Virus record (IMG/VR): IMGVR_UViG_3300046451_002161 | Location: 1 to 38,122 of that record | Length of the DNA: 38,122 nt | Source of the DNA: a virus | Direction: 5' to 3' (one strand) | Shown here: one piece after another, positions 1-38,122 of the stretch | Numbering within the stretch: the first letter of the stretch is position 1 | Layout: every line of letters starts with the position of its first letter | The notes under the pieces: model-generated | What the model saw: the letters and a program-made list of their open reading frames with translations, nothing else | Told to the model about the DNA's origin: nothing | Databases searched by the model: none | Made by a program: the position numbers and the translations under genes

Positions 1-83
1 CGCAGTTCACGCACCTGATCTCGCGGTAAACCCAATTCTTTTGCTAACTCAATTTCACTTTTCATTTTCAATTTCATGTTCAT
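1..83 (-). CDS. Partial small protein with possible HTH, cut by window edge
   Basis: An open frame runs from ATG codons at 83, 77 or 65 to the left edge with no stop, about 27 codons. The visible part is basic and then reads like a short helix-turn-helix (IELAKELGLPRDQVREL). It overlaps the end of the preceding 33-residue gene. No clear Shine-Dalgarno sequence marks the start, so the first codon is uncertain. A small terminase subunit or a regulator would fit an HTH at this place, just before the off-window packaging genes, but that is a guess from gene order only. Confidence 0.4.
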   Translation of the reverse strand, partial: MNMKLKMKSEIELAKELGLPRDQVREL

Positions 84-156
84 TAGGTGGTGACACAACA
101 TCCTCGTTGTCCCACATCCACCCCAAGGTTAAATAATAATCTAATTCTGATTCCAT
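55..156 (-). CDS. Small acidic hypothetical protein (33 aa)
   Basis: A 33-codon frame starts at ATG 156, overlaps the end of the nuclease-like gene by 16 bases and stops with TGA at 55-57. An AAAGGT stretch lies about 8 bases before the start. The product is acidic (MESELDYYLTLGWMW then Asp/Glu-rich) with no recognisable domain. It is supported mainly by its tight fit between neighbours. Confidence 0.4.
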   Translation of the reverse strand: MESELDYYLTLGWMWDNEDVVSPPNEHEIENEK

Positions 157-623
157 GGTTTTACCTTTCCTTTGAATTTTCTAAATAATTTCTGAGGTAT
201 GAATACACAGCATTGATAATCTGTCTTAACATTTTTCTCCGGTCTATCAGTCCTGCCCCATACCTTAATCTTTCCAAACTCATTGACCTCTCTCACATCC
301 GCGAATGCCTCAGTCCCACACCCAAACGATACCGCCAAGAAACACTTTTGATTGCATATCGTAGTCTCCCTCACCAATTCATCCCATTTACTCTTAGCTA
401 CAAAATACCACTCGTAATCTCCGAAACCATGCTTTGAGTGTTTGACCTCTATCCATCCCAATTGCCATCCCTCCTTATCTTCAATTCGTAAGTCCAAGAT
501 AGCAGTATCCTCAGTGTTCTTCATACTAAGCCCATGAGTCACCCAACGCTTTTCAATCCTGTCAGCAAACATTCTCTGACGAATCTGATCAGCAGGAGTT
601 TGCATTTTCCATTCCTGTCCCAT
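141..623 (-). CDS. PD-(D/E)XK nuclease-like protein
   Basis: A 160-residue protein. Residues 36-62 contain an Asp (D44) followed 15 residues later by E59-V-K61, the spacing and ExK signature of PD-(D/E)XK nucleases; GWIEVKHSK looks like the core strand. A likely role is a DNA-processing endonuclease, possibly VRR-like or resolvase-like, but the exact family is not recognised. The start is firm: GGAGGAAAG precedes ATG 623, which overlaps the upstream stop as TAATG. It lies late in the replication-side operon, close to where packaging genes should begin. It could instead be a catalytically dead structural relative. Confidence 0.6.
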   Translation of the reverse strand: MGQEWKMQTPADQIRQRMFADRIEKRWVTHGLSMKNTEDTAILDLRIEDKEGWQLGWIEVKHSKHGFGDYEWYFVAKSKWDELVRETTICNQKCFLAVSFGCGTEAFADVREVNEFGKIKVWGRTDRPEKNVKTDYQCCVFIPQKLFRKFKGKVKPWNQN

Positions 624-976
624 TATCTTTCCTCCTCGTAGCAGTTACATGCTGACACATCATCAATATGGCATCTCAAATAACACATAGGGCATCTGTA
701 ATAATTGTCAGAATGGAAAGAAAAACTTTCTTTAGTCACAATCGGTTCTTTTGTGAGAGGAAAAACAAACGGAGACCCCCCTCCCCCCTTCAAAAAGGCT
801 AAAAGGGGACTATTTGTCCTCTGTACACCCTGATAAACACTAGGGTTCTGACGATTTACACGCGATATCACCCAATTTATGACACTCCGTATGTGTACGC
901 GCACGAAATCTAACACAAAGGTTCTGCCCTCACACCGGTAATATGCCCTATTTCCGTCACCAAGGGGTCTATTCAT
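623..976 (-). CDS. Hypothetical protein with C-terminal Cys cluster
   Basis: A 117-residue protein from ATG 976, chosen because GGAGGTC lies 9 bases upstream and the start overlaps the preceding TAG by 8 bases; the longer frame from 1015 has no such support. The C-terminus holds a cysteine cluster (CPMCYLRCHIDDVSACNC) that could bind zinc. The middle contains a Gly run coded by an unusual G-rich tract (plus-strand C runs at 776-788) and reads poorly as a folded domain. No family is recognised. The gene overlaps the following nuclease gene by one base. Confidence 0.5.
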   Translation of the reverse strand: MNRPLGDGNRAYYRCEGRTFVLDFVRVHIRSVINWVISRVNRQNPSVYQGVQRTNSPLLAFLKGGGGSPFVFPLTKEPIVTKESFSFHSDNYYRCPMCYLRCHIDDVSACNCYEEER

Positions 977-1175
977 CGTCTTTGACCTCCGACATAGGTA
1001 TTCTATCACACTCACATGCCTGAGCCTCTTGTTGAGGGGTATGGTATCGCCCTTCTATTTCATCTAGGAAATCATTGATTGGTTTAGACCACATCTTCCT
1101 CAATCGTGCGTTACCTACCTGAGCGGATAGCACATTTAAAGCCTCTCTAACTTCCTTAATATTGCCCAATGTCAT
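969..1175 (-). CDS. Hypothetical protein (68 aa)
   Basis: A 68-residue protein, predicted mostly helical in its first 45 residues (NIKEVREALNVLSAQV), with an acidic C-terminus containing CEC. Its start overlaps the upstream 72-residue gene by 20 bases, and its end carries the GGAGG that serves the next gene. No known family is recognised; it is accepted because of its position in an uninterrupted chain of overlapping genes. Confidence 0.5.
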   Translation of the reverse strand: MTLGNIKEVREALNVLSAQVGNARLRKMWSKPINDFLDEIEGRYHTPQQEAQACECDRIPMSEVKDDE

Positions 1176-1374
1176 TTGCTTGTCCGGTAGTACTCTTCAC
1201 TCTTGGCTTATCAGTCCTGATTGGTTCGCCATTCTTGGTGAACCCTGAAACTTGAGTGTTCGCCCAAAAGTTAGTGGAAGCTTGATCGACTTGGTCGTGG
1301 AATATCTTCGAGCATATTTGCTCCTGCATTGGAGGTATCCTTCTGACTGATGCTTGAACTTGTGCCTTCTTCAT
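1156..1374 (-). CDS. Hypothetical basic protein (72 aa)
   Basis: A 72-residue, Lys/Arg/Gln-rich protein. ATG 1374 forms an ATGA overlap with the stop of the upstream gene, the junction type used throughout this genome. The C-terminal half (VSGFTKNGEPIRTDKPRVKS) is polar and probably flexible. No domain is recognised. It may bind nucleic acid or a neighbour's product, but nothing in the sequence shows which. Confidence 0.5.
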   Translation of the reverse strand: MKKAQVQASVRRIPPMQEQICSKIFHDQVDQASTNFWANTQVSGFTKNGEPIRTDKPRVKSTTGQANDIGQY

Positions 1375-1781
1375 TCGACTATTGTTGGTAATACTTCGAG
1401 TATTTCATTCCATTCTTCGGGAGTATAATTCTTCTTGATGACCTCAATTCTTTGACTTGGTTGCCCCTGAATATCCCTGATGATCTTTGCCATATCTGTG
1501 ACCATGTTTGCGACCTTGACCAATGGGATATCATTTGCTGATCGGTTGAGAATATGGAGACCTTGCATCAATGCTAATTTAGCGAGGTTCTCCGTGTTCT
1601 TGGTGAACTCTTCAGCAGTTAATGAGCTAACCTCTTCCAACTGCTCTTGTTGACTCTTTGTGAGAGCTAAGGGATGTGTTGCGTCCATGTAATCGCTTAC
1701 GATATCCTTGCAAGCATGTTGAAGTGGAGCCAACCCCATTTTCTTTCTCCTGTTCTCTGATATTTTTGATCTGCCTGTCAT
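1371..1781 (-). CDS. Hypothetical helical protein
   Basis: A 136-residue, largely helical protein with a basic N-terminus, a central helix-rich part (residues 50-100) and a Pro/Glu-rich end. Two starts compete: ATG 1781 makes an ATGA overlap with the preceding 50-residue gene, while ATG 1739 has GGAGAAAG upstream. The overlap favours 1781. The length and helical nature would suit a small terminase subunit or a DNA-binding accessory protein, but I see no helix-turn-helix, so no function is assigned. Confidence 0.55.
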   Translation of the reverse strand: MTGRSKISENRRKKMGLAPLQHACKDIVSDYMDATHPLALTKSQQEQLEEVSSLTAEEFTKNTENLAKLALMQGLHILNRSANDIPLVKVANMVTDMAKIIRDIQGQPSQRIEVIKKNYTPEEWNEILEVLPTIVE

Positions 1782-1930
1782 TTGGACTGAAGTTTTAGTA
1801 GTTTATCCTGCATTCTGATTAATCCATCTTTCAGGACATCTTTCAAAATTTGTTGGGTGGGTTTATCATCACACATTGAAATTGCTTTCGTGTATTCGAT
1901 GATCCGTTGTTTGTAGAATTCTTCGTCCAT
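1778..1930 (-). CDS. Small helical hypothetical protein (50 aa)
   Basis: A 50-codon frame from ATG 1930, too short for usual gene-finding cutoffs. It begins two bases after the TAA of the 27-residue membrane gene (TAATATG junction) and ends in an ATGA overlap with the next gene. The product (MDEEFYKQRIIEYTKAI...) is amphipathic and helical. Function unknown; the two signature junctions are the evidence that it is translated. Confidence 0.5.
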   Translation of the reverse strand: MDEEFYKQRIIEYTKAISMCDDKPTQQILKDVLKDGLIRMQDKLLKLQSK

Positions 1931-1931
1931 A

Positions 1932-2015
1932 TTATGTAACTAAATATCCAATGAGCATCATGGTAAGAATCATCAACATGATGAAACCCCAATCTGAGTA
2001 ATCTTCCCAATTCAT
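1932..2015 (-). CDS. Tiny single-pass membrane protein (27 aa)
   Basis: A 27-codon frame from ATG 2015 in an ATGA overlap with the helicase-loader stop; GAGGAGG lies about 10 bases upstream. After an acidic head (MNWEDYSDWG), residues 11-26 form a hydrophobic segment able to span a membrane. It is followed by the same TAATATG junction seen elsewhere. Such miniproteins are often missed; a role in membrane association of replication or in lysis timing is only speculation. Confidence 0.5.
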   Translation of the reverse strand: MNWEDYSDWGFIMLMILTMMLIGYLVT

Positions 2016-2737
2016 GTGAACTTAACCTCCTCTTGAAGGACAGCGTTTTTATTCATTACGATTAGCTCGCATGTCTCTCTTAATCTGAGCAGTAATGCAT
2101 TGCCACGCTCAGGATCATCAAATGCCTTTACAGCATCACTACGCTTGACCTGAGTGGTGCAAAGTAAAGGTAATTGCCTAGACATCCTTGCCTCGATGAT
2201 TTCAAACAATCCGGCTTGAGTGGTTGGACTCATTTTCTCGGAAAACAAATCATCAATTGCTAGGATTGGAACGCTTACAATTTCATCTCTCCAAGACTTA
2301 AAAAATGGACTCCGCTTGGCATCAATTAATTGGGTATGAAAGTCACCTGAGAAAAACACCTTAAATCTTCTGCCTTGCGAATGAAGTTCTTTGAGTAACA
2401 TGCAAAGCGACCTTGTCTTTCCCTGCCTCGATGCACCCATGATGTACAAACCTTTTTTGCGTAATGGAGACCATTTCATTATTTCCGGTAACATCTGCTG
2501 TGCGGAGATTGGCAATTGTGAGATTGATGATTCTCGGTATCCCATTGGGATCAAATTCTCAATTGGTTCAATGGCATGATCGACTCTCGGTAATGCCCTT
2601 TCATCTGCCTGAGCTTTCTGATGAATGGCAACACATGGATCACATACTGCTACATCGTAATTACCTCCAAATAATGGAGCATTGATAAGTTCCTCAGTCC
2701 ATCCTGATTCCTTTCCGCATTCTCTACATGGTATCAT
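2012..2737 (-). CDS. DnaC/IstB-like helicase loader ATPase
   Basis: An AAA+ ATPase of the DnaC-like type that should help load the replicative helicase at the phage origin. From ATG 2737 (241 residues) an N-terminal zinc motif has Cys 4, 7, 32 and 35; Walker A is GASRQGKT at 101-108; Walker B is ILAIDD at 158-163; a sensor-like CTTQ is near 193 and an arginine-finger-like RLRE near 218. The start was chosen because GGAGGA precedes it and it follows the upstream TAA in a TAATATG junction; the longer frame from 2881 only overlaps the previous gene. No replicative helicase is seen here, so a host helicase may be recruited. Confidence 0.85.
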   Translation of the reverse strand: MIPCRECGKESGWTEELINAPLFGGNYDVAVCDPCVAIHQKAQADERALPRVDHAIEPIENLIPMGYRESSISQLPISAQQMLPEIMKWSPLRKKGLYIMGASRQGKTRSLCMLLKELHSQGRRFKVFFSGDFHTQLIDAKRSPFFKSWRDEIVSVPILAIDDLFSEKMSPTTQAGLFEIIEARMSRQLPLLCTTQVKRSDAVKAFDDPERGNALLLRLRETCELIVMNKNAVLQEEVKFT

Positions 2738-2738
2738 A

Positions 2739-3389
2739 TTAAAAATCCTCCTCTCCAAAAGTTCCTGTTGATTCGATCTTCTTATCATCATCGAAGAATA
2801 TTCCCTGCCATCCATTTTGAACTGATCGATTGAGTGCCTTAATGATTGGCTCAACTCCATCCTTCTCCAAGATTGGATCAAATGATTTCCACATCCTTTT
2901 CATCGTAGTGGGCTTGATGGATTTCTTGAGTTCGATTCTCATCTGAACAAATTCATCCCAAGCATCTTTCAGACTATCTATATATATATCTATATCTTTA
3001 TTAATAATATTATATATTTTTAAGGTGCGCACGAAGGGTGCTGTCACTTTTGCCTGTTTTCGGGGGTTTTTGCTGTCACCCTCATTTTGACCACTTTCCC
3101 AATCGATGATTTCCGGTGCTGTCACATTTGCCCCTTTTCGGGGCTTTTTGCTGTCACATTGGAAATCAGGCTTAATTACCTCTGCTGTCACATCTGTTGT
3201 AAACTGAGGCTTTTTGCTGTCACTTTGAACATCGTTTATTTTATAAATATCGATACCCTGAATGATCAAGTGCTTGATAATTTCATTCGTAGACATCTCA
3301 TATTGATCTGAGATTGCCTCCAATTTGAGCCGGAGAAAGTCCGGTAATCTGATGGTTAATCTAGGTTTAGAATGGGACATCGTCTTCAT
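2739..3389 (-). CDS. Replication initiator-like protein with RHH N-terminus
   Basis: A 216-residue protein in three parts. Residues 8-47 look like a ribbon-helix-helix DNA-binding domain (PRLTIRLPDFLRLKLEA...STNEIIKHLI). Residues 55-120 hold three copies of a DSKxP...VTA unit whose DNA contains six iterons. Residues 143-200 match the C-terminal domain common in phage replication initiators (WDEFVQMR...GWQGIFFDD). It probably binds the iterons and recruits the downstream helicase loader, as lambda O does with P. The start may instead be ATG 3380; both overlap the end of the SSB-like gene. RHH plus initiator tail is an unusual pairing. Confidence 0.75.
   Translation of the reverse strand: MKTMSHSKPRLTIRLPDFLRLKLEAISDQYEMSTNEIIKHLIIQGIDIYKINDVQSDSKKPQFTTDVTAEVIKPDFQCDSKKPRKGANVTAPEIIDWESGQNEGDSKNPRKQAKVTAPFVRTLKIYNIINKDIDIYIDSLKDAWDEFVQMRIELKKSIKPTTMKRMWKSFDPILEKDGVEPIIKALNRSVQNGWQGIFFDDDKKIESTGTFGEEDF
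2971..3022. other. AT-rich block, candidate DNA unwinding element
   Basis: About 50 bases made almost only of A and T, with alternating TATATATA runs, directly beside the iteron array and still inside the initiator reading frame, where it codes for an Ile/Tyr/Asp/Asn/Lys-rich linker. Its position suggests the duplex-melting site of the origin. That role is inferred from layout. Confidence 0.6.
3039..3223 (-). repeat. Six GTGACAGCA iterons, candidate phage origin
   Basis: The 9-mer GTGACAGCA (minus strand) occurs six times, at 3039-3047, 3071-3079, 3117-3125, 3149-3157, 3183-3191 and 3215-3223. The copies form three pairs, each with an exact 32-base offset, close to three helical turns. In each pair one copy is read as DSK and the other as VTA, so conservation is at DNA level and not forced by protein sequence. 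An AT-rich block lies on one side. This is the arrangement of an origin inside an initiator gene, as in lambdoid phages. Confidence 0.8.
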
Positions 3390-3801
3390 CTTCTTCTTCT
3401 TCTACGAATTCAGATGGATCAGATTGAAAGTTCACAGATGTGTCCTTACCATTTCCATCATCCACCACAGATGCTGTTTCAGTTGTTGCCGGAAGATACT
3501 TAAATATCTTCTTGTATCCGGCTTTATCAATCCCTGCTTCTACTTCGATTTCCTTCCCAAAGAAAAACTCAAAAGTATGCTTGCCAACCTTGTCCCAAGA
3601 ACTTGATTCAGTACCAAGTGCCTTGAAGAATAAATCCAATTTCCATTGGCAAGATGCCATCAGGAAGAATGAATCATAAAATGTGTTTTCATCCACATTG
3701 TACATAACTGAAATAAACTTATTTCCGTTCTTCGTTAAATTAGGAGTGCCATCCTGTTTTGTGTCATAGCACCCAACTATTTTTGCTGTTTTTTTACTCA
3801 T
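3367..3801 (-). CDS. Single-stranded DNA-binding protein analogue
   Basis: A 144-residue protein from ATG 3801, directly after the exonuclease stop (TAATATG). Residues 1-100 read as a beta-rich domain with repeated aromatic residues (NTFYDSFFLMASCQWKLDLFFKALG), like phage DUF669/OB-type proteins. It ends in a strongly acidic tail finishing DDVPF, nearly the DDDIPF tip with which bacterial SSBs bind partner proteins. It would coat single strands during replication or Erf-mediated annealing. The longer start at 3825 lies inside the upstream gene and is less likely. The exact family is uncertain; the tail is the strong evidence. Confidence 0.75.
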   Translation of the reverse strand: MSKKTAKIVGCYDTKQDGTPNLTKNGNKFISVMYNVDENTFYDSFFLMASCQWKLDLFFKALGTESSSWDKVGKHTFEFFFGKEIEVEAGIDKAGYKKIFKYLPATTETASVVDDGNGKDTSVNFQSDPSEFVEEEEDEDDVPF

Positions 3802-3802
3802 A

Positions 3803-4519
3803 TTAAAATGTGTTATGCTCATCACTCATGTTGCCGAAAACATTTGCGCAACGCTCCCAAAATCTTACAACTAATTCCTTTGAACCATTGGGGTCATCCT
3901 TCTTAGCGAAGTCCAAACAAGTACCGAAATCACCTTCATTAATGTATCCAATTGCTACCGGATCAGAATACTGAGCGTGTAACCCTGCCTTGTCCTTAAT
4001 AGCATCAAAGTGACCCTCTCTAGCGTCATCAATTTTTGCCTGTCTTTTCTCAGCGTCTTTGATGTTACCAAACTTGACTGAACTTTCCTTAAACTCAGGA
4101 ATTACTTTGTGAAGTTCTGCATCCGGTTTTGGTGCTGTCTCGATATCAAAGAATACACAGCGTTCCTCCACATATGCTGAAAGGTAATTATTCATCGACC
4201 TGAAAACATTTCGAGTCTGCATCATATCATTCTCAAGATAGGATTCTTGTTGCTCGCGAGGAAGTTGGTAAAAGAATTTTCCATTACCATTCTTCCCTTC
4301 ATGCCCTGTCCACTTTGATAGGTTATCTAGCGAAACTCTAAACCCCCATTCTGAGGCTCCAAAGAACTCCATAGTATCAACCCATATGGTGGGAAGTTTT
4401 CCGAATTTCTTATTCGCCAAGTGGCTCAGAAAAACAGGGACTTTTACCTGATTCAACATTGACCAACGAATTAAATATGGAACATCGAAGTTCCGGATAT
4501 TATGTCCTACTAAATGCAT
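3803..4519 (-). CDS. DnaQ-family 3'-5' exonuclease with permuted motif order
   Basis: A 238-residue DEDDy-type exonuclease. ExoII is at residues 5-14 (GHNIRNFDVP; N7, D12) and ExoIII at 94-98 (YLEND), while ExoI, normally near the N-terminus, is at 123-130 (FFDIETAP; D125, E127). The C-terminal half (residues 121-238) is what usually precedes ExoII, and the protein starts almost exactly at ExoII. So the gene reads as a circular permutation in one uninterrupted frame. The start is firm: GGGGGA upstream and a TAATG overlap with erf. It probably trims DNA ends for Erf or proofreads. A fusion of two partial genes is the alternative. Confidence 0.8.
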   Translation of the reverse strand: MHLVGHNIRNFDVPYLIRWSMLNQVKVPVFLSHLANKKFGKLPTIWVDTMEFFGASEWGFRVSLDNLSKWTGHEGKNGNGKFFYQLPREQQESYLENDMMQTRNVFRSMNNYLSAYVEERCVFFDIETAPKPDAELHKVIPEFKESSVKFGNIKDAEKRQAKIDDAREGHFDAIKDKAGLHAQYSDPVAIGYINEGDFGTCLDFAKKDDPNGSKELVVRFWERCANVFGNMSDEHNTF

Positions 4520-5205
4520 TATTTATTCCCCCACTTTTTAACTTTATCTTTGATTTCCTGATCAGTAAATTTCAGGAAGGTATTGCAAGCCTTGATCGAA
4601 GAAGTCTCAGGATGAAACCCGATTGCTTCAGCATAACTTTGTGCTTTTAATTCTGCCAATTTTTCTAGGCAAAGCTTTCTCGTTTCTTCACCTGACAATT
4701 CTATATCCGGAATCGGTTCCGATTTTTTAACCGGAGGTTTTGGTTTTGGTTTTGGTTTTGGCTTTTCGGTGGAGTCAACCTCTCCGGCTCCATCTATATC
4801 TTCCTCACTCGCGATGCCAAAATAAGTAGTTAATTGATATCTCCTGAAATAGGTCAGGCTTGCCCCAAGTGATTGCTCAGGACTCATACCTTTTTTCTGA
4901 CTCACCTCAAATGGGAAAAATGAACTAGGTAATCTCTGACCTGATTTATGGAATAGATACAATTCAAGCATGAGTTTTGAATCATCCGTTGGTTGGATCA
5001 TTTGGATATAAGCCAACCCATATTTATTAAGAACTTTTAAGATCGTAACGACCGAAGGAAGTCCTGCGAATTTATATCCGTAGCCTTGTTCCGTTTTCCT
5101 CGGATTAACAAGCTCTGCCTGAGCTTGAGCAAAAGCAGTATAGATTTCCGCAAAAGAAATTTCAGGAGCAGGAATGCTAGGTGTTTTATTGTTTTCATCG
5201 TTCAT
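4519..5205 (-). CDS. erf: ERF-family single-strand annealing protein
   Basis: A 228-residue Erf-type recombinase that would anneal complementary single strands during phage recombination and genome circularisation. Family features are visible: GYGYKFAGLPSVV at 41-53, the SGQRLPSSFFPF strand at 88-99, and the conserved GASLTYFRRYQLTTYFGI at 114-131. A (KP)n linker at 148-158 joins a C-terminal helical part, probably for partner binding. ATG 5205 follows the TAG of the HTH gene with no gap, and the end overlaps the exonuclease gene. With that nuclease and the SSB analogue it forms a recombination cassette. Confidence 0.9.
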   Translation of the reverse strand: MNDENNKTPSIPAPEISFAEIYTAFAQAQAELVNPRKTEQGYGYKFAGLPSVVTILKVLNKYGLAYIQMIQPTDDSKLMLELYLFHKSGQRLPSSFFPFEVSQKKGMSPEQSLGASLTYFRRYQLTTYFGIASEEDIDGAGEVDSTEKPKPKPKPKPPVKKSEPIPDIELSGEETRKLCLEKLAELKAQSYAEAIGFHPETSSIKACNTFLKFTDQEIKDKVKKWGNK

Positions 5206-5385
5206 CTATTTAACTTTCGCAGGGATTTCAAATTTGTTTAAAGCCTCAAGAACTTTTTCAGGTTGGAATCTAATAATCTTACCAACTCGCAAGTATGGTA
5301 TTATTTTTTTCTTTCTGAGGTTTCCTATTGATCTTTCACAGAGTGATAGGAAATCTGCGATTTCTGCTGTAGTATATAATTTCAT
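5206..5385 (-). CDS. HTH_17/MerR-like small DNA-binding protein (excisionase-like)
   Basis: A 59-residue protein in a frame just under the usual cutoff. The sequence YTTAEIADFLSLCERSI then KKKIIPYLRVGKIIRF is the HTH_17 winged-helix pattern used by excisionases and small regulators. ATG 5385 overlaps the nuclease stop as ATGA, and TAG at 5206-5208 directly abuts the erf ATG. It lies about 500 bases downstream of the integrase, so an excisionase role is possible; control of the recombination operon is equally possible. Confidence 0.75.
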   Translation of the reverse strand: MKLYTTAEIADFLSLCERSIGNLRKKKIIPYLRVGKIIRFQPEKVLEALNKFEIPAKVK

Positions 5386-5696
5386 GGTTGTTCTAGTAGT
5401 TGTAGAAAATCTTCAAACTTCATAGTGATCAGATTTTCATGGTTGTTTTTTGTGTGAATTACGCATGGTGGTTTCCCTTTGGAATCCTTGATCGCTTGCG
5501 TAAAAGCTTTATATAAATTCAGTTTTTCGACATGCTTGCATTCGACTGAAAATGGGAAGTCAGGACATGTAATATCTGCATCTCCATTGGCTCCACAAAA
5601 TTGCTGTGAACGATGTGCAGGATATCCATTGTCGGTCAAGATGTGAGCAATCGCCCTTTCATATCTTTGACCTTTTGCTCTAGAATTAATCGGCAT
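5382..5696 (-). CDS. Hjc-like PD-(D/E)XK Holliday junction resolvase/nuclease
   Basis: A 104-residue nuclease. Residues 5-15 (SRAKGQRYERA, with E13), the GDADI segment at 38-42 and VECK at 51-54 give the E-D-ExK active-site layout of Hjc-type resolvases. The small size fits a junction-resolving or DNA-debranching enzyme acting before packaging. The start at 5696 is chosen because GGAGGAACAGCAAG directly precedes it; the longer frame to 5732 overlaps the previous gene. It ends in an ATGA overlap with the HTH gene and belongs to the recombination operon. Exact substrate not known. Confidence 0.75.
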   Translation of the reverse strand: MPINSRAKGQRYERAIAHILTDNGYPAHRSQQFCGANGDADITCPDFPFSVECKHVEKLNLYKAFTQAIKDSKGKPPCVIHTKNNHENLITMKFEDFLQLLEQP

Positions 5697-5898
5697 CTTG
5701 CTGTTCCTCCAAGACATCTCCGGCACAGACATAAATTGCCTCGATTAAATCAGTAAGCGTTCCCTTAAATTCACCACCTGTGGTAAGTGAAATACCTCCA
5801 TCAGAATATACTGACAAATTTAAATTGTTAACCTGAATTGAACTTTTGGTTAACGAGCAGGGTTGAGCTATTTCTTTGAAGTCATTTTTTATGTACAT
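5686..5898 (-). CDS. Hypothetical protein (70 aa), first gene after integrase
   Basis: A 70-residue protein with beta-rich centre (IQVNNLNLSVYSDGGISLTTGG) and an acidic end. Its ATG has a near-perfect AAGGAGGG Shine-Dalgarno sequence and sits 12 bases after the integrase stop, so it may be strongly translated. It overlaps the resolvase gene by 11 bases. No domain is recognised; it heads the recombination/replication run. Confidence 0.6.
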   Translation of the reverse strand: MYIKNDFKEIAQPCSLTKSSIQVNNLNLSVYSDGGISLTTGGEFKGTLTDLIEAIYVCAGDVLEEQQDAD

Positions 5899-5909
5899 TT
5901 ATTCCCTCC

Positions 5910-7079
5910 TTACACCACTAACTCATTTTTATGAGTTGTTAAATCAGAGTAGTATTTTTCACATACTGCTACTGAATTGCGGAGCGTTTTGCTTGCATGA
6001 AATATTCCATGCGTAGATGCCAATCTCGCTCCTAATATTTTCCTCAATCGATGGCATGATTTAACATCAGTTAAACCAAGATCAGTCTTGAGAAATTTTA
6101 TAAATCTTTTGTGGAGTCTTTCACCTCCGTTAATAATTTTTCCTTCCCTTGATTGGAAGTGCAAAAAGACTTGCTGACTTATGCCAACTTTTTCAACATG
6201 TCCTGTTCCCCTTAACTTCGTACCCTTTGTGGCGAACGGAAGAAAAAGAAAATGTTGACCATTAAATATTTTAAAATTGTCAGAATGAACCTGATAGATT
6301 TCTGACTTCCTGAGACCGCAACCAAATGCCAAAAGGTAAATGTCATAAAACACAGGATCAGATTCTTTTTTACCCTGAAAGAATTCTATTATTCTTTCTA
6401 CCTCAGAATCATCAGTCGAAAATGGTTGGGAGACTACACTCTGTGCAATAAAGGAAACAAAATTACCAAAGTGCTTTGTCTCCCAACCCCTCCGTTTGAA
6501 CAACAAAAGATTTTTGCGACTGAATAAAGATTTTATCTGCCTGAGCTTATGAGGAAGATTGTAAATTTCTTCCCATCTCTCCGGCAAGGTTCTCCCCTCA
6601 TCATCCTCGGTTAAAAGGTAATGAGTGGATTCTTGTAAAGAAATCCCTTCCCTCCCACAAAGATCAATAATGTGACTGACATTTTTTTTCCTAGTATCGA
6701 GATTTCCACCGCACCTGTTATTGCAGTCCAAAATCCATGCAAGTAGAAACTCAAGAGTTATTACATTATTTAACTCTTGTATCTTCTTAGTCACTATCCT
6801 CTTTACATCAGACTCTGTAAGTTCGGTTAAGGAGCAATTCAGTGGAATACGAAACTGCTCCTGTTTATGAATAAACTTTAAGGAGACTTTTTGAGAGGAT
6901 AAGTTGACTACTATATCAACTAATTGGGGCAGAAAATTGATTAGGAACTCAAAATTATATATTTGCGAGCCTGAATTTATCTCTTTTTTCCCTTGCAAGA
7001 AAGTGGAGGCGCGGGTGAGAATCGAACTCACGATAGAGGATTTGCAGTCCACGGGTCGCTCTGTATAAATAGGTCTCAT
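5910..7079 (-). CDS. int: Tyrosine recombinase (phage integrase)
   Basis: A 389-codon frame for a tyrosine site-specific recombinase that integrates the phage at a host tRNA-Cys gene. Catalytic candidates: R257 in FGCGLRKSE, K285 in the beta-hairpin, H343 and R346 in CHRLRK, and Y376/Y377 in CEKYYS; the usual LGH histidine is replaced (LRNS). The first 26 codons are the tRNA-derived attP read in frame, and ATG 7079 is the only methionine codon in the whole frame. The folded protein probably begins near residue 40, so GTG or TTG starts inside or after attP are possible. No good Shine-Dalgarno sequence precedes 7079. Confidence 0.88.
   Translation of the reverse strand: MRPIYTERPVDCKSSIVSSILTRASTFLQGKKEINSGSQIYNFEFLINFLPQLVDIVVNLSSQKVSLKFIHKQEQFRIPLNCSLTELTESDVKRIVTKKIQELNNVITLEFLLAWILDCNNRCGGNLDTRKKNVSHIIDLCGREGISLQESTHYLLTEDDEGRTLPERWEEIYNLPHKLRQIKSLFSRKNLLLFKRRGWETKHFGNFVSFIAQSVVSQPFSTDDSEVERIIEFFQGKKESDPVFYDIYLLAFGCGLRKSEIYQVHSDNFKIFNGQHFLFLPFATKGTKLRGTGHVEKVGISQQVFLHFQSREGKIINGGERLHKRFIKFLKTDLGLTDVKSCHRLRKILGARLASTHGIFHASKTLRNSVAVCEKYYSDLTTHKNELVV
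7004..7063 (-). other. attP core: 3' part of tRNA-Cys(GCA)
   Basis: On the minus strand 7050-7004 reads as the 3' half of a cysteine tRNA: anticodon GCA at 7045-7043 in loop CTGCAAA, a perfect T stem (GTGAG/CTCAC) around TTCGATT, an acceptor strand ending CGCGCC, the tRNA-Cys discriminator T, then CCA. Weaker D-arm-like similarity reaches 7063. No 5' acceptor strand precedes it, so this is not a complete tRNA gene. One mismatch in the anticodon stem suggests identity with the host starts near 7050. Phages that integrate into tRNA genes carry exactly such a 3' fragment. Confidence 0.85.
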
Positions 7080-7099
7080 GCTTGTATAGTTAAATAGGG

Positions 7100-7381
7100 T
7101 TAATTTGATTGGGTCAAGTTCTTTTTAATATTTACTTTTTTATCTTTAGCTGAATAATATTTGTCGTAAAAATCTGCTAGATCGAATGCCTCATCCCAAT
7201 CATCAAAGGAATTTATAACTACCTTACAGAGACCACTCCAAGGATTTATTCCTTCCTTTCTGCCTGAAAGAATAATAAGATTTTCCTGCTCAATAAAGAC
7301 CAATTCTTTTTTGTCCGCAATCTTTTGAATTAATTTCCTCTTATGAGAAACCAATTCCCCCTGTGTGTTATATTCGTTCAT
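7100..7381 (-). CDS. Hypothetical protein (93 aa)
   Basis: A 93-residue protein, basic N-terminus, then WSGLCKVVINSFDDWDEAFDLAD, and a Lys-rich end. ATG 7381 overlaps the previous stop as ATGA. It is the last accessory gene before the integrase. No family recognised; it could be an anti-host or superinfection factor like many phage genes at such a place, but nothing visible proves it. Confidence 0.5.
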   Translation of the reverse strand: MNEYNTQGELVSHKRKLIQKIADKKELVFIEQENLIILSGRKEGINPWSGLCKVVINSFDDWDEAFDLADFYDKYYSAKDKKVNIKKNLTQSN

Positions 7382-7635
7382 ACTAAGTGAGTAATAACAT
7401 TAAACTGACTGATCACATCAATCCTTTGTTCGTCCGTAATATTAGCTTTGTCAACTTCCTTCAAGAAACTTTTGAAGGATTCGTTAGCTTTTTCTGACTT
7501 ATGTTTTAGGATAATTTTCTTTATCCTTTGAACAGATAAGGCGCGAGCTAGAATATATTCTGCTTGTACGACTGAGTTACCAAGTGTTTCTTCAAATTTA
7601 TACCAATTGATAGTCTTTATTTTTTTATCGTTCAT
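7378..7635 (-). CDS. Hypothetical helical protein (85 aa)
   Basis: An 85-residue, Lys-rich and helical protein. Its start is set by an AAGGAGACCAAA leader, one of three near-identical ribosome-binding leaders in this region. It overlaps the next gene by four bases (ATGA). No known domain is seen. Confidence 0.55.
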   Translation of the reverse strand: MNDKKIKTINWYKFEETLGNSVVQAEYILARALSVQRIKKIILKHKSEKANESFKSFLKEVDKANITDEQRIDVISQFNVITHLV

Positions 7636-7655
7636 GTTATTTGGTCTCCTTATTT

Positions 7656-7895
7656 TTATATATCTCCTAGAAATTCTTCTTCGAGGGCGAGTGCCTTATT
7701 TATAATTACTGATGGAACTTTAATAGTCTTGTCCCAATCTTCACTATCGATAACTCCATCGTTATCTGCCCTCGCTAGACTACCGGAAAAATATTCTCCT
7801 CTACTCTCCTTTGCGATAGTGGTTTCAACTAGTGGATCATCCCCTAGCTCGCATGTAATTGAAAATCCGTCATGTATTATAGTTTTACTTTTCAT
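7656..7895 (-). CDS. Hypothetical acidic protein (79 aa)
   Basis: A 79-residue acidic protein. It starts with a beta-like segment (KTIIHDGFSITCELG) and ends with an acidic helix. The start has the repeated TAAGGAGACCAACC leader. No family recognised. Its acidity and size resemble anti-restriction or inhibitor proteins, an impression only. Confidence 0.55.
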   Translation of the reverse strand: MKSKTIIHDGFSITCELGDDPLVETTIAKESRGEYFSGSLARADNDGVIDSEDWDKTIKVPSVIINKALALEEEFLGDI

Positions 7896-7908
7896 GTGGT
7901 TGGTCTCC

Positions 7909-8094
7909 TTAGTTTTTGTGAAATTTAAAAATGCAAGTGTTCTTAGAAAGTAAACTAGACTTAATAGTGTTTTTACTTTTTTTAAGGGTAAAGTAATGTG
8001 GTTTAAGCCAATCTTTTCTATTTACCCAAAACTTAGTATTTGCACCTCTCAGCTTCGTGTATTCTCTAGCTTCATTTTTATTAAATTCTTTCAT
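7909..8094 (-). CDS. Hypothetical basic protein (61 aa)
   Basis: A 61-residue, strongly basic protein (MKEFNKNEAREYTKLRG...). Start 8094 is chosen over 8139 because the repeated TAAGGAGACCAACC leader lies directly before it; the longer frame runs back into the previous gene. Its charge suggests nucleic-acid binding, but no motif is recognised. Confidence 0.55.
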   Translation of the reverse strand: MKEFNKNEAREYTKLRGANTKFWVNRKDWLKPHYFTLKKSKNTIKSSLLSKNTCIFKFHKN

Positions 8095-8117
8095 TCGGTT
8101 GGTCTCCTTAGTTTTAT

Positions 8118-8348
8118 TTAAAATGGTGCTTTTGCACAATCCTTATCAATTTGATCGTAATCAAGTTCTTTTGTGGTATGAAGTACCACTCCTAACTTCT
8201 TAGCGACAAGTAATGCTTTCGCCTCTGCCCATTCTAAAGTTTCACCATCATTGTGGTAGATGGAGTCGTCTATAATATTTTTGAGATCGAGCGCCTCTTC
8301 TTCAAGTTGCTTCCACTCATCGTTTGAAATCTGTGTAGTATTGTTCAT
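8118..8348 (-). CDS. Hypothetical acidic protein (76 aa)
   Basis: A 76-residue acidic protein with helical N-terminal half (DEWKQLEEEALDLKNII). It is the first gene after a promoter-like element; the predicted leader is short and has no Shine-Dalgarno sequence, so initiation may be nearly leaderless. No family recognised. Confidence 0.55.
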   Translation of the reverse strand: MNNTTQISNDEWKQLEEEALDLKNIIDDSIYHNDGETLEWAEAKALLVAKKLGVVLHTTKELDYDQIDKDCAKAPF

Positions 8349-8370
8349 AGTTAGTAAGGTAGTATATTAT

Positions 8371-8408
8371 ATTATAAAAAGCAAGATATACTTTTGTCAT
8401 AAAGATTT
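8371..8408 (-). promoter_or_regulatory. Sigma70-like promoter, copy A1
   Basis: Minus strand: -35-like ATGACA (8400-8395), 18-base spacer, -10 TATAAT (8376-8371). Bases 8374-8408 are identical to 9220-9254. The stop codon of the upstream gene lies within the -35 region. It should drive the 76-residue gene starting at 8348 and those after it. Confidence 0.7.
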
Positions 8409-8684
8409 CCTATGCTCAGTAAGTAAATGATCTTGGATAATATTTCCAATGTCTCTGAGACCGACAAGCTTTTCAGAAATCTCAACCCTGAGTTGATCTT
8501 TTAATTTTTGTTCCTCCGTAGTCCGGAAGTGATGATTCCTGCCATGAAAAGATGCACATGGGAATTGATCAAATACTTGTTCAATTGCTTCGTTAAAATT
8601 GTGCCATTCCTCAACCAAACTTTTGGCACAATTGCCATTGAGATTTGGGATAGGTGCGGATTTTATTATTTCTTCTTTATTCAT
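8397..8684 (-). CDS. Hypothetical protein (95 aa)
   Basis: A 95-residue helical protein with a His-rich turn (SFHGRNHHFRTTEEQ) near the middle. It starts after the AACTAATAAAATG leader shared with two neighbours and its TGA is embedded in promoter A1. No family recognised; the His cluster could bind a metal. Confidence 0.55.
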   Translation of the reverse strand: MNKEEIIKSAPIPNLNGNCAKSLVEEWHNFNEAIEQVFDQFPCASFHGRNHHFRTTEEQKLKDQLRVEISEKLVGLRDIGNIIQDHLLTEHRKSL

Positions 8685-8696
8685 TTTATTAGTTTT

Positions 8697-8960
8697 TTAG
8701 TTTGATTTAAATGGTGCTTGGAATCCGTGACGCAAATCTGCCCCTATTTCATTGTCATCAGTCACATGATACCATAATTTTCTAAACTCAGGTATTTGTG
8801 AACAAGGATCGACTTTGATAATTTGTAAATCTTCAACGACTCTATGTCGATTTTTGGAAATCCAATTTAATGCAGATTTACTCCTTCTAAATACCGGTGA
8901 GTGAATAAATTTTTTAACTCCTATGAAGAATATTTGGTATTGTGCAGTTGTGTAGCTCAT
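8697..8960 (-). CDS. Hypothetical basic protein (87 aa)
   Basis: An 87-residue protein, basic and aromatic (YQIFFIGVKKFIHSPVFRR), with a polar C-terminus. The start follows a GGAAATTAATAAAATG leader, one of a set of three. It begins 4 bases after the previous gene, so the two are surely cotranscribed. Function unknown. Confidence 0.55.
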   Translation of the reverse strand: MSYTTAQYQIFFIGVKKFIHSPVFRRSKSALNWISKNRHRVVEDLQIIKVDPCSQIPEFRKLWYHVTDDNEIGADLRHGFQAPFKSN

Positions 8961-8964
8961 TTTA

Positions 8965-9195
8965 TTAATTTCCTAGTGCGTTCTGTTGTTCGTCAGTAAG
9001 TTCAATTTCATATTCTGCAACTACCCACTCAAATGTCGATTTATCTTCATCAGATAAGCTAGTTAAGAAATCACGATCCACATCTTCGATGGGTAAGACT
9101 TCGCTTAAAAGGTCAGGTAATCCATCTGAAAGTAAGGCTCCAATTTCGTAGCCTTGAATGAATGTTCCGGTTGATTTTAGTATTAATGTGTCCAT
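8965..9195 (-). CDS. Hypothetical acidic protein (76 aa)
   Basis: A 76-residue, very acidic protein (many Asp/Glu across residues 25-70), first gene after promoter copy A2. No clear Shine-Dalgarno sequence. Its overall charge is compatible with a DNA-mimic type inhibitor, but no family is recognised and the idea is untested. Confidence 0.55.
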   Translation of the reverse strand: MDTLILKSTGTFIQGYEIGALLSDGLPDLLSEVLPIEDVDRDFLTSLSDEDKSTFEWVVAEYEIELTDEQQNALGN

Positions 9196-9216
9196 GTTTA
9201 CAATCTAGGTTATTAT

Positions 9217-9254
9217 AATATAAAAAGCAAGATATACTTTTGTCATAAAGATTT
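9217..9254 (-). promoter_or_regulatory. Sigma70-like promoter, copy A2
   Basis: Minus strand: ATGACA (9246-9241), 18-base spacer, -10 TATATT (9222-9217). Shares a 35-base identical block with 8374-8408. It lies between two accessory genes and should serve the gene starting at 9195. Confidence 0.65.
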
Positions 9255-9273
9255 GTTATCTTAGTTTCCTTTC

Positions 9274-9507
9274 TTAGTTCAATTCTAAATACCAAGTCAC
9301 ATCATACTCGGTATTATCCTCGATTCCGCACCAAATATCTCGGATAACTTCTCGAACCGCAGGGTGAGTTATTAGATCACAAACTCCATGATCAGTAAAC
9401 TCGGAGGGCGAGTCAATAAGACCATCTTCGATCATTCCGTTAATGTGAATAACCACTCCGTTAGCACTCGGTTTGTGGAAGATGAATAATGCGTTTTCTT
9501 TGCTCAT
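9274..9507 (-). CDS. Hypothetical acidic protein (77 aa)
   Basis: A 77-residue acidic protein with a beta-like beginning (ALFIFHKPSANGVVIHINGM) and a Trp-containing acidic end. The leader AGGAAACTAATAAAATG is shared with the genes at 8684 and 8960. No domain recognised. Confidence 0.55.
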   Translation of the reverse strand: MSKENALFIFHKPSANGVVIHINGMIEDGLIDSPSEFTDHGVCDLITHPAVREVIRDIWCGIEDNTEYDVTWYLELN

Positions 9508-9527
9508 TTTATTAGTTTCCTTTTTTT

Positions 9528-10292
9528 TTAGTTTTCGTATTTAATTTCAGTCAAATCGGATGGTTTCCAATTCGCAATGATTGGTTGCCAATTTAGCAAT
9601 ATAGCACCTAGTTCTCTTGATGCCTGAGCGTTGGATACCTTATGCTCAACCTTAACATATCTTAATGGTCTGCTCACAAGCTTTTCTGTGAAGTAAGTGT
9701 ACGCAGTTTCTTCCGGTTCATCATTCAAGAACTCAAGATATTTTTTGTGTTGGCGAGAAAAGTAAGACTTCAAGAAATCAACTGACACATTAATTGGTAA
9801 TTCACCTGACCCTGCACATGACCCTGTGAAGTATCCGGTGTTTTTGTAAGTGTAACCATGCTCGGCAAGGAGTCCGGTTTTTACATCAACCTTATGAGAC
9901 TTACCACAGATTTGGCAAACACCTCTGTGAGTAGCTGAACGCTCAGTTCTATTACCCTCTGACTTCTCTACCTTTGGTTTCTTGACGATAGGTAAAGATT
10001 TGATGTAGTCCCTTGCTGTAACTAATCCCCTGACCTGATTGGCATCGATACCACAAACCTCAAACCAAGCATAATGTTTTTCTCGAACCTGATGTGGGTA
10101 GGATGGTAATCCCCAATAAATTTCTGTGAGTTGATCGTAACGATCACCTGAGCGTAATTTATGGGACTCATCATTTAAGATAAACTTGTGTGCCTGTCCA
10201 CGAAGTATTTCGTACTGACGAGTAACAGCATCAAGTGCTTCCTTCTGAGAGGCTTTAGAATGGTAGTGAGTAGGTAATGTTTCGTTGTTCAT
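9528..10292 (-). CDS. Zinc-motif hypothetical protein (254 aa)
   Basis: A 254-residue protein, the largest in the accessory block. Residues 124-162 hold CQIC, then H145 in EHGYTY and C159 in GSCAGSG, a pattern seen in phage proteins that probably bind one zinc ion through Cys126, Cys129, His145 and Cys159. Before it lies a helical region, after it a region rich in aromatic residues. Start 10292 is chosen because it follows the promoter-like repeat and shares the ATGAACAACGAAA context with the gene at 11192; the longer frame to 10367 would cross the promoter. Function unknown; nucleic-acid binding is plausible. Confidence 0.65.
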   Translation of the reverse strand: MNNETLPTHYHSKASQKEALDAVTRQYEILRGQAHKFILNDESHKLRSGDRYDQLTEIYWGLPSYPHQVREKHYAWFEVCGIDANQVRGLVTARDYIKSLPIVKKPKVEKSEGNRTERSATHRGVCQICGKSHKVDVKTGLLAEHGYTYKNTGYFTGSCAGSGELPINVSVDFLKSYFSRQHKKYLEFLNDEPEETAYTYFTEKLVSRPLRYVKVEHKVSNAQASRELGAILLNWQPIIANWKPSDLTEIKYEN

Positions 10293-10311
10293 AAGTATCA
10301 GTATGTTTATT

Positions 10312-10360
10312 ATTATATAAAAAGCAAGAACTAAAAAAAGGGAGTCCGTGTCATAAAGAT
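10312..10360 (-). promoter_or_regulatory. Promoter-like repeat, copy B1
   Basis: Minus strand: -10 TATAAT at 10317-10312, preceded by the CTTGCTTTTTAT block common to the A copies and, further upstream, by a TTTATGACACGGACTCC block (10357-10341) identical to 11256-11240. The -35 is unclear because the TTTATGACA block lies about 31 bases from the -10, so it may be an operator instead. Confidence 0.5.
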
Positions 10361-10584
10361 TATCCAATCAGGAGTACTCCACGATCTAGAGTGGCTACAA
10401 TCTTGCCATTCTCATTGACCCATGCATCTTCAGCTTCCTGAAATTTATTATCTAATATCTCAGCGTTCTCACAAACTTCCTGTGCCTGTGCCTTGGTAAT
10501 TTTCAATGGGTATCCCCCTCCGATATCTATAGTAGTTACTAACTCGATTACCTTAGTCTTACGAATTGCTGTTCTTAATTTCAT
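10360..10584 (-). CDS. Hypothetical protein (74 aa)
   Basis: A 74-residue protein: basic N-terminus, GGGYPLKITKAQAQEVCENA helix start, and a beta-like end. ATG 10584 overlaps the upstream 39-residue gene as ATGA. No family recognised. Confidence 0.55.
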   Translation of the reverse strand: MKLRTAIRKTKVIELVTTIDIGGGYPLKITKAQAQEVCENAEILDNKFQEAEDAWVNENGKIVATLDRGVLLIG

Positions 10585-10700
10585 GTTAACCCTAGTGCCT
10601 CTTTTTTAGTTGTGTAAGTAGCTACATAATGTTGCGCCCCTACTTCGATGCGATAGACATCATATGTGCCTACTGAGTTTTTTATAATGGTGAAGTTCAT
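10581..10700 (-). CDS. Small hypothetical protein (39 aa)
   Basis: A 39-codon frame joined to both neighbours by ATGA overlaps (starts at 10700, stop TGA 10581-10583). The sequence MNFTIIKNSVGTYDVYRIEV followed by YVATYTTKKEALG reads as a small beta-beta-alpha unit. It is too short for usual cutoffs but fits the operon perfectly. Function unknown. Confidence 0.55.
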   Translation of the reverse strand: MNFTIIKNSVGTYDVYRIEVGAQHYVATYTTKKEALGLT

Positions 10701-10876
10701 CTTGTGTATTCTTGTTTTATTTTAATGATCTCGATCAACTCATCTTTTTCATCTTGGTGTAGACCATCAATCAGGAAAGCTAAGTTTTCCGTAAATTCGA
10801 TACACTTGCCATCACCCCATGATTGCGTAGTGTTTGCGTTAGCGATAAGTTTCTCTAGTAGTTCGTGAATGTTCAT
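10697..10876 (-). CDS. Small acidic helical protein (59 aa)
   Basis: A 59-residue protein from ATG 10876 (MNIHELLEKLIANANTTQSW), chosen since the longer frame to 11008 lies inside the upstream gene and reads as noise. The end overlaps the next start as ATGA. Helical and acidic; no family recognised. Confidence 0.55.
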   Translation of the reverse strand: MNIHELLEKLIANANTTQSWGDGKCIEFTENLAFLIDGLHQDEKDELIEIIKIKQEYTR

Positions 10877-10913
10877 AATATTATAAAGGATGTAATTTTT
10901 ATATTTTCCGGAT

Positions 10914-11192
10914 TTAGTTAATTTTAAATTGAAGTCTGCCAATTGGTGAACGAGTTTCCTCAAACTTAATATTCCTCCAATCGATTTCAATAGTATCGTA
11001 AATGTCATTTACTAAACTTCTTGCCTCTTGTATAGCTTCAAGAAAAGTTTTAGTCCATGCGGTTTCCTGTGGGTCATGCAATGCTCTACCATTCTCACGA
11101 AAAGCTTGGTATGTAATTACATAATCGTAACCCTCCTCCGGAGAATTCTCTGCGTTCTTAATTGTAAACTTAGTTCCTTTTTCGTTGTTCAT
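10914..11192 (-). CDS. Hypothetical protein (92 aa), first accessory gene
   Basis: A 92-residue protein with an alternating beta/helix pattern (YDYVITYQAFRENGRAL... FLEAIQEARSLVNDIYDTIEID). It is the first gene of the accessory block, directly after promoter-like copy B2. The ATGAACAACGAAA start context is shared with the gene at 10292. No family recognised. Confidence 0.6.
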   Translation of the reverse strand: MNNEKGTKFTIKNAENSPEEGYDYVITYQAFRENGRALHDPQETAWTKTFLEAIQEARSLVNDIYDTIEIDWRNIKFEETRSPIGRLQFKIN

Positions 11193-11198
11193 AATATG

Positions 11199-11256
11199 AA
11201 TAGTATATTAGATTAAGCAAGTTGCAACAAAAAAGTTTAGGAGTCCGTGTCATAAA
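11199..11256 (-). promoter_or_regulatory. Promoter with conserved upstream block, copy B2
   Basis: Minus strand: -35-like TTGTTG (11230-11225), 17-base spacer, -10 TATACT (11207-11202). Upstream is the 17-base block shared exactly with 10341-10357. It separates the virion genes from the accessory genes, so it is a natural start for a separately timed transcript. Confidence 0.65.
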
Positions 11257-11259
11257 AAC

Positions 11260-11370
11260 TTAACGCTTTAGTCTTCTAGCTCGATGGTTGTTTCCGGAGT
11301 AGACCGGAGCATCGACTTTAGTTTTCTTTTCTTTATTTACTTTTTTAATTTCTTTTTTTTCTTCACTCAT
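11260..11370 (-). CDS. Tiny highly basic protein (36 aa)
   Basis: A 36-codon frame (MSEEKKEIKKVNKEKKTKVD, then PVYSGNNHRARRLKR). GAGGAA lies 7 bases before its ATG and overlaps the end of the preceding gene, so translation is probably coupled. It is mostly Lys/Arg/Glu, likely disordered, and could bind nucleic acid. Last gene of the virion block. Confidence 0.55.
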   Translation of the reverse strand: MSEEKKEIKKVNKEKKTKVDAPVYSGNNHRARRLKR

Positions 11371-11373
11371 AAA

Positions 11374-11634
11374 TTATTCCTCATCATTTTCTTCTCCACC
11401 ATTTCCGGACATTGCACCACCAAACATCATCATTGCTTTCGCGTATGCAGGATGAAGGATAGGAATATCATACTCCCTTGAAGTAGATGTTTTCTTCTCC
11501 TTCAAGATTGGTTTCTTTGATTTCTTCGATTGGCTTTCCGTAGGCATCTTGGACGAATCTTGTTCGCCTTGTTTTTTGTTGTTTAGGTAGTCGTTCATTT
11601 TTTTCAGTATATTTGGGTCTGCCCATGAAGTCAT
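11374..11634 (-). CDS. Small protein overlapping the end of the giant gene out of frame
   Basis: An 86-residue frame from ATG 11634 (other starts at 11682 TTG, 11646, 11598). It overlaps the last 167 bases of the 2913-residue gene in the +1 frame. The N-terminal half is Lys/Ser-rich; the end (DIPILHPAYAKAMMMFGGAM then Glu/Asp) looks like real protein, and its terminus carries the Shine-Dalgarno sequence for the next gene. No strong ribosome-binding site precedes any start, so expression may need re-initiation or a frameshift. Function unknown. Confidence 0.5.
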   Translation of the reverse strand: MTSWADPNILKKMNDYLNNKKQGEQDSSKMPTESQSKKSKKPILKEKKTSTSREYDIPILHPAYAKAMMMFGGAMSGNGGEENDEE

Positions 11635-14600
11635 CAACAAAAGCATCTCGGTCTGCCGAAGTCGCAGGGAACTTTCCGGCAATTGCTAATTCACCTAGAA
11701 TATCAAAACTAGAATGACCGACAGCTTCCTTCTTGATCATATTCCAAGTGACCCAATGCATAGCAAATGCTGAGTCGATCCAAGCGTAATCCTGTCGCTT
11801 CTTGCCCACCTGTTTTGCTAGATCAGAAAACATATATTCTAGAGTCCGGTACATAGCATGTTCAACAGGATCATCCAATTGCGATCCGATAGTTTTATAG
11901 TATCCTGATCGATCTTCCGGTACACCTTTGGCATCCACTCGATATGGACTGACTCCGAATTTTACATATTCTTTTTTCTGCTTCTCAGCAAAATCCTTAG
12001 CACTCTTCGATGCTTCCGGATCAGCGAGAATTTCATTTACTTTTTGCAGTCTGTTTTGCACAGCACCTTGAATCTGATGCTCCCATACATTTACAAATTG
12101 CCATCTGTCCATGATAACCACATTTGGGTCTGCCATTAAAGCAATAACAAATGATGTAACCTTGTCTTTCACTCCGGCTCCAAGGAAACCATTAGACCAC
12201 ATCTTCTCGCGGATTTGCTGACCATTTAAACTCTTATCATTAAAGATGCCTGTGAGTTCTTTCCATCTGCCATTCCATTTCACAAGCATGTCATGGATTG
12301 CCTGAATATTTTGCTTGGCATTATTTCCTGCTGAGACCGGACTCTTCTGATCGTTGAACATGTTGGCAACAATGTCGGTAAATGTATCCGGTTGATCGTA
12401 GATATTTCTTCGTTCAGCTTCAGAAGCGAAGGCAACCCTTTCCTTTTTAGGTAACTTTTTAATTCTAGATTCGATATAAGCTTTCTTTTGTTTGCCAATT
12501 GCTGTGATTTTTTCCTTAGCCTTATCAACCCTTTTCTTTTCTTTTTTCTTTAACTGATTTACAATTCTAGTTCTTAACTTATTAAGCTTTGCCTTTGGCA
12601 CTTCCAATTTTAAAGCTTCGATATATAAACTACTAGATTCTGCAACTGATCTGAAATCAATTTTAGGTTCAATATCTAATTGCATCTCTGCAATTTTTAC
12701 ATCGAAATCCTTGTACCCTTTTTGAGTCCTCCAACCATCACCATATTTCTCATCTGCGATTGAGGACATATCGTAAAATGTACCTTTCTCCATTTCATAA
12801 TTTCCATCAATCGATTGGAAAATCGCATTCCACATAGGCTTATAATTTGTTGTCCTAAGCCACCCTGCTTCCTGATTATAGGGATCAAGCATCCGGCTCA
12901 GTAAACCCCATATAAAACTCTGTGCGATCATCTCCGGTGGCTTGACTATCTTGTGCAATGCTGTGGCACTCTGATAACCCTCCTTAGCTAACTCAATGAA
13001 CTCAGGGTTGGTTGCCATCGTGCTGTCCAACCAATCCACTAACTGATCAATGTTATTTACATAATCTAAGAATTTTGTAGGTGGAGCAGGTATTTCAAAA
13101 CTACTGACAGAATTTAATCTGAGTTGATGAATCTTCTCCCAATTTTCAGGAGTCGCATAACGCTTGCCTAACTTTTTCATCATGGCATCCGCGAGTGCAT
13201 TGTCTGCAAAGTATTGATCCCAATGTGACTGAGTCCAATTCTTAGAATTTTTTGTTAAACCAATCTCAGTTTTTTCATTATCGTAACTGAGCATTGGGAA
13301 ATTCATTTTCGTGTCCTTTGACATTACCTCGCTTGGAACGCTTGGCATAAAGTTCAAAGAATTGATCATGGAATTTCTTACTTCATCTGATATCTGTCCA
13401 CTATCAGATTCAATGCTCTCGTGGCGAACGATTCCCTTGTTTCTCCATCTCGCATTTGCAAAGGCAAGAGCATTTTCAGGTGCTTGTCCTCGGACTTCCT
13501 CGGTGCTGATTGGGAAATTTTCAGGTACTGAGAGTTCCCCATCTTTTCTTGTTTTAATTTCGGTTTGCGTTTCGATATCATAGATTGAATCTTGGTCACC
13601 CCATATTGCCATTCGCACAGCATCAAGGTAGTTATTAACAGGGAATGCAACATCGAGCATAAAGCCTCGTTGATCGCTTAACCATCCCCCTAAGTGAGCG
13701 CCATCTTTTTTGAAACGATGGGCATGAGTTTTGATATAATTCCATAATGCAGTCCGGTTCATTTCTTGACTCGGAATAATAAACTCAGTTTCTTTTTCCG
13801 GAGCTACAACATATCCGGTTTTAGCATGAATAAGATTGCTCTGATCAATTGTAAAACCATAGGGATTTTTCCGCATGTCAACAATCAGGTCATCGAAATG
13901 TTGGGCGGTATCATCAGTCAACATAGTGTATGGCATCGCGAGAATTGAACCCTCATTAGAGAATGTAAATTCCTGTCTCTTTAAGTCACCCTCGTCTCCC
14001 CAAATTTTAGCCTGTGCGTTAGCGTCAACAACCGCATAAGTTCGACCCCCATACTCCTCATGCATTCTAAATAAATCAAATCCATGTTTCTTATGTAAAT
14101 ATGTATTGATTGAATTATCTGTCGTTTTTGATGGGTCACTAATATTTGTTTCTATGCTCGAAGGACTTTCAAATAAATTCCAATTTACTCCACTTTCGTG
14201 GTATCCTTGCATCACGATTTCTTCCATTGCTTTTGGTGGAAGATTTGCAAGTGCATCAGACTCCTCTCTACGACTTTCAATAAATGCCTTGTTTATTTTT
14301 TCAGTAAAACTTTTATCAGTAATACTTTCCAAAAACCTTCCTTCAGGAGTATCTAATCTTCCTGTTCCATCGTTCAAAACTTTATCACCTTCAAATAATT
14401 TCGTGAGGTAAGAAACTAGATTGGGTAATCTTGTTTTTTTGTATCTAGAACTAGGAGAATGATTTCTCCACTTCCAAATTATTGAGTCAATAACATCAGG
14501 CAAATTTACTCCATTAAAAGAAGTTCCAATATATTGTTGCCTATCTTCAAGTGGCATATCTCTCCACCACTCACTAATTAAATTTTGATGCATGGGATTA

Positions 14601-17600
14601 TCTGTATCCCACATTTTCTTACCCTTGATAACAAAAGTTGATTCATTATTTTTAGGAGACATATTAGAACCTCGCCCAACCCTTTCCTGCCTGTCGGTAA
14701 AGAACGCTTGGATCGAACCATATCGATGTGTCTGATCTCCGATTTCTTCATTGAAATTTCCACGCTCTGTCATTCTTTCAGAATGCCCATGTATTAAAAC
14801 GATTGGTTCAGCAGAATCTTTTTGTGTCAATAATCCACCCTGATGCCACTCTTTAAAATATTTACTATTGTAACCTTTCTCTTGAAATTCTTTGTCAGCA
14901 TCCATTAGAAGATCGATGTCCGCTCGGCTCATTTTGGTCACATCCATATCAAGCTTGCCATCTTTTACTCCGGCGCTCCACGAAGGTTCCGGCATGAAAT
15001 GTATTTGGCTTGCTTGCTCTCTTTTAAAATCACGCAAATGATAAGCATCAAAAACGACAAACTCAGATGAGTGATCAATATAGGAACCATACATATTGGT
15101 GGGTGATTCCTGTCCATGAATTCCGGCTAAACCAAGGATATGATTTACTACAAGAAATGGCTCGCTGTTCTTTTTAAAATCAAATGATTTATCTAGATGA
15201 ATTGTTTTTTGTTTTTCGGGATTATATATATTAACTAATCCGTGATATAAAGTAATAGCATTATTTTCATTCCACTCCGGAAGGATATTAATTGACTCAA
15301 TCTCTTTACCATTGAATGGGTCAATGAAATTTGTTTTATTCTTAGTGTAAAACCGATTCCAAACTTGAGCTAAACTTTGCTCCTGCCCTTTTATTCTTGA
15401 ATCAAATAATTTATCTAACTTATTAATTATATCCGGATGCTGTGTGTTTATAGAATTGTGACTTTTAAGAAATTCATTATCAGGGAGTTTCTCAAAACTA
15501 TAAATATTCTCTCCATAATTTTCTGTATCAGATGGTTCCACATGACCATAATACCCTAAACCTAAGAACCCTGAATTGCCTGTCGTTTGCCCAACTTTTT
15601 TTAAATCAGGATACTGATACTCAGAAGCAGAACCATGATAAATTCGTTCTCCAAATTTTCTTTTCCCATTCTTACCCAAAAGGTTTTTAGGAGGTAATGG
15701 AATAGTGTAAGTGATTCCATTTTCTTGAAAGGTTGGTAACTCAGGTAGGAAAAATAACGAGTCATCCAATTTTCTTCTTTGGTAAGTTTCGTTATTTGTT
15801 TTTAAATTATGCGCGCCCCTACGGATGGCAAAAGACGAATTTTCCTCAACTGCTCTTTTAATAGTATTAGTAATTATCGCCCTTTTAAAAGTTGTCTCAC
15901 CCACTCCCTCCTCCAACCCACCATAATTGAGTAAGTATTTAACTAACCCAAAACGCTTTTCACCCTCAACCTTCCTCATAAGCGGATGAATTAAATGATC
16001 ATTCTGTGGGTCACTATACCACTTAATTGTCTCATCCCTTGTTGCTTTTGCTTTAGGAAAAATTTGATATTCTTTCCTTACATCACTTTTAGGACGATGA
16101 TCAATTGCCATGAAATTTCCGGTATCAAAATCATATCGAAATGCATCGAGTAGATTGAAATAAACCGACTCACCTTCCCCATCTACCTTCCCTGCAGGAT
16201 TTAAATCTTCTAGATCGAATACCAAATCAGGTGAAATAGAAGAACTATGGACTTCTTGAATTTTCATGCGCACCTCATCTCTTTCTCGCAAGGCAAATGC
16301 TGTGATGAGCCGGACATATGAATCTGAATTAATATCGTTAGTTAATATTTGATCGTCATCATAATATTGATTGAATGAATAATTGCTTAATTCATTCGCA
16401 CCATACGCACCATCACCTTTTTTTTTGTGAAAAGTTATGTGGTTTTTATTTTTACTTTTTAAGAGTTGGGATAATCGCGCTGATGCAGTTCTCAAATCAT
16501 TTACGCTTGATAAATCCATGTGAACTATTGGTATACCTACCTTATCTGAAAAATCATACAACGCTTGATAGATTTTCTTGCCGGAAAAAACACTTGTGTT
16601 ATCCAACTTCCCCATTCCCATTTTGCCTAGATTTGAAGTGTCAAGCCTAATTATGAATGGTGGTTGGGGGAGGGTGATTTTAGCGTCTTGGTAAACTTGT
16701 TTCATTATGTTTACACTAAAACTTGCAGTACCCTTGTTGCCAAGTATGTGTTGGTTTTCAGTATTATCATCCTTTATTTTGTATCGTACTCCATATGCTT
16801 CATCATCATCTTCTTTCCATAAAAGCTCAGGTGTTACCGAAATTCCACTATAATCGGATAAAACATTTTCAAGTTCCAATCCCAAATTGTCTAATTGTTG
16901 TTTTCGAGTTTGGGTTCCGCTTTCGTTGTCTTGTAAAGATTTAAAGTCAAGTTTTTGATTAGCAAAAATATCTTCATTACCCTTAGTCGCTCCAATTAAA
17001 AACGACCCTATGCGATCAACCTGATCTCTTTGATTTTCATGTGGGTTTAATGCCCACTCAATTAACGACTCATTTAAACTCTCACCCTCTATATTAAAAT
17101 CAGACTCAGGGTCTTGAAGTATGGTCTCTATTTCCTTATTCGTGTACTGATCAAAAGCAGATGGCAGAGCAATAAAACCATCGGTCTGTCTTTGGGTAAC
17201 ATACTTTTTCTTTTTAGGAGGTATAGTAGACTGATTACTACCATCACCACTCAACATTGGCATGTAGTTAAATTTTGCATTTTTGTAATCGTAGGCATAC
17301 CCATCCCTGTTTTGTGAACTAAGTCCTGCGAGTGCTGAAATATCGTAGGACTTGAATGCGTTCTTCATTTTATTTCTTTCGGGATCGGAGAACCATTCAT
17401 TTCGTGCAGGATCAATAATTCGCTCACCTGATTCTTTCATCCCCATAGCCATGGTAAACAATTCATTCTCTCCATGACCTAGCGGATTGATCCTTCCCTC
17501 ATCACCAACTTCAGTTAAAACATTTTGAGCATGTTGTGCAAAAGCTTGCTTGAAATCACTTACACTTTGACCATCGGGAAGCAATCCTGCATGTGCCATA

Positions 17601-20209
17601 ATTTCAATATTACTCTCAACCACATCAGCATCATATGCCATGACTTTTAGGTTTGGGTAGATAGTTCTACCAAGTCTATTGTAAGGCTTTTTAGGACTGA
17701 TCTGCCAAGCGTATGGAGTAACACTCCGCTCAAAGAACGCGTTGTAATCTGACTTCTTTAAGAATGAAGCTGATCTGTATCCGAACTTTAACATTTTTCT
17801 GCCATCAATCGCGGACTGAAGCATGTCAATGATTGAGGTTACAGAATTATTATACTTTCCTGACATTCCAAAAACTTGCCTAGTTTTCCAATGCAAATTT
17901 TTACCTTCATTGCCTTTACCAATACCGGTAAACGAACTTGGATTTTCTCCCTCATTACGAAGTTTATCAGCTTCCAACAATTGATTATATTGCTCCGTAT
18001 CTTTTACATGAAAATGTGAAGCGACAGCAAGATTTACTCCGACTCCACCGAAAAGCTGAGTGAACCTTTCGTCAGATTTTTGACCTTCTTCGGGACTATG
18101 CTTTCTACCTTTCTCAATTGCGTCTGAGCGTTCACCTAAATGCTTTGCTTTTTCCTTAACATAATTATCAAAAACTTTTTTGACATTATCATTTTTAAGC
18201 ATTGCTTTCGAGATTACTGAACTTACACCCTTGCCTGATTTTGGCTCAAGAACTCCCATTTTTGTAAGTGCTGTTTTCATGGCACTAAATAGAGAATGCC
18301 GAATACTTTTATTCATTCCCTCAAATGCATTTGGATTTTCCTGAGTGGCAATGCTCCATTGCTCTGCACCAATCTCCTCAGATAATAATCCGGCATCTCC
18401 ATCACCATTATATTCTATGTCCACAAGATTTCCTTGCGCATCTAATTTTCCGGTGAAACCTAAAGCATGTGCAACATCAGGCAAGCTTGGTAAAATCTTA
18501 GTTGCATAATCCTTAGCGAATTGAAATGCCTCATCGTTCACTTTTATGCTACCAATACTTTTACCATTCTCATCCTTATAGGAAAACTCAGTTCCACCCT
18601 CGTCTGAAAATCCTTCAAGTATTGCTCTGCGAGTCATCGGTGCTGAACCTAAAAGTTCACGCATAGCATGATGCCCATGCTCGTGTAAGAAAATATTTGA
18701 GGCAATTTGAGTGCCTTCCTTTATCTGATCTTTATTAATGTAAATTGTCCGCGACTTTTGATCATACATTGCCGGAGGCACTCTTCCCACTTTTACCTTT
18801 GGAACTTCAATGTCCACTGATCGGGATTTATTAATGGCATCAACAATCAAATCTTGACTCGCTAACATCATTCTAAAATTTCCAAGTTCCGCAGTTTCAT
18901 CAAGTGTAGAAAGAGCAATTAATGAATCATCCTCTAAGCCTTTAATAGCTTTGATGGTCTCCTGATCACCAAGTCGTTGCTTTTTTACTATGTAATTATC
19001 AATTCCCTGCAATGAGCGATCTGACATTGAACCATCGGGATTATAATCTGCCTTCGATTTCCCTGATCCTCGTTGTCCTGCTAAACCAACAGGTGAACCA
19101 AAACCAATACCCATACCTGTGGCATAACCAACATCTTCTGCGGACTTACCTTTCAGTCCTTCCATCCCGATCTGCATTGCCCCTGCTCCCAACCCTGCAA
19201 CAAAAGAATCAAATGCAATGTCATACAATTGCGTACCTTTCATTTTATACAAAGCACTTGCCGATTTCCTAGTTGCCTTACTCACCTTATCGCTCGTTGC
19301 TAGACGATGAAGGAATCTAGAATGTGATGATGGTTGAGAAAATATTTTTGCTATCGTACCAAATTCTTGTGCTGTCTTTCCGGCAATTTTTGTCAGCACC
19401 TCTCCGGCATACGATGTAGCAATTGCTCCGGCAATTGGAGCGACAATCGGAGTAGTCACCCCACCTAAAGTTCCGGCAATTGATGCACCCTGAAGAACAG
19501 AATATCCACCACCCACTTTTGCTTTTTCAGATAATTTTTTTGGTAGTCCTAGTGCGTCACTTATTTTTACCAATCCATTCCCAACTCCGTCTAATGCATA
19601 GCCTGTTGCTCCAACCCCACCCTTGGCTAAACCCCTTACAGCTTTTGATCCACCCTTGAGTGCAAAAGCGGATGGTAGTACATTTGTCGCGTCTGTGACA
19701 TCGGCTAAAAATGAAAGCTTTTTTTGAAACTTATTAGTCGTTGCTTTTATAAAAGCCTCGCGAGCGACTTGATTGTAATCAAGTTCCTTCTTATGTCTCT
19801 CCCAACCTCGCTCTGCTCTTTCTTCTAATGATAAATCATTATTAAAATGATCCTTGATGTTTCCGATTATCGCTTTGAACGAATTAAATGTATCTCTCGC
19901 CCCAAGCTCAGGTGACCTTAGTAAAGTTCTCCACGCTTCTGATGCCTCACCCTCTTCTTCCCCAAACCCAAGCATAGATGAGATCAAACTTCCTTCATTC
20001 CATGCTTCTGATGCCTCCTCCGCAAATCCTTCAAGACCTTCAGGTACATGTTTAGTGAATGCCCAAATCGCCTCACCATTACCTCGTTTTTCTCTCCGCA
20101 TCCAATCCTGAATGAAAAACTCTTTTTGTTTATCTTCAGGAATTATAGTATCAATTCCATAATTGATTCCTGCCTCTTCCTGCTCTTCGTCTGCGTAAAT
20201 AATTGCCAT
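11468..20209 (-). CDS. Giant polyvalent internal virion protein (2913 aa)
   Basis: A 2913-residue multi-domain protein, nearly a quarter of the window. Visible parts: hydrophobic Gly/Ala-rich segments near 190-280; a zinc-metalloprotease motif HEHGHH at 509-514 with EEIGAE (611-616) as candidate third ligand; a WYL-like stretch beginning near 800 (MLKFGYRS...VTPYAWQISP); an ADP-ribosyltransferase-like region starting YHGSA at 1524 and ending near 1725; a second starting LIHGH at 1806 with a typical end near 2050; a GGWL..RGFMLDV module near 2170; and a C-terminal helical region with GFLGAGVKDKV near 2675. Such proteins travel in the capsid of podoviruses and are injected to act early on the host. 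Domain calls are by eye and need profile searches. Confidence 0.8.
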   Translation of the reverse strand: MAIIYADEEQEEAGINYGIDTIIPEDKQKEFFIQDWMRREKRGNGEAIWAFTKHVPEGLEGFAEEASEAWNEGSLISSMLGFGEEEGEASEAWRTLLRSPELGARDTFNSFKAIIGNIKDHFNNDLSLEERAERGWERHKKELDYNQVAREAFIKATTNKFQKKLSFLADVTDATNVLPSAFALKGGSKAVRGLAKGGVGATGYALDGVGNGLVKISDALGLPKKLSEKAKVGGGYSVLQGASIAGTLGGVTTPIVAPIAGAIATSYAGEVLTKIAGKTAQEFGTIAKIFSQPSSHSRFLHRLATSDKVSKATRKSASALYKMKGTQLYDIAFDSFVAGLGAGAMQIGMEGLKGKSAEDVGYATGMGIGFGSPVGLAGQRGSGKSKADYNPDGSMSDRSLQGIDNYIVKKQRLGDQETIKAIKGLEDDSLIALSTLDETAELGNFRMMLASQDLIVDAINKSRSVDIEVPKVKVGRVPPAMYDQKSRTIYINKDQIKEGTQIASNIFLHEHGHHAMRELLGSAPMTRRAILEGFSDEGGTEFSYKDENGKSIGSIKVNDEAFQFAKDYATKILPSLPDVAHALGFTGKLDAQGNLVDIEYNGDGDAGLLSEEIGAEQWSIATQENPNAFEGMNKSIRHSLFSAMKTALTKMGVLEPKSGKGVSSVISKAMLKNDNVKKVFDNYVKEKAKHLGERSDAIEKGRKHSPEEGQKSDERFTQLFGGVGVNLAVASHFHVKDTEQYNQLLEADKLRNEGENPSSFTGIGKGNEGKNLHWKTRQVFGMSGKYNNSVTSIIDMLQSAIDGRKMLKFGYRSASFLKKSDYNAFFERSVTPYAWQISPKKPYNRLGRTIYPNLKVMAYDADVVESNIEIMAHAGLLPDGQSVSDFKQAFAQHAQNVLTEVGDEGRINPLGHGENELFTMAMGMKESGERIIDPARNEWFSDPERNKMKNAFKSYDISALAGLSSQNRDGYAYDYKNAKFNYMPMLSGDGSNQSTIPPKKKKYVTQRQTDGFIALPSAFDQYTNKEIETILQDPESDFNIEGESLNESLIEWALNPHENQRDQVDRIGSFLIGATKGNEDIFANQKLDFKSLQDNESGTQTRKQQLDNLGLELENVLSDYSGISVTPELLWKEDDDEAYGVRYKIKDDNTENQHILGNKGTASFSVNIMKQVYQDAKITLPQPPFIIRLDTSNLGKMGMGKLDNTSVFSGKKIYQALYDFSDKVGIPIVHMDLSSVNDLRTASARLSQLLKSKNKNHITFHKKKGDGAYGANELSNYSFNQYYDDDQILTNDINSDSYVRLITAFALRERDEVRMKIQEVHSSSISPDLVFDLEDLNPAGKVDGEGESVYFNLLDAFRYDFDTGNFMAIDHRPKSDVRKEYQIFPKAKATRDETIKWYSDPQNDHLIHPLMRKVEGEKRFGLVKYLLNYGGLEEGVGETTFKRAIITNTIKRAVEENSSFAIRRGAHNLKTNNETYQRRKLDDSLFFLPELPTFQENGITYTIPLPPKNLLGKNGKRKFGERIYHGSASEYQYPDLKKVGQTTGNSGFLGLGYYGHVEPSDTENYGENIYSFEKLPDNEFLKSHNSINTQHPDIINKLDKLFDSRIKGQEQSLAQVWNRFYTKNKTNFIDPFNGKEIESINILPEWNENNAITLYHGLVNIYNPEKQKTIHLDKSFDFKKNSEPFLVVNHILGLAGIHGQESPTNMYGSYIDHSSEFVVFDAYHLRDFKREQASQIHFMPEPSWSAGVKDGKLDMDVTKMSRADIDLLMDADKEFQEKGYNSKYFKEWHQGGLLTQKDSAEPIVLIHGHSERMTERGNFNEEIGDQTHRYGSIQAFFTDRQERVGRGSNMSPKNNESTFVIKGKKMWDTDNPMHQNLISEWWRDMPLEDRQQYIGTSFNGVNLPDVIDSIIWKWRNHSPSSRYKKTRLPNLVSYLTKLFEGDKVLNDGTGRLDTPEGRFLESITDKSFTEKINKAFIESRREESDALANLPPKAMEEIVMQGYHESGVNWNLFESPSSIETNISDPSKTTDNSINTYLHKKHGFDLFRMHEEYGGRTYAVVDANAQAKIWGDEGDLKRQEFTFSNEGSILAMPYTMLTDDTAQHFDDLIVDMRKNPYGFTIDQSNLIHAKTGYVVAPEKETEFIIPSQEMNRTALWNYIKTHAHRFKKDGAHLGGWLSDQRGFMLDVAFPVNNYLDAVRMAIWGDQDSIYDIETQTEIKTRKDGELSVPENFPISTEEVRGQAPENALAFANARWRNKGIVRHESIESDSGQISDEVRNSMINSLNFMPSVPSEVMSKDTKMNFPMLSYDNEKTEIGLTKNSKNWTQSHWDQYFADNALADAMMKKLGKRYATPENWEKIHQLRLNSVSSFEIPAPPTKFLDYVNNIDQLVDWLDSTMATNPEFIELAKEGYQSATALHKIVKPPEMIAQSFIWGLLSRMLDPYNQEAGWLRTTNYKPMWNAIFQSIDGNYEMEKGTFYDMSSIADEKYGDGWRTQKGYKDFDVKIAEMQLDIEPKIDFRSVAESSSLYIEALKLEVPKAKLNKLRTRIVNQLKKKEKKRVDKAKEKITAIGKQKKAYIESRIKKLPKKERVAFASEAERRNIYDQPDTFTDIVANMFNDQKSPVSAGNNAKQNIQAIHDMLVKWNGRWKELTGIFNDKSLNGQQIREKMWSNGFLGAGVKDKVTSFVIALMADPNVVIMDRWQFVNVWEHQIQGAVQNRLQKVNEILADPEASKSAKDFAEKQKKEYVKFGVSPYRVDAKGVPEDRSGYYKTIGSQLDDPVEHAMYRTLEYMFSDLAKQVGKKRQDYAWIDSAFAMHWVTWNMIKKEAVGHSSFDILGELAIAGKFPATSADRDAFVDDFMGRPKYTEKNERLPKQQKTRRTRFVQDAYGKPIEEIKETNLEGEENIYFKGV

Positions 20210-20214
20210 GATAT

Positions 20215-22632
20215 TTATCTATATCCGAAATGAAATGGTTCTCTTATGCCATGAAGTTTCGACCCTGTTCTTGGATTATCTTTTTTAAATTTCAATTTTG
20301 CGACCAACGCTTGACTAACTTCTAATTCTTTTCCACTCAAATTACCCTGCTTGGATTTTATTAAATTGATTTGATTGTCAATCTCCTCTTCTCGGAAATT
20401 ACTTATATCATTGAGCATATCCAACCCTCCAATGACCCAACCAACTCCACCCGAAACTAGTCCACCAATTGCAAATGCACCAATCTTCTTTACCATAGTT
20501 TTACCAAGTGCTTTTGTTGCAGATGCCACTCCTTTTTTCTTAACTACATTTTGATCTAGTTGTTGATTAATTACATTTTTTAAAAGTTTGTCACCCTTCA
20601 AACCCTGATTGATTTTTTTCTTTAGTTTTCTATCCCCATCAGGAATCTTATCTATTTTCTGACCTTCGGCATCGGGGAATATATCTGTATTAGCGATTCG
20701 ATTATTTGTAATGTTGCTTTGGATTTGTCCTGCTATTTTTGTTGCTCCATAAAAACTTCCTCCTGCCATCACTCCCTTTACCTGATTTCCGCTTCGCTGA
20801 CTCTCTTCTCTTTCGGCAACATTCTTATTTACTGAGGACATAATGTTCGCCACTTGCCGATCCTGTTCCTCTGCTGTTTTCTTAATTAAACTCTTAGGGT
20901 CTGTAGGTTGATTTGAGCCTGTCATGCCATCCATGATTTCTCCTGCACTTATATCATATTCAGCAGGATCGTATTGTCCTATTGTCAATTCTCCATTTTG
21001 TAATCCTTGTTCTCTAGCTTGATCATAGGCACTACTCATTCTCCTAATTTCTTCAGGAGTTGGATTATCTGTATTCCGTTCAATGAAATCTTGTTTAGAT
21101 TGGTTTTTCTTAACTGCTTTTAATGCGTGATCAAGGTCACGCTTCATTGGGATCGCTTGATTTTTTTGGAGACTATTAAGTCCTCCTTTCAAAAACTCAC
21201 CCATGCCTCCAAGTTGGGTATCGATTTCGTCTAGAGTTAGTCCACCATATCGAGCTTTTACACCCTTAAAAATTCTTGGCACATACTTAGCAGAGTTTTC
21301 CGTAAATTTTTCTTGAAGTACATTCATCACATCTTTCATGAACATCAAATCTTCTGCACTTACATCACCCCCACCAAACACAATTGTCTCTCCGGCTTCG
21401 TACTCTTCCCCTGTCGCAGGGTTTATCATTGGTGAATTACCCTTATAGAATTGTCCACCCTCTCCAACATCTTTGGAGGTTAAAACATAATCACTACCAA
21501 TCCTCTTATCGAACCATCTGTCAACTTCCGCTGAGTAACTCTTATTTCCCTTAATTCGATCAACATCTTGATTTGATAAAACACCTTCACCTTGTGCTAG
21601 TTTTGCCAACTTTATTAATGACACGGATGCACTCACAGGGTTGACAACTTTGGGCATCCATTTCCCATCGTTCTGTTGTAACATCTTTAAGGAAGAATCA
21701 ATGAGCGTTGATGTCTGTCGCAAATCACCCATACTATCCATGGTCTGCTCAAACTCTCCAAAACCAACCAACTCAGCAATCTCTTTTGCTGTTTTCCTAA
21801 TTCCACCATCCGGCACAACTAATGATTCCATTTGCTTGGTAAGTGCATCAATTTGTTCTTGAGGTAAATTTAATTTTAAAATTGTTTTATTGAGTGCAGT
21901 TTGCATTTCAGTATTTGACAGAAAATTTAATTCTGTAAGCTGAGTTCCATCTCTTTCCTCCTTCATCATTCCCTGCTTTAAAGTAGCAAGGAGTGCCGGA
22001 TTATAAACACCAAGACGCATCGCCTTATTTACTTCGTGCATTGCTTGAGTCGCGGAAGCTACATCACCTCCCTGCTCTTTTACACTCTTGATCCATTCTT
22101 GCCCTCGATTTAATGGAGTTAAGTTTTTCTGCTTTGGATCGCTATTAAATTGAAGGTATGAATTTTTTTGTTTTGATAAATTTGTCTGCTCTTTAAGTTG
22201 CTGAGTTTGCAGACCCAAAAATTCAGTTTGTTGTCGGAGTTGATTATTTCGCAACTGATTAGTTTCAAACTCTTGTTTAACTTTCTTAGTTGCGCGATAT
22301 GTAGCTATTGCTTCTTTCGCACCCCCATGTTGCTTTATGAATTTCTGACCTTCTTTATCACGAAACTTTTCATCCTGCTGAATCTGCTGAATATCAAATG
22401 GGGACATTCCTTTTGATAGTGCCATGTCTGCAAACTCATCGGTTTGCATTAATCCATCTGCTATGCTCTTTGCTTCCTCATTTTCAAAATAAGCGGAACC
22501 GATTTGCTTTAGGAGACCCCCTATCATTAAGCCTGTTTGCGCCATGCCTTGACCCTTAGCTCTTCCTGCATCTCCGTAACCGGAAAAGTCTGCCTGTTTT
22601 GTCTGAATGTTTTGAAAGTATGGTGATGCCAT
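20215..22632 (-). CDS. Internal virion / ejection protein (805 aa)
   Basis: An 805-residue protein placed between another structural protein and the giant gene. The N-terminus has a small hydrophobic part (GLMIGGLLKQIGSAYF), followed by Gln-rich coiled-coil-like sequence (LRNNQLRQQTEFLGLQTQQL) and, near the C-terminus, a Gly-rich hydrophobic stretch (IGAFAIGGLVSGGVGWVIGG) suited to membrane insertion. The position and composition match podovirus ejection proteins that form a conduit across the envelope. ATG 22632 has AGGAGA upstream. No enzymatic motif is seen. Confidence 0.65.
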   Translation of the reverse strand: MASPYFQNIQTKQADFSGYGDAGRAKGQGMAQTGLMIGGLLKQIGSAYFENEEAKSIADGLMQTDEFADMALSKGMSPFDIQQIQQDEKFRDKEGQKFIKQHGGAKEAIATYRATKKVKQEFETNQLRNNQLRQQTEFLGLQTQQLKEQTNLSKQKNSYLQFNSDPKQKNLTPLNRGQEWIKSVKEQGGDVASATQAMHEVNKAMRLGVYNPALLATLKQGMMKEERDGTQLTELNFLSNTEMQTALNKTILKLNLPQEQIDALTKQMESLVVPDGGIRKTAKEIAELVGFGEFEQTMDSMGDLRQTSTLIDSSLKMLQQNDGKWMPKVVNPVSASVSLIKLAKLAQGEGVLSNQDVDRIKGNKSYSAEVDRWFDKRIGSDYVLTSKDVGEGGQFYKGNSPMINPATGEEYEAGETIVFGGGDVSAEDLMFMKDVMNVLQEKFTENSAKYVPRIFKGVKARYGGLTLDEIDTQLGGMGEFLKGGLNSLQKNQAIPMKRDLDHALKAVKKNQSKQDFIERNTDNPTPEEIRRMSSAYDQAREQGLQNGELTIGQYDPAEYDISAGEIMDGMTGSNQPTDPKSLIKKTAEEQDRQVANIMSSVNKNVAEREESQRSGNQVKGVMAGGSFYGATKIAGQIQSNITNNRIANTDIFPDAEGQKIDKIPDGDRKLKKKINQGLKGDKLLKNVINQQLDQNVVKKKGVASATKALGKTMVKKIGAFAIGGLVSGGVGWVIGGLDMLNDISNFREEEIDNQINLIKSKQGNLSGKELEVSQALVAKLKFKKDNPRTGSKLHGIREPFHFGYR

Positions 22633-22655
22633 GATATTTTATCTCCTATCTGATT

Positions 22656-24635
22656 TTAATATTGAGGGCGATCATTACGATTGGATGCCCACCCTGAGAC
22701 AAGACCACTAACACCACCCCCAATAATATTTCCAAACATCTGATTGATTCCCGATTTTTCTTCTGCTTTTGCTCGTGCCATTTGAGCATTATAAGAATTT
22801 AATTCTGATGCTTGATTTGCTTTAAATTCAGCACCTTGCGATGGGTTATATATTTGTGGTGACGCATTAACTCCGGCATACGCATTTCCGTAGGTTGATT
22901 GCCCTGCCTCATTTGAAACTCCTGAAGGTCTGCCAAGAATTGCCTGAAATGGATCAGCGGATGTTGCCTGTTCAACACCTACTCGCTGAACTGCGTATCC
23001 TCGGTCTTGAGCCAATCCGGTTTGATATGATTGATCGTTAATTTGCTTATTAGAGATAGATCGATCCATCAATCCCATCTGTGTATTCATAACTTGTCCG
23101 GCAAAATTTTGTCGATCTGTTTGCCTTGCTCTTGAAGCTTGCTCATTAAAATTTAATTCTGCAAGTACACCCGAAAAGTCTCTTCCGCGACCTCGTGCTG
23201 AAGTTGCCATCCGCGCACCCTGTGATGCAGTTCGCATTTCTCTTGATGTTAACCTACCCCCTGCTTGCATACCCTCTTGAGCCTGTGCAAGCATTTGTTG
23301 ATTTAGACCTCTTGAGCTTGGTTGATTTGATTTAGAGGAGTTTACACCCTGCTCCGGCATTCGCTCGTTTAAAGCTGAAGTATCACCATAACCCCCTGCC
23401 GGTTGCTCAAATTTTTTTGATTGAGAATTTCGTCCTTCTAATTTTTCTCTTAATATTTTTGTTTTTTTCTTAAACTCGGCTAACTCCCTCATGTCCTTTG
23501 GATCACCAAGCGCTCCTGAGCTATTTATTCGACCAATAATTTCCTTCTCCTCTTTAGCAGTTTGAGCCTCAAATTCTTCTAATTCTAGATCGTAAGCTTC
23601 TTGAGCTTTACCCTGATCAAAATTATCCAAGTTCTGCTGATTCTGTGCAAACATAGTTGGTTGCGGATCATCAACTAAACTAAATATATCATTGCTTTGA
23701 TTTTGTGGAATGGCAGACATTGAGCCTAGACGCTCAGTCTCATCGAGTGCGTCCTGAATGCCACCTTGTTGTCTATAAAGATCGGTTGCTTCCTGCCCAT
23801 ACTCACCGACCAATCCTAATTCATTATTGATCGTGCTTCGTTGCTCGCGCTGTCTTAAATCTTGTTCAAACTTCTGAGTACCTTGAAATTCTCCGGCTTT
23901 ACTATATCCGGCTTGCCGATTTTCAGACAAACCATCTTCGTTGTAAAACTTCGATGATTGTTCACCTCCAATTGTCTGTAATAATCCACCACTACGATGT
24001 AAAGACCCTGCTTTATCCTTTCCAACAAACTCCTTATAAGTATTACTCTCAGGGTCACCCTCAATCATTACATCTTCCCTAGAATAGTAAGGCGCATCAT
24101 CTCCGTATCCGCTTTTGATGGATTTAAACTCAGACATCAATTTTGTTGTCTCTGCGCCATCGGTATTTTGCGCTATGTATTGCGCTAATCTATTTGTAGG
24201 TGATGCACCATCAGTTCCATTCCACCCTGTGCCTTGCTGATTACCCCACTCACCATGGCGCATCCAATCGTAATGATCGCCCTCAATCCACCCTCCGGTT
24301 GCTTCAGACAATCCATTTTTTACTATATCATATGCTCTAGTACCTAACTTTCTTGCGTAAGCAATTGCAACAGCATCCTGATCTTTAAATTGCTCCCACT
24401 CTTGTGGATTAAAATCAACTCCCTCTACTGCGACATATCCATCTGAATTAACTTCCTGCGATACTCCATGTAATTGCTGACTAGTAATTTGAGAATCAAG
24501 CCTTGCATAAGCTTTTCTTCCTGACTCAGGGTCTGCCTCTGCTTTGTACAGCATCGGAGCTAAATTAACTTGGGCAATGAGTGCATCTCTCATTGATTCT
24601 TCGTAGTCTAAAATTTCTGCTGATGTCATACTCAT
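22656..24635 (-). CDS. Internal / minor structural protein (659 aa)
   Basis: A 659-residue Gln/Gly/Ser-rich protein. The N-terminus (DYEESMRDALIAQVNLAPML then YARLDSQ) is of a type found near the start of large phage structural proteins. The middle is low-complexity and charged, and the C-terminus ends in a glycine-rich hydrophobic segment (GNIIGGGVSGLVSGWA). Together with the next two genes it probably forms the set of internal proteins injected with the DNA. ATG 24635 follows a weak AGGAAG. Exact family not recognised. Confidence 0.6.
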   Translation of the reverse strand: MSMTSAEILDYEESMRDALIAQVNLAPMLYKAEADPESGRKAYARLDSQITSQQLHGVSQEVNSDGYVAVEGVDFNPQEWEQFKDQDAVAIAYARKLGTRAYDIVKNGLSEATGGWIEGDHYDWMRHGEWGNQQGTGWNGTDGASPTNRLAQYIAQNTDGAETTKLMSEFKSIKSGYGDDAPYYSREDVMIEGDPESNTYKEFVGKDKAGSLHRSGGLLQTIGGEQSSKFYNEDGLSENRQAGYSKAGEFQGTQKFEQDLRQREQRSTINNELGLVGEYGQEATDLYRQQGGIQDALDETERLGSMSAIPQNQSNDIFSLVDDPQPTMFAQNQQNLDNFDQGKAQEAYDLELEEFEAQTAKEEKEIIGRINSSGALGDPKDMRELAEFKKKTKILREKLEGRNSQSKKFEQPAGGYGDTSALNERMPEQGVNSSKSNQPSSRGLNQQMLAQAQEGMQAGGRLTSREMRTASQGARMATSARGRGRDFSGVLAELNFNEQASRARQTDRQNFAGQVMNTQMGLMDRSISNKQINDQSYQTGLAQDRGYAVQRVGVEQATSADPFQAILGRPSGVSNEAGQSTYGNAYAGVNASPQIYNPSQGAEFKANQASELNSYNAQMARAKAEEKSGINQMFGNIIGGGVSGLVSGWASNRNDRPQY

Positions 24636-24660
24636 AATATTTTTTTTCTTCCTAATTTAT

Positions 24661-25773
24661 TCATCTCGCTAAAAGGACATCGTTTAATCTCGACCCCACC
24701 GCATAAAATGAAGTGTCGATGTATAAATCATTTCCATTCGTTAAAACAGGGTGGGTGTAAAAAGTCCGATAGTCCTGTCCGATTTCTTCCGCCACTTCCC
24801 ACTTGGCAGACCTATTGCCCACCCATCCAATGCTCGTACCATCAAGCTTGAGCAACTTTGCAGAGACCTCATTTGAGACGGAAAAGCTTAGGGTTTCAAT
24901 TTTGAAAGGTTGTCCTTCAATGATTTCGTGACCATTTGCCAAGGTCATGGTCACAAGGGAAACAGCTAAGGGTCGGTCTTCCTCCGCATAGTTGTAGTGG
25001 GTCGAGTGACCATTGTTTGGGGATGTGGGCAATGCGAAATTAGGTAGTGGGCTATAAATTATCTGCCTTTTTTGAAAATGAATTTCGTTGGTCGATGAGT
25101 AATGGCGAATCCGAAACCAATCACCATTTACGCAGGTGGTTTTGTTGTCGATGAATGGAGTATAAACATCGACATTACCACCACCAATATTTACGAGATA
25201 CGGATCATCCACCTTAAAGTCAGAGTCCGCATAAACCAACCCAATTTTGACAGAATTTGTTGCGTGAGCGATCTGAAACTGAACATACCCATTTGAATTT
25301 CCCTCGATGAAATTTGTAGATGATGCACCTGCATTGTACCCATTTGACCCACTAATTTTCTCAAGCCCACCATTGCCATTAACTTGGACTGAGCCAACAC
25401 TCGCCACTCCATAAAAAACTGAGCTAGAATAAATCGCCTCAGTTGCCCAAATTACAACACTCGATGTGTTGAGAAATTTGTATTGAAAATTGTTGGTTGA
25501 TGAGGGTAATTTTTCAATAGTTAGACTTTCTCCAACTACCGAAGTTCCTCCGTTTGTCCAAATCTTTGTAACCACAACTACATCACCTATGATGGGCGAA
25601 AGATTTATCTCGGTCAGATTAGTCCATGTAACAGGAGCTATCGAAAAATTTCCTGTCGGTGGTGGTTGTTGCCCACCTAGATTAACAATCGCAGTTTCGG
25701 CACTAGACATACGAATGCCTAGATTCTTAATTTCAGAACCTATTTTCGTACCAATCTGCGCGAGAATCGACAT
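24661..25773 (-). CDS. Tail fibre / adhesin protein (370 aa)
   Basis: A 370-residue beta-rich protein. The first 35 residues (MSILAQIGTKIGSEIKNLGI ... LG) resemble the first residues of the preceding fibre gene, suggesting a shared particle anchor. After a PPPTG linker comes a Ser/Thr/Asn-rich region typical of receptor-binding or lectin-like folds. ATG 25773 shares its A with the upstream TGA (TGATG); a TTG three bases earlier is less likely. It is probably the variable end of the adsorption apparatus. Confidence 0.65.
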   Translation of the reverse strand: MSILAQIGTKIGSEIKNLGIRMSSAETAIVNLGGQQPPPTGNFSIAPVTWTNLTEINLSPIIGDVVVVTKIWTNGGTSVVGESLTIEKLPSSTNNFQYKFLNTSSVVIWATEAIYSSSVFYGVASVGSVQVNGNGGLEKISGSNGYNAGASSTNFIEGNSNGYVQFQIAHATNSVKIGLVYADSDFKVDDPYLVNIGGGNVDVYTPFIDNKTTCVNGDWFRIRHYSSTNEIHFQKRQIIYSPLPNFALPTSPNNGHSTHYNYAEEDRPLAVSLVTMTLANGHEIIEGQPFKIETLSFSVSNEVSAKLLKLDGTSIGWVGNRSAKWEVAEEIGQDYRTFYTHPVLTNGNDLYIDTSFYAVGSRLNDVLLAR

Positions 25774-26795
25774 CAACTATTGGCAGTATTAAATGCAGAC
25801 TCAAAAGTTGCATAATCTCCAACCGAAATATTATTAATTTTCAATCCATCCCCACTTGGAACTTTGACAGAACCACTTACTAAAATGTCCTTCACCTTGA
25901 TGTCCGCGTCTGCTGATCCAAGACCAAATTTCCAAATCGATTGCCCTGAGTTGTCATCCCAAATTATAGATGCCTTGTCTGTATTTACTGCGCTAGTGGT
26001 TACAAAACTAACCTGCAAAGCCCCCTCGGTAGTAGTAGGAAATGCGTCAGTTCCGTTTTGAGAAATCGAAGTTAATTTGAAACCTTTCGTATCACTCACT
26101 TGAGTCAGAGAAGACAATTGGGTAACATCAGATGGAAGTTCGTATACATCAGGCTCAAGAACTGATCCTTGTCCCCCATCAAATAAGTCTTGCCATCTTT
26201 GGGTATTATTTATCGCATAATAAGTAATTGTTCCGTAATCTAAGTCTCTAAAATATTTACCTCGAAAAGCTGATTGTATTGTATTACTAAAAGGATAGAA
26301 AATTACGCTATCTGCTGTCCCTGCTGTCCCTGTGTTTAAAAGTTCAGGTTCACATTCAACTTTAATCTCAGTTGAGCTAGGAGTAAGAGTTGCAGTAGAC
26401 AACCCTGATGAACCTAGACCACGATTAACCTGAATACCTGATGTCTGAGCATTTTCAGAACCATCCGATTTTAAGTTAACCTCAATAATATTATCCTTAA
26501 CATTTAAAGTTTGGGTATTAATTGTAGTGGTTGTGCCATTGACAACCAAGTCTCCAATTTCTGCACGGGTAGCTTTTAAGTCTGAAAATGCATTAGTACC
26601 ATCTACCAAATTAGCAATCGATATTCTTGTCTCACCAAGCGAAACTTTTGTTGCGTAGGGTGAGAAATCAATTGTATTTACAACATTACCTAACGATACT
26701 TTTGTCGCGTAAAGATTCCCCAAACTTACTCTTAGGGATGAAAATTCACCCCCAACTTTTTCACCAATTCTACCTAAGATATCTGTTGCACTCAT
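25773..26795 (-). CDS. Tail fibre protein (340 aa)
   Basis: A 340-residue fibre protein. The N-terminal anchor (MSATDILGRIGEKVGGEF) is followed by three short repeats (SLGN/YATKVSLG) and then a module (LVVNGTTTTINTQTLNVKDN) that is widespread in fibres of aquatic tailed phages. The rest is beta-rich, Ser/Thr/Asp-rich. It overlaps the following fibre gene by one base and shares its anchor motif, so both probably attach to the same tail site. Confidence 0.7.
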   Translation of the reverse strand: MSATDILGRIGEKVGGEFSSLRVSLGNLYATKVSLGNVVNTIDFSPYATKVSLGETRISIANLVDGTNAFSDLKATRAEIGDLVVNGTTTTINTQTLNVKDNIIEVNLKSDGSENAQTSGIQVNRGLGSSGLSTATLTPSSTEIKVECEPELLNTGTAGTADSVIFYPFSNTIQSAFRGKYFRDLDYGTITYYAINNTQRWQDLFDGGQGSVLEPDVYELPSDVTQLSSLTQVSDTKGFKLTSISQNGTDAFPTTTEGALQVSFVTTSAVNTDKASIIWDDNSGQSIWKFGLGSADADIKVKDILVSGSVKVPSGDGLKINNISVGDYATFESAFNTANS

Positions 26796-26804
26796 ATTAT
26801 TTTT

Positions 26805-27041
26805 TTATTTATTAAGATCAAAATTTAAACCAAAAGTAATGTCTGTCCCATACTCGTCCCTAATTGTATCAAGTCCGGCATCATCGATATATTCTAGTTG
26901 GTTCCATGCAGTCCATGAATCGCCAACCTTCATTCTCCTTGCGGTTAAATCCATACCAATTTCCCCCTGTCTTAATGTGGGGTTTAAAAGTACCCACTCC
27001 TGTGATGTAGAGCGTCTGACGAGAAGTCTTCGGACACTCAT
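26805..27041 (-). CDS. Mtd-N-like fibre module protein (78 aa)
   Basis: A 78-residue protein matching the pattern of the N-terminal domain of major tropism determinants and related fibres: RRSTSQEW, NPTLRQGEIGMDLTARRMK, VGDSWTAWNQLEY. In larger adhesins this domain mediates trimerisation or attachment; here it stands alone, with a short acidic tail. It overlaps its upstream neighbour as ATGA and sits among fibre genes. No reverse transcriptase or template repeat is seen, so there is no sign of a diversity-generating element. Confidence 0.65.
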   Translation of the reverse strand: MSVRRLLVRRSTSQEWVLLNPTLRQGEIGMDLTARRMKVGDSWTAWNQLEYIDDAGLDTIRDEYGTDITFGLNFDLNK

Positions 27042-27568
27042 GCATTCCCCCCATCTATATCAAAAGCGTCAACGAATACTGAGTCACTCCCTGCCTGTCC
27101 TCCGTCAATAATTGCCTCAACAAAGTCAGTTGAACCAACCATTTGCCATGTTTGAGATGGAGAGTCATATTGAAGAGTATCTCCATCATCCGGAATTGTG
27201 GAAGCTACATCTTTAAGTTGTGGCAAGTTAAGCTCAACCAATCCACCATCGGTGTCATTTTTCCACGAAGAACCATCCCATTTTAAAACATCACCTAAGT
27301 TGACTGATGATATCGAAACATCATTTAAACCATCAAGTGCGGTTGCTCCTCCTGTGCCTCCTGTGCCTCCTGAAGGAACTCCTGATCCGGACATTGTCCC
27401 ATTAACGATTATTGTGCCATCAATTTGGATGGTCTCTCCGACTCCAATTCTGATGTCGCTAGTCGGAACAATTACAGATGGGGTAGAGATACGAGCAAGA
27501 GTTTCCACGCTCAACTCAGTACCAACTTGAGGCAAGCCATTAGGTGTAACTATTGCTCTAATTGCCAC
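27038..27568 (-). CDS. Fibre-associated protein (176 aa)
   Basis: A 176-residue protein starting with GTG 27568, which overlaps the upstream TAG. It has a beta-rich N-terminus, a Gly/Thr-rich hinge (GGTGGTGGATALDG), then a repeated motif: LNDVSISSVNLGDVLKWDGSSW and LKDV...DGDTLQYDSPSQTW. That two-copy motif is common in fibres of aquatic phages. Most likely a short fibre or fibre connector. Confidence 0.65.
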   Translation of the reverse strand: MAIRAIVTPNGLPQVGTELSVETLARISTPSVIVPTSDIRIGVGETIQIDGTIIVNGTMSGSGVPSGGTGGTGGATALDGLNDVSISSVNLGDVLKWDGSSWKNDTDGGLVELNLPQLKDVASTIPDDGDTLQYDSPSQTWQMVGSTDFVEAIIDGGQAGSDSVFVDAFDIDGGNA

Positions 27569-29517
27569 TAAGAATAGTCCCCTACATTTCTAGAATTTTG
27601 AACAATCGCTTCAACGCTCAAGGATCGGATTGCGGTTTTGCCATTGCACTTAATTTCCAATTTCATCGACTGACCTCGTTGTCGAACATTGTACGATTGA
27701 AAATTCCCAACTAAATCAGTTGAGGTAGAAATTTCTTTTACTTTTGTTGTAGAATTTGGGGCATTAGTTATTGCAGTAATTTCTAATTTTGTGTCTACCA
27801 AAATTTCATAATGTACACCTATAGTCCAAGTACTAATTACAGCATATGTTGTTGGGTCATCCGGTTTATCAATATGAAAATGACTAATTCCACCATCTGA
27901 CATTCTTGTCACGCTAGATACTAAATATTCATCATGGGTTAGCATCCATCCTGTCAAGGATTGACCAAGATTGTGGATTTTTATTTTAGAACCAACAACC
28001 AAGTCCTCTCCCAATCTTTTGCCATAAAATATTCCTTCTGTCCTTACTTGCTGACCACCAAGATCAAAATTGATCTTCCCACCAACAAACTTTTTAGTTC
28101 CATAATCCTGAGCTAAATAACTTCGGGTGGTAAGTTTAAATTCTATATCTTCTGACTCGTCACGCTCCAATTCAGTATATTTATAAACCTCGTGATCTGT
28201 TGCAATGTAGACCTCATCTCGAAAGGTATGAATGTCACATATTGTGAATATTGGATTCTGATTTGCACTTAGCTTTTTACTGAATGTGTCCAAGCTGATA
28301 AACTCAGATCGCAAACTATCATAAACTACAATATGTGTAGGACGAGTTGCCCCATCAAGTGGCAAGGCGCAATAAACTAAATTTTTGTGGTAGTGTAAAA
28401 TTGAGGTGTCAATTGCTGACAAATTTACTCGTTTCAAAATATTTGGAATCTTTTTTGAAAGTGGTTCATTATCTAAATTAACTTTTGAAATTGCGATTCC
28501 TAACCCCTTGCTTGGATCGAGTTGGGGAACCATAACCTGAATGTCACCCTCGTTAGAAATGAAATAAATATAACTACCATTCTGCGTCCATGCTTGTGTT
28601 CCGGCAATTCCTAGTTGCCTAGTTATTTCAGTTGCTCTTCCACCTGATTCAAGTGTTGAAATATTTGATATTATATGAATGCTTTTTCTGCATAGGACTA
28701 AAACCTGATCCTCTAAGTAAGGGCATAAGGAAAGTATGACATCACCCTGTCCTTTATTTAGAAAAAAAGTATTTGTCTTCTTAAATAAATTATTATTAAG
28801 ACTATCTGAAATCGCCACAGATGTCGGTGAGTCATCAAACCATGGAACTATTAATCTGTTTTGAAAATAGATTCCAAATGAAGCTTGTGGGCAAACCATG
28901 AAGCTTGGGTCTTGAACAGGCACTACTGAAGTATTTCCATTCAGGTCTACATACCCTCCATTTTCATCCTGAAGGTACATCGTATGAGTGCCATTTAAAG
29001 CTTGAGCATAAGTCATAGTGTCATCCCAAACATAAGGTCTTGATCCTGTGGCATAAGAAGGGAATATTATGAGTTGATCATATGCCTGAATGACGCGAAA
29101 AGCATAATTGAAATATGGGACATTTGGAGTATTTATGTTATTGAAAAATCTCCATGCATATTCTGAGTGGAATGCAATATTTGAAGGAGGGTCACTCAAC
29201 GATGTTTCGGTTATGAAATATGAATTTATCTCACCTCCCATTACCACTAATCGTTCAACCCCAAGCGGAGGGGAATAGGTGACTAGTTGAGTAACTTTAT
29301 TTGTAAACACGAAACCTCGCGTAGGATTTTTAAATACTAATTTTAAACCTCCCCTTGATTTTGCTGTTCCTTCAGAAATCCTTACATTTTCTGCCTCGGT
29401 AACAACTGAAGGTTCGAGCCTTGTTGGCTCAGTAATTTGATCAATTCCTCTAAACGCAATGTCCCCATCCTCGATGAAAGGGTCATCATTTTGAAATACT
29501 GAACGAAATCTACCCAT
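27568..29517 (-). CDS. Tail nozzle/stabilisation-like protein (649 aa)
   Basis: A 649-residue protein whose N-terminus has the signature of podovirus tail-nozzle and stabilisation proteins: a promoter-proximal stretch where PSVVTEAENVRIS is followed by GTAKSRGGL. The long middle has repeated strands with aromatic residues, consistent with a beta-propeller. It would form the distal tube of the short tail, as T7 gp12 or P22 gp10 do. It starts at ATG 29517, overlapping the holin-like gene by 8 bases. Family assignment is by pattern; confidence in a tail role is good. Confidence 0.65.
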   Translation of the reverse strand: MGRFRSVFQNDDPFIEDGDIAFRGIDQITEPTRLEPSVVTEAENVRISEGTAKSRGGLKLVFKNPTRGFVFTNKVTQLVTYSPPLGVERLVVMGGEINSYFITETSLSDPPSNIAFHSEYAWRFFNNINTPNVPYFNYAFRVIQAYDQLIIFPSYATGSRPYVWDDTMTYAQALNGTHTMYLQDENGGYVDLNGNTSVVPVQDPSFMVCPQASFGIYFQNRLIVPWFDDSPTSVAISDSLNNNLFKKTNTFFLNKGQGDVILSLCPYLEDQVLVLCRKSIHIISNISTLESGGRATEITRQLGIAGTQAWTQNGSYIYFISNEGDIQVMVPQLDPSKGLGIAISKVNLDNEPLSKKIPNILKRVNLSAIDTSILHYHKNLVYCALPLDGATRPTHIVVYDSLRSEFISLDTFSKKLSANQNPIFTICDIHTFRDEVYIATDHEVYKYTELERDESEDIEFKLTTRSYLAQDYGTKKFVGGKINFDLGGQQVRTEGIFYGKRLGEDLVVGSKIKIHNLGQSLTGWMLTHDEYLVSSVTRMSDGGISHFHIDKPDDPTTYAVISTWTIGVHYEILVDTKLEITAITNAPNSTTKVKEISTSTDLVGNFQSYNVRQRGQSMKLEIKCNGKTAIRSLSVEAIVQNSRNVGDYS

Positions 29518-29746
29518 TCCTTCTTAGCTCAATTAGTCGATCCAATTTAGATTCAATACCATCTAACCTTTTAAACAATGTCTCATTCTCACTTGTATTT
29601 CTTGCCATTGAAATTTCGAGGGCATTGATTCGTTTACCTGAACATTCAATTTTATAAAATGCCATTTTAATAACCCATGCACCAACTGCAAAAAGCACTC
29701 CACCGCAAACTTGTAGCGTATAAAATATTAATCCTTTTTCTTCCAT
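29510..29746 (-). CDS. Holin-like membrane protein (78 aa)
   Basis: A 78-residue protein from ATG 29746 with one membrane segment (residues 5-30, LIFYTLQVCGGVLFAVGAWV) and a C-terminal coiled-coil-like tail ending with basic residues (RLDGIESKLDRLIELRRNG). That layout fits holins or small coiled-coil membrane factors. The longer frame to 29812 lies inside the upstream gene and lacks support. It directly follows the lipoprotein gene, so the pair may be a lysis unit inside the tail genes; no endolysin is visible nearby. Confidence 0.55.
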   Translation of the reverse strand: MEEKGLIFYTLQVCGGVLFAVGAWVIKMAFYKIECSGKRINALEISMARNTSENETLFKRLDGIESKLDRLIELRRNG

Positions 29747-30141
29747 TTGTTTTCTCTGTAATGCGTGTAGATCATCGGCACAAGAATCCAAAGACCTAGA
29801 CCAATAACGCATAGTTTGATAACTCCATAAACCTCTTCCAAGACCCCATCAAAAAACCCATTGCTTTTAGCGGACTCTAGTTTTGCATTTATTAATTTTT
29901 CCGCGCCATCCTGAGTAAGTGCCTCTAAGACACGAACCTCACTTTCGTCCTTGGATTTATCCAATAAAAGTAGAGACCCTGCTCCGGCTCCAAGTCCGGC
30001 TCCAAGTCCGGCTCCAAGAGGATTGCCTCCGGTTGCTACCGCCCCAACACTCCCACCAACTAAAGCTAAAGTTGGTGGAAGTAGGGACTTGTAACTAGTA
30101 CTACAACCACACAAAAAAAATAAAAAGAGTAAATTTCTCAA
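29728..30141 (-). CDS. Putative lipoprotein with membrane segments (137 aa)
   Basis: A 137-residue protein. A short signal (MRNLLFLFFLCGC) ends in a lipobox-like LCGC, so it may be lipid-anchored. A Gly/Ala-rich hydrophobic region contains GAGLGAGLGAGAG, coded by short tandem DNA repeats near 29980-30015, and a second membrane segment (VIKLCVIGLGLWILVPMIY) lies near the C-terminus before a basic tail. ATGA overlap at the start. A lysis (spanin-like) or envelope-conduit role is possible; the evidence does not decide. Confidence 0.6.
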   Translation of the reverse strand: MRNLLFLFFLCGCSTSYKSLLPPTLALVGGSVGAVATGGNPLGAGLGAGLGAGAGSLLLLDKSKDESEVRVLEALTQDGAEKLINAKLESAKSNGFFDGVLEEVYGVIKLCVIGLGLWILVPMIYTHYRENKWKKKD

Positions 30142-30545
30142 TCCATTGTGATTGTGAATCCTGACGCAGGAATTTTAAAAATGTCTCCGTTAGAGATTAC
30201 AACCGAAGCTTGTAAAGTTCCATGAATTAACATACTACCTCCGGTGATTGTAGACATAAGTGCGATGTGGGTAATTGTTCCCCAATCAGCAGTTGCATCT
30301 GCCCAACGAAATTCGCTTGCATTGGTGACTGAGCCACCTGAAGGAGTGCCAAAATCACCCTGCCCTACATCCCCTGCTTGAACTCTCACATAAGAACCTC
30401 CGGAACACTCGGTTCCTCCTCCGGCATCAGTAGGTGCTGATGTAAATAATGCAAGGAAGGGTTTTCCTGCACTTAGCGCGATTGATGTTCCTCCTACTAG
30501 TCCGGTTAGAACTGCGGATTCTGTGTAATCTGTTGCTTGACTCAT
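30138..30545 (-). CDS. Gp80-like tail-associated protein (135 aa)
   Basis: A 135-residue protein with the pattern of a small family common beside phage fibre genes: LTGLVGGTSIALSAGKPFLA, LFTSAPTDAGGGTECSGGSY and the end GDIFKIPASGFTITMD. It is predicted beta-rich and is probably a virion component at the tail or fibre base. It overlaps the lipoprotein gene as ATGA. Confidence 0.7.
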   Translation of the reverse strand: MSQATDYTESAVLTGLVGGTSIALSAGKPFLALFTSAPTDAGGGTECSGGSYVRVQAGDVGQGDFGTPSGGSVTNASEFRWADATADWGTITHIALMSTITGGSMLIHGTLQASVVISNGDIFKIPASGFTITMD

Positions 30546-30572
30546 AATTTATTTTGTTTGTTTTTTTTTGGT

Positions 30573-32378
30573 TTAAGAAATCTTGGTAAAACTTAGTTGT
30601 TCCTCACGAAAAGCTAAACTTCCGTCCGTAATATAAATATATATTCCGGAATTTTCGTTTACCACTATGTTAAAGGTATGCTCTACGGACTCAGAAATAT
30701 GTTGCCAACTTCCGTCCCTTGAAACTGCATGATCGTATGAGAATCCATCCTGTCCTGCACCTCTTGCAACTAACCCACTACTATCAACAGGGACTTGGCA
30801 ATGTGAGCCTGAAAGGTTAGCTGAAGCAGAATGCACATTGAAGGTAGCAACATTATATGGATTGCCATATGCTTGCCGTTGAACGCTTGCAGTAGTAGGT
30901 GTTGTCCCATCGTCATTAGTAACTGCAAAGCGCAGTTGATTTGCTAATGGCAAATATGGCTCAATATCGACTCCATCTGATGCTCGTGTAGAAAATGGTC
31001 TAATTTTTAATTGGTAAGTTCCGGCAGGAAGCTCGTCATTGTCTAACCACATCAACCTTTTATAATTGGTTTTAAAGCTGTAATAAAGTTTGCCACCATT
31101 GGATGTGCCTAATGTATTTGTCGATTCTTGGGCAGAGTACAACATTCCGTCATCGTCATCCGTTAAGGCATCCCAATTGAGATTGAGAGGGTTCAATATT
31201 CCGCTTGCCTCCATAGTAATACCAAGAACTATAGTTGATTCTCCTGAAAAAATTGTTCCTTTTTCTGCTTCTGCGCTAGTGCTGATAGCACAATTTAAAA
31301 CTGCAAAAGCGTTTATCATTTTTACTTTTTCTGCTTCTGCGCTAGTGCTGATAGCACAATTTAAAACTGCAAAGGCTTTTAGTATATTGTTTTTGCCATT
31401 TACTACTTGAGTTATAGACATACTCAAAGAAACAGAACCACTCTTAATAGCGTTACTTTCGCATACACTTAATATCGCTACGCTTAAAGAGGAAGAACCA
31501 CGCTTAACAATATTCTCTCCGGAAGCACTAAATGATATTGAAATATCTTTATCCAAGTGCAGATTGCTTGGGAAATGAACTCTAGATATACTGCGAAAGC
31601 TCTGCCCATTATGAGAGAATGAATAGTTCGGTATTGTCCCACCCCCACCTTGGTTCCGTAATATAGTTTCTATTAAAGAAAAAAAGTAACTATCATTAGT
31701 AGTAGACATTAACCACCAATAGAGATCACTATTATGGTAAATCCCATGCGGATTTGCATAACTTGGTTGCATCCATGGTCGCGATACAGATGTAGCCACA
31801 CTCATTACCGGATTTAGTCTTCCCTCTATTCCTCCGCATGATATCCCAAAGCTTGAAGAGCATACCGCAGATCGTATAGTTCCACGAAGAGTTTGGATGC
31901 CGATAGTTGTTAAACTAATACTAATGGGGTCTATACGAATAGGAACAATTTTATATCCTGCCACCTCACCTCTCTCCTGATTCCTAAAAGGTGATCCAAG
32001 TTCTATCCAAAATAAACTAGAAACTGCATCGTTGTACTCAATTTCGTAGTCTACTCCTTCAACCAAATTAACAGGCGCGCCTTGGGTTGTAAGTTCCCAA
32101 TCAACATTTTCAGAAACTGAATTAAAAGTATGCTTTGTTAGAACAGGTGTAGGGTACGAAACATATATTATTAATTTGTCGGTTGTAGTTCCATCATTAT
32201 GTTCATTAATCCAAGTCAATGAATCGCTATTGCTAGACAAATCGAATTTTAGCCCACTAGGAAATACTACATCTAAATCTGAAGTTAATCTATTTAGTAA
32301 TTTAATTTCCGCTCCGGCACTAATAGGTATGGGTTGGGTGTAAAAGTGATTTGCGGTGGGTAAATTTGTGGTTGGCAT
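30573..32378 (-). CDS. Repeat-bearing tail fibre/structural protein (601 aa)
   Basis: A 601-residue beta-rich protein. Residues about 285-400 are a row of 20-22 residue units, two of which (AFAVLNCAISTSAEAEK) are identical and adjacent; others are diverged (SLSVAILSVCESNAI, SVSLSMSITQVV). The C-terminal part is typical of exposed adhesin domains. Position after the connector and size suit a fibre or whisker. Start ATG 32378 follows the upstream TAA in a TAATATG junction. Receptor unknown. Confidence 0.6.
   Translation of the reverse strand: MPTTNLPTANHFYTQPIPISAGAEIKLLNRLTSDLDVVFPSGLKFDLSSNSDSLTWINEHNDGTTTDKLIIYVSYPTPVLTKHTFNSVSENVDWELTTQGAPVNLVEGVDYEIEYNDAVSSLFWIELGSPFRNQERGEVAGYKIVPIRIDPISISLTTIGIQTLRGTIRSAVCSSSFGISCGGIEGRLNPVMSVATSVSRPWMQPSYANPHGIYHNSDLYWWLMSTTNDSYFFSLIETILRNQGGGGTIPNYSFSHNGQSFRSISRVHFPSNLHLDKDISISFSASGENIVKRGSSSLSVAILSVCESNAIKSGSVSLSMSITQVVNGKNNILKAFAVLNCAISTSAEAEKVKMINAFAVLNCAISTSAEAEKGTIFSGESTIVLGITMEASGILNPLNLNWDALTDDDDGMLYSAQESTNTLGTSNGGKLYYSFKTNYKRLMWLDNDELPAGTYQLKIRPFSTRASDGVDIEPYLPLANQLRFAVTNDDGTTPTTASVQRQAYGNPYNVATFNVHSASANLSGSHCQVPVDSSGLVARGAGQDGFSYDHAVSRDGSWQHISESVEHTFNIVVNENSGIYIYITDGSLAFREEQLSFTKIS
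31259..31390 (-). repeat. 66-base tandem duplication inside fibre gene
   Basis: Two adjacent units of 66 bases (31259-31324 and 31325-31390) share an exactly identical 49-base stretch (31259-31307 and 31325-31373). The unit is 22 codons, so the frame is kept. Identity at synonymous positions indicates a recent duplication or ongoing homogenisation. Confidence 0.9.
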
Positions 32379-32379
32379 A

Positions 32380-33966
32380 TTAGTAACTTATTTGAAATGC
32401 CCCTGCGTTTTGTGAAACGATTTGATATCGACCAACAGGGAGAGTGTTTCCATCCGCTAATAAGATAGGTACTTTTGCGACAAAGAATCTTCCAACTAAT
32501 GGTTCACCATCAAATCGTGCATTACCTATTGAAATCATTATATTTCTTCCGTTCGCTACTACTCCAATTCTTGAACTTGAAGAAATATCGTCCCTACTAT
32601 ATGCATCCCAATAAATGCCTTTCTGATACATTGGGTCAGTAACCCTAAATCCACCTAATTGGTTTTGAGTCAAACCATCGTTAACTCCACCTATTTGGGT
32701 ATAAATCATATTATACTCTATATCCAAACCATCAAATAAAGTAATTTTAAATATTGAATTTGCAGGGAATATGCCTGTTCCGGTTGGGTGGATCATGGAG
32801 CCGAAGAATTTAATAAAACCTCCTTGTCTCGCAGACCCACCTGTCACCCATTTACCTGCTGTTTTAATTGCATTTTTACCTACACAGGTATTGGTAAATC
32901 TAGAGGTGAGCGCTGATGATCCAAATCGCACCGGATTAAATCCTCTTGCACTCGCACCTATCTTGAAATTGCTATCGGGTAAACCCTCCTTAATCGCTCC
33001 TATTTCATCTAAAGTTTGCTCTTGAGTGTAGGGCTGTGTTGCATTTGTCCTACGATAAGCATTACCCCTGATTACATATGGTTGTCCTCGATCTTGCTGT
33101 TGGTCTAATTTATCTACTTCTCTAACTAAGGTGTCTAGAACTTTAATCTCCCATAGTTCTGATTTTTCGTGCTGACCATCTCCCACGAGCCACGATTTAT
33201 ACGCATGTAATTTTATCGTTGGATATAAAAATTTAGCCACAGGCTCAGTTAAAGAACTAGTAGTGTAAGTGGGAGCATCTATGCGATATTTTAACCAAAC
33301 CTCATTTATGACAGCATCGGTTGATTCAACATAAATACCCTCTGTTCCCTCTCGGAAGTTTAATGGTTTAGTGTTTGAGTATCTTGGATCACTCCGGTGT
33401 ATGGAGATTATAGTTTCAATTGGATTTTTACCTATTTGCTCGTAGGCAATGTATCGCTCAAATTGATCAGTAAGTTCTTGGAAATAAGCAACATTACTAG
33501 GGTTAATCCCATCGTATTGATAGTTTGCTAGTGGTATTCCACTTGCAGTATTTGGAATCGAAATACAAAGGTAATCTTTTTCGTTATATGAAACTTTTGC
33601 CCCAATGTCATAAAGCCCATTTTCAGACCATTCCGGATTATTACTTAGGTCACCAATTTCATGCCAATACCCCACAGAAGTATCAGGTAAATTATTGGTG
33701 CTAGATGTCCAACAACGATAGTATTGATCCTTATAAAAAACTTCATCATCTACAGCATAAGTTTTAGTTGTTAAATACTCGTCCCTGAAATACCTTTTTT
33801 CAGTAAGTGTAAATTCTGCCCAAGGGTAGTAATCGTAACAAAATCTTACCGCATCATTGATGTACTCAGTAAGAAGAATTTTCTCATGTGCGAGTAAATT
33901 GGAAGGGTCGATTCCTGCGGTTGAGGCAACCCCATTTAAGCACGATTCAAATGTTACAGAACGCAC
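32380..33966 (-). CDS. Head-tail connector/adaptor with carbohydrate-binding-like repeats (528 aa)
   Basis: A 528-residue protein placed directly after the capsid genes. Residues 28-60 (LLTEYINDAVRFCYDYYPW) match the start of podovirus adaptor proteins. Inserted at 69-104 and 113-164 are two copies of a pattern (Y-x-x-D-x-V-x-Y-x-x-x-x-Y-x-C then W/YF-x-E) resembling CBM5/12 chitin-binding modules. The adaptor part resumes at 165 (TDQFERYIAYEQIGK), and the C-terminal region after 330 is beta-rich. The start is GTG 33966 with AAGG upstream. It probably joins the portal to the nozzle, with the modules exposed outside. Confidence 0.65.
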   Translation of the reverse strand: MRSVTFESCLNGVASTAGIDPSNLLAHEKILLTEYINDAVRFCYDYYPWAEFTLTEKRYFRDEYLTTKTYAVDDEVFYKDQYYRCWTSSTNNLPDTSVGYWHEIGDLSNNPEWSENGLYDIGAKVSYNEKDYLCISIPNTASGIPLANYQYDGINPSNVAYFQELTDQFERYIAYEQIGKNPIETIISIHRSDPRYSNTKPLNFREGTEGIYVESTDAVINEVWLKYRIDAPTYTTSSLTEPVAKFLYPTIKLHAYKSWLVGDGQHEKSELWEIKVLDTLVREVDKLDQQQDRGQPYVIRGNAYRRTNATQPYTQEQTLDEIGAIKEGLPDSNFKIGASARGFNPVRFGSSALTSRFTNTCVGKNAIKTAGKWVTGGSARQGGFIKFFGSMIHPTGTGIFPANSIFKITLFDGLDIEYNMIYTQIGGVNDGLTQNQLGGFRVTDPMYQKGIYWDAYSRDDISSSSRIGVVANGRNIMISIGNARFDGEPLVGRFFVAKVPILLADGNTLPVGRYQIVSQNAGAFQISY

Positions 33967-33969
33967 AAC

Positions 33970-34299
33970 TCATACCTTAATTTGTGCGGATTTCGACTTA
34001 ATGGTTACAAGGTCTCCGAATCTATTTTCGAGCCATTTTAAAAATGATTTATCTTTCCAAATCTCATATCCCAATTTCTGTCCCCAAAAATGGTAGACAG
34101 GTTGGCATACTTTCATTCTTAATCGCCCAAAATTATAATTCTTTCTCTCACCATTAGAAACTCGCTTTTCAGCTTCCATAAGAAGCTTTTGCTCTTTCTC
34201 GGCAGAAGCGAGGGATGCAGATTCAATCTCGGCAAAATGGGTGTACACATCTTTAGTGATATCCACTCCATCGACCTTAAATTCCTCTACATCCCTCAT
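33970..34299 (-). CDS. Head-associated hypothetical protein (109 aa)
   Basis: A 109-residue protein between capsid and connector genes. It has a helical N-terminal part (IESASLASAEKEQKLLMEAE) and a C-terminal part rich in aromatic and basic residues (PVYHFWGQKLGYEIWKDKSF). GGGAGAAAG precedes ATG 34299. Position suggests a head-completion or capsid accessory role; no family is recognised. Confidence 0.5.
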   Translation of the reverse strand: MRDVEEFKVDGVDITKDVYTHFAEIESASLASAEKEQKLLMEAEKRVSNGERKNYNFGRLRMKVCQPVYHFWGQKLGYEIWKDKSFLKWLENRFGDLVTIKSKSAQIKV

Positions 34300-34321
34300 C
34301 TTTCTCCCAAGAAAACTTAGA

Positions 34322-35398
34322 TTAAGTTAAAGTAACTTTTCCGTGATCGAGACCACCGGAATAAGATTTTAAACTAAATACAGACTCAATGATTGACCTC
34401 GCACCCCCACCCAAATCAGGTAGTTCACGAACAGCAGTTTCTTCAGCATAGCAAGCCTCAAGCTGAGACAAGTTAAGAATGAATAATGTTTTCTGACCTT
34501 TTGTCGGATCATACGCTCCTGTGGTTCGCGCGTCTTGCTCAAGAAATGAGCTTAATTGAAGCGTAATTGTACCAAAGTCAGATTCGATGATATCAACTGC
34601 GTATGCCAAGCGATTATTATCTGCCTCACGATTGGATGCAGTTAAATTATCAGTTCTAGGTGAGAAGATACTGAAGTCAGAAATGTGCTTCTTCATCGAT
34701 GTACCACAAAGACCAAAAAAGGTTTTGTCGGACTCTCCGGTTTGCTCATAAATAGACTGCATGACACCACGAACATCTTGTTCGGTTAGTATTCCTGCTC
34801 CGCTTGCCGTACCACTTACGATAGAAGTAGTAGGAGTACGGAAATCAGCAGGGACAGGTGCTACAGCACTTGCGGTAGATGTGACCCATTTTCCTAACCC
34901 ACGAGTTTGGTATGGAGTTGCACTTGCGCTTCCTGTTCCGGTCTCCGGTGCAGTCTCCTGAGAAGAACAAAAAGTCGCTTCCTGATCACGCTTGTGACTG
35001 ACCAAAGCACGAGAAATTGACATTGCCATTTCCTTCTTAAAACCGACTCCTGCAACATCAGAAACCATATTCGCTAAACGCGAAACTTTTGGTACTCTGC
35101 GAGCATACTGAAGGTAGACTGAACATTTTTGACGAGCGTCATAATTTTCAAAATCAAGGGATGTAATATCATCTCCATCAATTGGTAAATTATTTGAAAG
35201 TCCTCCTGCTGAATAAGTCGCGGTTTGAACTAAATTAGCTTTATGCTTATCAAGACCCCATTCTACGAATGTATTCTTTGGTGCTGAACCTCGTTTTACC
35301 TGACTTAAAAAAGGACATGCCTTTTGATCTACTACTACTAATAAGTCGGCTAATGACTCACGAATGAGTGACTGACCTGTTTCTACTATTCCTGCCAT
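34322..35398 (-). CDS. Major capsid protein, DUF5309/SU10 type
   Basis: A 358-residue major capsid protein. The N-terminus (SLADLLVVVDQKACPFLSQV) and KNTFVEWGLDKH match the DUF5309/SU10-like HK97-fold family. The region YDARQKCSVYLQYARRVPKV and a Ser/Thr/Ala-rich insertion near residue 160-200 are typical of that group. It lies directly downstream of the scaffold gene, as expected. It should form the icosahedral shell. No delta-domain is obvious in this protein, consistent with a separate scaffold. Confidence 0.85.
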   Translation of the reverse strand: MAGIVETGQSLIRESLADLLVVVDQKACPFLSQVKRGSAPKNTFVEWGLDKHKANLVQTATYSAGGLSNNLPIDGDDITSLDFENYDARQKCSVYLQYARRVPKVSRLANMVSDVAGVGFKKEMAMSISRALVSHKRDQEATFCSSQETAPETGTGSASATPYQTRGLGKWVTSTASAVAPVPADFRTPTTSIVSGTASGAGILTEQDVRGVMQSIYEQTGESDKTFFGLCGTSMKKHISDFSIFSPRTDNLTASNREADNNRLAYAVDIIESDFGTITLQLSSFLEQDARTTGAYDPTKGQKTLFILNLSQLEACYAEETAVRELPDLGGGARSIIESVFSLKSYSGGLDHGKVTLT

Positions 35399-35419
35399 AA
35401 TTTTTTTTCTCCTAAATTT

Positions 35420-36364
35420 TTATAATATTGATTCGATATAACTTGTTGCGTCATCAATGTTTCCGGAAGAAGCACGCGCTAATAAACCCTCTTTATTTTG
35501 AGTGGGTTTTCCTTTCACTACAGATGGACTTTTGCGATTTGGGGATGATGGAACTCTTGGTGCTTGAGCGACTTTTTTACTCTGTAATTTTCGAGCATTA
35601 ATTGCCTTTACACCTTCCACCATATAACCAATTGCTAGGTCACCATAGGGATCAGATTTTAGATACTTCGATAGATGAGGATTATTTTTTAAAATTGTTT
35701 GAAGCTCAACATTTTCAGGAGAATTGCCATCTTTCATCCAACCAAATGTGGATTTTGCAAGTTCTCGCTGTTGAGTTTTTACTTGAATTTGATTCCGCAC
35801 TTTTGGAATGTTCTTCCGTAAGTCCCTATCGGTTTCGACCATAAGCTTGCGAGCCACATGACTCTCCACTTCGTGTTCGTTCCCCTGCAAATCTGAGTAT
35901 TCTCCACCATCGGGATTTTCTAATAACCAATCCCTCAGATGCTCCGCATCTTCCTCTCTTTTATCTACTTCTTCGTGGGAAGAAACATCATCGAATTTTT
36001 CAATCCCGACATCTTGATAATCTTTCCTCGTTCCCTCTAGATCAGCGAGTTTTTTTTCAAGAATTTCCTTTTCAGCTTCTGCTAATTTTCTAGCTTCTAC
36101 TAATTTTCCTATTCTCTTTTTAACCCCATCACTATCCTGACTTGGTTCCTCCGAATACTCAGCGGACTCAGGTTCAGGTTCAGGTTCAAGTTCCGACTCA
36201 GGTTCCAATTCAGGTTCAATTTGTTCCTGCTCCGGTTCCTCGGTTTCTTCACCAACATTTTGACTTTCAAAGAATTGACTTGCCCCACTTGCTTCAGCGA
36301 TATCCGCGAAACTAATAAGACCTTTTTCTGCTGTTAGAGGTGCGACCTCGTTTTCTTCTGACAT
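35420..36364 (-). CDS. Scaffolding protein (314 aa)
   Basis: A 314-residue acidic protein before the major capsid gene. Residues 40-70 are Glu/Pro-rich repeats (EPELEPESELEPEPEPE), 80-110 form a coiled coil (KRIGKLVEARKLAEAEKEIL) and the C-terminus is basic (RVPSSPNRKSPSVVKGKP), the usual capsid-binding end of scaffolds. It is preceded by a structured leader that includes its start codon, and no good Shine-Dalgarno sequence is seen, suggesting translational control. Confidence 0.8.
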   Translation of the reverse strand: MSEENEVAPLTAEKGLISFADIAEASGASQFFESQNVGEETEEPEQEQIEPELEPESELEPEPEPESAEYSEEPSQDSDGVKKRIGKLVEARKLAEAEKEILEKKLADLEGTRKDYQDVGIEKFDDVSSHEEVDKREEDAEHLRDWLLENPDGGEYSDLQGNEHEVESHVARKLMVETDRDLRKNIPKVRNQIQVKTQQRELAKSTFGWMKDGNSPENVELQTILKNNPHLSKYLKSDPYGDLAIGYMVEGVKAINARKLQSKKVAQAPRVPSSPNRKSPSVVKGKPTQNKEGLLARASSGNIDDATSYIESIL

Positions 36365-36450
36365 AGTTTTTTATTCGTTAGCCGATTGAATGACTCTCGT
36401 TGAGAACGAGGAACTATGTGTAAAATTGCCCCTACTTTTCGGTAGTGCAA
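36361..36450 (-). promoter_or_regulatory. Structured leader of the scaffold gene
   Basis: Three inverted repeats in the 106-base gap: AACTATGT at the start codon (36368-36361) is the perfect complement of ACATAGTT upstream (36419-36412); between them lies a perfect 6-base hairpin CTCGTT/AACGAG (36410-36396); further upstream TTGC-CTAC/GTAG-GCAA (36450-36426) is followed by TTTT, like a weak terminator. The first pairing would hide the start codon. Confidence 0.6.
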
Positions 36451-36470
36451 GGTGGACAATCTAGTTGCGG

Positions 36471-36716
36471 TTACTTGCCGTTAATAAAGCGATACCAAGT
36501 TGATCGAGTTCTTTGCTTATGCATTGAATTCCACTCCGATCCTTTGTGCATTTCTATTTTTCCACTCTTCATTCCATTGGAAATTATTTTATACGCTCTA
36601 TTCGATCCAATGTTTGCACCCTCTAAGAAATCTTTAAATTTAAACCAACCCTTTCCTTTTGGTAAATTAGCAGGAGCGTCAATTAGAACTTCTAGTTTTT
36701 TCCAATTTACCTCCAT
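36471..36716 (-). CDS. Small basic protein (81 aa), possible winged helix
   Basis: An 81-residue basic protein. The sequence KFKDFLEGANIGSNRAYKII and the end RSTWYRFINGK suggest a small winged-helix or HTH fold, with an LPKGKGWF turn. ATG 36716 overlaps the phosphoesterase gene by 10 bases. It is the last gene before the scaffold leader, so a regulatory role at the leader is conceivable. No family is firmly recognised. Confidence 0.5.
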   Translation of the reverse strand: MEVNWKKLEVLIDAPANLPKGKGWFKFKDFLEGANIGSNRAYKIISNGMKSGKIEMHKGSEWNSMHKQRTRSTWYRFINGK

Positions 36717-37420
36717 AAGAATTTTCCTTCAAACTTTCGGGCGGTATAGCAAGCCCATGATTTATTAGAAAAATACCCATAAGCCCATCCGGTTTCATGG
36801 GCTAATCGATTTACTTTGGCTCGATTCCAATCCATTGCGGTGGTGGCTAAACACCCTGCACTCACTCCGGCTCCACCTCCCATTTTCGGAATGGATGCGT
36901 GTTGGATGCTGTGAATGTGACCATGCACCACGAGTCCACCGGACTGACTGAATGTCTCGGCATGTCTTTTTGTTGCGGTTACTCCATGGTAAAATCCATG
37001 AACAAAATTTATTTTTCCAAGAGACAGAATTCCTTTATCAACATCGTAAGGATATGTCTTACATTTTAAAGATCGGCATTTTCTTTCAATGTCCTTGATA
37101 CACATTTTTGCGGTATCACGAATTAATCCCAATGAATGTTTTTCAGCAGTTTGCCATAATCTGTCATCGTGATTTCCCAACAAGAAATGGTGAGGTTCAA
37201 ATTTGCTTAAAAAATCCATTCCTGCTTCAACATCAGCTTCCATCGAAGCATTTCTTTCTGCCGGATCAGCGTTACGCATAAGAGGTGAAAAATCAAAAAG
37301 GTCACCTCCGAAAATTCTTACATCCGGTTTGAATTCATCAACAAATTTTAAAAGTTGAGCAACTGAATCGTGGCATTGTTTATCGCCATGCAAGTCAGAA
37401 CAATATACAAAACTCTTCAT
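36707..37420 (-). CDS. Calcineurin-like metallophosphoesterase (237 aa)
   Basis: A 237-residue enzyme with all motifs of the calcineurin-like phosphoesterase fold: SDLHGD (D9, H11), GGDLFD (D40), GNHDD (N83, H84), VHGFYHG (H141) and GHIH at 167-170. These bind two metal ions and cleave phosphoester bonds. In phages the substrate may be nucleic acid, nucleotide or a host signal; it is not determined here. ATG 37420 overlaps the stop of the small preceding gene as ATGA. Length is typical of the family. Confidence 0.9.
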   Translation of the reverse strand: MKSFVYCSDLHGDKQCHDSVAQLLKFVDEFKPDVRIFGGDLFDFSPLMRNADPAERNASMEADVEAGMDFLSKFEPHHFLLGNHDDRLWQTAEKHSLGLIRDTAKMCIKDIERKCRSLKCKTYPYDVDKGILSLGKINFVHGFYHGVTATKRHAETFSQSGGLVVHGHIHSIQHASIPKMGGGAGVSAGCLATTAMDWNRAKVNRLAHETGWAYGYFSNKSWACYTARKFEGKFLWR

Positions 37421-37575
37421 TCCTCCTCTAGTTCGATTACGCTCATATTTGCCGTGTACTCAAATTTTAATGTTGATAGGCAACCTATTATTTGCCGTGT
37501 AGTCAGACCCTTTTCTATGAAGTCCTCACAAATTAAATTTAGTTCGTCTTGTAATTCATCTTCCCACTCCTCCAT
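37417..37575 (-). CDS. Small acidic helical protein (52 aa)
   Basis: A 52-codon frame from ATG 37575 (MEEWEDELQDELNLICEDFI then EKGLTTRQIIGCL), with AGAGGAAG about 8 bases upstream, overlapping the previous gene by 37 bases and ending in an ATGA overlap with the phosphoesterase. It is helical, acidic and possibly a small adaptor or chaperone. No family is recognised; it was missed by length cutoffs. Confidence 0.55.
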   Translation of the reverse strand: MEEWEDELQDELNLICEDFIEKGLTTRQIIGCLSTLKFEYTANMSVIELEEE

Positions 37576-37853
37576 TTTTTAGCTTCCTCTATTTTAGCTT
37601 TTAAATTACTAATCGCCTCAACTCGTCCACTCGCGTGACTAAGCTTGTTTGTGGTTAATTCATTATCTGAGACCTCATTGATCGCGTCCAAAAGTTCAAA
37701 ATCTATTATTGTATCCAAAGCTTGCCACAACCTTGAGTTCTCGCCTTGCTCGGCAAGAATTTTACGGCACTCATCTTGTGACATAGGATCAGGATATTTA
37801 ACTAAATAAACCTTACACCTAAAGAGGTTTAAAAGTTTTTCAATAATTCTCAT
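37539..37853 (-). CDS. Hypothetical protein (104 aa)
   Basis: A 104-residue protein with an amphipathic N-terminus (MRIIEKLLNLFRCKVYLVKYP), a helical centre and an end (HASGRVEAISNLKAKIEEAK) like small helical proteins often found after portal genes. ATGA overlap at 37853. Probably head-related from position; function unknown. Confidence 0.5.
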   Translation of the reverse strand: MRIIEKLLNLFRCKVYLVKYPDPMSQDECRKILAEQGENSRLWQALDTIIDFELLDAINEVSDNELTTNKLSHASGRVEAISNLKAKIEEAKKWRSGKMNYKTN

Positions 37854-38119
37854 TGCTGTTGAACTGACTTGACCCCAACTCGTCCGATTTGAGCATTTTC
37901 CTTTTGTGCAATGCCAAATTGTAAATATTTAATTCTGTTTTCAGCGAGTTGTTTAACTAATGGTTTTTCTGCCATTTTCTGCTGTAACTCTTCACTAGAC
38001 TGAATTATTTGTTCAGCAGTTTGTTTGCGAAGTTCAAAATTCACTCCTTCTTTAGCCATTGGCTCAATTCCGCTCATAATGCGAACCCACGATAATTGCT
38101 CATCATCGACCTCCTTCAT
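37850..38119 (-). CDS. Hypothetical helical protein (89 aa) at window edge
   Basis: An 89-residue Gln/Lys/Glu-rich helical protein ending QQQ. ATG 38119 overlaps a TGA in another frame (ATGA), which is how most junctions here look, so the start is probably 38119 and the upstream gene ends there; the frame is, however, also open to the edge. A stretch AAGGAGG (38116-38110) just inside the gene is a chance or internal ribosome site. No family recognised. Confidence 0.5.
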   Translation of the reverse strand: MKEVDDEQLSWVRIMSGIEPMAKEGVNFELRKQTAEQIIQSSEELQQKMAEKPLVKQLAENRIKYLQFGIAQKENAQIGRVGVKSVQQQ

Positions 38120-38122
38120 CGT

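Follow-up and report, generated by a model that had tools for sequence, protein, structure and literature searches.

Gene Neighborhood of the Locus

The window, i.e., the whole stretch of DNA analysed here, comprises the entire virus record IMGVR_UViG_3300046451_002161 with a length of 38,122 bases. Nearly all of its long genes are located on the minus strand, and a major head protein is encoded (phrog_1328, E=9.1e-34). A portal-like gene is truncated at the right end, while the portal body and a terminase are absent, so that the record probably represents only part of a genome of 43-44 kb, the size found for relatives. In the relative L016, a portal-like protein is encoded at 8704-10824, and its C-terminal end is matched by the final minus-strand open reading frame of the window (37850-38119).

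In gene direction, the replication block comprises genes for an Erf-like annealing protein and an exonuclease-like product, followed by a small gene for a product with an acidic tail and a C-terminal DDVPF tip, the initiator gene and a DnaC/IstB-type ATPase (Table 1). The latter assignment is in line with the original prediction, which had named the gene following the initiator as a helicase loader. The DDVPF tip of the small upstream product suggests a single-strand DNA-binding protein; phrog and Pfam searches gave no SSB profile match for it.

Table 1. Location of genes and DNA elements of the replication locus in the window.
Feature	Position	Strand	Basis
Helicase-loader gene, DnaC/IstB-type AAA+ ATPase	2012..2737	-	phrog_50 E=1.1e-10; Pfam IstB E=9.8e-07
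Initiator gene (213 aa) for a protein with ribbon-helix-helix-like head, linker encoded by the iterons, beta hairpin encoded by the AT block, and C-terminal domain of O-like type	2739..3380	-	
C-terminal domain, with one hairpin and three helices predicted	2802..3014	-	phrog_678 E=3e-09; pLDDT about 82-90
AT-rich block, predicted melting site, encodes KIYNIINKDIDIYI hairpin	2975..3022	.	composition, model
GC-rich element TCGTGCGCACCT, located between the iterons and the AT block	3023..3034	-	DNA conserved in relatives, two frames
Iteron 6, VTA, 32 nt past iteron 5	3039..3047	-	9-mer count, frame reading
Iteron 5, DSK	3071..3079	-	9-mer count, frame reading
Iteron 4, VTA, 32 nt past iteron 3	3117..3125	-	9-mer count, frame reading
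Iteron 3, DSK	3149..3157	-	9-mer count, frame reading
Iteron 2, VTA, 32 nt past iteron 1	3183..3191	-	9-mer count, frame reading
Iteron 1 GTGACAGCA, DSK	3215..3223	-	9-mer count, frame reading
Head, residues 1-45, predicted DNA-binding part; strand RLTIRLP, then two helices	3246..3380	-	
Small upstream gene, acidic tail, C-terminal DDVPF tip	3367..3801	-	ORF list, profile searches

Neither the initiator nor an alignment of the loader, used as queries against 84,980 species genomes, yielded a relative, and hence no host and no prophage was obtained. Among annotated phages, matches to the initiator were weak and restricted to the C-terminal part, with the queries L027 and L042 giving none. A tyrosine-recombinase-like gene in the window (5910-7079; Phage_integrase E=0.0029, below cut-off) also occurs upstream of the replication block in L020 (91-1104) and L023 (35-922); it is retained in relatives, yet the genome collection contained no prophage. 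Besides, an open reading frame of 2913 residues (11468-20209) had no Pfam match at E 0.01, an Rfam search of positions 1900-5500 remained without match, and the GC skew was uninformative, showing no turn at the iteron locus in a record with nearly all genes on one strand.

Iteron Array and AT-Rich Block

The 9-mer GTGACAGCA occurs six times in the record, always on the minus strand and within 185 nt (3039-3223; starts in Table 1), compared to 0.21 expected copies; six copies were reached in none of 100 dinucleotide shuffles. No other 9-mer of the record is clustered as densely; six copies lie within 300 nt, vs. at most three for every other 9-mer. The concern that this sequence might be common elsewhere in the genome was dispelled by the same count, as all six copies belong to the array. 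In gene direction, the steps between the sites are 32, 34, 32, 46, and 32 nt, resulting in the predicted three pairs with an offset of exactly 32 nt. The codon frame alternates along the array and, as the original prediction had read it, each pair is translated first as DSK and then as VTA. Furthermore, 20,000 synonymous recodings of the window initiator contained a maximum of three copies of any 9-mer. Since the 9-mer is read in two frames and recodings cannot reproduce the array, selection for a repeated peptide is not the explanation; the repeat is neither due to chance nor to repeat selection at the protein level. Reading in two frames is, still, nothing special, as the four iterons of lambda (J02459), which likewise occupy several frames of gene O, lie in frames 0, 2, 2, and 1.

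The neighboring block had been described as consisting entirely of A and T. It adjoins the iterons and, at 2979-3023, has the highest AT content of any 45-mer in the record, but with 43 of 45 positions it is not purely AT. On the plus strand, the linker region contains a terminator-like hairpin (GCCCCTTTTCGGGGC, 3130-3144) with a T run; relatives do not keep it, and it was not taken as a terminator.

Conservation of the Array as DNA

For a comparison among relatives, an 8-bp core of the iterons was defined in the present analysis, as were the class labels A to I used below. Two close relatives, L007 and L008 (85-86% identical protein), keep all six sites including their steps, and the partial contig L009 keeps the four sites within its span. 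Far more diverged proteins with about 43-45% identity (L010, L016, and L020) are encoded by genes with six TGACAGCA cores at the same five steps. L010 and L016 are near-identical copies, both of which feature an insertion of 13 residues between the head and the first site with the steps remaining unchanged. L034 represents the same contig as L010, and L031 the same contig as L020. All five complete class A genes thereby share six cores and five identical steps. Searching whole records for the TGACAGCA core revealed the array and one to four scattered copies in each of the six records.

The third codon positions illustrate that it is the DNA which has been kept. In comparison to the window, 18 of 18 third positions within the iterons are the same in L031, in contrast to 77 of 174 in the remaining gene, and the respective values for L034 are 17 of 18 and 83 of 174, so that agreement outside the iterons amounts to 44-48%. 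The frame argument against protein repeat selection, as put forward originally, is therefore sound. The further claim of a 32-nt step placing paired sites on one face of the helix applies to class A (five of five complete genes) and does not extend to the other classes, which mostly feature 12-nt steps.

A pattern search for paired iterons returned eight contigs, three of which (L011, L014, and L015) encode no initiator around the match and were dropped as unrelated. Close-packed, intergenic TGACAGCA clusters lie in two of these unrelated contigs, again with no initiator gene around them (L015, 6226-6320; L011, 3069-3109).

A Family of Initiator Genes With Nine Iteron Classes

With the loader as query, 21 loci were obtained, and a wider scan gave 22, nearly all on the same contigs. 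An open frame is present upstream of the loader in 20 of the 21 loci, and in all 20 the initiator gene directly precedes the loader. The aligned set includes 16 relatives and the window (17 members). Left out were the partial L009, the duplicates L028 and L035, L041, the contig of which starts inside the loader, and L026, the frame of which is broken. In the latter (3291-3973), the break is located inside the linker and the iteron array is complete; L027 and L043 are intact.

Throughout the family, the gene consists of a short head, a variable linker, an AT-coded stretch rich in Tyr, Ile, and Asn, and a C-terminal domain. Repeats between head and AT block were found in all 18 genes examined and belong to nine classes: class A with TGACAGCA (window, L007, L008, L034, and L031), class B with TGATACCA occurring in either orientation (L027 and the frame-broken L026), class C with TAGTACTA (L043), class D with TGAGGTCA (L030, L033, and L036), class E with TGGCCCCA (L037 and L039), class F around TGATATCA (L038 and L040), class G with a degenerate TGATACCA (L032), class H with CACCAAATC (L029), and class I with AGATATCT (L042). 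Classes F and H are less regular than the remaining ones.

In 16 of 17 initiator genes, compared to none of 14 control genes from the same contigs, exact 8-mer repeats were more numerous than in synonymous recodings. The observed number was reached by none of 1000 recodings in fourteen initiator genes, by two in L033 and by 18 in L036. L032 failed, with all 1000 recodings reaching the observed number. The positive control lambda O failed as well, since it reaches three repeats, as do 229 of 1000 recodings; the test is thus insensitive to degenerate iterons and the miss of L032 means little.

The geometry of the array proved more stable than its sequence. L026 and L043 possess eleven sites each with steps of 12, 12, 33, 12, 21, 12, 54, 12, 12, and 12 nt (one step being 13 in L026), while all eleven sites differ, featuring TGATACCA or its complement in the former vs. 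TAGTACTA in the latter. Likewise, L033 (class D) and L039 (class E) differ in six of six sites with steps of 12, 12, 36, 12, and 12 nt in both. The spacing can thus persist through a change of every site. With two mismatches allowed, L032 follows the common geometry (11, 12, 35, 11, and 12 nt) and L042 has steps of 14, 11, 36, 13, and 12 nt, such lists containing chance sites, e.g., one extra in the window and in L034.

Two flanking elements accompany the iterons. In most members, a GC-rich element, TCGCGCGCACCT or a near variant, lies between iterons and AT block. It mostly encodes SRAP, but LART in L042 and VRT in L007, L008, and the window; being read in different frames, it is, after the iterons, another DNA element independent of the frame. 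For most members, the AT block is richer in AT than synonymous recodings, the difference being marginal in L032 (56 of 1000 recodings) and L034 (46 of 1000), and not significant in L031 (412 of 1000).

These results bear on the possibility that the repeat is only a by-product of peptide repetition within a disordered linker, the DNA itself having no role. Such an origin would be compatible with the low confidence of the linker in the structure model and with the four-residue peptide repeats (SGIT, GPTH) which the iterons also encode in several relatives. It is nevertheless largely refuted by the two reading frames of the 9-mer, by the occurrence of the class B repeat in both orientations and by the failure of synonymous recoding to reproduce the repeats, and spacing survives even a full change of the peptide. 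We accord it next to no probability.

Domains of the Initiator Protein

The head of the initiator is likely, rather than proven, to be a ribbon-helix-helix fold of the Arc/CopG type, judging from weak matches together with the co-variation with the iterons described below. A weak match to the Arc-like phrog_582 was obtained for the window (E=0.0011) and for five of 17 members at E<=0.01; Pfam RHH_5 appeared below the cut-off in two of 17 members (E 0.026 or worse). The AlphaFold2 model calculated from the 17 sequences (mean pLDDT 61) predicts the C-terminal part well and features helices at residues 13-26 and 30-40, while the linker is of low confidence and the strand of the head is not formed in the monomer (pLDDT about 70). 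The top Foldseek matches of the head were VapB, CopG on DNA, and Arc, all with E>1 (best 2.7); the comparison with CopG-DNA reached a TMt of 0.77 across 39 columns, but an E of 3.2. VIA-align rows covering residues 3-42 were mostly ribbon-helix-helix proteins with Z 2.3-3.8.

In 12 of 17 members, a match to phrog_678 (annotated as 'replication initiation O-like') was obtained for the C-terminal domain, which presumably serves as the contact to the helicase loader or the helicase. The window protein aligns to this profile only from position 155, whereas lambda O covers positions 4-216 (E=1.7e-35). A comparison of the family profile with lambda O gave no significant match for either the head or the C-terminal domain, and the only link of the latter to lambda O is therefore indirect, through phrog_678. 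The same C-terminal domain is found behind other heads, with the loader gene next, in gp46 of the Pseudomonas phage Hali and in contig L066. Being O-like and also combined with other heads, it marks an O-like initiator which here carries a different DNA-binding head. The originally proposed lambdoid origin hence holds for the layout, comprising iterons inside the gene, the AT block, and the loader as next gene; as the head looks like a ribbon-helix-helix fold, the initiator is not lambda O.

Co-Variation of Head and Iterons

The iterons appear to track the head. The C-terminal domains of L039 and L040 are 99% identical, while their heads share 31% and their iterons belong to classes E and F. 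At the DNA level, identity is 42-60% over about 240 nt of head and iterons and 97% immediately after, with 83-98% on most sides flanking the changed block. The pair L037/L038 follows the same pattern. As head and iterons adjoin, one recombination event might transfer the two together even in the absence of a functional link. The near-identical heads with different classes seem more telling than this block exchange. L033 and L039 have heads of 87% identity and different iterons, and the centre of the predicted strand, where contact to DNA is expected, changes from T to N (KLTLRLP to KLNLRLP); L027 and L043, with 74% identical heads and again different iterons, change from T to V (KVTLRLP to KTVLRLP). 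Conversely, RLTI is retained in each of the five heads of class A, the identity of which drops as low as 42%. Further head differences, six in L033/L039 and twelve or so in L027/L043, imply that a link of the central residue to the class may be due to chance.

The co-variation would fit binding of DNA by a head dimer through its strand. For the ribbon-helix-helix protein AmrZ, base contacts of Lys18, Val20, and Arg22 at matching spacing are described in PMC3325190, and this K-x-V-x-R spacing is also present in the head of L043.

A true origin could, however, also be bound at its iterons by a host protein or another phage protein, with the head travelling along by adjacency. The joint exchanges in L039/L040 and L037/L038 are explicable in this way. 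The differing central strand residues in L033/L039 and L027/L043, as well as its retention in class A heads of 42% identity, would answer this objection in part; moreover, a host protein would not account for the existence of nine classes, of which four occur in a single metagenome. Recognition of the iterons by such a third protein is accordingly most improbable.

Predicted Function as Replication Origin

Taken together, it is highly probable that 2975-3223 is a replication origin located within its initiator gene. As reconstructed from sequence and model, replication would start in this segment by loading of dimers of the ribbon-helix-helix head on the six TGACAGCA iterons, and the resulting complex might bend or wrap the array. 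The AT block would open by strain and by capture of a single strand. The C-terminal domain, tethered by the iteron-encoded linker, could recruit the loader encoded by the next gene and pass the opened strand to it, whereupon the loader would load the host helicase, as in lambda. For lambda, layout and unwinding are outlined in PMC7466680. A linker which tolerates change allows the DNA to evolve within the gene, and the Rep protein of pSK41 is an earlier example in which a linker encoded by the origin is dispensable (PMC5703833).

Two further functions of a repeat array next to a ribbon-helix-helix protein have to be weighed. Known proteins of this fold are mostly repressors, and the repeats might be operators by which a regulator, rather than an initiator, controls its own operon; a plasmid antitoxin of this fold even represses replication via origin iterons, according to PMC7848731. 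The location of the sites in the middle of a gene, away from a promoter, argues against autoregulation. Between 2700 and 3500, there is a single promoter-like site, which lies on the opposite strand (3424-3452), and shuffles give more such sites. Additionally, the O-like C-terminal domain and the helicase loader next door do not suit a regulator, which renders operators very unlikely. Alternatively, an extrachromosomal prophage might be partitioned by a plasmid-type centromere with a ribbon-helix-helix ParB and parS heptads. ParB of pSM19035 is such a protein and binds 7-bp WATCACW repeats (PMC9499535), resembling TATCACC of the class B iterons. Still, a match to ParA or ParM is absent among the 20 window proteins scanned against Pfam (a subset of the ORFs), the neighboring ATPase is DnaC/IstB-like, and a partition site needs no AT block at a fixed position. 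A centromere is exceedingly improbable, and the origin within the initiator gene is the reading preferred here.

Relation to Known Systems and Implications

An in-gene origin of the lambda type is textbook knowledge. Gene O of lambda and Stx phages resembles the initiator gene of the window in carrying its iterons mid-gene beside an AT block and in being followed by the loader gene (PMC7466680). Lambda O differs in its head, which is not homologous, and in a C-terminal domain without direct match; its iterons measure 18 bp compared to about 8 bp in steps of 12 or 32 nt in the window family, the loader of which is DnaC-like. Likewise, phrog_678 shares the C-terminal part, but features a lambda O-type N-terminal part which is absent from the window protein. 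In the Rep proteins of pSK41-type staphylococcal plasmids, the origin boxes in rep also encode the linker between the DNA-binding and the C-terminal domain; these differ by a RepA_N head, the plasmid context and a contact to primase rather than a loader gene (PMC5703833). Arc, CopG, AmrZ, and omega/ParB of pSM19035 possess a strand-helix-helix head like the one predicted here, but act as repressors, activators, and partition proteins without a fused initiator C-terminal domain. Hali gp46 and the distant contig L066 share the C-terminal domain (hhalign E 1.2e-09 and 1.1e-08) and the loader gene, whereas the head of gp46 belongs to the phrog_22470 'replication protein' by profile and that of L066 is another one.

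In searches of open-licence PMC papers, none of the titles or abstracts listed described a phage initiator with a ribbon-helix-helix head, and concerted switching of head and iterons was likewise not found. There is about an even chance that a ribbon-helix-helix head replaced the winged helix of an O-like initiator and that specificity switches via the strand residues and every iteron with the geometry being kept. The head of an O-like initiator would then be exchangeable for an unrelated fold. How an initiator and all of its sites change specificity jointly, given that a mismatch would block replication, is an open question in origin evolution. For this, the family offers paired states which share their geometry and differ little in the protein, in a size suitable for in vitro work, with heads differing in few residues in one class pair. 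If true, the aligned set would represent a natural recognition code for the ribbon-helix-helix fold, and the family may supply mutually independent phage origins. Co-occurring relatives would, moreover, be selected for mutually blind origins, similar to plasmid incompatibility groups. In the metagenome 3300046168, four contigs (L029, L037, L026, and L043) feature four different iteron classes, which suggests, without proving it, selection against cross-recognition.

What the first reader, a model, noticed from the sequence alone, without database searches (positions are those of the whole stretch)
3803..4519. DnaQ-type exonuclease with circularly permuted motif order (ExoII-ExoIII-ExoI)
Seen: in one uninterrupted frame GHNIRNFDVP (ExoII) opens the protein, YLEND (ExoIII) is at 94-98, and FFDIETAP (ExoI) is at 123-130. 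Known: DEDD exonucleases order the motifs I-II-III, and ExoI begins the first strand. Here the stretch that normally lies between ExoI and ExoII runs to the C-terminus, and the protein starts exactly where that stretch would continue. The start has a good ribosome-binding site and a TAATG overlap, so it is not an annotation slip. Inference: a natural circular permutation, the old ends joined by about 25 residues, or two half-genes fused in reverse order.
Basis: partly seen in the sequence, partly recalled or inferred. Interest (0 to 1): 0.85.

Follow-up and report, generated by a model that had tools for sequence, protein, structure and literature searches.

The report
Circularly permuted phage 3'-5' exonuclease
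A phage lineage carries a DNA-trimming enzyme of a very old and common family whose chain has been cut in the middle and its old ends joined, so that the active-site motifs come in the order 2-3-1; the rearrangement is real, shared by ten independently assembled virus contigs, and kept intact by selection.

Summary
The 238-residue protein at window 3803-4519 (-) is a PolB-type (DEDDy) 3'-5' exonuclease in the order ExoII-ExoIII-ExoI. Against a profile of canonical relatives only, residues 2-111 match positions 109-218 and residues 121-236 match positions 3-108 (i-E 1e-17, 2e-14); with the halves swapped it is one full-length domain (E 2e-37); none of 2000 shuffles match. It is not an assembly slip. 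Ten IMG/VR contigs, window included (8 distinct proteins, 37-96% identical to it), have this order in the same gene cluster, start straight after or overlapping erf, keep all four acidic residues, and form one supported clade (100/99). 154 distinct relatives are canonical. dN/dS is 0.06-0.10. AlphaFold2 gives pLDDT 91, pTM 0.87, with exactly cyclically shifted secondary structure; a canonical relative matches PolB exonuclease domains over its whole length (Z 18), the permuted model only over its first half (Z 5-6). The old ends are joined almost without added linker. Most likely role: 3'-end trimming in single-strand-annealing recombination (inferred). I found no earlier report of a permuted DnaQ/DEDD exonuclease. 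New variant of a known family.

The parts
3803..4519 (-). Circularly permuted PolB-type (DEDDy) 3'-5' exonuclease gene, 238 aa plus stop
   Evidence: ORF; profile order test; family hits; model
4187..4519 (-). Residues 1-111: half carrying ExoII and ExoIII (C-terminal half of canonical relatives)
   Evidence: canonical profile positions 109-218, i-E 1.4e-17
3812..4159 (-). Residues 121-236: half carrying ExoI (N-terminal half of canonical relatives)
   Evidence: canonical profile positions 3-108, i-E 2.2e-14
4484..4507 (-). ExoII motif GHNIRNFD, residues 5-12, catalytic D12
   Evidence: sequence; D12 invariant in all 8 permuted proteins
4226..4240 (-). ExoIII motif YLEND, residues 94-98, Y94 and D98 (DEDDy type)
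   Evidence: sequence; Y94 and D98 invariant
4136..4150 (-). ExoI motif FDIET, residues 124-128, D125 and E127
   Evidence: sequence; invariant
4160..4195 (-). Junction of the old ends, residues 109-120
   Evidence: alignment; end of ExoIII helix plus short loop before strand 1 in the model
4528..4532 (-). Shine-Dalgarno-like GGGGG, 8 nt before the ATG; GGAGG in L002
   Evidence: sequence
4519..5205 (-). Erf-type ssDNA annealing protein, stop overlaps exonuclease start
   Evidence: PF04404 3.1e-22, phrog_2324 9.3e-27
3367..3801 (-). SSB-like protein with acidic C-terminal tail (EDDVPF), next gene in the cluster
   Evidence: ORF; conserved position in the permuted loci; no Pfam match, assignment inferred
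5382..5732 (-). PDDEXK / Holliday-junction-resolvase-like endonuclease
   Evidence: PF24608 1.3e-12; phrog_244 9.3e-27
2739..3389 (-). RepO-like replication protein
   Evidence: phrog_678 3e-9
2012..2881 (-). DnaC/IstB-like helicase loader
   Evidence: PF01695 1.4e-6; phrog_50 8e-11

Best explanation
The gene encodes a stand-alone 3'-5' exonuclease of the PolB exonuclease-domain type (DEDDy) that is a natural circular permutation of that domain. The chain now begins at strand 4 (ExoII), runs through the ExoIII helix, passes through a short loop made of the old C- and N-terminal tails into strand 1 (ExoI), and ends after helix A, where canonical enzymes cross to strand 4 (shown by sequence; supported by the structure model). 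The permutation arose once, in the ancestor of a phage lineage, most simply by tandem duplication of a canonical gene followed by loss of the first half of copy 1 and the last half of copy 2 (inferred). The fold closes as in canonical enzymes, so D125 and E127 (ExoI), D12 (ExoII) and D98 (ExoIII) bind two metal ions, with Y94 placing the attacking water (inferred from conservation and the family mechanism). It sits between an Erf annealase and an SSB-like gene, near a resolvase and replication genes, and no DNA polymerase was recognised among the window genes I searched, so its likeliest job is trimming 3' ends or flaps during Erf-mediated single-strand annealing, not proofreading (inferred).
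For: Order reversed against a canonical-only profile; halves swapped gives one full-length domain, 2.3e-37 versus two domains. Halves swapped also raises PF10108 from 23.8 to 26.4 bits and extends the matched profile from 54-173 to 9-171. Ten contigs in all with the same order, the same gene cluster and a start overlapping or a few bases from the erf stop. The permuted clade is monophyletic, 100/99, in all bootstrap trees. Catalytic residues are invariant in 8 proteins. dN/dS 0.06-0.10. AlphaFold2 pLDDT 91.2, pTM 0.87 with cyclically shifted helices and strands (versus canonical control). The canonical control matches PolB exonuclease domains end to end, Z 16-18; among those the permuted model matches essentially only its residues 1-117, to the ExoII-III part (KOD 204-334, Pol II 218-350), Z 5-6, as a sequential aligner should do with a permuted chain.
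Against: No biochemical data. Active-site distances were not measured, because the prediction tool gives no coordinates. No intermediate (tandem gene, fused dimer or remnant) was found that shows how it arose. Top-ranked structural matches of the permuted model include unrelated proteins (Ham1, Maf; Z 6.2-6.4), so the fold search alone does not prove the fold. The Erf-pathway role rests on gene neighbourhood only.
Confidence: 0.87

Rival explanations
1. Assembly artefact: the contig joins two fragments of a canonical gene in the wrong order.
For: The window is a metagenomic virus record; a single contig could be misassembled.
Against: Nine other contigs from other metagenome projects show the same order with flanking genes intact, down to 37% identity, and the reading frame is under purifying selection across the junction.
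Confidence: 0.01
2. The permuted protein works only as a domain-swapped or intertwined dimer: the ExoI half of one chain completes the ExoII-III half of another.
For: The join between the ExoIII helix and strand 1 is short, and permuted chains can swap domains (general knowledge).
Against: The single-chain model is confident (pTM 0.87). The join is about as long as the two native tails together, so closure within a chain looks sterically possible (inferred). No dimer was modelled.
Confidence: 0.08
3. A permuted remnant that has lost catalysis and serves as a DNA-binding or scaffold subunit of the Erf/SSB complex.
For: The ExoII surroundings drift in L157 (AGHMSNKYD instead of VGHNIxxFD); inactive DEDD relatives with other roles are known (Maelstrom, PMC2628886).
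Against: D12, D98, D125, E127 and Y94 are invariant in all eight proteins and dN/dS is low.
Confidence: 0.08
4. Two independent half-proteins of different origin were fused in reverse order, rather than permutation of one gene.
For: The end product would look similar; no sequence result speaks for it.
Against: Both halves match the same canonical family and meet at adjacent profile positions 108/109 without loss or duplication; no stand-alone halves of this family were seen among the matching frames.
Confidence: 0.05

Closest known systems
Phage PolB-like 3'-5' exonucleases (PF10108 DNA_pol_B_exo2; phrog_403; e.g. polB-like protein1 of MW202520.1 and exonuclease of Rhizobium phage RHph_Y25)
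   Same: Same family, DEDDy motifs, similar length; canonical members are also found near Erf and SSB genes.
   Different: Those run ExoI-ExoII-ExoIII; this one runs ExoII-ExoIII-ExoI, and scores just under the PF10108 cut-off in natural order (23.8 versus 24 bits).
Exonucleases in Verrucomicrobia genomes and related viral contigs (L052-L054, L007, L076, L159)
   Same: Among the nearest canonical relatives, about 32-37% identical with halves swapped; shared stretches such as VKxGNxKDPEK, AKNGxGK and YLxND.
   Different: Canonical order; in several the SSB-like gene lies upstream of the exonuclease, not downstream.
Exonuclease domain of family B DNA polymerases (E. coli Pol II, KOD/Tgo, Pyrobaculum PolB, Pol epsilon)
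   Same: Fold and motif type; the canonical relative aligns end to end at Z 16-18.
   Different: Those are proofreading domains inside polymerases with canonical order; this is a stand-alone permuted domain.
Circularly permuted Ribonuclease H-like domain pair reported by CIRPIN (PMC12667903)
   Same: Also a circular permutation within the RNase H-like fold, found by structure comparison.
   Different: A domain pair from a clustered AlphaFold database; the text I read names neither the family nor the proteins and gives no gene context or motif analysis. Whether it touches this branch is unknown.

Membership tests
PolB-like 3'-5' exonuclease (PF10108 / DEDDy) | ExoI DxE, ExoII NxxFD-like, ExoIII YxxxD all present | tested here: met
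   D125/E127, D12, Y94/D98; invariant in 8 proteins
PolB-like 3'-5' exonuclease (PF10108 / DEDDy) | Motif order ExoI-ExoII-ExoIII | tested here: not met
   Order is II-III-I; this is the departure, so it is filed as a permuted variant, not as an ordinary member
PolB-like 3'-5' exonuclease (PF10108 / DEDDy) | Sequence score above the Pfam curated cut-off | tested here: inconclusive
   23.8 bits versus cut-off 24 in natural order; 26.4 with halves swapped
PolB-like 3'-5' exonuclease (PF10108 / DEDDy) | Homology to family members over the whole length | tested here: met
   Both halves match a canonical-only profile; halves swapped 2.3e-37; hhalign 99.9% for the N half
PolB-like 3'-5' exonuclease (PF10108 / DEDDy) | RNase H-like fold with PolB-exonuclease arrangement | tested here: inconclusive
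   Confident model with cyclically shifted elements; aligners that follow chain order match only the N half; coordinates not available for a permutation-aware alignment
PolB-like 3'-5' exonuclease (PF10108 / DEDDy) | Metal-dependent 3'-5' exonuclease activity | not testable with these tools
   Needs an assay
Circular permutation of a known domain | Two halves in exchanged order that together cover the whole domain once | tested here: met
   Profile 109-218 then 3-108, no gap or duplication
Circular permutation of a known domain | Canonical-order homologues exist and lie outside one permuted clade | tested here: met
   154 distinct canonical sequences; permuted clade single, 100/99
DnaQ (Pol III epsilon, DEDDh) | ExoIII epsilon-type HxxxxD histidine | tested here: not met
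   ExoIII is YLEND, the DEDDy type

The most novel reading that the evidence does not exclude
An active, naturally circularly permuted member of the DEDD/DnaQ exonuclease superfamily, not previously described, arisen once and spread with an Erf recombination module; the permutation puts both free ends at the strand-4 edge and may have been selected because it changes how the enzyme docks on the annealase or SSB.
Probability: 0.7. Interest if true: 0.68.

Novelty: new variant of a known kind. Interest (0 to 1): 0.62.

Why it matters
DEDD exonucleases (proofreading domains, RNase D/T, WRN, TREX1) are a very widespread nuclease superfamily, and the chain order I-II-III is treated as part of their description. 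A stable, selected permutation suggests that the active site does not depend on that order. It explains why order-dependent profiles and structure searches under-score or half-match such proteins, and gives a natural starting point for engineering or splitting such exonucleases. It also gives a clean case of circular permutation in phage genes with canonical relatives known.

Tried and rejected
Assembly error: rejected, ten independent contigs. A second, canonical copy in the same phage: none at E<=0.001 in the window or in the contigs of L002 and L003. A search of about 390 Verrucomicrobiota genomes for permuted members: all those with both halves matched are canonical by their coordinates. 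Plasmids: no match. Isolate phages: only canonical relatives. Order-dependent structure search for a permuted relative: no full-length match seen among the PDB or BFVD rows; this does not exclude one. PDB by sequence: nothing relevant. NCBIfam: no match in natural or swapped order. Looked for intermediates (tandem or split genes) among the fetched loci: none.

Full report
Observation. The minus-strand ORF at 3803-4519 is 238 residues long and uninterrupted. The start codon overlaps the stop of the erf gene (TAATG) and has a purine-rich stretch upstream; in a 96%-identical relative this is a plain GGAGG.

Is the order really permuted? I collected relatives by sequence and built a profile only from the canonical ones (49 distinct sequences). 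Against it, residues 2-111 of the natural protein match positions 109-218 (i-E 1.4e-17) and residues 121-236 match positions 3-108 (i-E 2.2e-14). If the two halves are swapped, the protein is one uninterrupted domain at positions 4-218 (E 2.3e-37). None of 2000 shuffled copies match. The halves meet at adjacent profile positions, so nothing is lost or duplicated. Pfam gives the same picture more weakly: PF10108, 23.8 bits in natural order (profile 54-173), 26.4 bits with the halves swapped (profile 9-171).

Is it an artefact? No. Scans of IMG/VR found the same order in nine other contigs, giving eight distinct proteins, 37-96% identical to the window protein. Where the contig reaches far enough, they share the order tyrosine-recombinase-like gene, resolvase, erf, permuted exonuclease, SSB-like gene, RepO-like gene, DnaC-like loader, with the exonuclease start overlapping or within a few bases of the erf stop. 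Among the frames of this family in the collected loci, 29 (eight proteins, several fetched repeatedly) are permuted and 273 (154 distinct) are canonical. In a tree of 83 sequences with the permuted ones re-ordered, the permuted proteins form one clade (100/99, all bootstrap trees), next to canonical proteins from Verrucomicrobia genomes and related viral contigs. The nearest canonical sequences are about 30-37% identical. A scan of about 390 Verrucomicrobiota genomes gave canonical copies only (order read from the coordinates).

Is it maintained? Between the window, L002 and L003, dN/dS is 0.06-0.10 over the whole gene, 0.04-0.07 in the first half, 0.07-0.10 in the second and at most 0.09 across the junction. 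D12, Y94, D98, D125 and E127 are invariant in the eight proteins.

Structure. AlphaFold2, given the permuted relatives plus half-fragments of canonical ones (no canonical row spans the junction), predicts the natural order with mean pLDDT 91.2 and pTM 0.87. A canonical relative (L052) was the control: pLDDT 93.6, pTM 0.88. The elements of the two models correspond one to one after a cyclic shift: canonical E3-12, E67-77, E85-89, H94-105, E114-117, H120-134, E153-155, H198-218 correspond to permuted E121-130, E185-193, E200-204, H212-235, E2-5, H8-22, E46-48, H88-113. The control matches exonuclease domains of family B polymerases end to end (Pyrobaculum PolB Z 18.1; E. coli Pol II Z 16.6; Pol epsilon Z 16.6). 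Among those polymerases, the permuted model matches essentially only its residues 1-117, on the ExoII-ExoIII part (Pol II 218-350, KOD 204-334; Z 5-6), which is what order-following aligners should give. Coordinates are not returned, so I could not measure whether the four acidic residues meet.

Anatomy of the join. From the ExoIII aspartate to the ExoI aspartate there are 24-26 residues in the permuted proteins I counted (window, L077). In canonical L052 and L007 the tail after ExoIII plus the head before ExoI sum to about 21-23 residues (counted from the sequences). The old ends are thus joined almost directly: the ExoIII helix runs about five residues longer, then a loop of about seven residues leads into strand 1.

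Function. Shown: family, motif type (DEDDy, PolB branch), conservation, gene context. Inferred: two-metal 3'-5' exonuclease activity, and a role in Erf-mediated single-strand annealing. No DNA polymerase was recognised among the window genes I searched (not every ORF was searched), which makes proofreading for a phage polymerase unlikely.

Origin. The simplest route is tandem duplication of a canonical gene, a new start inside copy 1 and a new stop inside copy 2. No tandem or split intermediate was found among the loci. In several canonical relatives the SSB-like gene lies upstream of the exonuclease, in the permuted cluster it lies downstream, so the locus was rearranged at some point as well; this is not explained.

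Known or new. The held open-access library returned no circularly permuted DnaQ/DEDD exonuclease. The RNase H-like superfamily survey PMC3985635 does not mention permutation. The preprint CIRPIN (PMC12667903) reports one permuted pair of RNase H-like domains found by structure comparison, without naming the family in the text I read. I therefore rate this a new variant of a known kind. Circular permutation as such is well known in other protein families.

Noticed in passing
window 3037-3223, inside the RepO-like ORF 2739-3389 (-); also L003:5315-5501 and L078:5258-5450: Three iteron-like 43-49 nt repeats, each with TGACAGC near both ends, with conserved spacing (66 and 78 nt); in the window and L003 an AT-rich palindrome lies beside them. 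They encode protein repeats (DSKxPxxxxxVTAP). Looks like a replication origin embedded in the initiator gene, as in phage lambda O.
   Followed up: partly
window 5910-7079 (-): Conserved 389-aa protein in the permuted clusters with a tyrosine-recombinase-like C-terminus (HRLRK ... YYSDL) but no Pfam or PHROG match.
   Followed up: no
window 11468-20209 (-): A 2913-aa ORF without any Pfam match; two neighbouring long ORFs (20215-24635) also have none.
   Followed up: no
L037:2539-2982 and L008:2486-2980 versus window 3367-3801: An SSB-like gene lies directly upstream of the canonical exonuclease in these loci but directly downstream of the permuted one in the window lineage; homology to the window gene was detected for L037, and L008 was judged by eye.
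   Followed up: partly
L157:784-1479: The most diverged permuted member has AGHMSNKYD at ExoII instead of VGHNIxxFD; the aspartate is kept.
   Followed up: no

Follow-up and report, generated by a model that had tools for sequence, protein, structure and literature searches.

Integrases that carry the phage attachment site (attP) inside their own gene are known as SSV-type (type I or 'suicidal') integrases, found in SSV1/SSV2, pTN3 and pT26-2, and a 2021 review describes self-disrupting recombinases as exclusively archaeal (PMC8371274). A different arrangement is found in ICEKp1, ICEclc and ICEEc1, where the integrase gene (int) switches between a tRNA promoter in the integrated state and a promoter at the end of the element in the circle; this switch is transcriptional and comes with a structured int 5'-UTR (PMC13023037). 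In mycobacteriophage BPs, attP is part of the repressor gene, and the repressor is shortened at its C-terminus by integration (PMC4557955). In the literature that we searched, mostly outside subscription papers, no bacterial phage is described in which the start of int is parted off by attP.

In this article we analyze an IMG/VR virus contig of 38,122 bases, referred to below as the window, in which attP lies within the coding sequence of int, the arrangement by which SSV-type suicidal integrases are recognized. The nearest known kinds are these integrases together with the tRNA/circle promoter switching of ICEs. As in the SSV-type genes, integration would part the 5' end of int from the remainder. 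In contrast to them, the host here appears to be bacterial, and only the promoter, the start codon and ~10 codons would be cut off while the folded protein stays whole; SSV-type genes are split into intN and intC, which flank the integrated element, whereas the joints described here are virtual ones. The likeness to the SSV, pTN3 and pT26-2 integrases is one of layout, the similarity in sequence being that of a generic Pfam family. As with int of ICEKp1, ICEclc and ICEEc1, int here is predicted to come under the host tRNA promoter in the integrated state, and a putative element-end promoter would drive it in the circle, which would favour integration; unlike in the ICEs, the start codon would go too, and the reading frame runs through the tRNA sequence. 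As in BPs, attP is inside an ORF whose product would be altered by integration, but here the gene is int and it is the 5' end that would be removed. The layout is firm, and from it we infer a switch: int is probably 'self-decapitating', i.e., integration would strip it of its promoter and AUG, the amount of Int would fall sharply, and lysogeny would be favoured.

Results

The coordinates of the features discussed are collected in Table 1. The original observation that ATG 7079 is the sole Met codon in the 389 codons of int was confirmed on the ORF. Internal Met frequency is 0.20% in int versus 2.12% in the neighbouring ORFs. We considered Met depletion as a peculiarity of int and dropped it: another protein of this phage (340 aa; window 25773-26795, minus strand) is also Met-free after its start, the integrases of two relatives (L017, L081) hold four Met each, and out-of-frame ATGs are common.

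Table 1. Features of the int region in the window
Feature	Position	Strand	Remarks
int, tyrosine recombinase ORF	5910..7079	-	389 codons; start is the sole Met codon
ATG start codon of int	7077..7079	-	across attP from the remainder of int
Putative int promoter, TTGACC-N17-TTTAAC	7089..7117	-	ends 9 nt before ATG; motif-based
attP core, tRNA-Cys(GCA) 3' half	7004..7049	-	int codons 11-26; match to Opitutales tRNA-Cys pattern
GTG, codon 17, within core	7029..7031	-	candidate non-ATG start surviving integration; not conserved in family
TTG, codon 28, just past core	6996..6998	-	start candidate without SD (duplex energy +1.9); not conserved
Variable linker of int, codons 27-37	6969..7001	-	predicted disordered; unalignable among members
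Start of folded part of int: beta-rich arm-DNA-binding-like domain, residues ~38-80	6840..6968	-	AlphaFold2 strands 38-80

By the catalytic-domain test, the window int and its relatives are tyrosine recombinases: PF00589 (Phage_integrase) matches 15 of 15 aligned members at E<=1 (best 6e-6; the window int, at E 0.0029, is under Pfam's curated cut-off), and R257, K285, H343, R346 and Y376/Y377 (R..K..HxxR..Y) are invariant in the integrase alignment. Residue 368 (window ~5976-5978, minus strand) is Asn in the clade (LRNS) and His in the outgroup L145 (LRHS); it is apparently the second catalytic His/Trp position and, if the alignment is correct, bears on activity. AlphaFold2, run on the alignment, gives residues 1-36 a pLDDT below 50 and predicts that a beta-rich domain begins at ~38. 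The stretch crossing attP is therefore probably a variable, disordered tail, and the domain that follows fits an arm-DNA-binding domain; PF12167 (Arm-DNA-bind_2) is weakly matched in one member of the integrase set. No close relative of int was found among isolated phages. Two ORFs past int, the window encodes a putative PDDEXK endonuclease (5382-5732, minus strand; PF24608, E 1e-12), and a similar protein comes after int in L081 too.

The 3' half of tRNA-Cys is inside int, as had been noted, but the span is narrower than the codons ~5-26 first given: it runs from the GAC of the anticodon arm through CCA, i.e., from 7049 down to 7004. ARAGORN reports no complete tRNA in the window. Codons 10, 17 and 28 had been named as GTG or TTG candidates for a start that would be left after integration. 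All three codons exist, but codon 10 (GTG, 7052-7050) is just outside the shared core, in phage sequence, and would be exchanged too, mostly for GAG or GGG in host tRNAs.

Relatives were gathered from IMG/VR by protein and alignment searches and by matching the tRNA core at the DNA level, and 18 carry this core next to int. A start codon (16 ATG and, at the ATG's position in L081, one GTG) stands 26-39 nt ahead of the core in 17 of these relatives, and the frame is open through the core into int. Besides this start-to-core distance, the length of the core (45 or 46 nt) and the distance from the core to the TRKK motif (269-365 nt) vary, and yet the sum of the three parts is a multiple of three in every in-frame relative, although the parts alone shift the frame. 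For example, L013 and L015 both have a tail of 279 nt, and their cores of 45 and 46 nt are balanced by pre-core lengths of 27 and 38 nt. There are 15 distinct length combinations in frame and one out of frame, which gives P ~8e-7 if they are independent (p = 1/3 each); the sequences are related and the true significance is lower. By this count, the maintenance of the int frame through the core exceeds chance. The core is read as GAC-TGC-AAA in most members and as ACT-GCA-AAT in four (L015, L016, L018, L019), while the third frame, which holds a stop, is avoided in all. The relatives provide a natural example of selection for an uninterrupted frame across a tRNA gene that is read in two frames. 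In the first 30 codons past the core, third positions account for 10/18, 6/11 and 12/26 of the differences in three pairs of equal length, consistent with the bias expected if this segment is translated.

The sole exception among the relatives, L020, is frameshifted by one extra base ahead of the core. In L020 (5930-6040) this base adjoins the core at ACCGAGGGACTGC, a sequence similar to the stem of the host tRNA.

Two other integrase genes show the ordinary order, with attP before the ATG. In the outgroup L145 (35% identity), an attP-like fragment, which by eye resembles the 3' half of a tRNA-Lys and which matches the Rfam tRNA family at E 0.083, is followed by a purine-rich SD and, ~120 nt later, by the ATG, and the arm domain forms the N-terminus of the protein. 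L075, which the searches for relatives of the window int did not recover, has the same tRNA-Cys core with an ATG ~160 nt past it. Because of these layouts the extension of int through attP looks derived in the clade, and the outgroup suggests an origin independent of the SSV-type genes.

TTGAC stands 38-45 nt upstream of the start codon in 18 of 18 sequences tested, and most of these also have a -10-like hexamer. The family motif is TTGAC-N16/18-TATAAC-like, and the hexamer ends 9-17 nt before the int start; a stricter generic promoter scan did not list the TTGACC-N17-TTTAAC of the window. SD sequences are absent at the int starts, with a median duplex energy of +1.9 kcal/mol versus -1.7 in 73 other same-strand ORFs (Mann-Whitney p 9e-7). 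Transcription from sigma-70 promoters starts ~7 nt past the -10 element. Given the position of the hexamer, the int leader would consequently be ~1-10 nt long, which suggests an mRNA that is leaderless or nearly so and made only in the circular form. The promoter-like motif would be lost along with the start codon upon integration.

The strongest alternative, which we consider a serious possibility though somewhat short of an even chance, is a switch between two starts: the upstream AUG would be used in the circle and an SD-led non-AUG (or AUG) start past the core in the prophage, and the two forms of Int, both active, would differ in the disordered N-terminus, with a modest change in level. 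The predicted disorder of residues 1-36 agrees with this, as does the fact that excision by a prophage normally requires Int. Moreover, an SD-like sequence precedes a TTG, GTG or ATG 6-18 codons past the core in L009, L010/L011, L014, L019 and L069, and anti-SD complementarity in the 45 nt past the core is in slight excess (KS p 0.017). Against it, neither the position nor the codon of any candidate is conserved, a convincing one is missing in the window, L005, L006, L007, L012 and L013, and most members have no internal AUG. A hidden ribosome binding site past the core was rejected, the enrichment being marginal.

A narrow tRNA core pattern had its sole match among 84,980 genomes in an Opitutales MAG. 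Closely similar tRNA-Cys 3' halves occur in 74 of 372 Opitutales genomes, where both phage variable-loop lengths are found, and the cores of L017, L019 and L069 match the host tRNA in L021 without a difference across 47 nt. The hosts are likely Opitutales (Verrucomicrobiota). Prophage relatives, in which attL and attR could be read, were not found: one scan of the 84,980 genomes and the search of the 372 Opitutales genomes gave nothing close to an integrated copy of the phage. In one Opitutales genome, a 22.6-kb element lies between two tRNA-Cys 3' halves (L067, L068; G259 contig 67, 13095-35780). It was rejected as a relative, since the tyrosine recombinase beside its far tRNA-Cys copy is unrelated; it shows that the tRNA-Cys attB and core are used. 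Two Opitutales contigs (L021 and G153 contig 135) end exactly 3 nt past the CCA of tRNA-Cys, which is how an assembly might look that had branched at an occupied integration site. We searched for a partner contig that would make the contig ends of G001 and G153 a polymorphic site, and found none.

The 5' halves of host tRNA-Cys were joined to the phage cores to form virtual attL sequences, for which 61 complete host tRNA-Cys genes were available. Given the orientation of attP and the host tRNA, int would lie directly behind the restored tRNA and in the same direction, in support of what had been proposed. Most virtual phage-host joints have no ATG, and an in-frame TAG within the tRNA is frequent. 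In the GAC frame, which most of these phages use, GGTAGCC-type tRNAs have this TAG at tRNA nucleotides 8-10, and no start lies between TAG and core save for a core-edge GTG in two hosts; 20 of 20 sampled Opitutales with a 7-nt variable loop in tRNA-Cys are of this type. In the ACT frame the tRNA itself provides just a GTG, in the D-arm, which L015, L016, L018 and L019 could use. An in-frame upstream ATG is present in 16 of the 61 host genes, all with a 6-nt variable loop, and most of these ATGs overlap tRNA nucleotide 1, exactly 30 nt before the core. An ATG before TRKK is host-supplied in the virtual joints of one tRNA type; otherwise it occurs in L010/L011 (one) and, later in the sequence, in L016, L017 and L081. 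The window core is of the 6-nt variable-loop type, so that its host could be of the ATG-supplying type or not. The proposal that the start would be exchanged on integration thus stands insofar as the start lies beyond attP, conserved in nearly all relatives, but the ATG is not always lost; likewise, the expectation that only GTG or TTG would be left in the prophage agrees with most joints but not with the roughly one quarter of hosts that offer an ATG, and in many hosts the tRNA brings a TAG into the int frame.

These joints also bear on a second alternative, namely that the host supplies the start. Where tRNA-Cys reading GGTCGCC is preceded by AT, the ATG and nine codons of the phage would be swapped for another ATG and nine codons, and an intact prophage Int would be driven by the tRNA promoter. 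The distance of the host ATGs from the core, mostly the same 30 nt as in the window, L005, L006, L009 and L010, is in its favour. We regard it as unlikely in view of the TAG in every host with the 7-nt loop; in addition, tRNA processing would part the ATG from int, and the tRNA is structured. Finally, that the extension through attP is unused, the upstream frame being incidental and Int starting past the core both in the circle and in the prophage, is very improbable, for while protein-level conservation is lacking in the N-terminal 45 codons and L020 lacks a continuous frame, compensating indels hold the frame in 17 of 18 relatives, a promoter-like motif stands 9-17 nt ahead of the start codon, the frame is still open in L081 with its GTG in place of ATG, and third positions are biased past the core.

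Discussion

The reading that we prefer is the loss of promoter and start codon by integration. In the circular phage DNA, the promoter adjoining attP would yield an mRNA with (almost) no leader, in which the int start is the first AUG, and translation would pass through the tRNA-Cys-derived core into Int. Recombination at the core would shift the promoter and the AUG to attR and join int to the 5' half of the host tRNA-Cys gene at attL. In the prophage, any transcription of int would then come from the tRNA-Cys promoter and give a joint tRNA-int RNA, which normal tRNA 3' maturation would be expected to cut at CCA, leaving only the starts past the core. In most phage-host combinations the prophage int would have no AUG, and weak GTG or TTG starts, rarely an ATG, would be available. 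Int would be made just after infection and its level should drop, to zero or to a low level, through integration itself, an outcome that would favour stable lysogeny. The Int needed for excision could come from residual low-level initiation past the core or, in some hosts, from a host-supplied ATG.

A stricter version is conceivable but in our judgment rather doubtful, namely a clade of bacterial phages with truly self-decapitating integrases, where Int would be made from the leaderless AUG before integration only, none would be made in the prophage, and lysogeny would be irreversible unless a superinfecting relative or a host factor supplies Int.

Conclusions

If the proposed switch is true, self-disrupting integrases would extend to bacteriophages. 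The promoter switch already known from tRNA-integrating elements would gain a translational layer, the loss of the start codon. Integration would become self-limiting through a switch of a single step, which raises the question of how such prophages excise.

Follow-up and report, generated by a model that had tools for sequence, protein, structure and literature searches.

P0001, a 2913-aa phage protein, combines a fixed core with exchangeable cassettes that lie between short linkers, and the most conserved part of its core is predicted to have the fold of a DNA glycosylase. We think it fairly probable that P0001 is a polyvalent protein that enters the host with the phage genome and acts after ejection, with zincin, WYL-like, and glycosylase domains as its core and linker-bounded cassettes as its variable part. 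P0001 is encoded by the virus record IMGVR_UViG_3300046451_002161; "the window" is all 38,122 bases of that record.

P0001 and its relatives

11468..20209, minus strand: P0001, gene for the 2913-aa polyvalent protein (single uninterrupted open reading frame)
13352..13930, minus strand: conserved domain whose fold was not recognised, residues ~2094-2286 (conserved across relatives)

A first-pass annotation of this DNA had reported a 2913-residue reading frame at 11468-20209, and the frame is indeed uninterrupted, on the minus strand. The motif positions quoted with it were correct for HEHGHH (509) and YHGSA (1524); LIHGH is at 1805, not 1806. VVFDAYHL and AVVDANAQAKI, which were quoted without positions, are at 1718 and 2059. 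Searches of Pfam, the PDB, and phage and plasmid records with the whole of P0001 as the query were unproductive, and it had no match among annotated phage or plasmid records. Three IMG/VR contigs encode full-length relatives. Those of L001 and L002 have 2673 amino acids and match P0001 at 87–89% in the best segment; the relative from L003 has 2841 amino acids (47%).

The fixed core of P0001 consists of a Gly/Ala-rich hydrophobic N-terminal part, the zincin, the WYL-like domain, and the C-terminal HhH-GPD domain. Residues ~2094-2286 are also strongly conserved (pattern YGFTIDQSN...GWLSD..FMLDVAFPV), with no Pfam match and no confident model.

Predicted zincin and WYL-like domains

18260..18982, minus strand: zincin-like metallopeptidase domain, residues ~410-650 (alignment, model, and fold match to lethal factor)
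18668..18685, minus strand: HEHGHH, residues 509-514, with zinc ligands H509 and H513 and general base E510 (conserved HEXXH)
18374..18376, minus strand: E612, proposed third zinc ligand (conserved in aligned relatives)
17240..17866, minus strand: WYL-like domain, residues ~782-990 (fold comparison)

Fold and conserved residues support a zincin domain in P0001. In our alignment, HEXXH is found at the same place, with a downstream Glu, in the 11 relatives that cover the region; H509, E510, H513, and E612 are all conserved in the relatives aligned there. Both HEXXH and E612 lie within helices of the AlphaFold model. Confidence in this model is modest (mean pLDDT 54.7, with blocks at ~74–86 between model residues 131 and 220). 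VIA-align matched it to the catalytic domain of lethal factor (Z 7.6, rmsd 4.7, 159 residues aligned), and Foldseek alone gave a weak match (E 0.12). The main text of Iyer et al. 2017 (PMC5512222) links the zincins of polyvalent proteins to lethal factor. The protease motif at 509 that was noticed in the first-pass annotation is thus confirmed, as a zincin of the lethal-factor type, by HEHGHH, the conserved Glu, and the fold match. Its third ligand is not: E616 had been suggested, but the E616 column has Tyr in two relatives (L011 and L014), so we rejected E616 in favor of E612.

Fold comparison also supports a WYL-like domain, which had been suspected near residue 800, although it falls short of proof. 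Residues ~782-990 gave matches to PafBC (Z 5.0), CapW (4.8), BrxR (4.4), and DriD (4.2); the WYL matches span Z 4.1–5.0 over about 80 residues, with modest model confidence and no Pfam match.

Exchangeable cassettes between short linkers

17258..17269, minus strand: linker NYMP, residues 981-984 (alignment and motif scan)
15740..15751, minus strand: linker FLPE, residues 1487-1490, left border of ART1
14999..15739, minus strand: ART1 cassette, residues 1491-1737, ART-PolyVal-like, with H1525 (profile homology; absent from L001 and L002, replaced in L003)
14987..14998, minus strand: linker FMPE, residues 1738-1741, right border of ART1
13931..13939, minus strand: weak linker AMP, residues 2091-2093
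13343..13351, minus strand: linker FMP, residues 2287-2289

The accessory modules are exchangeable cassettes between linkers of the (F/Y)MP type, and they have been gained, lost, and exchanged exactly. In L001 and L002, precisely the ART1 cassette is missing, and the FLPE and FMPE of the window collapse to a single FMPE. In L003, a module that is unrelated to ART1 sits between two FMPE; this replacement (L003:14450-15076) weakly matches phrog_8582 (E 6.4e-4), whose function is unknown. At the DNA level, the window and L002 are 73.7% identical in the N-terminal block, whereas everything from the FMPE that follows ART1 onward is 85.8% identical. At a second cassette site, which is seen in cousins, L009 has one linker and zero modules; with two linkers, the module has 190 amino acids in L011–L013, 264 in L014 (an ART-PolyVal; PF18760, E 1.3e-5), and 469 in L016; and L017 has several modules in series. 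Both sites fit a pattern of n modules and n+1 linkers.

The motif [FY]MP occurs 3 times in the window, against 0.23 expected from shuffling, and the corresponding counts are 5 against 0.25 in L003, 5 against 0.17 in L008, and 3 against 0.12 in L017. The motif scan did not find it in L009 (which has WMP, YLP, and LMP), L019, L025, or L026.

Are the linkers cleaved? Iyer et al. proposed, in the main text of PMC5512222, that the zincins of polyvalent proteins in general carry out autoprocessing. But the linkers might be mere recombination junctions or flexible joints, left uncleaved in a P0001 that works as one chain, and we consider this a strong contender, with a chance only somewhat below even. 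It would agree with phage N4, whose virion RNA polymerase carries a zincin and yet is packaged whole and unprocessed (as described in the main text of PMC5512222), and with L026, which has HEXXH and no (F/Y)MP motif. It fits less well with the retention of the same short peptide at the borders of unrelated modules, which exceeds the needs of a simple joint, or with L019, a single case in which HEXXH and the linker motif are both lacking. Because of L026, and despite L019, we suggest only as a hypothesis that the zincin cleaves P0001 at its linkers.

We also noticed that UOF76779.1 (3146 amino acids; locus L040, MW202426.1), which is a classical polyvalent protein, has modules that end in DIRRS- or DIRKS-like joints. 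These may correspond to the DIRYMP joints in the P0001 family.

One putative ADP-ribosyltransferase

13940..14986, minus strand: second ART-like region, residues ~1742-2090, identity unproven (motif resemblance)

Profile homology identifies ART1 as a genuine relative of the ART-PolyVal family and hence as a putative ADP-ribosyltransferase (ART). ART1 matches phrog_4700 (E 2.4e-5), and a member of phrog_4700, Vi01_183 from a Salmonella phage, belongs to Pfam ART-PolyVal (PF18760) at 9e-11. When compared to a five-sequence ART-PolyVal alignment (HMM-HMM), ART1 scored 85% probability (E 6e-6), versus at most 0.2% for every other module of P0001. Like PF18760 and Vi01_183, ART1 has a YHGS...GxG(F/Y)Y region; unlike them, it is longer and by itself falls below the Pfam cut-off. 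The active-site candidates are H1525, which is aligned, and Tyr 1553/1554; the late acidic residue is ambiguous (E1716 or D1721). With ART1 alone as the query, we found no relatives in IMG/VR. Since two close relatives (L001 and L002) precisely lack ART1, it is accessory and not the core function of P0001.

The first-pass annotation had described two ART-like regions, beginning at 1524 and 1806. The first of these is ART1, and the second resembles an ART by its motifs. We doubt that both regions are active ARTs that form a host-takeover device. The second region does have LIHGH, YGS..FFT, and a late, strand-like AVVD, which resembles the order in ARTs, and its motif His is conserved in L003. 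However, the region has no match in Pfam, PHROG, or the PDB; its HMM-HMM score against ART-PolyVal is like those of unrelated modules; most of its model stays below a pLDDT of 50; and L003 has Asn in place of the Asp of AVVD. We therefore count one ART in P0001. Polyvalent proteins with multiple ARTs are already known, with up to 12 copies (main text of PMC5512222).

When the second ART-like region, the 2094-2286 domain, and the L003 insert were used as queries, only known contigs came up. The giant protein of L017 has three cassettes in a row at ~1630-1960, each with FMP borders: the first is ART-PolyVal-like, and the second has a different ART-like look (VKVFRAIP...EFGYDP).

A predicted DNA-glycosylase fold at the C terminus

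11714..13042, minus strand: HhH-GPD DNA-glycosylase-fold domain, residues ~2390-2832, with an insertion that is absent in most relatives (model and alignment)
12161..12163, minus strand: K2683, equivalent of the catalytic Lys (invariant in 14/14; K129 of MjaOgg)
12107..12109, minus strand: D2701, equivalent of the catalytic Asp (invariant in 14/14; D147 of MjaOgg)

The C-terminal part of P0001 is the most conserved and furthest-reaching of the family (15 IMG/VR loci), and it was overlooked in the first-pass annotation, as was the cassette structure. Its predicted fold and its invariant catalytic residues support an HhH-GPD DNA-glycosylase-fold domain. A GxGxKxK...D pattern in the alignment had raised the suspicion of a helix-hairpin-helix (HhH) glycosylase before folds were compared. 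Model confidence is high in this part (pLDDT of blocks mostly 70–91), and the best match of the model in VIA-align is the Ogg of Methanocaldococcus jannaschii (MjaOgg, PDB 3knt; Z 13.8, rmsd 3.4, 205/205 residues). The first 13 rows are all HhH glycosylases (MjaOgg, OGG1 entries, the Ogg of C. acetobutylicum, MagIII, and MutY), and the first unrelated row after them has Z 6.7. With Foldseek alone, glycosylases were not among the best 50 matches, and sequence methods gave no significant link between the C terminus and glycosylases, so our claim rests on the fold and the residues. None of the annotated phage records matched the C terminus from the window, L009, or L026. In a viral structure library, one other phage protein, A0A6J5RZW6, matches the model (E 1.2e-5).

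In MjaOgg, K129 and D147 are catalytic, and H133 and W198 sandwich the base (PMC5069365). The residues K2683, F2687, D2701, R2702, H2818, W2819, and W2822 of P0001 are invariant in 14/14 relatives. Judging by spacing and the aligned range, from which we inferred the correspondence, K2683 and D2701 would be the catalytic pair (18 residues apart, as in MjaOgg), F2687 would take the place of H133 (four residues after the Lys), and W2822 is where W198 is expected. The domain thus resembles OGG2 enzymes in its whole fold, HhH, Lys-Asp spacing, and base-sandwich positions. It differs in having insertions, in being embedded in a giant protein, in the lack of a significant sequence match, and in its pocket. 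Ogg2 enzymes have a C-terminal Lys that senses 8-oxoG (PMC3397491); the P0001 family has no match for this Lys, and the chain runs on past that place with VGHSS. We therefore rejected membership in OGG2 and do not assign 8-oxoG as the substrate.

We also considered that the domain might only bind DNA, or hold the end of the genome during ejection, with no catalysis. The altered base pocket, with His2818 for Asp194 of MjaOgg and the VGHSS stretch for the C-terminal Lys (matched by spacing), would be consistent with this. But 14/14 diverse sequences share the catalytic Lys, the catalytic Asp, and the two aromatic residues without exception, which would be needless for pure binding, so a non-catalytic role seems improbable to us.

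Gene order suggests a virion protein

20215..22632, minus strand: 805-aa gene, possible partner ejection protein by position only (conserved in L001–L003)
22656..24635, minus strand: 659-aa gene, possible partner ejection protein by position only (relatives in L001–L003, L009, L011, L012, L014, and L017)

P0001 is the last gene of the structural run on its strand. Upstream on the same strand are genes for the major capsid protein (Pfam SU10_MCP, 3.6e-35) and for a match to phrog_578 (head closure), followed by fibre-like genes, the 659-aa gene, the 805-aa gene, and, five bases further on, P0001. Several distant contigs likewise carry relatives of the 659-aa and 649-aa genes, located upstream of their own giant gene. 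Podophages encode large ejected proteins at such a place. From this placement and the gene order, we infer that P0001 is carried in the virion and leaves it together with the genome. An intracellular P0001 that is absent from virions, as a large early or lysogeny protein, is quite unlikely: the window's integrase-like and ERF recombinase genes make lysogeny possible, but just five bases separate P0001 from the 805-aa gene in a run that starts with the capsid gene, and relatives keep this order.

The phage may be temperate: positions 2012-7079 of the window encode integrase-like (E 0.003), ERF recombinase, PDDEXK nuclease, and IstB/DnaA-like genes. At 32380-33966, in the structural region, is a 528-aa protein that contains CBM5/12 carbohydrate-binding stretches (E 2.7e-7). 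The host is probably a marine verrucomicrobial bacterium. The C-terminal domain of P0001 was found in four contigs from metagenome-assembled genomes of Verrucomicrobiota. However, the domain is rare in our sample of Verrucomicrobiota (1 of 288 genomes, and that one is the centre genome itself), so the assignment of the host is weak.

Proposed action of P0001

We propose that P0001 would be packaged in the particle and ejected together with the genome. Parts of the protein would then be released at or near the linkers, by the zincin or by a different protease. The glycosylase would act on DNA at entry, and its simplest role would be to clear the incoming (or host) DNA of bases that are oxidised or altered in some other way. 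The ART would modify a host target by ADP-ribosylation. Cassettes would turn over by recombination in or near the DNA that encodes the linkers. A more specific version, in which an injected base-excision glycosylase/AP lyase is the fixed core of a self-processing giant, deals with oxidised or modified bases at genome entry, and is accompanied by sockets for effector cassettes, is a tentative idea that we would not yet favor.

Relation to known systems and implications

Injected phage proteins that are polyvalent and include zincins and ARTs have been known since 2017 (main text of PMC5512222). P0001 belongs to this class, as the first-pass annotation had claimed, in that it has at least two disparate activities in one chain (ART1, the zincin, and the glycosylase fold); that it is injected is predicted from gene order. 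Like the proteins described in the main text of Iyer et al. 2017, it joins unrelated enzymatic domains in one chain with a zincin as the hub, and it has an ART of the ART-PolyVal type and a phage structural context. Unlike them, it has an HhH-GPD core, linker-bounded cassettes, and no LPD match in Pfam. The N4 virion RNA polymerase, as portrayed in PMC12633501, is also a giant protein that is ejected with two partners (in P0001, partners by position only), but we detected no RNA polymerase module in P0001.

The glycosylase core and the linker-cassette anatomy appear to be new. DNA glycosylases are not mentioned in the main text of PMC5512222, and our literature search found no report of a phage that injects such an enzyme, although one may exist. 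Hosts are reported to use a DNA glycosylase as an anti-phage defence (PMC13160076), which makes the use of glycosylases in phage-host conflict plausible.

If our proposal is correct, then a DNA base-excision enzyme joins the activities that phages may deliver with their genomes. The pattern of n modules and n+1 linkers would be a simple grammar for the gain and loss of effectors in giant injected proteins. The linkers would allow the effector modules of metagenomic phages to be located by position, and they would be concrete sites for the self-processing that has been proposed for the zincins of polyvalent proteins.
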